This document shows, piece by piece, positions 1 through 64,000 of a stretch of DNA of 64,000 bases. Source of the DNA: Xiphias gladius (Eukaryota > Chordata > Actinopteri > Istiophoriformes > Xiphiidae); assembly GCF_016859285.1 (NCBI RefSeq), contig NC_053414.1, positions 8,568,517-8,632,516 on the forward strand. The letters are read 5' to 3'. The notes under the pieces are model-generated. The model made no database searches. It worked only from the letters and a program-made list of their open reading frames with translations, and was not told where the DNA came from. Within the stretch, counting starts at the first letter, position 1. Each line of letters opens with the position of its first letter. The position numbers were made by a program, and so were the translations under genes.

Positions 1-1059
1 ACTGTTTTTGTATAATAGTTTAGATGTTTAACAGTTAGAAAAAAAGCAAAGATACAGTTAGTTTTACACTTAAAACATGTACAGTATATAACCAACCCAT
101 AAAACAACCATGGTACTATTTCTGGGGGCAAGTGTCTTCTAACTCATAGCCAAAGAGATGGCTGCCGCAGAATCTTCAAAGGCTTTGCTGTCTTGGGTTA
201 TTATTGAGATCCTCTGCAGAAGTCTGGCTACATGCACTGTAAACTATTGATATCAAATAGGGTATGAAAACCAGTTTGGTTTAACAAGTGGGACCGTGAC
301 TGGTATCTTTTCTTCAGGACATCATGTTAATACATTATGAAAGGGACTGTGATGTAAATTTTTGAAACTCACCGGAAACACCAGACTGCAGACTGTTATC
401 AAGAGAGCGTAGGCTGAGGTGTCAGCCTGAAGACAATGAGTCAAACTATAGAGTTCCGCCTAGTTTGTAACTGTGGACTGGTTGATCTAACAGAGGTCAA
501 CCCAAATTACAGAGCAACATATAAACAAAAACACAAACAAAAAACAGCAGTCTAAATCCCTGCAAAACACAACTGGTAGCCAAAGCCAGCAAAAGAAGAC
601 AAGACTGTGACTGTGACCAAAAGGTCAAAATATATTAGTTTATGGAACCAATGGATGGTTTCAAATCAAATATCCGAATATGTTTAAATCAATGTAGGAA
701 ATGATTGGTCTTTATTGTACAATCAACTCTCTATCATACATCCTGCTGAATTCCCAGTATGATTATGATTATATTTGTAGTGTATATGGTCAGAATTTCA
801 GTCCACAGATTTAAAATTGTATCAGCATTTACCTGTCTGTGCCTGTCAGTGTGGAAAATAGACTTTTCACTTTACTGCTTACCTTCTACAAACGTTTCAA
901 ATGGGAAGAAGAGCTACAGAAAGAAACACACACACACACACTGCTGTCTAGATGCTACTTTATCTTTCTGTCTACGTGTGATGAGGCCACAATTATAACT
1001 GAAGACACATTTTAGCCATGCTAGTAGCTGAAGGGACGGCGAGGTCAGTCTGTTGGCGA
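1..1059. other. Intergenic, nothing recognised
   Basis: AT-rich, a few short CA repeats (930-940), no open frame with family resemblance. Confidence 0.4.
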
Positions 1060-1300
1060 GTCAACTACTTTGGTCCAAACTGAAATATCGCAACAAATTT
1101 GGTACAGATGTTCTTGGTCCTCAAAGGATGAAAAATAATGATTTTGGTGATCCTCTAACTTCTTCTCTTGTGCCACAATGAGTCTGACACCTTTGGTTTT
1201 GAGGGAAATTTCTAGAAAGTTATTGGGTGAAATTTGCTACAGATATTAAAGGTCCCTAGCGCATACGTTCTTATGATTTTGGTGATCCCATTCTTGTGAT
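1060..1300 (-). repeat. Dispersed 'Val-Gly-type' fish repeat copy (TTTGGTCCAAACTGAAATAT)
   Basis: About 200 bases containing TTTGGTCCAAACTGAAATAT and ATTTTGGTGATCC twice. It is the reverse-orientation relative of the copies near 9031-9340 and 10870-11000. The function is unknown; the type label in the call is only a handle. I see no coding content. Confidence 0.5.
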
Positions 1301-1324
1301 GGTGTCTGTGCTTTTTTTCTGCCA

Positions 1325-2100
1325 ATCTATCCATCCATTTTTCGCTGCTTATCCAGGTCCAGGTCTGAAGGTAGCCCAAGCACCTCTCCAACCACATCCT
1401 CTCTGAGCCATTAGGCCTGATGGGATGTGCAGTATTATCCTCAGGGTCCCCACCAGTTTGACTTACCTAAGTTATGGGAAAGGGAGGTGTCCAGGAGGCA
1501 TCATTATCAGCTGCCTGAACCAGCTCACTTTTCCCCTTTTGGAGCACCAATTCTTCTTCGAACTCTAAACCCTGCCTTTCTGCAAAGGAAACTAATTTCT
1601 GCCACTGTATCCACAATCTAATTCCTTCGGTCAATACCCAAAGCTCATGATTATAGGTGAGGGTTGGAAAGAACATTGAACCACTAAACTGAGAGCTCGG
1701 TCCCAACATTACTGCTGACGTGGCATCAGTCTGGTCGATCCGGCATTCAACTTTATCTTAACTCATTAAAAAGACCCCAAGATACATGAACTCCTTTACT
1801 CAGGGCAGTGACTCACTTCCAACCCAGAGTGAGCACTTCACTGTTTTCCAGCAGAGAACCATGGCCTCAGGCATAAAGATGCGCTCCCGATGTCATGAAC
1901 AACATCATCTGCAAAAAGCAGAGATTCAGTCCTGAGGCCACCACAGCGAACACTCTACATCTCGGCTGTGCCTTCAGGTAATAAATCACAAATAGAATCA
2001 GTGACGAGGTACAAACTCGGTTGAGCCCAATAGCCTCTGAGAAATTGCTTGACTTTCTCAACCAAGAATGTGGCCACACCTCTCAGACTCCAGTTATACG
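1325..2100 (-). mobile_element. Decayed non-LTR retrotransposon fragment (reverse transcriptase 3' part)
   Basis: On the minus strand, near 1955-1885, the reading GLRTESLLFADDVVHDIGS retains the FADD catalytic box of reverse transcriptase. Further along (about 1710-1620) TLTYNHELWVLTE resembles the LTYGHELWV stretch of common fish LINEs. The frame is broken several times, so the copy is dead. I place it in the CR1/L2/Rex-like group from memory; the exact family needs a repeat library. Confidence 0.7.
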
Positions 2101-2249
2101 AGGACCGAATGCCTTGTAGCAACAGTCCATATCAAAACACTTTGGAATTCATTGTAAGGATGTACAGTATCTCCTTCAGAAGCTTAAAATGTACTTATCT
2201 GACTTTGAGTCACTCGGATGTGGCCACTGTCATTCCACAGTGAAAGTGA

Positions 2250-3310
2250 CTGAGTGAGTGTCCGGACAGAACACGAAGCAAATTTTACTGGTGGCATAAT
2301 TAAGTGGCATTTATACTCCCTCTGAACTGCTTGTCAGATAGTCAGATAGCTTCAGAAACCCCCTCCTCGTACACCTTTCCAACATCGGATTAGGGGGGAT
2401 CTGTGTCTGATTCTGTTTCTGTAAATTTCCAAAACCGACGATCCAACAGTCAGTCAACAACCAATTGCAACATCAAGAATGTATCCTTGGCGAGACAGTC
2501 TGAAAATGTGCGTCATTATCTCCGTTTTTAAACCATTTCATTACAGCCAGCTTATAACCACCTTCCGGCCCTTACGTACAAAGTCAATGTGAGGATGCGA
2601 TTATACGTAAATTCCCTCAGAGCACTGCGAACCGATGTGTTCATGTGAGCTGAAAATGTTTCAGCCCGAGCAAAAATATTTCCATTTATCCCGGGGATTT
2701 AAGCAAAAAAAAAAAAAAAAAAAAAAAGGAGAGACACTGAAGGAAAATGACAAAAAGATTTGGAGCTTTTGGTTAGTTCTGAGTTCAGTCAGAGGCTGAG
2801 CTGAACACAAACTTGCAGGAGGTCTCCCACTGTTGACACAGATGTTGCATCTTTTGCTAGGTAGCTTTCAGCTAATACGTGCATTTAGGAAAGTAAGCAA
2901 GTGCACCAGGGTTATGACATATTTCTGTGCCTCTGTCTGCCTGGACACTGAAGTTGTGGCATCTTTATTATATCCCACACAGGCTGGGATCTGCCGCATG
3001 GAACTTTAACTTTAACTTTAACTTGGATGCTTGCTAAACATTTTTCATCCTTGTTTTTTTCTTTGAAATTGCGCCGTAAAAAGAGTTACATGCTGTACTG
3101 AATAACTAGATTAGGAATTCAAAGGATTTAAAGATCTTGGGTCCGCCAGTTCCACCAGTGCAATCGGCATTATAAAAACACGCTATGCCTACGCTGTGTG
3201 TAATTGCAAGTTTTTTCACAATTTGTTTTACAGAATTGTGCAATTCTGTAATGAAGTGACAATATAAGTTCTGCTTCACTAAAGCCCCGAATAATAATAG
3301 GCTAATAAAC
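2250..3310. other. Intergenic, nothing recognised
   Basis: Contains a poly(A) run at 2705-2727 and a short CTTTAA tandem near 3003-3022. No coding evidence. Confidence 0.4.
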
Positions 3311-3319
3311 TGTATGACC

Positions 3320-3995
3320 AGCGGTGGAAGACTTATTCAGATCCTCTACCTGGGTAAAAGTACTACTAACCCACTGTGAAAATACTCAACTACTGTTAAA
3401 AGTCCTCCATTCAAAACCTTACTTAAATAAAAGTATGTATGTATTATCAACAAAACGTACTGAAATTATGAAAGTAAAAATACTTATTGTACCGTAAAAT
3501 GGTACCTGTCAATCTTTTACTATTATATATGATGTTTTTGATAAATATTACTGCTGCATTACTGTGCATGTTGCATTTTACTGCTGTACATGTTTAAAGT
3601 TGAGCTATTTTTAACTACTTTATATACTGTTGGGTAGTTTAATCTACAGCAATGCATCATATTCTGTAAGATCATCATATGTTTGTAGCGTCGCTGTCCT
3701 CGGAGAACCACGCATCTCTAAAAAGCCAACTTTTCATGAGCTCAGAAAAAAAGCCCTGTTTCCAGCTTAGTGACAATGCATTTTCCAGCCAAAAGGGTTT
3801 TTTAAATAGTTTATTTAGCTTAAGTAGGAGAATTTTCTCAACCCATAAAGTAACACTTACTCCTTGATTTTATGTAGTGTAGTACAAGTATAAATTTGTA
3901 CACAATGGCAATACTCAATAAAGTACAAGTACCTCAAATTTGCTCTTAATTACAGTGGTTGAGTAAATGTACTGTGTTACATTCCACCACTGTTT
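3320..3995 (+). mobile_element. MITE-like repeat with CAG(C/T)GGTGGAA ... TTCCACCACTG ends
   Basis: Terminal inverted sequences (GCGGTGGAAG near 3324 and TTCCACCACTG near 3982-3992) bound a sequence rich in AAGTAAAAGTAC-type motifs. Partial relatives occur at 11005-11250, 11900-12830, 12850-13095 and 61552-62480. CAG...CTG ends with short inverted repeats suggest a hAT-type nonautonomous element; this is inference. Confidence 0.6.
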
Positions 3996-4870
3996 ATGAC
4001 ACTGTGGGTCTGTGTAAGCAAAGCCTGCACGCGCCCTGCGCGAGCTGTTTAAAACTGCCCTGTTTCCCACCACGGTTTATTTGAACAGACTGACCTTACA
4101 GACTGACGCCAACTCAGCTGTGAGCCCTCCTCTACATGATGATGATGATGATGATGATGATGCAGGTAAGAGCTCAACCAGACTCAATGCTCAACCTGGA
4201 GGTTTGACACTGACACAAAACACTCTGACATTTAAATAATTTTTATAATAAGGATAATAATTTTTTTCACAAAGACAAAATAATACGAGTGCCCTTCATA
4301 ATTTTTTAATTGAAGTTATCTGTGTGACAACTGTAAAAAAAAAAAAAATAGAATAGTTGTATGATCTAATAATTTATTTTTATGATGTAATTAAGAATGT
4401 ATTATATATCAATGATTAGTATTAATGTTAGTGATCTTATTATTAGTAGTAATAGTAGTTCTAGAAGCAGTGCTGTCTATGCAGCTATGTAGTCATTATT
4501 TAGAAAACCAGAACTACAGCAAACATAATTGTAAACACAAATGGCAGCAAAATGAGAGCAGATTTCACAATTCCATGTTGGAAAGGAAGACTTTTCAGCT
4601 TTATGAGTGAACAGACAGAAAGAAAAAGAAAGCAAGAAAGTACATTCAAGCCCTTTTTTGAAATTAAAGACACATCAATTATTTCTTAGAAATAGGACTA
4701 AAAATATAAAACACAGGACCAGGATCTGAGTGCTGCAGATGAGAGGTCTGTTCAGTCTTGAAGAGCTGTTGTCCTCTAATGACTCAGCCACTTCCATTTC
4801 ACCAGAGTGCCAGAAAAGCCTCAACAAAACATACATTTGATATGATTAATCTCCTTCGGTTTTTATCTAG

Positions 4871-5064
4871 GTAACAGTATCCTTGGCTCTGGTGGTTTGC
4901 TCTCACCACACTCCGACTCCCAGTTTTACCCGCCCATCGACTGTGATGACTTTTATCACCATGACAACACCAGCTCCAGTGGGGTGCACACCATCTACCC
5001 AGGAGGTCCCGCCGCAACCCTGCATGTCTACTGTGACATGGACACAGACGGAGGCAGATGGACT
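4871..5064 (+). other. Best-preserved exon of the MFAP4-like pseudogene
   Basis: The frame QFYPPIDCDDFYHHDNTSSS continues to MDTDGGRWT and ends at a GT at 5065. Both cysteines expected at the start of a fibrinogen-like domain (IDCDD, VYCDMD) are present. Upstream in the other frame lies a hydrophobic VTVSLALVVCS, consistent with the former signal peptide after a small frameshift. Confidence 0.75.
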
Positions 5065-5629
5065 GTCAGAACACCTCATATTTTATCAGATTTTAAAATG
5101 TAAACAATGACCGATCGCCTTGTATTGTAAAAGCCATTTTTATAATTATTTTTCGATCATGTTGTTTACATCCAAGTTTTCCACTTTGCAGTCTTCTTTG
5201 CATTTCTTGGGATATTAAAATGTTTCTTTTTGCATTACTGCCTCCATCTTTCAGCAAAATAGCCTGAAACTGGCGGTTGGAACATGTTTGATACAAACAA
5301 AACAGATACCCATTCCTAAAAATGTTGTTCCATACCGCTACATGTGTTCAGAAACTCGACAGGGTACCGTCAAGTTACAAAGTGAGGAGTTGAAACTGGA
5401 TGTGGATGTTGTGAGACTTGACTTATTTGACACTTGGCTCCTTAAAGGTTTGATTTGAGACGCCAAAAACATTCAAGTCTCCAACCCACTGAGAAATATC
5501 ACCTGACTCTTCAGTTCCCCTCAGCTCTGGGAAGTATTTTAGTCCCTTTTAGCTCATTGTTTTGGTTTTCTGACTTTCAAAATCTCACCAACCTCATCTC
5601 CAGCAGCAGCAAGCACCTGTTTCAGCCAA

Positions 5630-5870
5630 AAAGCTCTAATAAAGCCAATGTATGCTACATGTTCAGCACCAAACAACAGACAAAGTTAGCAGCCACCAGG
5701 TGAACATGTTGGAGCATTTAGCAGCTAAAGAGCCATATATTTTCCAACAGGAGCTGGTGGAGACCAAAGAGAGAGCTAAAAGGAGCGAATATCCATTCAG
5801 GTGATCAGAAACATGACTCAGAATGAATGCTAATAAGCAGCTGTTTGAAAACGTCATACTGTAAGGCGAT
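5630..5870 (+). repeat. Interspersed fish repeat, copy 1 (AAAGCTCTAATAAAGCC...)
   Basis: About 230 bases containing GGTGAACATGTTGGAGCATT and AGCAGCTAAAGAGCC. A clear relative lies at 6360-6480 in the next intron of the same pseudogene. No coding signal. Confidence 0.55.
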
Positions 5871-6359
5871 AGATAATATTTCAGATGTTGTACTTTGAGC
5901 TTGCTCTGCTGCCTCTACTGAATTGAATTAATACAGTATATATGTGTGTAGGGGATGTAATTAAGACCTGCCATTGATGAAAATACTTTATTTAATTTTT
6001 TGTAGATGTAACCAGTTAACAGACAGTTATCAAAGTAGTGCTCACCTGGTTGAGTCTAAAAGAATTCCTGAATTGTTTTTAATTTTTTTTTTTTTTTTTT
6101 TGTCATCAGCAGTCTTGCTAATGAAATGTATTTTATTATATTTTAGTAAAATGTTCTCATTCTCCCTTTCAGGTATTTCAGAGGAGGGTGGACAGGGCTG
6201 AAAGCTTCTACAGGCCCTGGAAGCAATATAAAACTGGATTTGGTAATGTAGCTAGAGAATATTGGCTCAGTGAGTTCTGATGGAAAAATATATTACAGTG
6301 CCCGATCGAATATACTCTCATTGAACTGTCCAGTCACAGCAGGCAGCCGTTTTTGGCGC

Positions 6360-6480
6360 AAAAGCTCTAAAAATTCAGTATACGCTACCTGCCCAGCACC
6401 TCATGGCACACACATTTAGCAACAAGCTGGTGAACATAGAGGAGCATTTGGCGGTGAAACTGAAAGTCAAGAAATAATAT
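6360..6480 (+). repeat. Interspersed fish repeat, copy 2
   Basis: Matches 5630-5750 over AAAGCTCTAA, GCTACCTGCCCAGCACC and GGTGAACATAGAGGAGCATT. It sits about 50 bases upstream of pseudogene exon 4. Confidence 0.55.
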
Positions 6481-7284
6481 AGTGCTCTGGTGCAGGAGGT
6501 GACATGAAACAGCTTTGTGTGTCTCTTCAGGTCTGGACAATATCTTCCTGCAGTCATGAGGAAGAAAAATGAGCTGCAGGTGGACACAGAGGACTGGGAG
6601 GGAGGATTGTGAGGGAGGACTGAGAAGGGGGGCGGGCCTCCACCCAGTACTCCTCTCTCTCAATCGATTCTGAGAACATCAGATATCAGCTTCACTGGTG
6701 GATGGGGCATGTGAGGGTCACTGTGTGGATCTTAATTTGGAAAGTTTGGGTTTGAATGTCAAGGCAAAGGGGAAAGTCTTCTGTCATACATACAGGGTGA
6801 GCCAGGTTAAGGCTGAATGTAGTGGTGTGGACTAACAGGATAGAAAACTGGGATGACAGCACATATTGATTTTTGTGATTTCAGTGAAAATGTGGCTCTC
6901 CAGAGACAAATTGAGCTGCTGTCAGATGGATAAAAAAATGAAACATTAATGCTCTTTCAGTAGGGAAGAAGTGCTCTCAAATTAATAGGGTAATTTTTAA
7001 AACAGTATGCCTGTGCAGCTCGTTTACTTGGAGAAACCTTGTTTGTCTTCAGAACTTATGAAGAAAAGGATCAAGTCCGTGAAGGTAGATAAAGTATTCG
7101 GCCAGTAAAGGACTGTACGAAAATAACTAGGGTATTTATTTTGAACTCTCCACTCTCTTTTGAGACTGTTTTCAAACTTCCAGCATTTCCACTCAAGATT
7201 TTTTATGCACAAAACGAAAATGAACGCAGTGCTGTTGTCCTCTGAATATTACCAATGAGCACTTTTATTACCCCGTCACATAAC

Positions 7285-7286
<2 letters not shown>

Positions 7287-7346
<60 letters not shown>
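7287..7346 (+). repeat. (CA)n microsatellite
   Basis: About 29 uninterrupted CA units in the last intron of the MFAP4-like pseudogene, followed by a short (ACCCCC)-like tail. The overlapping Thr-His open frame is an artefact. Confidence 0.95.
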
Positions 7347-7348
<2 letters not shown>

Positions 7349-8337
7349 TAACCCCCACCCCCACCCCAATAATTTTCACACAGTACCAAGTGTTAAAATC
7401 TGCTTTTATAACACAAAAGAATGGATTCTCTATTGAGAGAAAGATGAAACACACAATATTTAAGTGCACATTCAAAAAAGCATAAAAGGTAACTTATCTC
7501 CTCCACTGGCAACAAGCCCTGGATGAACAGCAAGTATCATATTATAAATATATACTATATTTCAACTCAGCTCACATTATTTTATTTGGTATTTCTAGGG
7601 AACAGTTTTACAATCAAAACTCCATGAAGGTCACCAACTATGACAGAGACCAGGATCAGTGGCATTAAAACGGCACTCAGCATTTTCCAGGTGGATCCTG
7701 GTACAGCACCTGGCACATGGCAAACCCCAGCACCTCATGGTGCCATTGAATTTGATAAAGTCCACATCACTTGGCAAACATGGACAGGCTGGAAACTACT
7801 CCCTCAAGACTGTTGCCATGAAGATTAGATCAGTCGCTAAGTGTTCATGCGCACATTAACCTGATTGTCTGTAGATTAACTAGATTATGGAGACACATCA
7901 CCCTCCATCAGGCTAGGAGAGCTGGGATGTGGGCGAACATCATCTGCTGTGTTCCCATTGAATTCAATACCAAGAATGTGTTTTAAAAAAATAATATAAC
8001 ACTTCAGTTTTCCCTTTCTTACTCATTTATGTCTCAAAAAAACAATCAGTTATAATGTTTGAGGTGAACAGACTTTGTGCATTTGCTCCCTATGTTCTTC
8101 TTACCTGAGGTTATTTTTTGTTGTTTACTCCATTTCGTATGTTTTTATGTTTTGTAAAGTACTTTGTGTTTATGGCTTTTTATAAGTATCATGAAGATAA
8201 ACTTGACTGATTTAACTGTATTACTATCATTACTGTTGTTGTTTTTATTATAAGTAGTAGTAGCAATCTTATTCCTCAGTGTTCTGGAAGATGGAAAGTG
8301 GATTTTTTCATTGTACCATCTCACTGATAAATATAAT

Positions 8338-8597
8338 GAGTTTAATTTTAATTCAATTAAATTTTATTCAATTAAATTTTATTCATATAGCGCCAAATCA
8401 TAAGGTTATCTCAGCGGCACTTTTCATGCAGCGCAGGTCTAGACCGTACTCTTTGTAGTTACATTTACAGAGACCCAACATTCCCACATGAGCAAGCGCT
8501 TGGCGACAGCGGCGGGGAAAAACTCCCTTTTAACAGGTAGAAAGCTTGAACGGAACCCGGCTCATGGTGGGCCGCCTTCTGCCCCGACCAGCTGGGT

Positions 8598-8630
<33 letters not shown>

Positions 8631-8860
8631 CGGGGGCATAGCACAGTAGACGTATAACATAAAGATGTGTAACAATAATGAGACTAATAATAAAACTAAT
8701 AATTATAATAATAGGGTGAATAATAGTACTTATAAAACTAAATAATAATTATAGATATTATTATAATTAATAATAATAGAGGACAATCATAATATTTGAA
8801 TCTGTGGGTGTTGAGCAGGATCATGGGGGCAGTAGGTGGTTTGCAGCCACAGATCCAGAC
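8338..8860 (+). repeat. Interspersed fish repeat, copy 1 (ATAGCGCCAAATCAT ... GA tract ... CGGGGGCATAGCACAG)
   Basis: Near-identical for more than 400 bases to 24530-25000: CGCCAAATCAT, AGGTCTAGACCGTACT, GAGACCCAACATTCCCACAT, CTGGGTTGAGGGAGAG, a (GA)n tract at 8603-8630, CGGGGGCATAGCACAGTAG and an ATAATAATA-rich tail. No coding capacity; probably nonautonomous. Similarity ends near 8860. Confidence 0.75.
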
Positions 8861-9024
8861 TCTGCAGCACCAGGGGCAGAAATATTTTCTATTTTTTTCC
8901 ACTGGGATCGAGGCAATACATGATAGTTAGCACTAAGCACAAAGTTTAGCTGAGGCTGATGGGAATGTCATTAGTTTTGCAGGTATTAGGTCACGAACCA
9001 AAGTTTTGGACAAATTTAAAATTT
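8861..9024. other. Intergenic, no feature recognised
   Basis: AT-rich spacer between two repeat blocks; nothing coding seen. Confidence 0.4.
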
Positions 9025-9340
9025 TAGCTGATGATGGCGCTAGAGGAAAAGTTAAGGGATCACCAAAGTTATTTCAGTTCATCCTGTTGTGACGGTGTAT
9101 GGCTGCACAAAAAGTTCACGTCCAGTAGGGGTCGAGAAATTGAACTCATAACCACAAACGTCAACCTCATGGTGGCGCTAGAGAATATCACCAGCGTTAT
9201 TAGGATTCAACGTCTGGGAAGCATGAATGTCTTCACAAAATTTGCTGCAAAATCCATAGCATACAGTAGATGTTTCACAGGATGATTGAAAACTTTGACC
9301 TGGTGGTGGCGCTAGAGGAAAGGTCAAGGGATCATTTGAT
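9025..9340 (+). repeat. Short tandem array, unit about 136 bases (GGCGCTAGAGGAAAAG)
   Basis: The motif GATGGCGCTAGAGGAAA recurs near 9034, 9171 and 9307, each time followed by ATCACC/ATCATT and separated by CATGAATGTC-type sequence. It is related to single copies near 1080 and 10870. Confidence 0.6.
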
Positions 9341-10859
9341 TTTTTTTTTAAATATGAATGATGCACAAAGACATAGTTTAGTATAGTTATTTACGTACAG
9401 TGTGACACATTCATGTTTCGGAGGGTAACCTGAAGAAAAACTATAGAAGATTCGGGGGGGGGGGGGCTTTATTAGAATAAACTTTAGCCTTGTAGCATTT
9501 ATTTTCTTTCTTCTGTCATCCGTGCACAATTTATTTGAAATTTTGCATATAAACACATAGTACCTAAAATTATGTAGTATATATGACAGATTTTTTTCAT
9601 TTAATATTTATATGTTTATCAGTGAAAGATGTTTTTTTTTTAATATACTTTTTTGATGTTTGATAAATGGTGGTGTCCTGTAACGTGTAATCCCACGTGG
9701 GATGGGCCAAATGTTTGGCCTGACACAGAAATACAAACTAAACCACAAAAAATGGAAGTTGTAGTAGTACTCGTAGTAGTAGTATTTCCCAGAAAATAAA
9801 ACCAAAACTAAAAGGTTCTGTGACATAATTCTATTGATCATTGATTGATGATACTGTTGTTATCAAAAATGTTACTGGCAGCTTCATTAAATACTATGGA
9901 CAAGGCTTTAAAGTAAAGCTTTAATTTGTTTAATCAGTTGATTTGGGGAAAAGGAACCGGCTGAAGGTTAAAGCTTACACGCCAAATTAATTCTTCAACT
10001 AACAATATTATTTATTTATGTACTCAGTTCAATTTTTGAGAAACTTTTTTGCTACGATTTGTCAGTTTTGGGGCCCCACAGTAGCTTCACGTGTGACACA
10101 ATAATTAAAACACCCAGATACATAGGCCCTCAGGCTGTCCTCTTCCCTTCTTTCACATGCTCCATGTATGTACTTCAGAGACCGTCAGAGTGGGGGCGTC
10201 AGATGTTGAAGGCTCTGTGAGACATCAAAACTTTAAAAACACTATTTGGCCCAAGTTCTCCTGAGGCGTACAGGTTGACAACAGACGAGCTGCAAGTTCG
10301 CAGGACAGATTGGCGCCACCCCCGTGCCACAGGACCTTCACAGACTTGGTGTAGTCTCGGCATGTAGGCTGATGTAATCTAACAGAAGCAAAGAGAAGTC
10401 AAAACGTTGCTGGGTGAAGTAGAAGAAGACATACCGCTGGAACTGACCAATATATTACTAAAGTACCTGTAATACTTTTCTTTTTATGATGTTGCATTTT
10501 ACGATGTTTTTCTTAAAGTATTTGAAACCAGTCACATGTGACAGTTGTACAAAAACAACATAACTGGAGAAAAAGTTGTCATATCAGACATGAATATACA
10601 TTCTCATTTCCAGGTATTCCATATTTAAATTCGGCCTTTGGGTTCTGCATCTCGATTAATGTAAATGCTCCTCTTGACCTGGTTAAAATTGTTCAACATG
10701 AACCAAAATTTAAATGTTTATTATCTGTTATAATTATATATATATAGCTTAGGATTTCTGCAACAGACTGAATTTTTTTTTTTCCATCCAGATGTTAGAA
10801 AGGTCTTTGATGATTCTGGGAATACCTTCAAAACTGTAGGGAAAAAATAGGGAGCTTTA
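9341..10859. other. Intergenic, no gene recognised
   Basis: AT-rich sequence with a G-run at 9457-9466 and scattered low-complexity. The patch 10060-10380 is more GC-rich, but I find no family or splice-consistent exon in it. Confidence 0.4.
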
Positions 10860-11000
10860 GTTCTGGGATTCCAATGTAATGGATCACCAAATTCAGTATG
10901 CTTCATCCTCTGGAGACCATGAACGCCTGTACAAAATTTCATGGCAATCCACCCTGAAATTGTTGAGATATTTCCGTCTGGACCAAAGTGGTGCAAAGTA
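10860..11000 (+). repeat. Dispersed repeat copy related to the 9.0-9.3 kb array
   Basis: Contains GGATCACCAAATTCAG, TTCATCCTCTGGAGACCATG, AAATTTCATGGCAATCCA and GTCTGGACCAAAGTGGTG, which are the fuller consensus of the family. It runs straight into an inverted copy of the TGGTGGAAG element. Confidence 0.6.
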
Positions 11001-11004
11001 ACCA

Positions 11005-11250
11005 TGTACATTTACCTGAGTACTGTACTCAAGTACAATTTTGAGGGACTTTATTTTTCTTTTGTTGAAGATTGGAATTTGACCCACAAAACATGCGATC
11101 AGATTGTAAAACATGATGCATTTTTATAGATTAAAGTACCTGGCAGAAATAAAGTTATTCAATCCGCTTCATCCTGACCATCTAGCACATTAAACTGCTC
11201 CATTCACACGTAGGCATCAGCAGTGCCGGCTGATAAAAACCCTCTTTAGC
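11005..11250 (-). repeat. TGGTGGAAG-family element, inverted partial copy
   Basis: Reads as the reverse of the 3320-3995 type: GTACATTTACCTGAGTACTG, AAGTACAATTTTGAGG, GATGCATTTTTATAGATTAA. The left terminus is missing. Confidence 0.5.
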
Positions 11251-11899
11251 CATACTTTTATATCCTGATGTTGATACATATCACAATGTAGTAAATCTTT
11301 TAACTGAGTTTACACCAAGAAACCATATAGATAAGAATAACCTTTTTTCACTGACTAATCCTGTGGATTCAACACATGAACAATCAAGACAGTTCATCAC
11401 GTCCATGGCTGAGTTGACCTCTCTGGGAGCCTCGAGGTATAAATTTGCTGTCGGGCGCCCTGTTGCCTCCAAATTCACATCAAATGTGCTCAGAGGACAC
11501 TATAGGTGGCGGTTTCATTATATTTTGCATAGAGACCCAGACACCAACCCTTTCTCCTTAAGTGGAATACTTATACTTGACGATGGTTGACAAGGGCTCA
11601 CTGCGTGAGTAGTCAAATTATAAAAAAAAGCAACTGACACATTGTGAATTTAGAGCTTTTGAATACCACTGGAGGTCTGAGGCTTTACCCAGATGGTAAT
11701 CCAGTCTTTATCACATGGGGGGGAAAAAAAAGAAAAAAATCCTCTAAATCTTATTGAAACGTATTGCTATGAAGCATTCCTGCTGAGTGTCTGAAAAGTT
11801 ACTAGCGATGACCTAATACAACCAACAATATTATTTGCATAGATACTTCAGCGTAAACAGCATGGCAAAATCTCTGATGGCTGACAGTTTTCCAATGTT

Positions 11900-12830
11900 A
11901 GAATAAGTAGTCAGGTCCTTTACTTCAGTAAAAGTATCGATGCAACAATGTAAAGATACTCCATTGCAACTAAAAGCCCTGCGTTCAAACTCCTTCATAA
12001 GTAAAAGTACAGATGTATATAACCAGCAAAATGTACTTAAAGTATCAAAAGGACATGCTCTGCAGAAAACTGCGACCCCTGTGATTGACATACTATTACA
12101 TTACGTTACGTAGTGTAGTCCAGTGGTTCACAAACTAGGGACTGGGCCCTCCTAACAGTCGCCGTCAGACAAATCTGAGGGATCATGAGATGATTAATGG
12201 GACAGGAAAGAAGAAAAAAACAACGTTCTGCTACACAAATTTGTATTCATATTTTTGACTTTTCTATAATGTTTGTTTTTTTGTCAAATGCTGAATAATG
12301 TTTTTCCTCTCTGGGCCTCAAACGAGTATTCAAACTAAAATGACACCCAGTGGAGCGCAGCCCTCCGCCAAGGCCGGTGTCGGACAACATCCGTCAGACT
12401 TCAGAGAAAAAAAGCTGAAATTCATAGTAAATGATCCGCATCTGCCCCGAAATGCAGTGGGTTCTTCCAAAGAAACAGGCAGACACAGTTGAAAACATCA
12501 TTTCCTTGGCGCAGGCGATGAAACCATGTGAAAAGTTAACAGAGGAAATCACTCTTTTGTAGAACAGCTGGTGTGACAAGGGGCCCACAAGCCAAAAAAA
12601 GTTTGGAAACAATGAGAACTTGCATTTTACAAGATTATCATGTTTTTTTTTTTTGGTTTTTTTTAAATGAAATCTTGATCTAAAAAGTTACTAGTACTTA
12701 CTTTCCCTCTGATATGTCGTAGAGTAGAAGTTTAAGGTGGCATAAAATGGATATATTCAAGTAAAGTAGCTCAAAATTGCACTTAAGGTCAGTGCTTGGC
12801 AACTTTCCACCACTTCCAGTGGGACTGTAT
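11900..12830 (+). repeat. Composite repeat: TGGTGGAAG-family element containing a second repeat
   Basis: The outer parts (11915-12115 and 12715-12820) match the TGGTGGAAG element. The middle, starting CCAGTGGTTCACAAACTAGG and including GAGATGATTAATGGGACAGG, is a second repeat. The same arrangement occurs at 61552-62480. The overlapping 12298-12492 open frame is not a gene. Confidence 0.6.
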
Positions 12831-12849
12831 AATCATCATATTGCCCAGC

Positions 12850-13095
12850 TCTATTGACCTATATCAGTAATACTCCAATAATATAATAATATAACACTAA
12901 AGGGGCAATTCTGCTGCATAATGAATATTTTTTTTATCCTGGTACTTTATGTACATTTATATGTATACATTTATACACTTTTACGAAAGTATACATTTGA
13001 ATGCAGGACTTTTTCTTGTAATGGAGTTTTTTTTTTTTTAACATACTTTTACTCTGACTAAAGCATCTGGGTACTTCTTCCACCTCTGGGAGGCA
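12850..13095 (-). repeat. TGGTGGAAG-family element, inverted partial copy next to the trip10 promoter
   Basis: Contains ATATCAGTAATACTCCAATA, GGGGCAATTCTGCTGCATAA, TGAATGCAGGACTTTTTCTT and GGGTACTTCTTCCACCTCTG. It ends about 700 bases upstream of the trip10 ATG. Confidence 0.55.
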
Positions 13096-13323
13096 CTGAC
13101 CGACATTTTCATTGCCCGACTTAGTCCGGTGATTTACTCGGGACTTGTCCAGTGCGGTTAATGATTTATTTTTGGTTTAATCTCTCAGGTGCGATGCGGC
13201 AACTGGAGCGTGTTGTTGTTGTTTTAGTGCCAGAGAATGCGCGTGTTTGTTCAAAGGTTTTCACGAGCACTTATGACGAAAACAAACTAAAGCGTATTCA
13301 AAATAAAACAAATAGAAACACCC

Positions 13324-13356
13324 CCCTCTCTCTCTTCCTTTCTCTCTCTCTCTCTC

Positions 13357-13399
<43 letters not shown>

Positions 13400-13490
13400 T
13401 TCTCTCTCTCTCTCTCTCTCTCCCTTTCTCTCTCTCTCTCTCTCTCTCTCCCTCTCTCTCTCTCTCTCCCTCTCCCTCACTCTCTCTCTT
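13324..13490 (+). repeat. (CT)n homopurine/homopyrimidine tract
   Basis: About 165 bases of nearly pure CT with a few CCCTTT interruptions, roughly 310 bases upstream of the trip10 start codon. Long mirror-type Pu/Py tracts can adopt triplex (H-DNA). Overlapping Ser-Leu and Arg-Glu open frames are artefacts. Confidence 0.95.
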
Positions 13491-13499
13491 TCCGGGACC

Positions 13500-14400
13500 C
13501 AAACTTGTTTCAGGAAAAGCGCCTGAACATATTTTTTCTCTCGCGGGCCTGGAGGAACAGGACGGCCGCGTCCGTGCCAAGGAGAAGGCGTAGACTTCCT
13601 CCACACATTTCCTCCGCCATCTCCGCTTTCGAGACTCTAAAAGTTTTGTGGAATCGCTGTAACCAGAGGAGCTCCCCCCCCCCCCTTTTCTTTTTTTTTT
13701 TTTTTTTCCCCCCTCCACCACCTGGGTGCTTCTTTCTCTGCTCTAAAACAACACAGAGGGATTCCTGCGTTTTTCCTCAGACACCCGAACTTCTGCGGAC
13801 ATGGACTTTGGAACGGATCTGTGGGTAAGTTGACAGCTGACTCGGGAGAAGCGGAGCCCGGTGGGACAAGTCCTTCACACAAAGTACCTTCAACATCCCC
13901 TAAGACGAAGGCTCTCCCGCTATTGTTTCCGTCGACACAGTTTGTACACGGGTCTCTTGTCTTTCCCAGGGTAGGCCTGCGTTGAGCAGGCCTAGTCTTG
14001 AGACAGCGGCAGGAGTCTATCTGTAAAGCCTCAAGCCAGAGGATTTCGCAACTCCTGCTGCATACCTTATCATAAGGAGAGGGGGGGGGGGGTTATTGCT
14101 CTTTCTGGCAGGCCGTGCATTCTTATGCGCTCGCTGGTGTAGGCTGAAGGTGTAGTCCACCACCTTTTACTCGTTCGCTCCTCCCTCATGTGCACGCCTG
14201 GACCGCGGCTTCGCTTTGCCAGGTGTCTGCCCGGCCGTCCACGGACGAGGGGGTTTCGTTCGCGACAGCGGCACCCCTCGTCACATCTGTCGCATCTGGT
14301 CAGCGTCTCAGCTGCCGAATCACAGCTCCAGTCGCCAGGTCGGACGACCTCCAAAATCCCGCACGCCAGCCCCGAGCACCAGTGCCCTCTGTAGGGTCAC
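13500..14400 (+). promoter_or_regulatory. trip10: GC-rich trip10 promoter / 5' UTR region
   Basis: This stretch is much more CpG-rich than its surroundings and spans the first coding exon (13801-13824), as expected for a CpG-island promoter. The 5' untranslated region ends TTCTGCGGACATGG. I see no convincing TATA box; the start site is not resolvable by eye. Several overlapping small open frames here have no family resemblance. Confidence 0.55.
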
Positions 14401-14775
14401 TGAGCACCGAAGTGAAAGGGCTGCAACTACTTCGTTGTCAGATTAATCCTTGGATCTATAAAGTATCAGAAATGGGGGCTAAAAAAAAACGCCTATCTCT
14501 ATTTTCTAAACCCCAAAATAATGCCTGCTAACTGCTTGTTTGTCTGCCCCAAACCACAAGATATTCTCTTTACGTCAGAGAAAGGCAGGAAATCCTCCCA
14601 TTTGAGAAGCTGGGACTAAGGAATGTTTGGCATTTTTTGCGCGATGATCAATCGATTATCAGAATAGCTCTCGATTCATTTGCCACTGAGTGACCAATCG
14701 TTAACCGACCGATCGCTTCAGCTGCACGTTGATCACAGTCAGACCAACGTAGAGGATACATGTTATATACAGCAC

Positions 14776-14809
<34 letters not shown>

Positions 14810-15622
14810 TGTGTTGTGTCAAACAAAAAGTCCTGTCCGGGAGAGTTTAATAGTTGGCGAGAGCAAAGAGAGCAAAATTTCCCCGGGAACCCTGCCGCGA
14901 TCGCGGTCAGAGTCGGACTTACATGCCACTGAGATTATTCAACAGTTCAGCACAGAGTGGGGTGAGGCTGTCGGGCTGTGTCTTCAGACGATGGAGGAGT
15001 TGACGCTCAGGAGTCGTTCAACTCCTGCTGCTCGTGGTGCGGGAGTTCGGTGGGGCGTGCGCTTTATCAGACCCAGTGTGGCAGAGAGCCGGGGGATATC
15101 CAAGCATGAGCTGAAGCAACTGATCGATTGGTCGTTTGACAGGAAATGAATCATTCGCCAGGGCTGCAACTGGAAATTATTTTCATTATCGATTTAATTA
15201 GCAAGTTCTTTGTGCCACAAAATGCAAGAAAATAGAGGGAGAAAAAAAGGGCCTATCACACTTTCCCCAAGCCCAAAGTGATGTATTAAAAGGGCTTGTT
15301 TTGTCTGATCGACAGTCCAACACGAAGATATTCAGTTTACTATCACATCAGACAAAGAAAAGCAGCAACTGCTCACATTTGAGAGGCTGTAACCAGTAGA
15401 TGTTCTGCATTCTTGCTTGAACAATGATTCAAGTGAGTCATCGATTATCCGTCAGTGATTCATTTTCTGTTTGACCAACTAATCATTTCAGTCCTGTCAC
15501 CAACCGTTTTGATAATCAATCCGTCGTTTAAGTCATTTTTCTGGTATTCACTTTTAGTCCCTACTACATCTTTGTCATTTTTACATGTGTGAGAAATTGA
15601 GGATATATGTGTGTGTGCATGT

Positions 15623-15659
<37 letters not shown>

Positions 15660-17932
15660 GGGTTATTGGTAGGCTTGTAGTTTCTATTTGTGGCAGATCC
15701 ACGGCCTGATGAAATGTGATGCAGGTGCAAACACTAATTAGAGCTGAAATGATTAGTCAATCAACAGAAACTGTATCTAAAATATTAACTACATTGATAA
15801 TGGATTCATCATTTACTTAATTAATTTGTTCAGCAAAAATGGTAAATAATCACTGGTTCCTGCTCTACAAATTAAATATTTTCCTTTTTTATACTACCCC
15901 CCCCCCCAGGTAAATTTAAAGTGGGAAAAATCGTCAGTGTCTGACAGAACAACCAGTATAATCTGTCAGTTTGTATGAGCTCCTCTTCATCAAAGCTGTG
16001 TCCAAAATCCAGGACTCCGTGCTCTGTATGGCTGCGCCTCTCCATCCAATGACACATGTTTCAGATGTCTTGTGTATCAGTTTAAGCCACATTTCCCCAG
16101 AAATCTGCCAGACATATTTGGTGTCTTTGGAAATTGTGGGATTTCCAGTTCTGTGGGTTTGCTTGTTGTTACTTCTCTTGGATGTTTGACCCTCGCTGAC
16201 CCTCGGTGTGCCGAGCCCGACTCTAGAAGGCTGCTTTCGCATTCATCCGTAGAATGGGGGAAAGTTTCTCCGTGGTCAGCTTTAGAGGCGCTCTTGGCTG
16301 CCTCCGATCGTACTGCCCGTACGGTACGCCCCAGGCGGCTGTCCACCCACTGTAATCTCGTCCCGTAGGTACACGAGAGCGGGTTGTAGCTTAACATACA
16401 TTGTTCACATTTAAAACAGTGGAGGCAGTGGGGAGTCCAGCGGCCAAAGGGTTAAAGCGCATAACACAAAACTGCAACATCCACGGTTCAGTTCCCGTCG
16501 GGGGATGTTCTGTCGCATTTGATGCTGTTGTCATACCCCGCTCTCTCTGCCCTTGTTTCCTGTCTCTCCGTCAAATAGATGAAAGATGGAGGCGGTGGTG
16601 GTGGTGGAAACTTAAAGCTGAGTTTAAGGCTTGTACTTACGAGCATGATTTTGTGACATTACAACTAGTTTTCGGGGCCAATCCTGATCCAATATCCAGG
16701 GAACACAACTGTGATGCGGAAACTTGAAGCCTCCATACACCGACGTTGGACTTTTCAGTAAAACAGGAGACATGTTGTGTCCAGCAGTTAAAATTTTAAC
16801 GTTTTATAATATTTGCATATTCCTAGATTCTAGACTTTCAATGAAGAAGAAGGACTATATGTAATTTTATGAACTTTCATTGATGTAATTGATTTTTTTG
16901 AAAACCCATATCAAGTACAAATTAGTATTTCTATATATCTTAAAATATGTCTGAAGGGGGGATTTAAGTTTTAATGGTGCAACCCATTTTAGCATTTTAC
17001 TACTTAGAAAAGTAGCTAGTAGTTACTAAGAAACCGATTTACAAGTAGCTAGAGCAGCCAATCCTGTTGTTTGGTAGCTTACATTGTGATTTATATGAGC
17101 TAGAATCCGACCTCAGATCAGCCTGGATCAGGAAACACTGCTGTGTTTCGTCACAGAGGGGGGGTGGGACTAGTCCGACTGGCTCCAGCGTTTGGAGAGA
17201 GGCCCGTGGGACCGTCAGTCACAGGGCGGAGGTTCACATTGAGCTAATGATTATCTCATTCCTGAACCCTCTCTGTCTCACTATCAGTATTTCCTCCTCT
17301 CACACAAGCATGCAGATGTATTTCAGTAAAGTAATGGGGCGTAGCAACATAAGTGGGAAATGCATGAAGGAAGAAGTGTCAAATATTCTTCACAGACCTT
17401 AAATCTCTCTATCAAGATCAGCATTTGCAGTGTGTTTCTCGGCCATCTGATTTCCCTGATCACTGTCCTACCTGGTGCAGGTTTCTTCCGGCAAAATGTC
17501 CATTTCGCTCACATCATTCTTTTATATATTCTAATCCTGTTCCTTCCCCCTTCCCTGCCTTCTCCCAGCTCTCTCGTATCCAGGACACTGCTATCTGTGT
17601 TACTGTTTGATCTCTATTTAGCTTCCCCCTCCTCTGAGGACTCAATATCTATGTCTCTGGCTCCAAAAGACCCTGCAGCCTCTTTACGAATACACACAGA
17701 CATACACACACACACACACACGAACAACTGAGAGGTGGAGTTTTTCTCTGTATTTCACAAGAGAAACAACAACAGAACCACCCTGCTCTGTTTGTGCATC
17801 TTGTATCCGTGTATTCATACTGTTCAGTATTGTTGTCACATTCTTCATCAGCGAGCTCTTTATTGTATGTCATGTAACTGTGTAGATGTAAGCCAGTGGG
17901 GACAGAAAGGACAAATGTTACCTGTCTAACAG

Positions 17933-17993
<61 letters not shown>

Positions 17994-18086
17994 TTTTGAA
18001 GGCATGGATGTGTGTTCGTTTTTCATTCCTTACTACACCTTTGTACTTTTCGTGTGTGTGAGAAATTGAGATAAGGAAGGATACCG

Positions 18087-18117
<31 letters not shown>

Positions 18118-21100
18118 TGGACTATTCATAGGCTTTTATTTTCTATTTGTGGCAGATCCACAGCCTGATGAAGTGTGATCCAAATGCAGACACTAATTAG
18201 AGTGGATTAGTCAATCAACAGAAAAATGTATCTAAAATATTAACTACTTTAATAAGGGATTAATCATTTATTTAATGTCTTTTTTGTGTGTGTGTGGAAA
18301 AAATGGCAAATATTTACTGGTTCCCGCTCTACAAATGTAAATATTTTCTGGTTTTTATAACTGAATATTTTGGGGTTTGGGCCTGCTGGTCGTACAAAAC
18401 GAAGCATTTTAAGACATCAGCATGGGCTCTGTTAACGAAACTCAATCCACAAGACTATTCTCGGTGTCTGTGGATGTCAGATGCTGGTGCATAATGTTCA
18501 TTATTTTTTGGACATTAATGCACTCTCTCAGAGCCTGAATATAGAGGGTTGGGCAATAATCAGTAGAACTAGTTGATCTGGTCAACAGAAACTCAGTTGG
18601 TGATAAACGAGTCACATTTCAAGCAAAAATGCTAAATAGTAGCAAATTCCATTCAACTGTTGGTCAAACAAAAGAAGCAGTTTGATGGCATCACATTGGG
18701 CCTTGGGATATTTTTTTTTAACATTTCTGACATTACATAGATAAAACGATTGATCAAGAAAATAATCGGGAGATTAATCAGCAGCCCTACAACATATCTC
18801 AATGCCACAGCTTTATTTTTATTTAAGTAGCCATGTTTTATCACAGCAGTTTGCTACGGAGTCTTATTTTCTGTCACTCACTTAGTAGACACTAAGTGGT
18901 GAGAAAATCAGATATGGTGGAAGCAGTGACTGTACATTCTGTACTGAGGAGCGAGATTACACGAAAACCAGGAATGTAAACAAACAAAGACACAGTATCG
19001 CAAAAGGTACGAATTAAAAGAAATGTTTAAAAGCCACAATAAAAAAATGAACATTATATGAACAATGTAGCAATCGTGGCCCTTCTTATACATTAGTCCC
19101 AGAGTTTCGGGGGACAAAAATGTATAGAAAAAATTGAAAAAAACGTTGTCAAGTTTGATATTCAGCGTCAAACTCTTTGCATGCAGTACCTGTCAGAAAT
19201 AGAGCTGTAACTAACAATGGTTTTATGGTTGATGGATTTTGCTAATTATTGATTCATTGCTTGATTTATTGTTTGGTCTATAAAATGTCATTGCCCATTG
19301 CAATATCTTGGAAACCCAAGGAGTCGTCTTCAGTTTGTTAATTTTGTCCGACAAACTGTCCAAAACCCGTAAATAGTGAGTTTAGTTTCACACAAGAAAG
19401 AGAAAAGCAGCATATCTTCAAATTTGATCTTAAGTGATTAATCAAAACGGTTGCAATCGACTAATTGATCAATCAACTTATCTTTATAGTTCTACTCTGA
19501 AATGCGTGACCCACAGACATCAGCAGACACCTCTTATGATTTCCTGCTGACACTGCAGCCAGCCTCATGACTCGTTTACTACTTGTTTCAGGGGGCTTTT
19601 TGGTTTTCTGCTTTCAGTCTGGTCTTCAGTAGATGAAACGCGTAACCTGGACTGAGGCAGTGTGACCGACTTGGCCTGCCTAAACACCTTACACCTAAAA
19701 AAAACCTCAGTGGTGTCACCATGTGGTGTCGTTGTGTGTCTGTTTTGGGTCCTTGTCCCGCTGCGTTGTCTTAAATTTGGACTGTGCATTAAAACGTCTA
19801 CAGCGCCAACCAATGCCCGCGTAGTCATTGTTTCATTTCAGATCCAAAAACGCTGTAGAGTGAGTACAGAGACAAAAGGATGAAAAATCTGTCACTATCC
19901 AAAATCCACAGTACACTGCACTGTCAGCTGTGTGTTATAGGTTTGCCATGACACCTGTCAGCCTCTGGGTTTTCTTCGGCAGAGGCCGTTAGCGCCTCTG
20001 CCGCACATATGTGCGTTTACCAATGTGTTGCTCTGTGCTGTCCCTCTCCTAGGACCAGTATGACGTCATCGACAAGCAGACGCAGTCAGGCCTTGATCTG
20101 GTGGAGCGATACATAAAGTTTGTGAAGGAACGGACAGAGATAGAGCAGAGCTACGCCAAGCAACTCAGGTGAGCCCACCGGGGTTTCTTCCTCTTCTCAA
20201 TGTTTATTTGTATCTACGTGAAATGTCATTGTGTTTTTTCACGTGTGTGTAACGGAGAGTCACGGTGCTTCCTTTACGCCGAACAGGAGTCTAACCAAGA
20301 AATACGCCAAACGAGGGAGCAAGGAAGAGCAAGACTGCAAGTGAGAGACCAATAAAATGTCCAGTCAATCATTTCCCGCTCATTTCTCTTGAAATGACAC
20401 CTGAACGTTCGCTAAACCCCTGTAGTTGCCGCGAACCCGACAAGCTCTCCATTCTCGCACAGCACGTGCAGATTTGCTCCAAACTGCTCCAAATTCGCCG
20501 GAAATGTTCAAACCGTGGGTCTTCAGTGTCAGACAGTACAGAAGTGGGCTTCTCATCTCTAGCCGTTGAATGACTTGAGTCGTGGCTAGCAGGTATTCTC
20601 AGCTGTTGCTAGCCAGCATAAGCCAACGTTAAGGCTGAAACTGAGGACTGACGCTAAAGTCGCGGGCAAAAATCTTCAACATCCTTGCCAGCTGATGAGC
20701 CATGTAGAAGACATTATTTGTATATTTCAGGGTAGAGCTATTTAGCCATAGCATCATAGTACAATATTGAAATATTGTAAAAACATAATTAAAATGTTAT
20801 TTATTCTAACATAACCTTAGGATGGTTTGGATGATTACTGCAGATATTAGAAGAAACATATTTAACACATTGGTCCAGTTTATGCTTAAATTTTTTTTTG
20901 TTTTTTTCAAACAGTGAGCCTGACTTGTAAAAGAAAAAAACGAAAACAGCTTACTTTAGAACGGATACAAACAGTTTAAGCCACTGATTGGAAAATCACA
21001 GCTCAGGGGTTTGGCTAATGGTCAGTTAAATGTTGGTCTCCACGGCTGCGAGCTTTTGCCTAATTGTCCCTTCCCCCCCCGTTGCAGATTCAGCAATCAC

Positions 21101-24100
21101 GCATCGTTTCAGGAGATCCTGAACGAGCTGAACGATTACGCCGGGCAACGGGAGCTCATCGCTGAAAACATGATGACCGGCATCTGTGTCGAGCTCACCA
21201 AGTACCTTCAGGAACTCAAACATGAACGGAAAACAGTGAGAGAGGGAGGAGGAACACACGGGGGAGGGAGAAAGCAAGGGAGGGAGAGAAGGGAAGAAGG
21301 AAGGAACGGGGAGGTTTGGCAGATTGCAAATTGACCTGATACGCTGTGTCCTCATCTCTAAACTGCAGCACATTTACCGCAACCTCTTCCCTCCCCAGCA
21401 CCTGTCTGATGCAAAGAAGGCCCAGCAGACTTTAGAGAGCAGCTTTAAACACCTAGAAAGTGTGAGTCACTCGTTGTCGCTGCTTGCAGACGCCTAGGTT
21501 GGATCACATAATTCTTACTTGAAAGTCGATTCACCCAGATTACAGGGTCCATTATTTCCCACAATCTCGCAACAATTACTTGAAAGTTTTCTTGAAAGAA
21601 CCGATTTAATTTAGTGCTAATTTTAGGGCAAATGGAACCAAGGTTCTGAAATCTTTATTTACTTTTAGTTTTAGCTGCTTTTGTTTAGTTTAAAAGCAGG
21701 TAAAGATTTATGTATCACTCATTTATTGTTAGAAATTCTATTCTTCATATACTGTAGGTTGAATTATAAGTTTACTTGTAGAGAACTTGCATATTTTTGC
21801 ATGTTTAACAGTAACAGACAATAAGACTCTCGCCTAGCTCAGTATTAGGAATGAATTAGAAATGTAAGGGACTGAACACACTCTATTTCACCTATAGTTA
21901 GAACCAACTGACATGGTTCTTTTCAAGAAACACCCAAGAAAAAATATTAAAAATTTACATAAATGTTAAATGAACAATAGGATTTTCTTTGTAGTACTGA
22001 AAAAAAAAATGAATTTAGAAAATCGAACAGCAACAACTTTTCTTTCTTTCTTTGGTAGAAAGTGGTTTCAATCAAAACTGTTCACAGCGGGATGTGTGGA
22101 TTATTCACAGTAATGTATGTACACTGGAAACACATGAATATTTTAAATGTAATTTTGGTACCACTTGATAATAGGGCTCCCTTTCCAGGGGGTTTATTAA
22201 TTGTAGGTAGTGACTATATCAATGTTAACAGATGATCTTCTAATGCTTAGACCAGTTATTAGCCATTAATTAGAAAACCTATTGTGTTGCCAGGTTTTGA
22301 AAAATCTTTGCTACTTTTGTTTGGCGCAGGGATCCTCTCGTAAAAACATTCCTCCGTAGTCCGACCAGTGGACAAAAATTCCAGTCGGGACCCTTAGTAA
22401 GTTATCTGTTATTACACATCATTACTATGTTAATAATCCATCAAATAGTCCAGAGGTCCTGCGGTACTTTTACAAAAGGTCAGAAGTCCAACAGTGAACT
22501 GAAGAGTGAAAATGACAAAACAAGTGTCCTGCTGGAGGAGGATTAACAGTAGGGAGACTGTTCACCGCCTGGCAACCCGTGGCTTATAACAGGCGTATTA
22601 AGCTTTAGAATACGACTTATTGACCATTAATAAAGCCTTTGATGGCAATTTATGATTTGAGCACCACAAACAAAATTTCACCTAAAATTACCTAAATTTT
22701 TCCGGGTTTAGCAGCAGAAATCTCTTAGAACAGATAACTTTATTTCAAATCCAGGCCAAAATTAAACCAAAACTATCTTTGTCACTAAGAAAATATGAAG
22801 TGGGAAAATATATCAGCTGGACATTTTGTAATTTGGGTGAACTGACATTATTTTGGTGGACAGTCCGCTTGCATTTTTATTATCTCTAGTGGGACTCAAC
22901 TCCCAGAATTTTGCGTTGGTAATACGACTAATGCTCTGTTCATTCAAGTGTATTAAAGTTTATGTGTGTGTTCATGCCTGCAGACTAAGAAGCGCTTCGC
23001 CAAGGAATGGGCGGAGGCTGATAAAGCCACACAACAAGCAGAGAAAACAGAGAGTGACCTATATGCCACCAGGCTCGATGTCGAGAAAGTAAACACACAC
23101 ACCTTAGCATCAGCAGCTGAGCCCTGATTTTATTCACCTGTGGTTTTTGAATAATTTTCGGTCAAAACAACACTTGAACTCTTCTCCCCTCCTGTCCCTC
23201 CCTCCCCTCCTGCCTGCATCTACTCCTGCCTTTATCCCACTTTGCATTTCGTTTTGCATATCTTCCTTTCTCCCTCTTCCTGCATCCTCTCATCTTCCCC
23301 TCCCTTTCTCTTCCCCCACTCCATCTATCCTTCGCTCTCAAGGCCAAGCAGCACGCCCATGCCCGCACACACACGGCGGAGGAGTGCAGGAACGACTACG
23401 CAGCACAGCTCCAGAAATACAACAAGGAACAAAACTTATTCTACTACTCGGAGATACCGCAGATCTTCAATGTGAGACAAAGACACACATGCACGCGTTC
23501 ACAATGCAGTAAATCTGGGCAGAGCTCATCTACCTGCTACTGTTTACTACAAACCAAACACAGCCATGTATTGTCCTTCTCCAGTGGGTTCATATGCATT
23601 TGAATGTATGACGTACAGTCCGGTCCATAAGTATTTGGACAGTGACACAATGTTCATGTTCTTGCCTCTGTACACCACAACGATGGATTTGGAACGAAGT
23701 CATCAAGATGTGATTGAAGTGTAGACTTTCAGCCTCAATTCAAGTGGTTTATCAAAAATACCCCATTTACCGTTAACATAGAAATTACAGCCATTTTTCT
23801 ACCTAGTCCTTCATTTTCAGAGGCCATCATTAGACTGAAAAAACAAAACAAATCAACAATTGGGTACATTATTAAAAAGAAGGAATACACTGGTGAGCTC
23901 AGCAACACCAAAAGGCCTGGAAGACCACAGAAAACAACTAAAGTGGATGATCGCAGAATTCTTCCCTTGACGGCGAAAAATTACTTACAACATCTAGTCA
24001 GGTCAAGAAAGCTCTCGAGGAGGCAGGTGTATCATTTTAAAAGTCTACAATCACGAGGCGCCTTCATGAACCTAAATACAGAGGGTTTACCGGGAAGTGC

Positions 24101-27100
24101 AAACCACTGGTAACACTCAAGAACAGAAAGGCCGGATTACAGTTTGCAAAAAAGCATCTAAAAAAACCTGCCCAGGTCTGGAACAAGATTCTTTGGACGG
24201 ATGAAACCAAAATTAACTTGTACCAGAATGATGGGAGCAGAAAACTGTGGAGAAGGAAAGGAAGAGTTCATGATCCAAAGCGTACCACATCATCTGTCAA
24301 ACATGGAGGAGGCAGTGTTATGGCATGGGAATGCATGGCTGCCAGTGGAACTGGGTCACTGGTGTTTATTGATGATGTGACTGCTGATAGAAATAGCAGG
24401 ATGAACTCTGAAGTGTGTAGGGCTACACTATCTGCTCAGATTCACCCAAATGCTGCAAAGCTGACAGGACGGTGCTTCACAGTACAGATGGATAATGACC
24501 CAAAACATACTGCAAGCTTTTCAGTACAATTCAATTCGATTTTATTTATATAACGCCAAATCATAACGGAGGTTATCTCAGGGCACTTTTCATGTAGAGC
24601 AGGTCTAGACCGTACTTTTTATAGTTACATTTACAGAGACCCAACATTCCCACATGAGCAGGCGCTTGGCGACAGCGGCGAGGAAAAACTCCCTTGTAAC
24701 AGGTAGAAACCTTGAACGGAACACGGCTCGTGGTGGGCCGCCCTCTGCCCCGACCAGCTGGGTTGAGGGAGAGGGAGAGGGAGAGGGAGAGAGCGAGAGA
24801 GAGAGAGAGACGGGGGCATAGCACAGTAGACGTATAACATAAAGATGTGTAACAATAATGAGACTAATAATAAAACTAATAATTATAATAATAGGGTGAA
24901 TAATACTACTAATAAAATTAAATAATAATTACAAATATTATAATTAATAATAATAGATTATTAAAGAATATTTGAGGCAGTGGCTGTTCAGCAGGATCAT
25001 GGGAGCAGGAGGTGATTTGCAGAAATACCTGCAGAAGGCGACAGGAAGAGAGAGGAGAGAGATGAGAAAGCACAAAACTACAGTAAAGATAGATAAGAAG
25101 TCAAGTTAGTAACAAGCATTTTCAAGGCAAAGAAACGGTATATTCTTCAGTGGCCAAGTCAGTCACCTGACCTCAGCCCAATAGAGCAGGCATTTACCGA
25201 AGACACAACTGAGAGCAGAAAGACCCACATACAAGAAGTAACTGGAGGTGGCTGCAGTAAAAGCCTGGCAAAGCATCTCAAAGGAGGAAACTCAGCATTT
25301 GGTGATGTCCTTGGGTTCCAGACTTCAGGCAGCCATTGACTGCAATGGATTTTCATCCACGTATTAAAAATAATCCTTATAATTATAATTATGTTGGTTT
25401 GTCTAATTACTTTTGAAAAGTAATTACTATGTTTAAAAATGGCTGTAATTCCTAAACAGTTAATGTGATATTTTTGTTGAACCACTTGAATTAAAGCTGA
25501 AAGTCTACACTTCAATCACATCTTGATGGCTTAGTTTCATATCCATTCTGGTGGTGTACAGAGGCAAAGATACGAAAAATTGTGCCACTGTCCAAATACT
25601 AATGTACTGAACTGTATAAACACAGACAGTGACTATGACGTGAAATCAAAGGAGGTTGTTGTACGGTTGTGTGGCGAACAGAAACTGCAGGAAATGGATG
25701 AGCGGAGGATCCGGCGGCTGGCGGAGGGCTACTGCCAGTTTTCAGACATCGAAAAGAAGGTACTGCCTATCATCTCAAAGTGTCTAGAGGGAATCTCTGC
25801 AGCAGGAGCGAAAATTGATGAGAAAGAGGTAAATGTTAGATCTTCGCAAGACAATATAATGTGTCTATGTATGTTGTGTACACACAGTAAGATCTTTTTT
25901 TTGTTGCATTGTTCCGCCCACATATTTAAAATAAGGGAACAGTGAACTTGCTGTGTCTATTTTCTGACTTTGAAGAGTCATAATGCACAACCAGTACAAC
26001 TCTAGTTTGATTTTTATAGATTTTTCCAAATATTATACCTTTTTTGTGCATGACTATGTCTCCACAAGTGAAAAAAGAATAACATACAGTATTACATACA
26101 GTGACGTATGTTTTAGACAATAAGGGTTCAATTTTTAGCTGTAAAATTAACTCTTTAATGTAAAGACAAATATCAGGCAATATATTGTTACTAACTTCAG
26201 ACATCCAGTATCAGTTGGGCTCTGTTGCGCCAACACTTACTGACGTCCGACCGTCTGTTTCCTTGAAGTGGGTGAGTGTCTGTTTGCTCTTCCCTGCAGG
26301 ACTCGATACTGTTCATAGAGCAGCACAAGTCTGGGTTTGAGCGACCTGGAGATTTGGAGTTTGAGGACTACAGCCAGGGAATTAAACCAGCGACCTCTGA
26401 CTCAAGCCTCAATCCGCCCAAAGTGCGCGCCAAGCTATGGCCTTTCAACAAGAAGCACAAGGTGAACTTGCACTCAGATTTGCCTCTCGAATATCTTCTC
26501 TGTCCTGTTTGGATCCTCTTCTTCAAATGTGGTTTAGCTAATCCGGGCTAACATGTGGTTATAAAGCTAAAATGATCCTGTAATTTCAAAACCATATAAC
26601 TTGGTTCTTTAAATGCAGTTAACAGGTTTGACTTGTTCGTCTTGAAACACTGCATTGTCTTATTTTGAAATAAAGTCTAAATGCGTAGTGGAAACAACAA
26701 TCAGTACTCAAATAATTGGCTGATTGAATGATCAGAGAGTGCCGCAGCCTAATTCATTTAAAGATTTAACCATATTCTGATTATTATTTTGATTATTAAT
26801 CATGTATTATTGGATTATTATATTTATGAAATTAAATCCTTGCTGAAACCTCTTTTATAGCAAATCAAATTGACTCCAAAACAGACATTCAATTTTGAGA
26901 CCAATTTTTTTTTTTTCCAATTGAGTGAGTTCAGTAATTTTAAAAAGCTCCGACAAACCAAATAGATGCTCCCCAAAAAAAAAAGAGTACAAAAATGACG
27001 TTTCAACATCAGGTCAGATAGTCTTTCATTGCATCCTTTTGGTTGATATGTAACTGATATCTCAGCGTTTTGTCTTGTTCGCACTGTAAATAATATGAAG

Positions 27101-30100
27101 TGTACATGATGAATGGGCTCAACCTGGGATTCAACACCGGGGTTGAATCAGGGGAGGCCCATGCAGTACATGGGCCTCCCCTGATCCCTAGTCACACTCT
27201 CAGGTAAGCTAGTATTACCTAATGGGGGGGGCGTAATGTTGAAATGTTGGGGTTATATTCAGTATTTTCTGGGAGCATCCAATAGTGTGCAGGAACCTTT
27301 TTTTCTTGATATTATTGTATAATATGTAATGTAGTCTTTTATGGGATTTGTTGACATAAGAAAAATAAATATCACCAGACTTATCCTTCAAATAAATAAT
27401 TTTTCTTAATTTCGAATAATGACATAAACATTTCTCAATACGCTTCTAAGAAAAGGTGTCATGTTACAGCTAGCTGTGGTTTAGGACTTGAAAACCACTC
27501 CAGCTAAATGTTAAGACCATTTTTAAGAAACTCAAAACAAAACAAAACAGAAGTCTTGTGTAAAATCATTAGCAGTCCGCTCCTTATGAAGAGCAGGGCA
27601 CAGCTGTCTTCTCATCTTGCTCCGGTTGACCACTGTAGAAGTTGAAAAAATGTCGCTCTCATGGCCCCGTAACAATGCTTTGAAATACACACAGACACGC
27701 ACACACACCCACAAAACTCAACACACATTCCACTCATGTCTTCCCCCACCACCCTGTGGCCTCAGGGGCCAATTCTAATTCCGGTCTGCTGCACAGACTT
27801 GCCCAAAAACACCCTTTGTGTTCTCAAAGTTTTTTTCCGCTTTATTATAAAAATCTCTGCATCTCTTTGACTCACTCTCCTCTCCCTCTCTTCTTTTCCC
27901 CTCATTACCAGTGTCATTTTCTCCCTCCTCTGCTCCTCTTCCTCTGCTCCCTGTTCCTCCACCTTGTCCCTTTTTTCTCCCCTCATTAGCTTGCCCCTCC
28001 TTCTTTCTCTCCCCCGTCCCGTTTCCCGGCCAACAGCCCCCCTCTTCCCCTTTCCCTCCCCCTCTCCAGGCTGCAGCGCTCCCCTCTCTCTCTCTGTCTG
28101 AGGGAGATTAATCGCTCTGTCAAACCTAGGATTTCCACCTTAAAGATATTACACAAACCTTGCTCGGTGAGTGACACTCCCGTCTCGGCTGACTTCGGCT
28201 CAGGCCAGAGCATCGTCTTGCTGTTGTGTTCACATCCATCGAATTGATGCTTTTTATACAAATAAGCTGTTCTACCTGGACATTCTTACTTTGTACCTGT
28301 GCTCTTGTAAAAAAAAAAACAGTTCACACGCTTGTTTTTGTAAAATGTTTTACCCATGTGGTATGTTTGTTGCACACTTGTCTCATACTGAGTCTCCATT
28401 TTCCCTCTGTCTAGATATCTCGTGCTGAGAAGCACATGGTAACGCTTGTTATTGTTACATTGAGGGTAAACTTGAAAGGTGCTTAGGTAATAGAATTCTG
28501 GTGCTGGATTCATTTCAAGGGGGAATAGCTGACTATTTAAGGAGTAGCTCCACTCTAGATCTTGCTGCACTGACCTACGTGGGTTGAACGGTACAAATGC
28601 CCCATCACACTAGGAAGCGTCACAAATTCTTTTGCGTTTTATCCACGGGCTACTGAAGAAATGAAGAACCTCTCCAAGGTTGCTAGCTCGATGGCTTACT
28701 GTTAACTAACCTAGACTGTTAGTTAGCAAGCTAGTAAGCTTGAGCCATGCAGGTACTGCGGATGCCGGACTCAAAGATGGCGCACGCCTGGCGCATAAGC
28801 AAAAAAAGTTTTTCAGCTACTTCGCTTGCTTCCGCGTTGTGCATCCCACGGCACGCATGCATCAGTGTTTCCCCGGCTTGCCTCGCCTGCATGGTCGTGC
28901 TCTCCCATAGGCTTTACATTGTGTTGATGTCACGCAAATAAAACTCCCTTTTCTAGGCTCTGGGACGTTTTACAAATATAGAAAAACAAAGAATAGAAAG
29001 ACCTCGTTTGCAATTGGAGGAGTCCTGTCAATAGTTTTACTGGGGATATTTTTCGTTGCAATGCCACAGGTGGCAACTGGGAAAAACTGTCAGGAAGGCT
29101 CAGTGGTGGCGCCTTATCCCACTGTCTTAATATATCCATGGCTTGATCTAACCCCAGTTTGGAGAAGGGTCTACCTGTGGACCTCACATCTGGGGACGCC
29201 AGGTCTGCAAACTGATGGGTCCCCTGATGTGAGCTGTAATTTGTTTTTTGTCAGGTAATTTGGAGCAATTTGTACCTTTTATGAAAGAGGTTAAATAAAG
29301 TGGATTGAACACAGCTAACAAGCTACGGTAGCCTCCTCCATTTTGGACTCTCCTGGTCTCTGTTGCCTTTATAAGTCGGCACTGTCGGGGCAGATGGCCG
29401 TTGGTCAACATTGGAAATTTGTGTGTCAAAGTTAAACTCAATGCAAAAAATTCACACAGATTTACTTTGCCATAGTGAATAAATCCAGTGATTCCATTTG
29501 CCTCACCACTAGCTGGCAGTGCAAGCAGTTTTTATTGTCTGGGTGCAGTTACTCTTTCATTTATAAAATCAAATGCATTTTTCTAATTGCAGAAGGCACT
29601 ATATTTTTCCTTTCAGGGAACTAATTTAACTCAGTAAATCAATATATTAACTTTCTGCCCAAACTAAAAACCAAAGAACCAAGCCTTAATTCTGTAATGT
29701 CATGTTTATATATCACTTAAATCTGCATCTTGAGAACAAAAATGCAAACAGTGTCTAAAATATTTCATTGGACAGCAGAACAAAAAAAAAAGGGGGGGAG
29801 TGAAAATAGATAAGTGTATATTTACATTTTAAATTTACATTTAAAACAATTGAACAGAAACATTTTGTTTCAGAAATACAGTCACTGCTACTTTGGAAAT
29901 ACAGTAGTACAAGTTTTTGTCTTGAATCTAAAATTTCTTATCGTCATTAATACCTAGATGCATATATTTTAGTGGGTCAAAAGTCAGGGTTACAAAACAA
30001 AGGGTAAGCAAGCTTTTGTAATTGTTACTCCTAAATTTAGGAACTCTCTCTCAAAATCTCAGAGAATCTAAATCAGTTTGTTTTTTAAAAAGCGCCTTAA

Positions 30101-32311
30101 ATCTAATTTGCATTCATCATAATTGAAATTATTTTATATACTTACCTAAATGTACATCGATATGGCATTACAGAAGACAGAGCGTTACTTGTTGTTTCTG
30201 TCTATGAGTGTGTCTGTACAGTATGCACCAGCCACAACCGTGACGCAAGAGAAATTCACTGGTATTCTCCTTTGGATAATCAAGGAGTGTCACGGGATGC
30301 TAGGAGGTCGTGAGCGGTCTTGCTTCTCACTCACTCCGTCTGTAACCATGTGTGGGTTTTTTCTCTGTTTTCCCTTTACTGCTTTCATACCTCGACCAGG
30401 GTTTGTTTCCTTGACATGGAAGAATTATGTGGCTCTCTAATTAGGGGTCTTTGACTAACAAGCTCTTTCTCAGTATTAACCTGTCGGTCTGAGCGTGGAG
30501 GTCTTATTAGCAGTGGGAAAGGGAGCTAGAGACAGGGAGGAGTGACATCTGGTGGTGAGCGTTGCATACATGATGCTCAGGTTGCTTAACTGTTTGTGTG
30601 TGTGTGTGTGTGTGTGCGTTTCTGCGTCGTTTAGCCGCCGGCTGCGGAGGACTTCTCTCACCTTCCTCCGGAGCAGAGGAAGAAGAGGCTGCAGGCGAAG
30701 ATTGATGACATCGCCAAAGAGCTGCAGAAGGCGCAGGACCAAAGGTGACATCATCATCGGCAATGTCACAGCCATGGCTGAAAAAAAAAACACACTTACT
30801 CTCACGATTTTCGCAGTAATCATCCAAAGTTGTTTTGGACTGCATAAAATGGACTTGTATTCCACAAAATACAATAGGAAGGGCTGTTAGGAGTCATTTT
30901 TTTGGGTACTTTTATCCATGGACACACAGTTAGTTACTCCAGCTACAGCTACAGAGTAGAGATATTCATGGGGCCCAGACTACAACTCATAATGACCTAA
31001 GTGCAGCCTAACTGAGCTGCTAGCATGGCTGTTTACCAGCTCCTGATGGTGGTTTTGGAAATTAAATCACAAAGCTTCCAACCACATCGATACCCCTGCT
31101 CTTTTTGGAGCAGGACTGCTTGTATATGCTTAAAATATCAGTGGATATCCTGGTTAATTAATGCAGCTTGAATGATTTCAAAGTCTTTGGAACTCCACCA
31201 GCCCTTGAAGTTATTTCTATATGTCACTGATTATCCATGACTAAATGAGCACTTTAATTATTATGCATTAAGAGTTTTAACACTGAGCTACTCTGCTTCA
31301 TCAGGACCATGTGGGTGTAGCTTGATCAAATATGATTGACAGTGACCTGGCAGCACGAGCAGCAACGCAACAACTCGTGTTTTGATTCACATAACGTTAA
31401 GTCTCGATTAGCGCATGGACAATACATGTCTTTATCTTTGTCCAACGTCAAACCAGTCAGAGGAGCAGAAATGGAAAACACAGATGCAGACACATCTCAT
31501 GTGAAATAACCGAAACAGCTAACGTTAATGTAGAACCACGTTGCTCATAGAAATAAACTGAAAAGCAGTGTTTTCAGGGCCATTTATGATAGGTTTCAGT
31601 GACATCAAAAAGTTAGCTGTCACCTCACGGGTGACATAGAGTATATCTCTTATATAGCTAAAGGTGCCCACATACTTTTGTGTACTTCTGGTCTGGGGCT
31701 TTTTTTTTGCGTTGTTTGGGACAGGCCCCTTAGTTCCAATGAAGGGACATATTGGTAAATGCTACATGATACATTGGTATTTTAGACAACAGTGTACTTA
31801 GCTTTGTGGCAGCAAAGTTTGGGGAAGGTTCTTTCCTGTTTGAACATGGTAATACCCCTAAGCCAAGTCCATAAAGTTTCACTGTTTGGTATGGAAAAAA
31901 CTTGACTGGCCTGCACAGAGCCCTGACCTCATCCCCACCCAACACCTTTGGGAGGAATTGGAAAGCCAGGTCTCACTTCCCACCATCAGTGCCCAGTCTC
32001 TGATGTCATATGCAGTAGTTTGACCAGTCCCCTCAGCAGGTCTTCCCAAACACTTGTATCAATCCCTCCCATCCTTATCAGCAGTGCTGCACATGAGAGA
32101 AGCTTCCTTAATCAGTGCTGATGTTTCCATAACAATAAGACTCCCCACCCCCCAACCCCCCGTTTGACCTTCAGTGAAGCGCTGGAGAAGATGAAGGGCG
32201 TGTACGAGCAGAATCCACAGATGGGAGACCCCTCCAGTCTGGAGCCTCAGATCACAGAGACCGCCCAGAACATAGGGCGCCTGAGGGGGGAGCTCGCCAA
32301 ATATGAGGTAC

Positions 32312-32353
<42 letters not shown>

Positions 32354-33540
32354 TGGTCATGATGGTTGATATTTGAAGTATTTTTGCATTTTTCAAAAAC
32401 TCCTTATTTCTTGCTCACTACAGTCGTGGCTGTCAGAGGCAGTGGGTGGAGAAGAATCTTCCAACACCATCAACAATAGTACTCAACATGGGTAAGGCCT
32501 GTCTTTAAAGGAAGAGTTTGAAATTTTGCAAATACCTTTACTCGCTTTCTTGCTTGAGAGTTAAATGAGAAGATCGATACCACTGCCTTGTGTGTGTGGT
32601 AGATATGAAGCCTGCATGCTTACTGCTGGTTGACCACACTGACTGTGGGTCACACAATGTTTTTTTAGGAGTTTTTTGTTTTGAAAAATGTTACAATGGA
32701 CATACTTCAGTGTTTGTTGTCTTTTTACCACAGCAACATTGAGCTCTTTCTTCCTCATCGTCACATTTTTCTGAACATTGTGAACAGTGCTGGTGGAAGT
32801 CCCTTGCTGGGCAGGTGGAATTGATATCATTAAAAAAATGACTAAATTCCATTGGGGTGATCTCGCTCCAGGGTCCTGGTGTTGTGACTGCTCACTCACT
32901 GGCATCTCTTACTGGGACGACTTACTGGGACACTTAATTAAATGAAATGGAGCCATTGTTGATGTTATTTACACCTTTGCTTTTCCTTCGTCAAATTGTC
33001 ATCTTTGAAAAGGGACTGTAGAGACTCATATTAAAGAATTTGAGGGAGACACACAGATAATAGAAACGCAATACAGTAACTGGAAAGTAATTCATGTTTC
33101 AGGGTTTTTTTAGAATCTGATTAACCAGAAGTTATGTTTGATATAATAATGAATATAATGCATCTATCTGTAATGACTGTACATGTGTTCCTCCAGTGTT
33201 GTAGCAGCTGAACAGCCCCATAACATCTACACAGAGTGTGACGATGAGTTTGACGACATGGAATCTCCTATTGGCCAGTGCACGGCTCTGTACACCTTCG
33301 AAGGTAGATTTTAATATTCAAACATTAACTTGTTCATAAATAGATCTCCTTGTAGCCTTTTATGCATCTCTTACATGTGCGTGTTTGTGTGCAGGCAACA
33401 GTGAGGGCACCATTTCCATTATAGAGGGAGAGCTGTTGAGTATAATGGAGGAGGACAAAGGAGACGGCTGGATGAGAGTCCTTAAAGCCAGTGGAGAGGA
33501 GGGCTACATACCTTCATCCTATGTCAAACTTTCCCTGTAA
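13801..33540 (+). CDS. trip10: Cdc42-interacting protein 4 (TRIP10), complete, 14 coding exons, 503 aa
   Basis: Exons: 13801-13824, 20053-20168, 20287-20340, 21088-21235, 21399-21461, 22984-23088, 23343-23471, 25682-25828, 26300-26461, 30635-30744, 32175-32307, 32424-32491, 33197-33303, 33395-33540. All junctions are GT-AG, phases agree, and the sum is exactly 504 codons. The start MDFGTDLW matches the family N terminus (MxWGTELW) and has a good ATG context. Domains: F-BAR about residues 1-285 ([26 protein letters not shown]); LWPFNKKHK at the end of exon 9; HR1 coiled coil about 320-400 ([19 protein letters not shown]); acidic [12 protein letters not shown]3 447-502 ([23 protein letters not shown]). 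Known of the family: the F-BAR dimer tubulates PIP2 membranes, HR1 binds GTP-Cdc42, and SH3 binds N-WASP/dynamin, in endocytosis and actin remodelling. HR1 and SH3 residues, plus synteny with vav1, favour TRIP10 over FNBP1/FNBP1L. The proline/serine-rich linker of long mammalian isoforms is absent. Confidence 0.93.
14413..14735 (+). repeat. GGGCTGCAACTA-type dispersed repeat, copy in trip10 intron 1
   Basis: Starts GGGCTGCAACTACTTCGTTG, has CACAAGATATTCTCTTTACG and CATTTGAGAAGCTGGGACTA, and ends CCGATCGCTTCAGCTGCA. This is a very common fish short repeat. Further copies are at 15160-15500, 19200-19500, 40984-41225, 43500-43600, 45286-45400 and, less certainly, 18545-18790 and 60530-60760. Confidence 0.65.
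15160..15500 (+). repeat. GGGCTGCAACTA-type dispersed repeat
   Basis: AGGGCTGCAACTGGAAATTATTTTC at the start (positions 15161-15184), then AAGATATTCAGTTTACTATC, AAGAAAAGCAGCAA and CATTTGAGAGGCTG, closing with CTAATCATTTCAG. Confidence 0.7.
15545..15885 (+). repeat. Local duplication in trip10 intron 1, copy A
   Basis: TCCCTACTACATCTTTGTCA, GTGTGAGAAATTGAGGATAT, a (GT)n tract, then TTCTATTTGTGGCAGATCCA, GTCAATCAACAGAAACTGTA and TTCCTGCTCTACAAAT. The same order recurs at 18028-18345. Confidence 0.8.
16420..16580 (+). mobile_element. tRNA-derived SINE fragment
   Basis: GGCCAAAGGGTTAAAGCGCA resembles an A box and GGTTCAGTTCCCG a B box of a tRNA gene, followed by a CT-rich tail (CCCGCTCTCTCTGCCCTTG) as in fish SINEs. 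The tRNA half cannot fold into a full cloverleaf by eye, so it is a SINE head and not a tRNA gene. Confidence 0.6.
17935..17989 (+). repeat. (GT)n microsatellite
   Basis: About 27 GT units in trip10 intron 1, 100 bases before duplication copy B; a second tract is at 18090-18117 inside that copy. Confidence 0.95.
18028..18345 (+). repeat. Local duplication in trip10 intron 1, copy B
   Basis: CCTTACTACACCTTTGTACT, GTGTGAGAAATTGAGATAAG, a (GT)n tract, TTCTATTTGTGGCAGATCCA and TTCCCGCTCTACAAAT. It diverges from copy A by scattered substitutions and small indels. Confidence 0.8.
19200..19505 (+). repeat. GGGCTGCAACTA-type dispersed repeat
   Basis: AGAGCTGTAACTAACAATGG near 19202, GGTCTATAAAATGTCATTGC, AAAGAGAAAAGCAGCAT-like middle and GACTAATTGATCAATC at the end. 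Confidence 0.6.
19977..20013. other. Stem-loop and palindrome just upstream of trip10 exon 2
   Basis: CGGCAGAGGC (19977-19986) pairs with GCCTCTGCCG (19994-20003) around a 7-base loop, followed immediately by the palindrome CACATATGTG (20004-20013). The exon 2 acceptor is 40 bases further on. Confidence 0.7.
22640..22860 (+). repeat. Dispersed repeat (TGAGCACCACAAACAAAA), copy in trip10 intron 5
   Basis: TTTGAGCACCACAAACAAAA, GTTTAGCAGCAGAAATCTC, AACCAAAACTATCTTTG and TTTGGGTGAACTGAC. Relatives occur at 49265-49400 and 49500-50050 in the sh2d3a intron. Confidence 0.55.
23616..25612 (+). mobile_element. Tc1/mariner-type DNA transposon, inactive, in trip10 intron 7
   Basis: Left end ACAGTCCGGTCCATAAGTAT (about 23616) and right end, reversed, ACAGTTCAGTACATTAGTAT (about 25612) begin long terminal inverted repeats sharing TTTGGACAGTG and GCCTCTGTACACCA. 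Transposase remains: 24218-24530 reads [34 protein letters not shown] and QMDNDPKHT; after the nested insert it resumes [20 protein letters not shown]. The D and E of the DD34E-type triad are visible, but upstream frames are broken. A different repeat interrupts it at 24524-25112. Confidence 0.88.
24524..25112 (+). mobile_element. Interspersed repeat nested inside the Tc1/mariner transposon (copy 2)
   Basis: Same element as 8338-8860. It is flanked by CAAGCTTTTCA (24513-24523) and CAAGCATTTTCA (25113-25124), an imperfect direct repeat that fits a target-site duplication of about 11 bases cut into the transposase frame. It defines fuller element ends than the first copy: GTACAATTCAATTCGATTTT on the left and CAAGTTAGTAA on the right. 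Confidence 0.82.
27129..27185. other. Double hairpin in trip10 intron 9
   Basis: GATTCAAC and GTTGAATC form an 8-bp stem (27129-27150 region), followed directly by a perfect 17-bp stem: 27147-27163 pairs with 27169-27185 around the loop CAGTA. The two stems share bases, so they are mutually exclusive folds. No known element recognised. Confidence 0.75.
30594..30617 (+). repeat. (GT)n tract before trip10 exon 10
   Basis: Eleven to twelve GT units end 18 bases before the exon 10 acceptor TTTAG. Confidence 0.9.
30635..32307 (+). other. trip10: trip10 exons 10-11, HR1 (Cdc42-binding) coiled coil
   Basis: Exon 10 begins [19 protein letters not shown] and exon 11 encodes [19 protein letters not shown] and the rest of an antiparallel coiled coil. 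In CIP4/TOCA proteins this HR1 region binds active Cdc42. The exon 10 acceptor is preceded by a (GT)n tract and the exon 11 donor is followed directly by a (CA)n tract. Confidence 0.88.
31640..32055 (+). mobile_element. Tc1-like transposon relic in trip10 intron 10
   Basis: CTTGACTGGCCTGCACAGAG, CCCTGACCTCATCCCC and ACACCTTTGGGAGGAATTGG are degenerate forms of the Tc1 transposase stretch [40 protein letters not shown] near 31667 resembles a terminal repeat. The reading frame is destroyed. Confidence 0.6.
32311..32351 (+). repeat. (CA)n tract after trip10 exon 11
   Basis: About 19 CA units starting within the donor region of exon 11 (GAG|GTACACACGC). Confidence 0.9.
32510..32600 (+). repeat. 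Dispersed repeat (CTCGCTTTCTTGC..GAGAGTTAAATGAGAAGATC)
   Basis: Short copy of a common fish repeat in trip10 intron 12. Relatives: 50910-51110 (forward), 43960-44115 and 58990-59190 (reverse, with ATGCTAAGCTAACTGGCTGC). Confidence 0.5.
33197..33540 (+). other. trip10: trip10 exons 13-14, acidic linker and SH3 domain
   Basis: Exon 13 carries [17 protein letters not shown], like the acidic stretch before the SH3 domain of mammalian TRIP10, then the ALYTF strand. Exon 14 completes the SH3 with [11 protein letters not shown] and GYIPSSYV. The aromatic ligand-binding positions (ALYTF, Trp of GDGW, Pro-Tyr of IPSSY) are retained, so proline-motif binding should be intact. The stop codon is 33538-33540. 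Confidence 0.92.
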
Positions 33541-33595
33541 CACACAAACACACACACACACACACTCAGCCAAACACACACACACACACACACAC
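33541..33595 (+). repeat. trip10: (CA)n microsatellite at the very start of the trip10 3' UTR
   Basis: Two CA runs separated by CTCAGCCAAA begin at the base after the stop codon. Length variation here would not alter the protein. Confidence 0.9.
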
Positions 33596-34294
33596 ATAAA
33601 AACTAAGAGCTCGTGATGGGAATTAGGAGCCAAAGGTGAATACAAAGTCATCCACGATAATTGGAGCTGCTCTCTACATCTTTTATCTCTGCCAGTGACG
33701 TGTATGGTGAGATGAAAGTGAGTGATTATAAAGCTTGTTATCAAGGCTGATTGCCATATTATACACACCCTGTCTCTGCTCGCTGTGGCAGAGACAGGAA
33801 GGCTGTCTCTAAACACAGACTGTCAGTCCTGTCTGATCTTTCTAGATTTCAGCTCTTTTAAAACCAAACTTTTGAATGTATACCTGAACTTTTTGTCACA
33901 GTGGCAGGTGAAGACTTGTGTAACATATTCGGCATCAAAGTAGCCTGACACTTCATTTCTTTGTGTCAGTATATCCACCCACTTGATTTTCTCGCTGCCA
34001 TTTCTAATAACCTGCTGAACCTTTCCTTTTTGTAACTCCAGCCTTCTACTAAAACCTCTTTCCTGACAGGATAATGTGAGTTTTGTTTTTTTTTTTTTTT
34101 TAAATCATAGTGATGTGATGTTTAATGACTTATAACTGGATAAAAACCACTACTCTATAGAGAGTCCACAAAATATAATATCTCTCAATGGACTGTCAGT
34201 AGAGGATAGGATAGGATTTTTCTTTTTGTTTTTTTCAACGTCTGTCTTATAACAATAGTCAGGTGGCCATATGAAAACTGAAGCGGTGTTTGCC

Positions 34295-34735
34295 GGCCCA
34301 GAAGACATCCCTTCCTTATGCACTCCCAATGTAAGTGATGCAGGACAAAATCTACAATCCTGGCTTTGTGCAAAAATGAATTCCAAGGTGTTTCTGAAGC
34401 TAATGCGAAGCTTCGGCAGTCCGAGTTTGACTAATCAAGTGGGGATCTTCTAAAGCTTCAGTGCTTTTTAGTACAAAATTCGCTTTTTGCGTTACTATCC
34501 CTCCACTGTAGCTCAGCAGGAAAAAACTGGGGAACCATTAACGGGAAATTTCGTACTAAAAAGACTAACTTGGGAAGATACCCACTTGATATGACAAAGT
34601 CAGACTTCTGAACTGCTATATTAACTTCAAATAAACACTGGAATACATTTTTTACACAGAATGAAGAATGTAGATCTTTTCCCCCCATCTCTTACATTGG
34701 AAGTGCATTAGGAAGCTATTTCTTAAAGGCCACTA
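34295..34735. mobile_element. Foldback (inverted-repeat) element in the trip10 3' flank
   Basis: The left arm (about 34295-34480) contains CTTCCTTATGCACTCCCAAT, AATCAAGTGGGGATCTTC and TTTTTAGTACAAAATT. The right arm (about 34546-34735), read in reverse, gives CTTCCTAATGCACTTCCAAT, ATCAAGTGGGTATCTTC and TTTTTAGTACGAAATTT in the same order. Arms of about 180 bases flank a 65-base spacer. It resembles a palindromic MITE that I recall from other fish. If transcribed in the trip10 3' UTR it would form a long imperfect hairpin. Confidence 0.8.
34630..34635 (+). terminator. trip10: Candidate poly(A) signal AATAAA for trip10
   Basis: Perfect hexamer about 1.1 kb after the stop, inside the right arm of the foldback element. 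Others lie at 35992-35997 and 36272-36277. Which is used cannot be decided here. Confidence 0.3.
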
Positions 34736-36010
34736 TGAACCGGAGGAATCATTAGATAGCAAAAACTGTTCCATGTACATATGGGCAAGCAAGTAATGTT
34801 ACAAGACAGACTTGAAAAAATGTGAACCTGAATCCTTTAACTCCATATGATACATTACAGTTTCTCTACTACAGCAAAGATTTGCATGAAAACTTGCTTT
34901 CCAGTGTTTTTGTGAAATTTAAAAGCACAATTGTTAAAAATGATCAAAGTTCAGTAAAAATACAGAATTTATCATTTTCTAAATCCTGTGAACTGGCTGT
35001 ATTTGAGGTTGCGGCCTCTGTGCAGCTTCAGAGATCATCATATAGCACTGACATTGTGAAATCTGATAATAGGTGGCACTCAAAAGTAGATAGTAGGCAA
35101 TCATTTAGTCACGTTCCAATGTTGCACAAAAGTGGCTGGACTCTTGTGTTGGAGCAGTCTCAGTTCTGGGAAACAAGTGGTGCTTTGGCTATTTTTATTT
35201 CTCATGTTCTGGTTTTACATGGTGTAAACCACCTATTTTCATAGTGTGAGCCTCTAGACCTCTGAATCTTGCTCTTGTTGTCTTTCTGCAAAAAAAAAAA
35301 CAAAAAACAAAAAACAAAAAAACTTATTCCATTATTCCAACTTGAAATGCAGACGACCTGTTCAACCAAATTTCAGAAGAATCAATGACACCAGGATAGA
35401 TTTCAGAGGGATGAAATGGGGGTTTTGAGATTTAGCTCCTCGCCGGATCGCTGCCAAGAACGATGAATGGTGAAAAATAACATTTTTTAAGCACTTTTAA
35501 AATCTGGTTGGATTATTTAAATTATAATTTGTCTGATATGGTTTTCCCACATAAGTCAATTAACTAGTAAAAAAGGTTTAACTGCTGGACACTAGATGTC
35601 TCCTACTTTGCTGAAAAGTGAGGTTTCAGCGTACATGCACCAGAGTTTTTCAAGTTTAGAGAGGTATGAGATCAAATTTGGTGTCAGCACATACCCAATT
35701 CTGCACAATGACGGTCAAACATCCGAGAGAAGTAACAAGAAGCGCAACATGATTTTGGAGTGGAGACATAAGGTTTGCTCATCTCTTTCTGTACCATTCT
35801 GTCCTGCACTAGTAAATGTTTTCTCAACATTTAAGGGGTATTATTGTATGTTCCATTTTTAAAAAAGAAAATGTATGAATTTACATGTATCATTTGAGTC
35901 ATAAATTAGAAAAAAAAAAAAAAAAGCCTGATTTCTTGTGTTTTTTGTTTCTCAACAGTGTTATTTATGAGGATAAAAAAAACAACTGCCAAATAAAAAG
36001 TAAACATTAA

Positions 36011-36016
36011 TTTATT
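36011..36016 (-). terminator. sh2d3a: Candidate poly(A) signal for sh2d3a
   Basis: TTTATT on the plus strand is AATAAA on the minus strand, 480 bases after the sh2d3a stop. It would give a short 3' UTR. Confidence 0.35.
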
Positions 36017-36497
36017 GTTAGAAACACTGAAGTGAAAAAAAAAAAACCCAAACAATTTCCAGTGTGGTCCCTTACAGCAGCAGTTCATGTACAAAGGGAG
36101 CTAACTTAGTTTTAATAACGTTCATTAATGTTCATGCTGGTCTTTTGGAGCCTCCAGTATCTGAGTATCAGAAACACACATTTGGAAAAGTAAACAGATG
36201 CAAGTTTTTGGGTAAACAATGTCAGATTTTTCCTCTAAAAAGGAAAATGAATCAAACACAGCCCTTTTCACAATAAAGGTCTGTCCGCACATTACAGATA
36301 AAATTTATATACAAGTCAAGTTGTCACATGACAAGCTAGACAAACAGTCACTCACATCTCAGCAAGGAAAGGAAAAAATTACTTCTCCCTCTGTCTGCGA
36401 TGTTAGGGGGCAGATGTCTGCCCTTGCCACCAGGAAACACCAGAATGCAACAAAAAACGTCCCTTTTTCATCTTCACTTGCTGATTTCGCCTTTCAC

Positions 36498-39400
36498 CTA
36501 GTGAAACTGGTCTTGCTGCTCAGGTTGTTGTGGGGTGATCTCCACGGGTTCCAGTTTATCGGAGAGAACACACAGAATTTTGTCGAACTTCTCGTAGCGC
36601 TCATTTCTGTCGGCCAATGCACCTGACTGACCCCAGAGCAGCCGCAGGGCGAACTCTGTCCGGAAAGCCTCCAGCAGCTCAGGGATTGGCTCCCAGCCTC
36701 CTGGTGAAGCAGTGCGACGGACATTTGATCAGATCAGATGCAACACATGATGGACTTACCTACTTTCTGCCAGAGCAACTGTTTATTTTTACCTTTACAA
36801 TAAGCCTCATGCAGGAACCATTTGATATAGTGATACAAGAGAATTTGTTGCATTCACCAATTTTTTCGTACTTGGAATTTTCTCAAACGAAACTCGTGAG
36901 TGATCCACGACCTGTCGCATACGTCACGTACATAAAGTCTGCCTCGCTCCACAGGAGGGAAAACACTTATTTGACTTAAAATCACGATGCCTTAACCTCA
37001 ATGAATTTAGAGTTTATGTTCCCAAAATCTACTAAAACTAAAATGAATAACTAAAATAAACAATGATTTGGGGAACAGAATATTAATTATCATCAACTTG
37101 CCAATTTGAATTTCCCCTAATGCAACTAAATACATTTCTAAGTTTGTTAGGTTTTTGTGTGCTGATTTCTGACAGCAGGACCTGCAGTGGTAAAGTTTAT
37201 CTTTGTACTCTTTGGTGAAATTTTTGTGATTGAAAGCTGCCTACAAACGGCAGCGTTACAGAGAAATGACATTCACAATGTGTGCTGCTGGCAGAGTTAA
37301 GAGAGTTTGGTTAATCTGTTTTGAAAAACTCGAAAGAAACGAACTTCACAGAAAACATCAAGAGATGTAGGATTTTGTTTTATGCGGCCGATTGCGTCTT
37401 TGAAAAAGAGAGGTATCACTGTACGTGTATGTGTGTACCTGTGAGCAGAGTGTGTGCATGCTTCTGATAATCCTGGGCGTGTAGCGCATTACTGCGAGCT
37501 GATTGAAGAACATCGTAGAGAAGCTGACAGCCTCGCTCGCTGTTCTCGACCGGGTCCTCGCCCTCCATCACCATCAGCAGAGGCACAAGGTGCGGCATGG
37601 CTATGGCACCCTGAACCACAGAATCTACAGAAAAACATATGAACACACAGAAAACGTAAAACCAAAGGCACTACATTAACTGGTTTAAATGCTAGATGTA
37701 GCACGTGTTTTTCCCCAGTAGAACTTAACACAATGAAAGGAGAAGCGCGACGATTTTAGACATCATAGTCTGTTTAGTAGTACTGCCTAAGACTTGTAAA
37801 GATGTGAAAAAAGTTTTATGAAGCCCTTTGTGGCTCTAGAGGGAGCTGTGTGAAGTCTGATAAACTGTCTCGAGTGATGTCATTTGAGTCAGCATTGGTT
37901 GGGGCTGAAGATAAGTTTGAAATGAAATTTAAAAAAAAAAAAAAAGGGAGGGTGTGGAGGTAGAACCAGACATCTGTCACGCGCTCCTCATCGCTGCTTG
38001 TTGCAGAAATTGCCTATAATGCAATTTTACTTTCACAACAGACTACATTAGATGTTACACACATAAAAGTCATATCTTAAACAAAAGTGCCAAAAGTTTG
38101 CTTTTATGGTGGTAAATTGAATATCAGGTAATAAATGTTTGGTCAGAAAAGATAAATAATCTGAAGACATCACTTTGGGTACTGGGGATCTGCGATTCAC
38201 TATCCTCTGAATTATTTATTTTTTACACCCAATAATCAATCAATAATTAAAATGAATTGTTAGCTTTAGGCCTACAAATTTAGGATACATACTTACAAGG
38301 CATTAGTAACGTACATATACACACACGTGTAAAAAGCCAGTTCATATTTTGATGAGGAGAAATAACCCCTGAATATTAAGAATAAAGAAAAAAAATGATA
38401 TAAAATGTTCTGAAAGTAATTTGTTCCGTGGCTTTAGATTTTTTTGGTTTTACACTGAAGACAAAACTAAACGACTGCAGGTCCTATCAGCTGTTCCGTA
38501 TTTAAGCTCTTTCAACACCTCAGCACACTTACGTCCATTTAATTTCTTTCAGAAAAAAGAAAAAAAAAAAAGAAAAAACAGAAAAGCTGTTTAACTGGGA
38601 GGGTCGCACTTCCAATTTGTAATTACGAGTTTGAAAAGTCACACTGGACAAAAGCACCTGCCAAAGGAATGTGATGTCAACTCCACCACTCACCGTCTCC
38701 ATCGTTCAGCGAGTTCATGAAGGGTTTGAGTGTCTTTTCAAATAAAACTGCACTCTCTGTGTGGTTCCTCCTCAGCGCTCGCCACGTCATCTGCAGTCGC
38801 ACTATCTGCACACGTGCACACACCAATATATGTGTAAGGCCATTTCAGCCATTTTTCCACTGTGCATAGCTTTACATAGAGCAAGCATATCTTTGTCATA
38901 ATTACACCACCTGAGGCATCTCCAGAGCCTTCATCACGGCTGAGAAGGAGTAGAGGTTGTGGGCGTGCTCTTTCAGGGCCTGAGCCAATAAGATTAATTT
39001 ATGTAAAACAGTCGCCCTCTGGCTCACGGTCCCCGTGCAGCCCAGGATGTCCACGGCAACTCCCAGTGCCATTAGATGATGCCTAAAAAAAAAAAAAAGT
39101 CTCAGAGTACTCTGAAATTAAAGCATAGAACAATAAATAATGAAGATGTTCTAAAAAAGGAATCATGGTATCTTAAATCCTAAATTTAATCTAAATTTTT
39201 GACTCATCCAGCAGCCGAACACACTTTTGCAACGTTCTTTCTACAACTGAAATGAAACACTGTTCAGAAAGTTCATCCCAACACTGTTGCAGAATTTCCC
39301 ACAAATGTGTTGCACTTGCAGGTTGCTTTTCTTTCACTTTCTGTCCAGTTCATCCCAAACCAGCTCCATGGGGTTTAAGTCTGGAGACTGTGCTGGTCTT

Positions 39401-40486
39401 ACATCATTTGAAGCTACCGTCTGGTTCTGTTTTTTTATAGTTTTTTGGGTCATTTTCTTGCTATAGGATGAACCACTGACCAACCAGTCTGTTTCCCTGT
39501 TTTACTTACCTTGTTCTCACCATTATTATAGCAATATACAGTTCTACTTCTTGCAGTACAGTGTTGTCGTAATAATGTATCAGAGGGTGCAGTAACACAG
39601 TTTGTTCCAACACTGCCTTTGTACAGACAGTGGGTTTGCAAGTAATAATCTAAAGTTGGGGCACCTGTGGGAATTGTTTGCATCAACTTTCAAGGCTTCA
39701 TTTACTTCCATTCCATTTACCTTGGGCAGTTTCCCCACTTACCTTTGTACCACTTAAGGCTTTTTGTTGGACCTGAACTGCTTAAATTTCAACAAAAACT
39801 GGTTAAAATGGGGTTGGTTCTGCAACGTTTGACCTACCTACCTTTTGATCTATTCATCCACCTTTTTTTTAAGTGTATAAAGTGTGTTAGCTTCATGTAC
39901 CTTTCCAACAAATCCTGTCGTAACTGGTGTCCATGTGGCAGAGTCACAAGCTCCAGCCCCGATCCAACTCCCATAATCCTCTTCTGCTCATCCGTCACCC
40001 CAACAATTCGTGCTACCTGCAGTATCACAACAATGATAAATCCATGGCCTTTGGTCTTTGAAGTTTACTGAAAACACCAAATTATAAACCAGGGCCCATA
40101 TTTATCAAACAACTGAAAGTAAAATTTTATTTTACTTAATTTGATCTTAATTAAGAATAAAAATTGTTAATCAAATTTCTTACAACTTAAAAATACTTGT
40201 TAAGCTTTAAGCTCGAGAAGTCTGTTAACAGTAGGTCCTAAATGGCTGGAGCACAACAATAAAAATAAAGTGTACTGTATAATGATTCTGAAAATCTACT
40301 TGGTCAAGTTAAATGTTCACTGACCTGGCAGTCAACACTGAGCATGTGCAGAGCGGTGGTGTTGGAGTCCGAGCTGTTGAAGAGCTCCTTGACCACGAGC
40401 AGGACGCTGGGCTCCAGAGGTCGGTTGTTCTCCGGTAAAAGCAGCGACTCAAACTGATCCAGCTGGAAACATGACACCGACTCCAC
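36498..40486 (-). other. sh2d3a: sh2d3a C-terminal Cas-binding RasGEF-like domain
   Basis: Six exons encode VESVSCFQLDQFESLLLPEN through the stop at 36498-36500. Family landmarks are GSGLELVTLPHGHQLRQDLL, ALGVAVDILGCTGT, YSFSAVMKALEMPQ, LRRNHTESAVLFEKTLKPF and ERYEKFDKIL. In the paralogues this Cdc25-like fold adopts a closed form without exchange activity and binds the focal-adhesion-targeting domain of p130Cas-type proteins. Its preservation argues that this is a working gene. Confidence 0.9.
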
Positions 40487-43400
40487 CTGCGATAGTGTGC
40501 GGACAGTGCATACGTACATCATCACTGTGACAACTGGCGGCAAAAGGAGGTCACTCGATTGGCCATCACAGGACAGAGACAACATGGCCGTAGGTTGTCT
40601 CAAGATTAGGCCAGCATTAACAAAAGCCAAGCTCCATCTCAATCTGTCTTCAGCAGCATGGGAAGTTTTAATTTTATGTTGCTTTGGTTGCAGAGCTACA
40701 GTGTATCTCAGATTGCTAGCTGCACTCATTTCAAAGATTATAATCCTGATCAGCTCCTCTTAATCACCATCTTCAAAACTGAGGGATATTTTAGAATAAT
40801 TGCTACATTTCTGTACATTGTCTTTCACTGTTTAATGATCATACAAGTAGCTTTGCATGTTTTAAAACACATACTACAAATCACTGATATCTGTTTTTCT
40901 GTTTGATGTGAAAATCTATTAGCAGACCCTTGAGTCTGCATTTATTTTTTGTCAGTGCATCATGAATCGTTGTGTGGTAATACAGCTGCTACTAATGATT
41001 ATGTTCATTAAACTTACAATAATTTTTCTTGATTAAGCGACTAATTATTAGCTGTATTTTTCTCTATATGTTGTCAAAAAATAGTGGAAAATTTCCAAAA
41101 CAATTTCACACAGCCGACGTGCCATATTCAAAATGCTTTTTTTTTTTCCTCTGACCAACAGCACAAAACCAAGAAGTATTCAAATTTACTGTCATAGAGG
41201 ACTAGATAAACCAGAAAACTGTTATATTTGGGAAGTTGGAACCACTGACCACGTTTTGGCATTTGTGGTTAAAGAAATCTCTTGATAGTTTGGTTTTATA
41301 TATATTAAAAGGAAATGAGTAGAAACCATTTGAAAATCTAAAACCACCCACGATGGTTTTGAAATTAAGGAACTAATACTTGGAAAACACTGGTTTGGCA
41401 TTTAACCTCCATATATACTTAAAACCTAAGCAAACAATGAAAACTACAGACAGTAAATAAAATTTCATTAATACAAACATGTGGCCGTTCAAAATGGCAA
41501 TCTTCCACTTCCTCAGCCGCCTTCCTCTGCAGCTCTTTGTCAAACAGCAGCTGTGATGATGCCTCGTTCTTCTGGGCCTCCAGGAAGTCAAAGGAAGTTT
41601 CTGTGAGGCGGGCACGGCTCTGCCACTTCTCCTCTGCACGTAATCGGTCCACGTGGCCCTTCCGTCGGGAATGTGGCACCTGGACACAACAGCCAGTGGA
41701 AATAATCTCTCATTTCCCCAAATAGCGAAAGAGGAAAAAAAAAAAAAAAAAAAAAAGGATCAACTGAGCTGCGAGTGAATCGTAGAATTTTTTACCTGGA
41801 TGACAAGCTCAGTGTAGAAAGAGGTGGGGTCTTCGTCTGAGTCCGTGGGTGGAGGAAACATGGCACTGGGGAAAACGGCAGAGACCCTGAGAGGTTTAGG
41901 GGGAGCTCTGGGGTGCAGCTGTCCATCCGAGCCTCGTAAAGTTACGCCGCCACCTGCAGGCACAGCGAGGGGGAGCTATGAGTGTGTGTTGTGTATCATA
42001 GGTTCAAAGAGGAAGCCTGCGTGCCTGTGTATGCATGTTACCTGGATGGGACGGGCGAGTGTGTCGTGGTCGTGGGCTCAGCAGGGGTTCGCTGCCTGTG
42101 CGAAACACTGGGGAGATGGGGGCGGGGCCGGTGTCCTCTGACGGAGTGGTCAGTGGAACACCTGGAGGAAGAAGAGTGACAGCAACCAGGTGAAAAATAA
42201 ACCACACGGCGTTGTCAGGGCTCCCAGCCACTGCTAGCATTAAGAAAAATAAATATCATAATGACAAAGTCATTTATTAATAAAATGCAACATCAAATAT
42301 TAATTATATGTCTAGTATGTCAGCAAATATTGGCATTTATGTAGGTTCGCCTGAGCCGCTTTCTTTACACGTCCAGTGGGCATTTGCATTGTGTCCAGCA
42401 GCCATGACAGAGTCCGAACATGACACAGCCACATCCTGTGGACATTAGGGGTTAACGCTGAGGGACCCGTGTGTAATAGTTTGCATGTATATGATAATGT
42501 ACCTGTTCGTAGGTTACTGTCAGACTGCGCAGACTGAAGCGAAGGCCTCCGTCCCACATTCTCCAAGTTAGCAGGCTGACTTCCGCTCCTGCCACACATA
42601 AAATAAAGTTCATGAGCATGTTTACTTGTATTTGTTTGACTACATGTAGTGCGTTTCAGCACAATACATGTGTACGTTCACTGCACTACATTTCAACAGA
42701 CTTCCTCCCACCTTAGCAGCGGATTGATGCCCTGCAGTGCGTCAGTGTACGTGGAGCTGAAGCTGCGTCTTTTGTCGGGTTCAGTGCGCTTTTCTCCCCC
42801 CGCGCCGCCACCGCTGCCGCCGCCGCTGCTGCCTTTGGGCTCCGCATGCTGCTCGATGATGACACGCAGAGGAAGGGTCCGTGTGATTGGGTGAAAGATC
42901 ACAGCACCTGATGCCTGGGAGATTGGCCGACGGCCGCCCACGTAGAACCGGATCAGAGCGGGAACATTGTCAAAGCGATCCTCCTCAAACTGGAACAGCT
43001 CCCGAGAGTAGCCCTGTCACACGGACGGAGGCACACACTTAATATTTATCAAGCAGAGCCTTTGAAAAGGAATAGTCCAACAAAAATCTACCTTTTCAGT
43101 GATGGATTCTCACCCCCAAGAGGCGAGTAAAGTGGCTACTGTAGCTTTAGCAGAGGTCATCTTGGATTTATAGAAGTTACAATAGTTACCCAGATTCACA
43201 GCAAAATGTTGAAAAAAAGAAAAAGCATCAGAAGTTCATAAATATTTCTCAAACCACTCTTGCAACATAATCCACTTCTGCCCTATTGGTCTGCATGCTC
43301 AGCATGTTCCAATCAATCATCACTTTGTCAAATTAATCACTAAATATTTCTGCCAGAGTTTCAGAGCTGTGAGGGAACAATAGTGCAGCATAGAAATAGT

Positions 43401-46230
43401 GTATGTGTAGTGTGTATGTTTTGACTGCGAGTGTTTGGAACATACTGAATATACGGATCAATGGCGGAGAGGTGGATTATAAATTATACTAAAATACATG
43501 TTACCAAAGGCAGAAAATTCCCACATGTTAAGAAGCTGAAACCACTTAATGTTTGGCATTGCTGCTTATTAAATTATTTTAATGATTAAATCAATTATCC
43601 CCCACTTGCTGCCCAACGACAACACACACACACACACACATAACACAAACGCACCTTTTTGGGACGAAGGACCACTCGTATGATCTTAAAGTGCATGGGC
43701 CCGTTCTTCCAGAAGCAGCTCAAAACATAGTCACCAGGGGCAGAGCTTGAGTCTCGGACCAGGAAGTCTCCGTCCCTCTCAAACAGAGACTCTGCAGCCT
43801 GGAGACAAGTCAGCGGGTGAACTTGGTCAGCTGGGCATGGAGATTCACACGTGTGTCGACGTCATACTGTATATGACTTAGGCCTGGCGTAAGTTGCACA
43901 AGAGGTTCTAGAACTACACTTTATTTGCTTTCTTAGATGTTACATGTCTGTATGGTAAATATACTCATTTGCCAGTTTTTTTTTTTGGTACAACTAGCTA
44001 AAACTAATGCAGTCTAATGCAATAAATCCTCCCATCCTTATGCTAAGCTAACTGGCTGCTGTCTCCAGCTTCATATTTAATCATACAGATGTGAGAGTGG
44101 TATTGAAGTAACTCTTCTTAACAAGGAAGTGCACATCCATACTAAAAGTCAATCTATTCCTCTAATTTGTGTGTATAAAAATGTTTTATTAAGTGTAAAT
44201 ACAGTTAGAATAGTACGGTCCATAGAGCACCTCTCGGGTCAGTGGTCCGTGGTACCATGCATGGCTCCTCGGGTCCTCGGTGCTGAGCTTCAGCTCTTCC
44301 TCCAGCTCCTTCTTTAACGAGTCCATCTCTCTCCGACCACCAAAAACCTGCAACACACACAGCAGCAGCCAACTTAATTAGTTAATCTGCATGTTGTCTG
44401 TGCTCACATTTTGTACGAGCTGGGGTATAAATGAAAATATACAGAAAAAAAGGCAGCCAGAAAGGAGCAAGTGAGAGTCGGAGAGGCCGTTTGTTTAACC
44501 TCTTACCTTCAGCTGGCTGAGGTATGCAGTGACACTCCTCCTCTTGCTGAAAAACAAGAGAAAAGATGTGATTTGGGCTACCAAATTAAACCCGAGGGAG
44601 CCACAGATGATGGTTCCATGTTTTTTCTCTGACCATGAACAGTACAAGGATGGAAGGCCGAAGCCAAGGTCTGGGTCTGTCATTAACACCAGAACAAATT
44701 GAGGGACTTTTAATAGCCTGCCTCTTTTTTCTCCTTCCTTCCTCCCTAAGCTTCCAACTTCCTGCCTCTAAACACAAGACTAACAGATGGACAGCTCTGA
44801 GAACTCACAACAGGGCTGAACTCAATAACTCAATGACTCCCACTGTGCTCCAACAGTGTTGTGAGGGTTGCTTGTTTACCCTGCTTTGACCCTGAACTAC
44901 AACCATAACTATTAACATCCACTGAACAAAAACAAATACACATCTTTTTGTTATATTTACACTGATTCACCTAATTCAGCCCAGTAGAACAGTCGTTCAG
45001 CATATTTTCCTCTCATTAAGGTTAGAATATTCGGGTTTGGTTGAAACTGTTTTAGAGAGAGAGAGTTGATTCAATTTTATGTCCATTTTGGAGGCTGCCG
45101 TTTTTTTGGCACTGTTAATTTGAACTCCCTCTCTCCACTTACAAATCCAACCAGGCTAGAGTGACGTGGCGTTTTAACCCCTTGTTTATTGGGTTTTACA
45201 ACAAAAATCTACATGAATCTTACTATTCTTAAAAAGTTGCTCCACAACAGCTTTTAAAGTCTCATCCTATGTCCTGCTCTACACTAGGGCTGCGACTAAC
45301 TTTTTTTTCCCCCATTATGGACTTGGTTAATTGATTAATCATTTGGTCTAAAAATGTCAATGTGAATCATTTTCTCTGCTTTTTTTTTTTTTAAACTTAC
45401 CTAACTGTATTCTTGTGATTGATTATCTAGAAAAGCACTCTATAAATAAAATATATCATCATTAACTGTATTGCATTACACTGACAGGTGTCTCCATAAG
45501 TGAGTCTAACTTCGTTGATATATATTTAGTTGGCAGTTTATTAGGAACGCCCAGCTAAAACCTAAACAGTCTAATCCAACAGTCCTGCAATAAATCCTCC
45601 CTTCATGAAGGCAATGATGTTCAGTTTGTGTTAAACCTTTTTTAGAGAGGCGTTGATTCAACTGCATGGTCATTTTGGAGGCTGCAGTCTGTGATCCTTG
45701 TATTACTTTGTCCAACCCATTTACATCAATGAGGTTAGGCTAAAGACCTGTCTAACGGAAACACCACTCGGTAAAATGTAATACTAGTTCAACAGCAGCA
45801 CAATGACATCCACTAAAATGATAGTACAGTTGAATCAATGCCTCTGGGAACAAATTCAATAAAAACTGAACATTATTGCCTCAGTGAAGGGAGGATTTAT
45901 TGCAGGACTGCTTTTGGTTTTAGCTTGGGGTTCCTACCAAACTGGCATCTGAGTGTGATCGGGTGATAACAGATTTAAAATAAAATAACTTTGTGATCGC
46001 AGTGAAATTCACAAACTAGAGGCCTCCGGAATGACAATAAAGCTGAATCGAAACCTCTTTAAATCGTTTCAACAAAAACCTCAAAACATTATTACATTCA
46101 TAGGAGGTAGAGTTTATGGCAGATCTGTTGATTCATTGACTACATTGGGTTTAGCGAGGTGTACCTAATAAACTGGCAAGGACTGTAGCTGTAACTAACC
46201 CAGGGGACAGCAGTAACGTAGACTCTGACT

Positions 46231-46287
<57 letters not shown>

Positions 46288-46505
46288 GGTCATTCAGATA
46301 AATCACAGCTGTGGGATTTGTTGTGAGGTAAGAGAGGTAACATCCTGTTTGAGGGGCGTTGGCCCACGCGGCGCACCAGAGACACCTGTGCAGGGAGCCA
46401 CTATTGTGAAATGCAACCTGAAACCACACGTAACCGTGTTTCAAACAGTTGTTTTTTTTCTTCAGCTTCACCGGCTGGCTGGTATTCCTCCGAGAGATCG
46501 GATCA

Positions 46506-46563
<58 letters not shown>

Positions 46564-49500
46564 CGACACCGATAGCTAATGTCACTGTAAAGTAGGTTAA
46601 TGGCTTCTATTCGGTTCCCGCTTGCTCTGAAACTGAACATGCTGAGAAAAAAAAAAAAAAAAACTCCGCAAACTGTGCAACAGGTAGGTTGTTAGCAAGA
46701 AGTAACCAAAGTAGCACTTTCGACTTTTTTTGGGGGGGGTCTAAAAAGGTTCAAACGAGGTTTTTAACAGCCTGATATGTCAGAGGGAAGAATAGATGTT
46801 CAGAAAGACTAAGGAAAAGTTACATCAATATACACACGCACACAAAAACAAAAAAACGGCCAGAAACCTTGACTGACATCGAACATCTCGCGTTAATTAA
46901 CGAGGTTGTCCGCGCTTCAAAAAAAAAAACGTTCTACTGGCAGCGGCCAACGGTCCTACCTGTCAGCCCGCTTCACAGCCCGGTCGTCCCGGACATGTTT
47001 TCCGGTTTGCGGTCCGAACTAAAACACCAGCGAACAACAGCTGGGGCAATCCTGCGATCCTTCGCCGCTCCGGTCCCTCCCAGCCCCTCTCCCCTCGCCT
47101 TCCTCCCGGCACGAGCAGTTTCGGACGAGTTCTCACAAGTTCGCCCGAGCTCCTCCTCCTCCTCCTCCCCCCCTCCGCCCGAGGCCCCGGTGCTGAAACA
47201 CCGCTATCTGCCTGGCATTCCTCGGATACCGACACATCACCTGGATACTGTCAGGATTATATGGTAGGTAGCTGTACAGAGGTATGCGTAGGTTTAAAAA
47301 AAAAAAAAAAAGTACTTAATGGTATTGATTTGGTCTCTTTAGATTATCAAAAGAGTTGGCAATTAGTTTACTGTCAGTTGAGTCATCCATTAAACACCTG
47401 ATCATTTCTGCTCTACAGCTCTGGTTGGTTTCCTTTGGGAAATAATGAAAATGCCATGTAGTTGGGGCCAGTAGGGACCCAAAATAACCCCCCCCCCCGA
47501 AGGTTAACTTTGCCCACGGTTCAGAACAGATGTTGTACAGATGCCAGAACCAGTTCGGTCCATGACAGCCACACAAATTCTCAGGAATGAAGCTTTAAAT
47601 AATCAAACCGTTAGCTAAAGTTTTCTAAACGTCTTCTCCCATGTGCATTAGCTTAAAAAGATGCTCATACCTGGGCTCAGTCCATTAATGTTCAGGTGCT
47701 GTACGGCCAGGTGTGTCTGTCATTTATTTCACCTGGGGTTCAGGTGTGTCTGAGCCAATCAGAGGGGAGAGCTATCCGCTCCACTGAGAGCCACAGTTTT
47801 GGTTGACAACCTCAGGGGCTTTCAGCACTCACCACTTGACAACTAGTGACCAGAGATGTGCCTGAACTTGACAGCCTCCTCTTAGACACGTACACTACTC
47901 GTCCGGTGTTACCTTTAAAGAGGATACCCCTGTAGTCATATTCATGTGCATTTCTCCATAGAAATGACTCAATATTCTCTAAGATTGTTCTTTTTTACAC
48001 CTAGATTAAAGGGTAGGTTCACCTAAATCAAACAATAATATTAACCGTATTTTCTTACTTTCCTCTCACAGTTTCTAGCCACGTGGGTCATTTTGGTTTT
48101 ATGTGCAGTGAAAGAATAACAGAAGAATTTCAACAGCAACATCTGGCACAGGTCTGGGGCCCACGGCGTCAGGGGGCGGGGCTAAACCAGAGCCTCTGTA
48201 TAAAGTGACTAAGATTTCTTGTCGGAAAGTCAGAGTGCTGAATCAAAAGTAGGCAAGTCCATACTGGGGCTACAGTAGAATATTTTAGATATATTTCTCA
48301 GCTGACTTGTTCTGCTCTGAAGATATATAACCTGCTCCACAGGCTTCGTTTTATGGTTATGTATAGTTTTCCATAATGTTTTCTGGAGCTGAAGCAATTC
48401 ACTGTTTAAACAGAGAAATAATCAGCAACTTTTTTTGACAATCGGTAAATTACTCTGCCAGGGAGGGTTATGTTTTCACTCCGCGTCTGTGTGTTGGTTT
48501 ATCGTTCAGCAGGATTACTCAAAAAGTACCGAGCCGATTTGTACCAAACTTGGTGGAAGGGTGGGACATGGGCCAGGGAGGAAGCCATTAGATTTCTGAT
48601 GTGGATCCGGTTAAAGGGATGGATCCAGGAATTTTTTTTACACTGTCCTTAATATAGCGAGAGAGGGCATGTTTCGCCTTGGCTGAGGTATGCGCTGTAC
48701 TGAGAGCCATTCTAGTTTGGCTATGTCATTTTTTCAAGCAAAAAAAGCCAAATATTCCCTTGTTCCAGCATCTAAATTTTAAGGATTTGCTGCTTTTCTT
48801 TATTTTACGTCACAGTAACCTAGTGTGGGACAAAACGAGACAATTGATGACTTCAGCTTGGGCTTTACAAAATTGTGATGGATATTTGTCAGTATTCTGA
48901 CATTTTAAAGTTCACGCAGTTCATTGAAAAAATAATCAGCAGATTCATTAACAATGAAAATAATTGTTAGTCGTAAACTGACATGAAACTAAACTAAAAT
49001 GAAAGCTATCTTCATTTACCTGTGTTAACAAAATACTGTCGTTTAAGTGCAGTTTTCTCCCAACAGCAGCACTTTACCTTTTGGGGGTCTGCTGCCACGT
49101 ATCGGGGGGGGCCTTTTGTTCGTCTGTGCCCAGTGGTCCATCATCACACACATGGTCAGCCAATTTCATAGAGAGTACTTCTTCAGCAGAAAGTATTGTG
49201 CCGATGAAAACTGTACACATTTTGTTCTGTGGATCCGCTTAATGTAACAGGGACAGTAATTCCGGAAAGACTTTTTAAAGACCGATTTCTAAAATGTCAT
49301 TTTTCAGTGCTTTGAGCACCACAAACAAAACTCACTTCACCTCCATTGTGGTGGGCTAGCAGCAGAAAATCTTTAGAGACAGAAATCTCAAAACCAAAAA
49401 CCACGTGCATGGCTACATACGTCTAGTATCTAGTGATAAAATATGTCTTCTTTTTACTACTGGTGAGCAAATAACCACCAGAAAGGCTGTATTATCTCAA

Positions 49501-52500
49501 AGAGTCAGTTTACCCAAATTACAAAAAAATACAATATTTTCTGACTTACAGTATCTAGCCATGCAGGGAGATTTGGCTTTATGCGCTGAGATTTTGAAGT
49601 ATTCACCACTGAAACTTCTGCAGGTACCTCAGAACAATGGAGGTGCCCTGACTTTTCTTTCTGCTCCTCAAAGCACTGAAAAGTCCCAGCTGTGTCTTTT
49701 TCAGTTACTCTTTTTTTTTTTTTTTTAAGGGACTGTCTCTTCATCAGAAAGTAGTTCCTGTAAAAACTGTTCACAGCAAGGTCTGTGGATCATTCAGAGT
49801 AACTGGAAGGTTGTTTCTAGAAAGACAAGTTGCCGAGGTTTTCAAATGTAAATTTTTTTAGTGCCCTCAGCGCCTCAAAGAGAATTCCCTTCACTCCTAT
49901 TGTATTGAGGTGGCAGCAGAAATCTTAGATCTGGATAACGCAGACCAAGACTAAACTAAACCACTAACCAAAACCAAAACTATCTGCATGGCTCAATACC
50001 ACCGGGGATAGAGTGGAAACTTGTCTTTTTGTAATTTAAGTGTATCTGGCCCTTTAATACCGAAAACGAGCCTGCACTGAACCTTCTCTTACAAACACAC
50101 ACTCTGGCCTTTGTCACCAAGAGCTTGACTTCTCGCTGAGGGGAAGAATGACCAAAATATCAAAGTCCCAAGGTGTGTTGTTTATTGTGTGTTAGTCATC
50201 AGCACGCTGCTGGTTTCCTCGCCGATGAAGGTACAAAGTAAGATCGTGATGTTGTTTAATTTTCATAAAAGCTTTTCATGAATTGAGTCTTTTCAGCTTA
50301 ATCATAGACAGCTGATTGTTGGGTACACCTACGTCAGCTTACCAACTCTGACATAGGTTTTATGAGGCACTGGTTAATTATTATCCAAACAGAAATAGAG
50401 CACCTGGAGAGATTGGATTTCTCTCTCTCTCTCACACTCTCACACACACGCAACCACTATTACACTCCTTCAGAGATGCACAAACAACACCAATAGGGGG
50501 TCGTCTCACCTGCGTTTGCCGTCCTGACAGCGGTCTGTCTCGCTGATGTGAGTGTTGTCTTCATTCAGGGGGCGGAGCTGCGAGCAGGAGGCGGACAGGC
50601 GGTGTTTTTTGTCAGCGCGCTGGAGGCGGGGCAGAACACTCTGACGAAACAGATCTTTCTTAGGCTTCACCTGCAAAACATGGTAGAGACCCAGATAGTA
50701 GGACTCCTGGGGCTACTGTTTGCATTGTCCTAAAGTGAGGAGTGCCGGCGAAAAATGTGTTCTGAGGAGATGTCCCCTGCTCGGTGTGACCCTAAATTTG
50801 TGATGCTATCCAGTGCCAACTTTGTGGTCTCACCAGGTCCATTGACGATCCCAGGGAGTACTTTCGGCTCACCCTGCGCTCCAGGACCTGCATAGCTGAG
50901 GGGACAAAAGGGTATTGTAAGGAAATAGCTCAACATTTTGGAAACTATGCATATATGCTTTCTGGCAGAGAGTTAAAGAAGAGAAGAGCCATACCAATCT
51001 CGAGTCTAACCGTTAAATATGAAGCTGAAACAAACAAGATATACTGCGTTAATCTGTAAGCTTTAGCGGTTCAGGTGTATTTTGTCACTTTAGGACAGAA
51101 CCAGGTCAGCTGTATTCCAGATATTTAAGGTAACAAAGCTACGCATTTTGCCCAAAATGTTGAACTATTCCTGTGATAGTGGACACACATATACAGTACT
51201 CATAGTGTAAGACATTATTTAACTTGTGACAACCTCTTTCATTCACGCCTTACTATCTAGATTCTCACGCTTAACTTATACTAAGCAAAAACAAGCCAGT
51301 AAACAAGCCCCAAACACAGTACTTCCAGTCTTGACTGTAAATAACGGTTTGACTTGATAAACTTTTCACGCTAAGCATGAATGATTTCAACAGAGACTAC
51401 TCCGTGCAGGTTTAAATGGAAATGGATGCTTAAAAGATATTCAGAGTTTCTCTTTAGGCTTCTTTCATAAAACTCAGACACAGAAACATATTTACTTGAA
51501 TAACCTGAATAAACTAATATCCAAAAAAGAGCACGTGAACAGAATCTGCTTTCAATAAAAAGAGCAAATGAAGCTGACAGGCCTCCTTGTGTTTGACACT
51601 GTATGTGTGTGGGCATGTGCACATGTAGTTCTTTGACAGTGTGTGCACTAGGACTGGGTGATATGATAAAATCCATATCACAATATTAATCATTTAAATA
51701 TATAAATATAAATATAGCTGGGTATCAAACCTCAATACTTTTTTGGTGCCGACCAAAACGTGTTTGTATCACCCAGATGGAAAACTGTCAAGTACTGAAA
51801 ACTGGCATTGGATGTCTTGTCATATTTGTAAACTTGTTTATTCTTAGATTCTTATTTAAAAAAAATTATATTCTCAAATGAAAAATAAGATTTTGTAGAA
51901 AAATGTGCTTATATCTTTAAAGTAACGTATCAAAATAGAGTAGTATTGTTTTTGGTATTTCTACCAAATTTAATTTTAAACAATACCCAGTCCTTGAGAT
52001 GAACATACTGTGTATCATGATTTTGCAGATATATGTAAAGAATTATACAAAATAATCAAACCACTGACGTTCAATGCAGTGAACTGTTTCACTGTGATGC
52101 CTCAAATCTTTCAAAACTATATTTTTAAAACAGCTTCAATAACATTTTTTTACTTTTAAATTATAACTTGCCCTGAATTATTAATTTGTACTACTGAAGT
52201 TTGTAGAATGATACGATACGAGTGTGTTGAGTAATACCCACCTCAAAATTAGCTGTGTGGTAATTAGAATAAACATTATTTAGCATTATGCGATGTGGGT
52301 ATGTGTATACATAGTGAAGGTCTTAAATCTAAGGACCATCTTCCAACTAGGGCCCCTTAAAACAAAGCAACAAAGCATAGCCCGCCTTCAGGCCCTTTTC
52401 AGCTGATATCGTGCTTAAGTGCTGCTTATTTCAGAGGAATTTGTGTATTACATTAGCACAAACAAACAGTAAGCCTGAAGCTTTCATGGCTCCCTGAGTT

Positions 52501-52960
52501 CTGGGGCCTGGTGGTCTGCTTTGCAATCCAGCCTTGCATGTGATACAAAATGATATGATTCCACTTGATTGTCCCCTAGCCCTAGTGTGCATGTGGGCTT
52601 GCGTGTGGCCGGTGTGTGTCACCAGAGTGCGGGTCCAGTCTCTGTCTGTGTCTTGAAAGCTGACTGAGGATGGTTTCTCGGTGCGTTGCGTCCTCTATCC
52701 CTGCATCCTTCAGCTCTCCATCAGTTACATTCAGCAAACCCTGCAGAGAAGCAAGGTCAGCAAAGACTAAAGAGAAAATGAGGATCGTGAAGACTGAAGC
52801 ACAGAGCAAATGAAAGACGAGACATCAACAAGCACACACAAGCACAAGATGATTTTGCACATTCCCATACCTCAAGACCATAATATTCACTTTCTAGTAT
52901 CTTGGTGTACTGGGGCAGGCCAATCTGTCTCAGCCACCAGGCGATGGAGCGATTATTCAT
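36498..52960 (-). CDS. sh2d3a: SH2 domain-containing protein 3A-like NSP-family adaptor with N-terminal SAM domain, 18 coding exons, 849 aa
   Basis: Exons in transcript order: 52962-52871 (ATG 52960), 52740-52623, 50895-50834, 50670-50510, 44546-44507, 44347-44231, 43798-43655, 43013-42712, 42588-42503, 42161-42042, 41953-41796, 41679-41479, 40486-40325, 40016-39901, 39082-38911, 38805-38694, 37624-37439, 36700-36498. Phases agree and the sum is 850 codons with stop. SAM about residues 5-66; SH2 about 188-290 (WYHGPL, FLVRDSS with the phosphotyrosine Arg at 211); Gly-rich 305-317; FYTELVIQ near 460; C-terminal RasGEF-like fold about 534-849 (LPENNRPLEP, LPHGHQLR, DILGCTG, LRLLWGQSGA). NSP proteins bind phosphotyrosine receptors through SH2 and Cas (BCAR1/NEDD9) through a catalytically dead RasGEF fold. 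ALHMLSVDCQ and location between trip10 and vav1 favour SH2D3A over BCAR3/SH2D3C. The first ATG is provisional; coding exons further upstream are possible. Confidence 0.88.
39180..39900 (-). mobile_element. Tc1-like transposon relic in sh2d3a intron
   Basis: On the minus strand 39405-39330 reads RPAQSPDLNPMELVWDELDR, the Tc1 transposase block with the third catalytic acidic residue, followed by a stop and later pieces such as CGKFCNSVG. The other flank (39480-39700) is noncoding transposon sequence. Inactive, and oriented with the host gene. Confidence 0.78.
40984..41225 (+). repeat. GGGCTGCAACTA-type dispersed repeat in sh2d3a intron
   Basis: GCTGCTACTAATGATTATG, AAAAATAGTGGAAAATTTCC, CTGACCAACAGCACAAAACC and ATTCAAATTTACTGTCATAG match the family body. 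Confidence 0.6.
42850..44347 (-). other. sh2d3a: sh2d3a SH2 domain exons
   Basis: Exon 44347-44231 gives MDSLKKELEEELKLSTEDP followed by the SH2 start HAWYHGPL. Exon 43798-43655 gives FLVRDSS and HFKIIRVVL. The first half of exon 43013-42712 gives YSRELFQFEEDRFDNVPALI and GGRRPISQASGA. The KELEEELKLS lead-in is the NSP-family signature. The FLVR arginine and the following strand residues are intact, so phosphotyrosine binding should be functional. The ATG at 44326 could start a 685-aa isoform lacking the SAM region. Confidence 0.92.
43960..44115 (-). repeat. Dispersed repeat (TTAGCTTAGCATA type), reverse copy
   Basis: ATGCTAAGCTAACTGGCTGC, TCCAGCTTCATATTTAATC and GATGTGAGAGTGGTATTGAA. Same family as 32510, 50910 and 58990. 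Confidence 0.55.
45528..46185. mobile_element. Second foldback-like element in sh2d3a intron
   Basis: GGCAGTTTATTAGGAACGCC, GTCCTGCAATAAATCCTCCC and GTTGATTCAACTGCATGGTC on the left reappear reversed on the right (ATGATAGTACAGTTGAATCA, GGGAGGATTTATTGCAGGAC, TGTACCTAATAAACTGGCAA). Partial relatives of the same arm lie near 44000 and 45060. Noncoding. Confidence 0.65.
46232..46285 (+). repeat. (CA)n microsatellite
   Basis: About 26 CA units; a second tract of similar length lies at 46509-46561. Both are in the intron upstream of the candidate short-isoform path. Confidence 0.95.
46960..47240 (-). promoter_or_regulatory. GC-rich block with candidate alternative first exon of sh2d3a
   Basis: This is a CpG-rich stretch inside the 6-kb intron between sh2d3a exons at 50510 and 44546. 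On the minus strand it reads as a GC-rich leader with a very short upstream ORF (MSGTTGL then stop), ending in a good donor, GCTGACAG|GTAGGA, at 46960. Splicing to the exon at 44546 or 44347 would use the ATG at 44326. The absence of any long coding frame fits a 5' untranslated exon and CpG-island promoter. Transcription is inferred, not shown. Confidence 0.5.
48465..48690 (+). repeat. Dispersed fish repeat (AAGTACCGAGCCGATTTGTA)
   Basis: TTCAGCAGGATTACTCAAAA, CCAAACTTGGTGGAAGGGTG, GGACATGGGCCAGGGAGGAA and GGATCCGGTTAAAGGGATGG match a common percomorph repeat. The 60-codon frame inside it is not a gene. Confidence 0.65.
49265..50050 (+). repeat. Dispersed repeat block (two copies) in sh2d3a intron
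   Basis: First copy: GCTTTGAGCACCACAAACAA, GCTAGCAGCAGAAAATC. Second copy: AGAGTCAGTTTACCCAAATT, GGAGGTGCCCTGACTTTTC, TGGCAGCAGAAATCTTAG and AACCAAAACTATCTGCATGG. Noncoding. Confidence 0.55.
50910..51115 (+). repeat. Dispersed repeat (AGCTCAACATTTTGG type)
   Basis: GGAAATAGCTCAACATTTTG, GGCAGAGAGTTAAAGAAGAG, GTTAAATATGAAGCTGAAAC. It begins only about 15 bases upstream of the sh2d3a exon 3 acceptor tract, so it lies in the branch-point region. Confidence 0.55.
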
Positions 52961-52962
52961 GT
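52623..52962 (-). other. sh2d3a: sh2d3a exons 1-2 of the model: SAM domain
   Basis: Exon 52962-52871 encodes MNNRSIAWWLRQIGLPQYTK and on to GLE; exon 52740-52623 continues GLLNVTDGELKDAGIE and HRETILSQL. This is a full SAM signature (W-L..IGL..Y, LL.VTD.ELK..GI, HR..IL). Exon 2 ends in phase 1 and joins exon 3 (CT ATG CAG...) in phase when the strong acceptor CTCAG at 50896-50900 is used. Human SH2D3A, BCAR3 and SH2D3C as I know them have no SAM domain. SAM domains mediate homo- or hetero-oligomerisation; a role here is inference. Confidence 0.8.
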
Positions 52963-53039
52963 CTGAACAGCAAAGGGAGAGAAGGTACTGATTACATACC
53001 AGAACCCATGCAAACTCACACACACACACACACACACAT

Positions 53040-56000
53040 GCTGGTACATGTTATTTGTACAGTGTCTGAAAAGTAGAAATGAAAGAGTAGTCTGACATCA
53101 ACTTACTTCTAGAAATCAGCCAACGAGACACACAAGCGGAGAGACATTGTACTGTTTGCACTACAGCAGCAACAGTATGTAACACCTACCTGTTTACAGG
53201 GACCTCCAAGGCACTCTGGGCTTTTACTTCTCTCTTTCTCCTTGTAATATTTCTATCTCATACTGCTTCTTTCTTTTCTCACTTGCCCTCTGTTTGCTTT
53301 CCTCTTTTGCAGCTGCTCTCATCTAAGTTGTAGCCTCCGTCATCAAGTCTATCTCTCACTTATTCTTTGCGGTAATAGTGGAAGCCCGCTCCCCCTCAAA
53401 CCGGCTGGGTCACTTAAAAAGCCAATCAGATTGTGCAGTGGGCACACGGTACCCCGCAGACAACAGCAAATCACAGCGTAGGAATTAGCATGAGCTGTCA
53501 CGGGGCGGAGGGTGCAGGTTGAGGCATGACATGGGAGAGAGAGGGAGTTCAGAAAAACACGAAGGGGGTATAGAAGAAAATGTAAGACTCTTGAGCAGCT
53601 ACCAACATGTCAAGTCAGAGAGAGGCAAGCATGCACAGTGGTGTGTCTTCCAATCTGTCTGTGCAGGTAGTGTGTTAGAAGATACAGTATCTGCAGGGCA
53701 ACTGGTGATATGTATTAGACTGACACCTGGTGTTGAAGTAAAAAGTGACACAGGCCTTTTCTTCCAAAACAGGTCAGTTTACTCCACGTGAGGACTTGCA
53801 CTCATCATGTGCTAAGCTTTATTATGTCGTCTGTAACTCTGGAGAAGTCTATGTTTACAGAAAGTCTGTGATTACGAGTATGGAGCGTTATGGGTAGTAT
53901 AGGATCCAGTGTTTTTGGAGCTCGATGCAGTCTGTGGACTAATAGTTAGGATATGTCTGCCTCCACGGCTTCCATTTTGACTGTTCTATTCTATTTTGAT
54001 ATGCCTCTTGCAAGTCCACCAATTTTATGGACATACAAAGCCCATTCAAGGTATCGTCCTTAATCTGGATAACCTGGTTTCACAATTTCTCTAAAACCAA
54101 ACTTAAGTTTAATGTGTCAGGCTGTCAATAGTCTATTATTTTTTTACTTATCACTCCTTATGATAATGATATCAGTCTCATATTTTGATACTTACAGTAA
54201 GACTTTGTCATAAAATAACACACCTTTCGTCTTAATATAAAAAATTTAAATTATACCTAGTGAACACGCCTTTGTAGTAGCTCACAGTGGCTAAAACTAA
54301 CACTCTAGATAGATACTGTTGTCTAAGAGGCATTACTGAGTCGGTTCTTTGACTTTATGACTCCTCTCTACTTACGCAGTAGTTTCACTATGTTGTAGCC
54401 TTTACCATTATCCCGTAACTACCCCTTGTAACGACAGTGGCCACTGTTCAGCAAATGTTACAGAGGCTCCACTTAAAACCTGTCTGTTGACCAGTTGCAT
54501 TAACGATCTATACGTCCAAACCACACACAAAAAAAGAAACATACCTTCTTACTTCTTAGGTAGGTAAATAACAAACAATGCAATTAAATTCCAAATTCTG
54601 TACGATAACTAAATAGACTAACTAAAGTATAAAAATAAAAAAAGAAATATAAATAATGGAAAAAGAAATCAAGACTAAAGATAGACCCATAGCTATACTG
54701 TGCACTGAATATACACTGTACAAGGGCAGTTACGTCATTAATTTAGATGACGTCATTTAAACATCATTGATGGATCGTCAGTCAGACAAAGGCCCCACCA
54801 ATTACATCATTAAGACGTCATGAAGTTTGCGGATTTGAGATCGTAAATAGAAACTGTGGCTTGCATCAGTCTAACTGACCCAAATGCCACAGAGGAGACG
54901 CGGAGAGCTCTGGTGGCTGGATGGATGCCGGGAGCTCGGCTGTCAGGGGCAGCAGCTGAGGCCATCAGCCCACCGACGCACGGCTGTCGATGGAGGCCCG
55001 TTGCGTCAGGTGACCCTGCTGAGCTTCAAGCTCATGGTGTGGCCTGGGGGCTCAAGTCCTGCACGGTTCAGCCTTTGCGCGTCTATGCGATGAGCTTTCA
55101 AGAGTCCACTGTGGGAGCCAGTGGCCTTTCTCTTTCTTTCTTTCTTTCTCTCTTTCTTTTCTATACTATTGTATGAATCAGTAGTCGAATTCATGTTAAA
55201 CCGTAAGAAGTCATTACATTTTAATTTAATATAAGGCTGGAACATTTTTGTTTAGTCCCAAGCAAAAGGAGTTTGCCCCTTTCTCCATTTTATCTCAACA
55301 TGTCAACTTTGCAAGTGATAATAAGTGTTGTTTTTACATCCTGATCTCTGCTGCCTCCAATAGTTCAAAGAATCAGTTCTTGCATATCTAAAATTATTTG
55401 AGTCAACAACTTGAAGCCGTTGGCAGTAGCCGTAAATATTGTTTGAAATGAGATTGGTGCATAATATCTGAGAGATTGTCAGCCATGTCATTACAAAAGA
55501 GCCTTTCATATCTCAGTATGCTCACCATGAGTTTCACTGTGTTAAAGGTGACACCAGGCCCACAACTTCCACATTTCACTGTGGCCTTCTTCTGTTGTTC
55601 AGGGGACATTCAGCAATTACACAATAGCAGCTGTTGTGATTGAGAACCAGTGCACTACAGTAACATGTATCTGTAATGTATCCACAATTTCTAATTTTGC
55701 CCAATTTTATCATTGACTGATTACATATTCAACAGTACTTAACTTGACCATCCTCAGGATGCTTCCTGAACTCTATTAAAGACCTCAAGACTTTTAAAGC
55801 AATTCTGCGATGTTAGTAAGATTGCTAGGAGCAGTTCTCACTTTATGCATCATGTAAGCAGAACGATTACACACAGTATTTATAGTAGCGGCAGTATTGT
55901 GCATGGAATAAAAATGCAACCAAAAGCAACCGCTTTATAAATTAATTTAACAAACAGAAGCACATCTTAGATATGACTGTTTAGTAAAAAATGTGCACAC

Positions 56001-57130
56001 TGCATGCACGGACAGGAATTTCAGTCTGTCTTGAAACAGAAATGTTACTCTGCCCCCGGAAGCAGATTTGGGATGCCGCATGATGAATGTGGCATGCTGC
56101 AGTCATGTTGGGGTGAGGTAAAGTGATATTTAGGCAACTGTATATTCTTGCCTTTGGTAGAAAGTTTCCTGCTTAAGTCTTGGCTCATTAAACTCTCGGT
56201 TATTTATGAGAGGAGCCGCTGTGATTGGCATTATCGAAGCATCCCTTGGCTCCGCCTGCTGCTTTGAGCAGTGTTTTATCATTAATAATGGAATTGCACA
56301 TAATCATCAGCCATAGTTCAAGTAAGGAAGTCAGCAAGTCGGCAAATAGATAGACACCATAGGGGATAAATGGGAAAATGCGTTTTGTATGTGCGTGATT
56401 TGGGTGAACTGACCCTATTTAGGAAGAAAATCCACCTAAAAATTACATTCACACTGTCTTGTTCTGGTGAGATGGTACAGTAAGATCAATATAAACAAAT
56501 ATAGACAAGTTTCTTACTTTGTTGTACATCAGAATGTAATGACATGAATTGCTGATATCAACAGTCAACACTTTCTGTTGGAACCAGTGTCTCTAAATAA
56601 GTGTCTCAGAGTTTCTTGTTTGAGATGTTACATCTGAATGAGTTTTGATAGAAGGGATTTCCAGCTGTCAATCCAAGTATGTTGCCCACGTGCCAGTAAA
56701 ATCCCCAGAGGCTGCTGTCAGAGTGTCTGGGCAGCTGTTCCATTATTCATGGAGCAGCTCCACGATTTTCTTTCAATGACATTATGACAGCAGTCCGTCT
56801 CTCTGCTGTTCAGCTTTCGGACAGACTTCACAAATTAATTATGAGCTGTTCAATGTATAAATATATTTTGATATAATCTTTCCCCTAAAGATTGTATAGT
56901 CTTTCCCCTAATTTTGTATTGGGGGGTTACTAAATAATGTTGTGGTTGGCCATGTAACACATTTATCTTTTGATAAGCTTGTGTTATGTGTTCACACTTA
57001 TGCAAACACTTGCACACACTTCTATTCTATCTGCTCTCGTGAATACATTTAACCACCATTTCACATAAAGAGCAAACTCTGTTTTATCAATTTTTACCAC
57101 TCGCAACAGCAACAGCAGAAGCTATGTGTG
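53040..57130. other. Intergenic region between sh2d3a and vav1 (divergent promoters)
   Basis: No convincing coding exon seen. It must hold the upstream control of both genes, which are transcribed away from each other. A GC-richer patch (54890-55095) has open frames but no recognisable protein. A (TTTC)n-like tract lies near 55128-55160. Confidence 0.5.
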
Positions 57131-57137
57131 TATGCAG

Positions 57138-57190
<53 letters not shown>

Positions 57191-57229
57191 CATCTGTGAG
57201 TGTGAATGCGACTGTATGAGGGTGCGTCA

Positions 57230-57412
57230 GAGGAAAAAGGAAGTTGCGGGATGAAGTTAAAAGCCTTCAACACAGTGCAGCTCTGCAGAACACCCACCAC
57301 GGAAGAAAGGCAGAACGAGAGTGCCAGAGTCTGAACATGAGATAATGAAAGGAAGACAAGGAGGTGAACGACGAGAACGAAGACAAAGAACTGCCAGGAG
57401 AAAGTACTGAAG
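57230..57412 (+). promoter_or_regulatory. vav1: Candidate vav1 5' untranslated first exon
   Basis: A purine-rich stretch ends in a consensus donor, ACTGAAG|GTGAGAG, at 57412/57413. The coding exon at 57903 has its own acceptor, TTGTGCAG, ending about 20 bases before the ATG. A noncoding first exon spliced across roughly 470 bases is therefore likely. The left boundary is a guess, and a (GT)n tract at 57138-57184 lies just upstream. There is no obvious TATA box. Confidence 0.45.
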
Positions 57413-57902
57413 GTGAGAGCTGACTCTAATCAGCCTACATTGATATTCATATAGAAAGTCATATTTTCCTGGTACAGCAGTGGCCTTTTTGTAATTTTAC
57501 TGGGTTTCAAGAAGGCAACAATATTTTACCGAAAAGATGGAGAGAGTGACTGCTCAGTGTTCACTGTAGGCCAGCTGATTTGCTTCTGAATTGGTCTCGG
57601 ACTGATTGAATAATATTCGGTAATTTCCATGTCCAGGTTCTAGCACACTTAGAAAAAAGAGGAGGGGTTACAGAGTAACAAAGTGAGATTCAGAGCTGCT
57701 TCGTAATTGTAAAAGCTGTTAAAAGTCGTGGTGCCTCTAGGCTGTTTTGTATGTGTGAATTAAGACAGTGAAAAAAACAGTGTAGTGTAAAAGTTATTGA
57801 CTTCTCGTGAAGCAAAGACATCTCTGGTTGTCAGGAGAGTGCAAACTTACAAACTGATTCACTGCTGCTGGGTGTTGTGCAGAGCAACAGCGATCACCGA
57901 CG

Positions 57903-58065
57903 ATGGAGTTGTGGCGGCAGTGTGCAGTGTGGCTGATCGACTGCCGAGTTCTTCCTGAGAACCACCGGGTCACATGGGAGGGAGCACAGGTAAATCAGCT
58001 GTGTCACATACTCGATACACCTGCACATGAACACACATCATGGTTCCTTGGTTCCTCAATTTAAT

Positions 58066-58149
<84 letters not shown>

Positions 58150-58275
58150 GACAGGTATGTGACCTGGCACAGGCTCTGAGAGATGGCGTGCTGCTCTGCC
58201 AGTTGCTCAACAACCTGCTGCCACAGGCCGTCAACCTGAGAGAGATCAACCTGCGCCCACAGATGTCCCAGGTAA

Positions 58276-58316
<41 letters not shown>

Positions 58317-59780
58317 CTTTTCCTGCTCCATTTCCATAGGACATTTCCATAGCGACCAGCAGGCAGCATTGAAGCCGCGAGGCAGCACGATAGGAAAATG
58401 CTGCGATCTATATCTATCCACATCCCGGAGCATGTGTAGAGAGTGGAGGGGACTATGATAAAGAAAAGAACAGAAAAACAGACAAATAGAAACAACTAGA
58501 AAGCACTCAGAGAGGGCAAACATTACAAAAAATCATGTTATCATGTAAATTTGTCTATTACTGAACTCTAAACATTTTTTTCTAAAAAAAAAAAAAAGAG
58601 CTTATGCAATGCAATTTCTTCAACCTCTTTTCTTGAGTTTGTGGGAATCAGTGACACTAGTTTGAAAGATGACAGAATAAGCACTAGAAAATGAGAAGTG
58701 ATTATTAGAAGTATTACAAAAAAAAGGATAATTTGTATGACACACTAATTGAAATGAACTCACTGCACTGGCAGATATTTTCCGCTTTTGCACATTTAGG
58801 ACCATGTAGGACTCAACAGTGTATAGAAGTGATCAGACGGAGATTTTAGCGTTGTGCTTCTATGACATCTGCAAACTCCTCTATATCTGTAGTTAAAAAA
58901 TACAAAATAAAATATATTTAATACAAAAGATATAATATACTGATTAGTGAGTTTTAGAGGTGCTGTTGGGTAGATTTTATTAGCCTTTGGACGGAATCAT
59001 GCTTGTTGTTTTCCCATTTCCCAGTCTTCATGCTAACCTAAGCTAACCGTCTGACGGTCGTAGCTTCATATTTACCAAACAGACATGAGAGTGGCATCAA
59101 TCTCCTCATCTAACTCTCTGCACTAAAAGCAAATGTCTCGTTGTTTAGATCAGGACCTGTCTTTTCCCCAAATCTCCTCAAACTATTCTCAAGCTTTGCG
59201 ATATCATGCTAACTCATAACCAAACACACAAGCAAACCGGGGTGAAAAGAATAACTAGAAGATTGGTCATCTCCGAGCGGACAGAGAGAATTCAGAAGGG
59301 ATGGTGTGAGCGAAATAAGGGACAAAGACGCGAGACTGACGGAACGAGAATTGTATCAGAGAGGACTGACCCTGATGTCTTAAACGTGTGTCCGTGTGTC
59401 TGCGTGCGTGCAGGAGGTTATGTGCTTCGACACGTGCAATGCGAAACTCTGGGAAATCCCGTGAGGTTAGGGATGGTTAAGAAACATCCGGTGATTAACA
59501 TAAGACAGGAGTCCACTCTGACGTGTACACACATGTACACGCGCACCCACACCCACACACACACACACACACACACCTGTTGACATTACAAAAGCAGAGG
59601 CCCCTCAGTGGTCTCCGGCAATGAGAATGATTACACCATGAGTTACTGTTGCTGGGACGGATATATCCCTGTGTGTTAATATAAACTCCTGACAGAGTGA
59701 TGTGATGTGAGCAGCAGTATCAGTCAGAACTCAACATTTCCCCTTTTCTCAAATTAGAGTTCCGCATTTCCCACTGCTGA

Positions 59781-59854
<74 letters not shown>

Positions 59855-62800
59855 GGAGAAAGAGAGAGAGAGGCTGGCTCAGGAAGTTATGTAAAACTGC
59901 ATATGTCTGACCACCATGTGCTCTCTATGGTTTCTTTTGTAGTTATTCTTTAGCTCTAAAATCTTGCCTTTCGTATCGCTTCTTTCGGCATCAGGTGTTT
60001 CTCTGTATCAGTGCATTACTGTTTATGTTCATGTGGTCTTTGTGGCTGATTGGCATTTACATACGCTTTGATATAGGTATTTAGTGCAACTGTTTGTGGT
60101 TGCGTGTATGTGGCACCTACAGCAGTTACTCTAGAAACGGCAGAACCAACATGATATTCAACGATACTTTCATCTCACTATGTTCAACGATGTCCATCGA
60201 ATCTGTTTGAAATCTGCCTGTTATGTGATGTGTAATACTGGCTGCCAGTTGTGCTCTACAGTGTGTGTCTGCTTTACATGTTTATTATGTGCATCTTGTA
60301 TTTGTTTAGAACGCTACCTCTCCTTGTTTAGTTGCCTTTGTTGTTAAGTTTTTAAGCTTTTTTTTTTTTTAATGCAGTATCTTGCTAAAGATATGCATTT
60401 TAATGCTGTTGCCTGCGTTTCATTTGTTTTTAACTAGCCACTTTGATAAACACGGCATAATTACATAATAATGATGTCAATTAATGTGTATGGGTCCTTT
60501 TTTCATTACTTGTCCATCTGTTGATTATTGTTGAGACACTGTAACCATAAATGGCAAAGATTGTTGGATTATTAGTGTTTTTGTTAATTAATTATCTGTT
60601 GATCTACTAATTGACCAACAAAGGGGCTTTTGGGAGTTTTTCCTCTAAAGGATAGAGGGAGTCGCATGCTGTACAGACTGCTAAACCCTCTGAGGCAAAT
60701 TTGTGTTTTTGGGCTGTGTAAATAAATGAAGTGAATTAACTGACCAATCGTTTCAGCACTGAAGTAAAAAAATATTTCTGTTTATGTTTCTGTTTAGTTT
60801 CTGTGCCTAAAGAATATCCGGACATTCCTGGGAGTTTGCCAAGAGAGGTTTAATCTCAAAAAGAGTGAACTGTTTGAAGCCTTCGACCTGTTTGATGTTA
60901 GAGACTTTGCAAAGGTATCACCCCACCACATCTATCTATCTACCCACCTAGCTATCTATCTATTCATGCTGACTGTTTTGATGGTTTTGAAATTTCTGCT
61001 GCCATCGCAATACAATAGATCCGAATGCAGTTTAATTTGAAAATGTAATTTAATTTGAAAATCTAATGTAATTATGAAGTAATTACGACCCCTGTTTCAG
61101 GGAAACACATTGCGCACTCATATGTCAGTCGTAATAGCAGAAGCCAGAGGCACTGGAGCTTGCATAGCCCCAACAGGAGGCAACATGGTGATTATCTAAC
61201 TGAAGTGGCTCAGTGAGCGCATGAGTTCAGAATTTCACAATTCTCTTTCACTTTCGGTGCAGTGCAGGTACAGCAATCTTTGTGTGAACAGTTGGAGATT
61301 TGAAACATGCGCTCATTTGATTTGTATGTACAAAGTAAGAGGAAGCGTTGTCTGTAAGAACGAAATGAGTCAACAGGAGGTAGAACCCTACCCCTTACTC
61401 TGAGTGTCGGGTCTTTTTAAGTTTGATTTAGTTTACAGTGTGTGCCTGTCACTGAGCTTCTCGTTTCACTTTACTGCTTCCAGTCAGTCATCCAGTTCAG
61501 TAAAATTGAGTAAACACTCAGGCGTGCTGTAATCTGTACAGTATGATTTACAGTGGTGGAAGCGATACTCAGAGCGTTTATTGAAGTAAAAATAGTAATA
61601 ACACACTAAAAGTACCCCATGACAAGACCTGCCATCAAAATCTTACTCAAGTAGAAGTATATAACTAAAAAAAAGTGAAAGTAGTCATTCATAAAACTTC
61701 CCCTGTGACTTATAGATTATTAGAATCCCTTATTGGACTGTTAGTACTTATACAACCATGTTTAAGTAGTTTTTTGTGTTGTAGCTGGTCGAGGTGGAGC
61801 TAGTTTTACCTACTTTATGTACAGTTTGGTAGTTTTATCTAGTGTTTCCCAACCTAGGGGGTCGGGCCCCTCGTAAGGGTCACAAAATAAATCTAGGGGA
61901 TTGTGAGATGATTAATGGAACTGGAAAGAAGGAAAAAAAGCAAATTCGTTTTTGGGACTTGTCTGTAATCATTGTTTTTTCTTTTCTGTAAAATGCTGCA
62001 TAGCAATAATCGTTTGGTCCTCAAACAATTATTAAAATTCAACCCTCGGAGAAGTTTAGAGGAGAATTCTCTCTGTGGTGAAACTGCTGACAACTCCTAG
62101 ACATCTGAATAACAACAAGGGGGCCCATCCAGACACTGCTGTACGTGGACTGTGTAACATTCAGGAAGAGCTGGGCCAGCTGTTTCCAACATTTCTAGTC
62201 TTTATGCGAAAAAGCATATTTCCCACAATGTCAAATCTTTTTTTTTTACAGTTGTTATTAAGTGGCTGCAGGGCTGTAAATCAGTCCATTCAGACATTTT
62301 TTTTTACCTGAACTTCTCCTACAAACTTTCACTTCTTGTTACATCTTCCCTTCTCTCTATGTTTGAATGAAATTAGAAACAGAAAAAAATGTTGAGCATT
62401 ACTGACTGAGAAGTATAGTCTTTACTTGAAAAGTACATTTATTTAAAGTGTCGTGACAGGCCCACCTTACTTTTATCTGTCACTCTGAAGGAAAAGAACC
62501 GTAGGTCAGTACTCTGGGAGGCAACTTCTCAATTTTTATCTTTCACACTACAACAGATAGAGAACGTTTCAACTGCAGCAGGAGTCCAAGGTGATCTTGG
62601 AGAGGGAAAAATAATGTTCAGTGGCAGAAAAAACTCAAGTAACTAAAAATCCGCGATTTTCATCGTAGTTACAAAACTTTAAAAACTTGATACTAACTCC
62701 AGATATGCAGAGCTATTACAGCTCACTGACACATGTTGTGGATTAATCAGAAAGAACAGTCCATTTCATTTGAACTGCTATGTGACATCTTTTTGTTTCT

Positions 62801-63689
62801 CACATCTCTCACTGGTTATTGGTAACTGGGTATCTGAGATCACTCATCATGATACTGCACTTCTCATCTAAGCAGTCAAACAGGAGAAGAGTGAAACTGG
62901 GTCAGAGGAGAATTATTCAGCGTTAATGTTTAAGGTGTGAAACAGCTCTCACTGTTTCTTTACCAGTCTGGGTCTCGCTCTGCACAGTGTGATACTAACT
63001 GTGTACCTCTACATGTGTCTGTGTGGCAGGTTATAGACACTTTGTCCATCCTGTCTCATTCGTCCATTGCGATACAAAGAGGACTCCAGTAAGTACTTTC
63101 CTTCCTCTGTTTCATAAATGAGGTGTTAAATCATCCTTGTTGGGCAACACTTTACTTTATCCCCTCCTCTTTAGCATTTATGAGCACGATATAAACATTT
63201 AATAAATGTTTTAAAACACACTATAATGTTGTTGGAAAATTTAGGAAATTTTAAATGTTTATGAACATATAGTTTTTATCAGCAGTTAAACTTTCTTCTA
63301 CGAAGACATATTTTATATTATTAGAACTGAGTTTTATTGTCATTCCTAATCTGTTTATCCACTTGTGGGTGTCCACCGGAGGAGTTATAGTTGTTGACAA
63401 ATACTTAAGTACTTACAACTGTATTATTGTGAGTAACAAACCATTTATTAAATGTTTATATGCTGCTTCAATGCTAAATAGGGCAGGGTTAATGTAACAG
63501 AAGTAGTATAACATAATTAATCACTTGATAAGCGTATTCATGATATTGTCATCCTCACCACAACCTTCCTCCTTTACTGCCGCGCTTACAAACACACACT
63601 CACGCACAGTTTTCCTCCCCTAGGCCTTTTCCTTTGGAAGGGTGTGCTCCTGATGACGAGATCTACAGCGGCCTGTCTGACCAGATAGA
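57903..63689 (+). CDS. vav1: Proto-oncogene vav (VAV1), 5' part only: first five coding exons, calponin-homology domain
   Basis: Exons: 57903-57989, 58155-58271, 60798-60914, 63030-63088, 63624-63689; the gene continues beyond the window. The translation begins [20 protein letters not shown], then [61 protein letters not shown] and [13 protein letters not shown]. This is close to mammalian VAV1 over the whole CH domain (about residues 1-119), with family-typical exon breaks. VAV1 is a haematopoietic guanine-nucleotide exchange factor for Rho/Rac, and its CH domain holds the DH domain inactive until tyrosine phosphorylation. The acidic tyrosine region, DH, PH, C1, SH3 and SH2 exons lie outside the window. 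MELWRQC plus synteny favours VAV1 over VAV2/VAV3. Confidence 0.94.
58069..58145 (+). repeat. vav1: (GT)38 tract abutting the vav1 second coding exon
   Basis: Uninterrupted GT dinucleotides end nine bases before the exon (acceptor CTGTGACAG|GTATGT). No conventional polypyrimidine tract lies between repeat and acceptor. Confidence 0.95.
58279..58313 (+). repeat. vav1: (CA)17 tract after the vav1 second coding exon
   Basis: Begins about seven bases into the intron (CAG|GTAACACCCACAC...). It is complementary to the upstream (GT)38. Confidence 0.95.
58990..59195 (-). repeat. Dispersed repeat (TTAGCTTAGCATA type), reverse copy in vav1 intron
   Basis: CTTCATGCTAACCTAAGCTA, TAGCTTCATATTTACCAAAC, AGACATGAGAGTGGCATCAA and CTCATCTAACTCTCTGC. 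Confidence 0.6.
59784..59872 (+). repeat. (GA)n microsatellite in vav1 intron
   Basis: Two (GA)n runs separated by ACGGAG-type interruptions, about 85 bases in all. Confidence 0.95.
61552..62480 (+). repeat. Composite TGGTGGAAG element with internal second repeat, in vav1 intron
   Basis: Outer element from CAGTGGTGGAAGCGATACTC; inner repeat from TAGTGTTTCCCAACCTAGGG with GTGAGATGATTAATGGAACT. Same internal order as 11900-12830. Noncoding. Confidence 0.6.
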
Positions 63690-64000
63690 GTGAGCCATTT
63701 TTCTCAAAAATGTTATGATGATAAACTTGCTCTGTTACTGTACATAGTTACACCAATGATTCATCCTCCCCCGTACAGAGTGTCCGCTTGCAGTGTCTTT
63801 TCCAAGCACAGTGCATGTCAGCTGCAAGTGAGGGATACACGAATGAGTTTTGTTGTGCAAATTTAAATTCAAAAACAGTTATTAAGCAAGATTTTTCCGA
63901 TTAATCATATGCATCTCGGCCTTTTCTCAGCGTCTGTTTTTACATTTGCGGTTCCCTATAGGGATATTAAGGCAAGACAACGCTTAGAGTGGTAACAATG

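Follow-up and report, generated by a model that had tools for sequence, protein, structure and literature searches.

On the minus strand of a 64,000-nucleotide window of the swordfish (Xiphias gladius) genome, two exons encoding a SAM domain lie upstream of exons encoding an SH2 domain and a RasGEF-like domain, and the question that this locus raises is whether they belong to one gene. The adaptors of the NSP family (SH2D3A/NSP1, BCAR3/NSP2, and SH2D3C/SHEP1/NSP3) share an SH2 domain, a middle region, and a RasGEF-like Cas-binding C terminus with the swordfish model, which differs from them by its N-terminal SAM domain. The passages of PMC2666772 describe all NSP proteins as containing an SH2 domain, a proline/serine-rich middle region, and a GEF-like C terminus, and do not name a SAM domain. 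A preliminary description of the locus had proposed that the SAM exons are spliced in phase onto an adaptor of the SH2D3A type. We regard it as likely that the locus encodes, as its predicted longest sh2d3a isoform, a protein of 849 amino acids with a two-exon SAM domain, a basic linker, an SH2 domain, and a RasGEF-like Cas-binding domain.

Exon anatomy and domains of the reading frame

The exons of the model (E2 to E19) and two candidate noncoding first exons are the following.

53190..53390, minus strand: candidate noncoding first exon of the SAM transcript (5' end approximate, extent inferred)
52871..52962, minus strand: E2, 2 nt of UTR and the ATG, first half of the SAM domain (MNNRSIAWWLRQIGLPQYTKILESEYYGLE), ends in phase 0
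52623..52740, minus strand: E3, second half of the SAM domain, ends in phase 1
50834..50895, minus strand: E4, linker exon AMQVLERRVSRKYSLGSSMDL, contains an internal ATG
50510..50670, minus strand: E5, basic linker exon, ends in phase 2
46960..47250, minus strand: possible alternative first exon, noncoding, within CpG-rich sequence (donor CAG/GTAGGA, rank 14 of 1136; extent inferred)
44507..44546, minus strand: E6
44231..44347, minus strand: E7, start of the SH2 domain (MDSLKKELEEELKL...HAWYHG)
43655..43798, minus strand: E8, SH2 domain
42712..43013, minus strand: E9, end of the SH2 domain and linker
42588-42503, 42161-42042, 41953-41796, 41679-41479, minus strand: E10 to E13, middle region between the SH2 and the RasGEF-like domain
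40486-40325, 40016-39901, 39082-38911, 38805-38694, 37624-37439, 36700-36498, minus strand: E14 to E19, RasGEF-like Cas-binding domain and stop codon

The SAM pair E2 and E3 and 16 further exons, all joined in frame, form a chain of 18 exons with 2550 nt, i.e., exactly the 850 codons (including the stop) that had been counted before, which encode 849 amino acids without an internal stop. The exon chain and its translation reproduced the two SAM exons, their phases, and the E4 acceptor as previously described. This acceptor, CCCCTCAG, has its last G at 50896, E4 starts at 50895, and the E3-E4 junction is translated as ...DPHS-AMQVLERRVSRKYSLGSSMDL. When 16 candidate next exons were considered after the SAM pair, the frame was kept to the end with five of them, and E4 was the only one that kept both the frame to the end and the SH2 domain.

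All AG and GT dinucleotides of the minus strand between 36.4 and 54 kb were scored with a splice-site matrix. The acceptors of E2, E3, and E4 ranked 5, 6, and 22 among 1185, their donors 25, 95, and 16 among 1136, and all six sites are usable by score. Among these three donors that of E3 ranks lowest and is of moderate strength; two of the 14 donors of E5 to E18 are weaker (E7, rank 145; E13, rank 353). A rival acceptor for E4 at 50887, 8 bases downstream, is slightly stronger (score 10.0 versus 9.4 at 50896), and strength alone does not select 50896, but with the rival site the reading frame runs into a stop. The shares of open noncoding windows that score as high in codon usage were 29% for E2, 14% for E3, 0.2% for E4, and 8% for E5; E2 and E3 alone are not distinctive, E4 is distinctive, and E5 is borderline. 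The frame had also been said to continue through six more junctions into the SH2 domain. This domain begins three junctions past E4 (in E7) and is complete after five (in E9); a count of six holds only when it includes the E3-E4 junction and runs to the end of the domain.

The SAM, SH2, and RasGEF domains all score above their Pfam cut-offs within the single 849-aa frame. E2 and E3 together encode a full-length SAM domain (SAM_2, 3.2e-10), as had been claimed: both SAM profiles exceed their cut-offs with the 69-aa stretch (SAM_2 40.5 bits, cut-off 20.5; SAM_1 38.9 bits, cut-off 23) and with the whole protein (34.3 and 32.9 bits, respectively). Positions 7-63 of the 66 positions of the SAM_2 profile are covered, and the core residues W9, L10, Y18, G44, and H50, which are invariant in a six-sequence SAM alignment, are retained. 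The SH2 domain comprises residues 188-268 (1.7e-15). The RasGEF-like domain (Pfam RasGEF, 1.6e-8) matches the solved structures of BCAR3 (3t6a, 1.2e-93) and SH2D3C (3t6g, 1.3e-86), and by this similarity it is a putative Cas-binding domain of the NSP type.

Identity of the gene

The gene is flanked by trip10 (+) and vav1 (+) and is itself encoded on the minus strand; the best PDB matches of the neighbors are CIP4 (2efk, 2.3e-39) and Vav (3ky9, 3.6e-35), respectively. Human SH2D3A likewise has TRIP10 and VAV1 as its neighbors, with identical order and strands. In an alignment with the two solved relatives, seven residues of BCAR3 and SH2D3C are missing in the swordfish protein, a gap that is presumably common to the human SH2D3A sequence. 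The identity over the shared domains is 56% to BCAR3, 52% to SH2D3C, and 47% to SH2D3A (human sequences). The shared gap favors SH2D3A, against the plain identity, which is nearer to BCAR3. Together, synteny and the gap support the assignment of the locus to sh2d3a (NSP1), in agreement with the adaptor type originally named. TRIP10, SH2D3A, and VAV1 have been reported to be among the conserved neighbors of C3 in tetrapods and fish (PMC7768046). The SSMDL segment had been likened to the BCAR3 N terminus; a comparison of E4/E5 with that N terminus gave modest support (local score 42, matched by 4 of 500 shuffles).

Promoters, isoforms, and alternative readings of the SAM exons

The candidate first exon of the SAM transcript ends with the donor CAG/GTAGGT at 53190 (10.7 bits, rank 4 of 1136), contains upstream ORFs of 32 and 6 codons (the latter found by eye), and has a CCAAT-type match nearby at 53422 (plus-strand letters). 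The CpG observed/expected ratio is just 0.36-0.37 in the windows from 53.0 to 53.75 kb, and it is 1.07 at a GC content of 0.54 from 46750 to 47249. By its composition, the CpG-rich region at 46.75-47.5 kb resembles an additional promoter that would give an SH2-only form as in mammalian SH2D3A. The ATG in E7, the would-be start of such a form, opens a frame of 685 amino acids, and the ATG in E4 opens a SAM-less form of 779 amino acids (MQVLERR...). Because of the candidate second promoter the SAM form is probably not the only isoform, and because the clearest CpG-rich promoter candidate lies downstream of the SAM exons it may be a minor one. Long and short N-terminal forms, as predicted here, are also found for BCAR3, where a long (alpha) and a short (beta) isoform arise from alternative first exons (PMC11083344).

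The SAM exons could instead make up a small gene, or a short transcript, of their own between vav1 and sh2d3a, which would encode a SAM-only protein of about 82 amino acids and end in the E3-E4 intron, with sh2d3a proper starting in E4 (779 aa) or E7. Read-through of the E3 donor indeed yields an 82-aa SAM-only ORF, AATAAA at 51842 and ATTAAA at 51974 lie in that intron, and the ATG of E4 suits a SAM-less start. However, these two hexamers are common (27 occurrences in 36-54 kb of the minus strand), and the E3 donor is usable and matches E4 in phase, although phase alone has a chance of one in three. The good acceptor of E4 also leads one to expect an exon further upstream, and E2 and E3 lie on the same strand. 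Between the SAM exons and vav1 (53.05-57.86 kb), none of the 31 minus-strand open frames of 40 or more codons passes a Pfam cut-off, a search that would miss shorter exons. We consider a separate gene improbable.

Hardly more probable is that the SAM-SH2 join is a rare or non-functional splice form, that the functional proteins start in E4 and E7, and that E2 and E3 are remnants in decay. The putative promoter at 47 kb, the upstream ORFs ahead of the SAM start, and the weak codon-usage signal of E2 and E3 would fit this reading. Arguments against it are a SAM frame that is intact across E2 and E3, invariant core residues that are kept, a score nearly twice the SAM_2 cut-off, and six usable splice sites from E2 to E4. 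For the preferred reading, a single gene with a SAM-containing longest isoform, we infer that a promoter near 53.4 kb would drive the form with the SAM domain at its N terminus, and that SAM-less forms like mammalian SH2D3A would result from a second promoter near 47 kb, from skipping of the SAM exons, or from both.

Possible partners of the SAM domain and implications for the NSP family

The top-scoring solved SAM sequences were those of SHIP2, Caskin, and ANKS1B; SAMD5 scored weaker (0.0021). For several of the top-scoring domains, structures exist as complexes or fusions with SAM domains of Eph receptors, so that heterotypic binding is no less plausible than oligomerization, which had been suggested before. 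Substitutions of SHIP2 Asp1222 and Phe1226 abolish binding to EphA2 (PMC5993539). These two critical residues are replaced by Tyr27 and Gly31 in the swordfish domain, and of the three positions compared only that of SHIP2 Trp1221 retains an aromatic residue (Tyr26), which argues against Eph binding of the SHIP2/Odin type. Compared with SAMD5, Tyr26 occupies the position of Tyr27, the acidic Glu39 that of Asp40, and Asp37 is also kept, whereas Asp28 and Asp29 are replaced by Tyr27 and Gly28. Another adaptor with an N-terminal SAM domain is SLP-76 (LCP2). It carries its SH2 domain at the C terminus and lacks a Cas-binding domain, and homology over the whole length is not expected. Its SAM domain mediates self-association for the formation of signaling clusters (PMC3795252). 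The swordfish SAM domain may bind Eph receptors in the SAMD5 manner or self-associate like that of SLP-76.

No description of a SAM domain in an NSP protein was found in the titles and passages that were consulted, and no papers were found that pair "SAM domain" with BCAR3 and SH2D3C or with SH2D3A. Two papers that combine BCAR3 with "SAM domain" were set aside: by its passages PMC6844070 is unrelated, and in the tensin review PMC12383349 the SAM domain is that of DLC1. The SAM+SH2 protein in the sea-star SH2 survey PMC11593052 is called BLNK-like there and was not accepted as a precedent. Sequence searches with the SH2-GEF protein, with the SAM domain, and with a four-row NSP alignment gave no relative in collections of viral and genome contigs; as these are not intended to contain animal genomes, the result has no bearing on fish.

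In the protein proposed here, the C-terminal domain would hold a Cas-family protein, the SH2 domain would bind an activated receptor at one of its phosphotyrosines, and the SAM domain would add a second, phosphorylation-independent contact, either with another SAM protein, e.g., an Eph receptor via the SAMD5-like tyrosine, or with itself, which would cluster Cas complexes. Going further, it is conceivable, though we consider it rather doubtful, that SAM-SH2-Cas-binding is an undescribed functional NSP architecture that is old in vertebrates and was lost together with the upstream exons in mammals, with the SAM domain docking onto the SAM domains of Eph receptors or onto itself and the SH2 domain reading receptor phosphotyrosine, as a two-handed bridge from receptor to Cas.

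In cell migration, NSP adaptors couple Cas proteins to integrins and to receptor tyrosine kinases, and SHEP1 (NSP3) binds phosphorylated EphB2 (PMC10532290). In zebrafish, an SH2D3A-type gene showed a 12.1-fold drop in yap1;wwtr1 double mutants and has an expression entry for the presumptive epidermis (PMC5773182), so that an in vivo system is at hand. If NSP1 indeed carries a SAM domain, the NSP family would have a second docking module, NSP-Cas clustering or engagement of Eph SAM domains would become testable, and the domain could help to account for the role of SH2D3A.

Gene model and identity

Reassembly from the sequence yielded a minus-strand sh2d3a model with 18 coding exons, from 52962 to 36498, and with GT-AG at every junction. 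The preliminary description had proposed a SAM domain spliced in phase onto an SH2D3A-type adaptor; the SAM exon pair (E2, 52962-52871, and E3, 52740-52623), the exon phases and the acceptor after CCCCTCAG were all confirmed, and the claimed total of 850 codons is exact, with a frame that is open to a single stop. The domain content was also borne out by a Pfam profile check of the conceptual protein, in which SAM (residues 4-60), SH2 (188-268) and RasGEF (624-713) each scored above the cut-off. The isolated SAM stretch reached 40.5 bits versus a cut-off of 20.5.

The C-terminal domain has its best matches in BCAR3 and SH2D3C, whose corresponding domains have been solved, and identity across the shared domains is 56% to human BCAR3, 52% to SH2D3C and 47% to SH2D3A. 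Despite the higher identity to BCAR3, the gene is sh2d3a by position, because it lies between trip10 (plus strand; CIP4 2efk, 2.3e-39; domains FCH and HR1_TOCA) and vav1 (plus strand; Vav 3ky9, 3.6e-35). This position matches the order and strands of human TRIP10/SH2D3A/VAV1. The alignment also revealed a seven-residue gap relative to BCAR3 and SH2D3C, which human SH2D3A shares. TRIP10, SH2D3A and VAV1 are among the conserved genes around C3 in tetrapods and fish (PMC7768046, figure 4 legend).

Further features of the window are:
4846-5100, plus strand, exon-like ORF with a match to the first part of a fibrinogen C-terminal domain (Fibrinogen_C in Pfam, 1.3e-5)
14733-15149, plus strand, long open frame whose codon usage looks like that of coding DNA (35 bits), without Pfam match
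23718-24553, plus strand, Tc1/mariner-like transposase remnant among the trip10 exons (HTH_Tnp_Tc3_2, 8.2e-9)
about 39200-39640, minus strand, Tc1/mariner-like transposase remnant in the sh2d3a intron E15-E16 (DDE_3, 7.4e-4, below cut-off)

Predicted joining of the SAM and SH2 exons

Splice sites were scored with a splice matrix, against the 1185 AG and 1136 GT sites of the minus strand at 36.4-54 kb. The acceptors of E2, E3 and the linker exon E4 (50895-50834) ranked 5, 6 and 22 of 1185, and their donors 25, 95 and 16 of 1136, respectively. When E3 was joined in turn to each of the 16 later exons, the frame was kept to the final stop in five cases (E4, E11, E12, E18, E19), and only E4 preserved the SH2 domain as well. 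A rival acceptor at 50887 is slightly stronger than that of E4, but leads to a stop after 90 codons. With the candidate noncoding first exon at 53190..53390 joined, an in-frame TAA (read by eye) lies three codons 5' of the SAM ATG, and therefore the protein would start at this ATG.

Codon usage provides counter-evidence, as E2 and E3, taken by themselves, do not stand out (their scores are matched in 29% and 14%, respectively, of the noncoding windows that are open), while E4 is strong (0.2% as good) and the second linker exon, E5 (50670-50510), is borderline (8%). It seems rather improbable that the SAM exons represent another gene or a SAM-only product instead of a part of sh2d3a. Reading past the E3 donor would give such a product of 82 aa, and an AATAAA is present at 51842; however, the minus strand has 27 AATAAA/ATTAAA signals between 36 and 54 kb, and therefore this one says little. 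The clear E4 acceptor implies that some exon should precede E4, and the nearest identified exon 5' of it on the same strand is E3. Among 31 minus-strand open frames of at least 40 codons at 53.05-57.86 kb, a size limit that shorter exons would escape, none had a Pfam match above the cut-off; the four sub-threshold matches (E 0.011-0.064) belong to unrelated families.

Putative promoters and isoforms

The predicted SAM form of sh2d3a is probably one of at least two forms, because two further candidate starts exist and BCAR3 offers a precedent. A CpG-rich stretch at 46750-47249 (GC 0.54, CpG o/e 1.07) is accompanied by a donor at 46960 that scores well (14th of 1136, same sites and matrix), and this candidate first exon (46960..47250) would give an SH2-only form of 685 aa from the ATG of E7, where the SH2 domain begins. 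This predicted form would be much like mammalian SH2D3A. Two perfect CA/AC microsatellites (46232-46285 and 46507-46561) closely follow the putative promoter at 47 kb on its downstream side. Splicing of the 53.2 kb first exon straight to E4 would give a form of 779 aa starting with MQVLERR. Its N terminus is reminiscent of that of BCAR3 (local score 42, equalled by 4 of 500 shuffles; 34 and 41 of 500 for SH2D3C). As to the precedent, alternative first exons give the alpha and beta forms of BCAR3 (PMC11083344). Between sh2d3a and vav1, the stretch 54800-55100 is GC-richer, with CpG o/e of 0.71-0.80 in the covering windows and codon-like scores on both strands, and is perhaps a shared or distal promoter.

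Possible partners of the SAM domain

All NSP proteins are described as containing an SH2 domain, a middle region rich in proline and serine, and a C terminus that is GEF-like (PMC2666772), and no description of a SAM domain in this family was found in the accessible text of the open-licence literature searched; predicted database models of fish sh2d3a may already display it.

The top-scoring solved SAM sequences are those of SHIP2 (fused with EphA2), Caskin and ANKS1B. In SHIP2, Odin and SAMD5, it is the acidic mid-loop of the SAM domain to which Eph SAM domains bind; SHIP2 requires Asp1222 and Phe1226 for this, whereas SAMD5 uses Tyr27 and charge contacts (PMC5993539). In the SAM alignment, Tyr26, Tyr27, Gly28 and Gly31 of the swordfish domain occupy the positions of SHIP2 Trp1221, Asp1222, the next Asp and Phe1226, and Tyr26, Asp37 and Glu39 are found at SAMD5 Tyr27, Asp38 and Asp40. 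Judged from these mid-loop residues, Eph binding of the SHIP2 type is unlikely, and that of the SAMD5 type is half-supported. The pI is 5.6 for the SAM domain, which is thus mildly acidic, and 10.1 for the strongly basic linker that comes after it. By analogy with the N-terminal SAM domain of SLP-76 (PMC3795252), the domain may self-associate, and a third possibility is that it may act in an intramolecular switch, as reported for DLC1 (PMC12383349). Eph-SAM binding or self-association, if true, would give an SH2-Cas adaptor a phosphotyrosine-independent contact.
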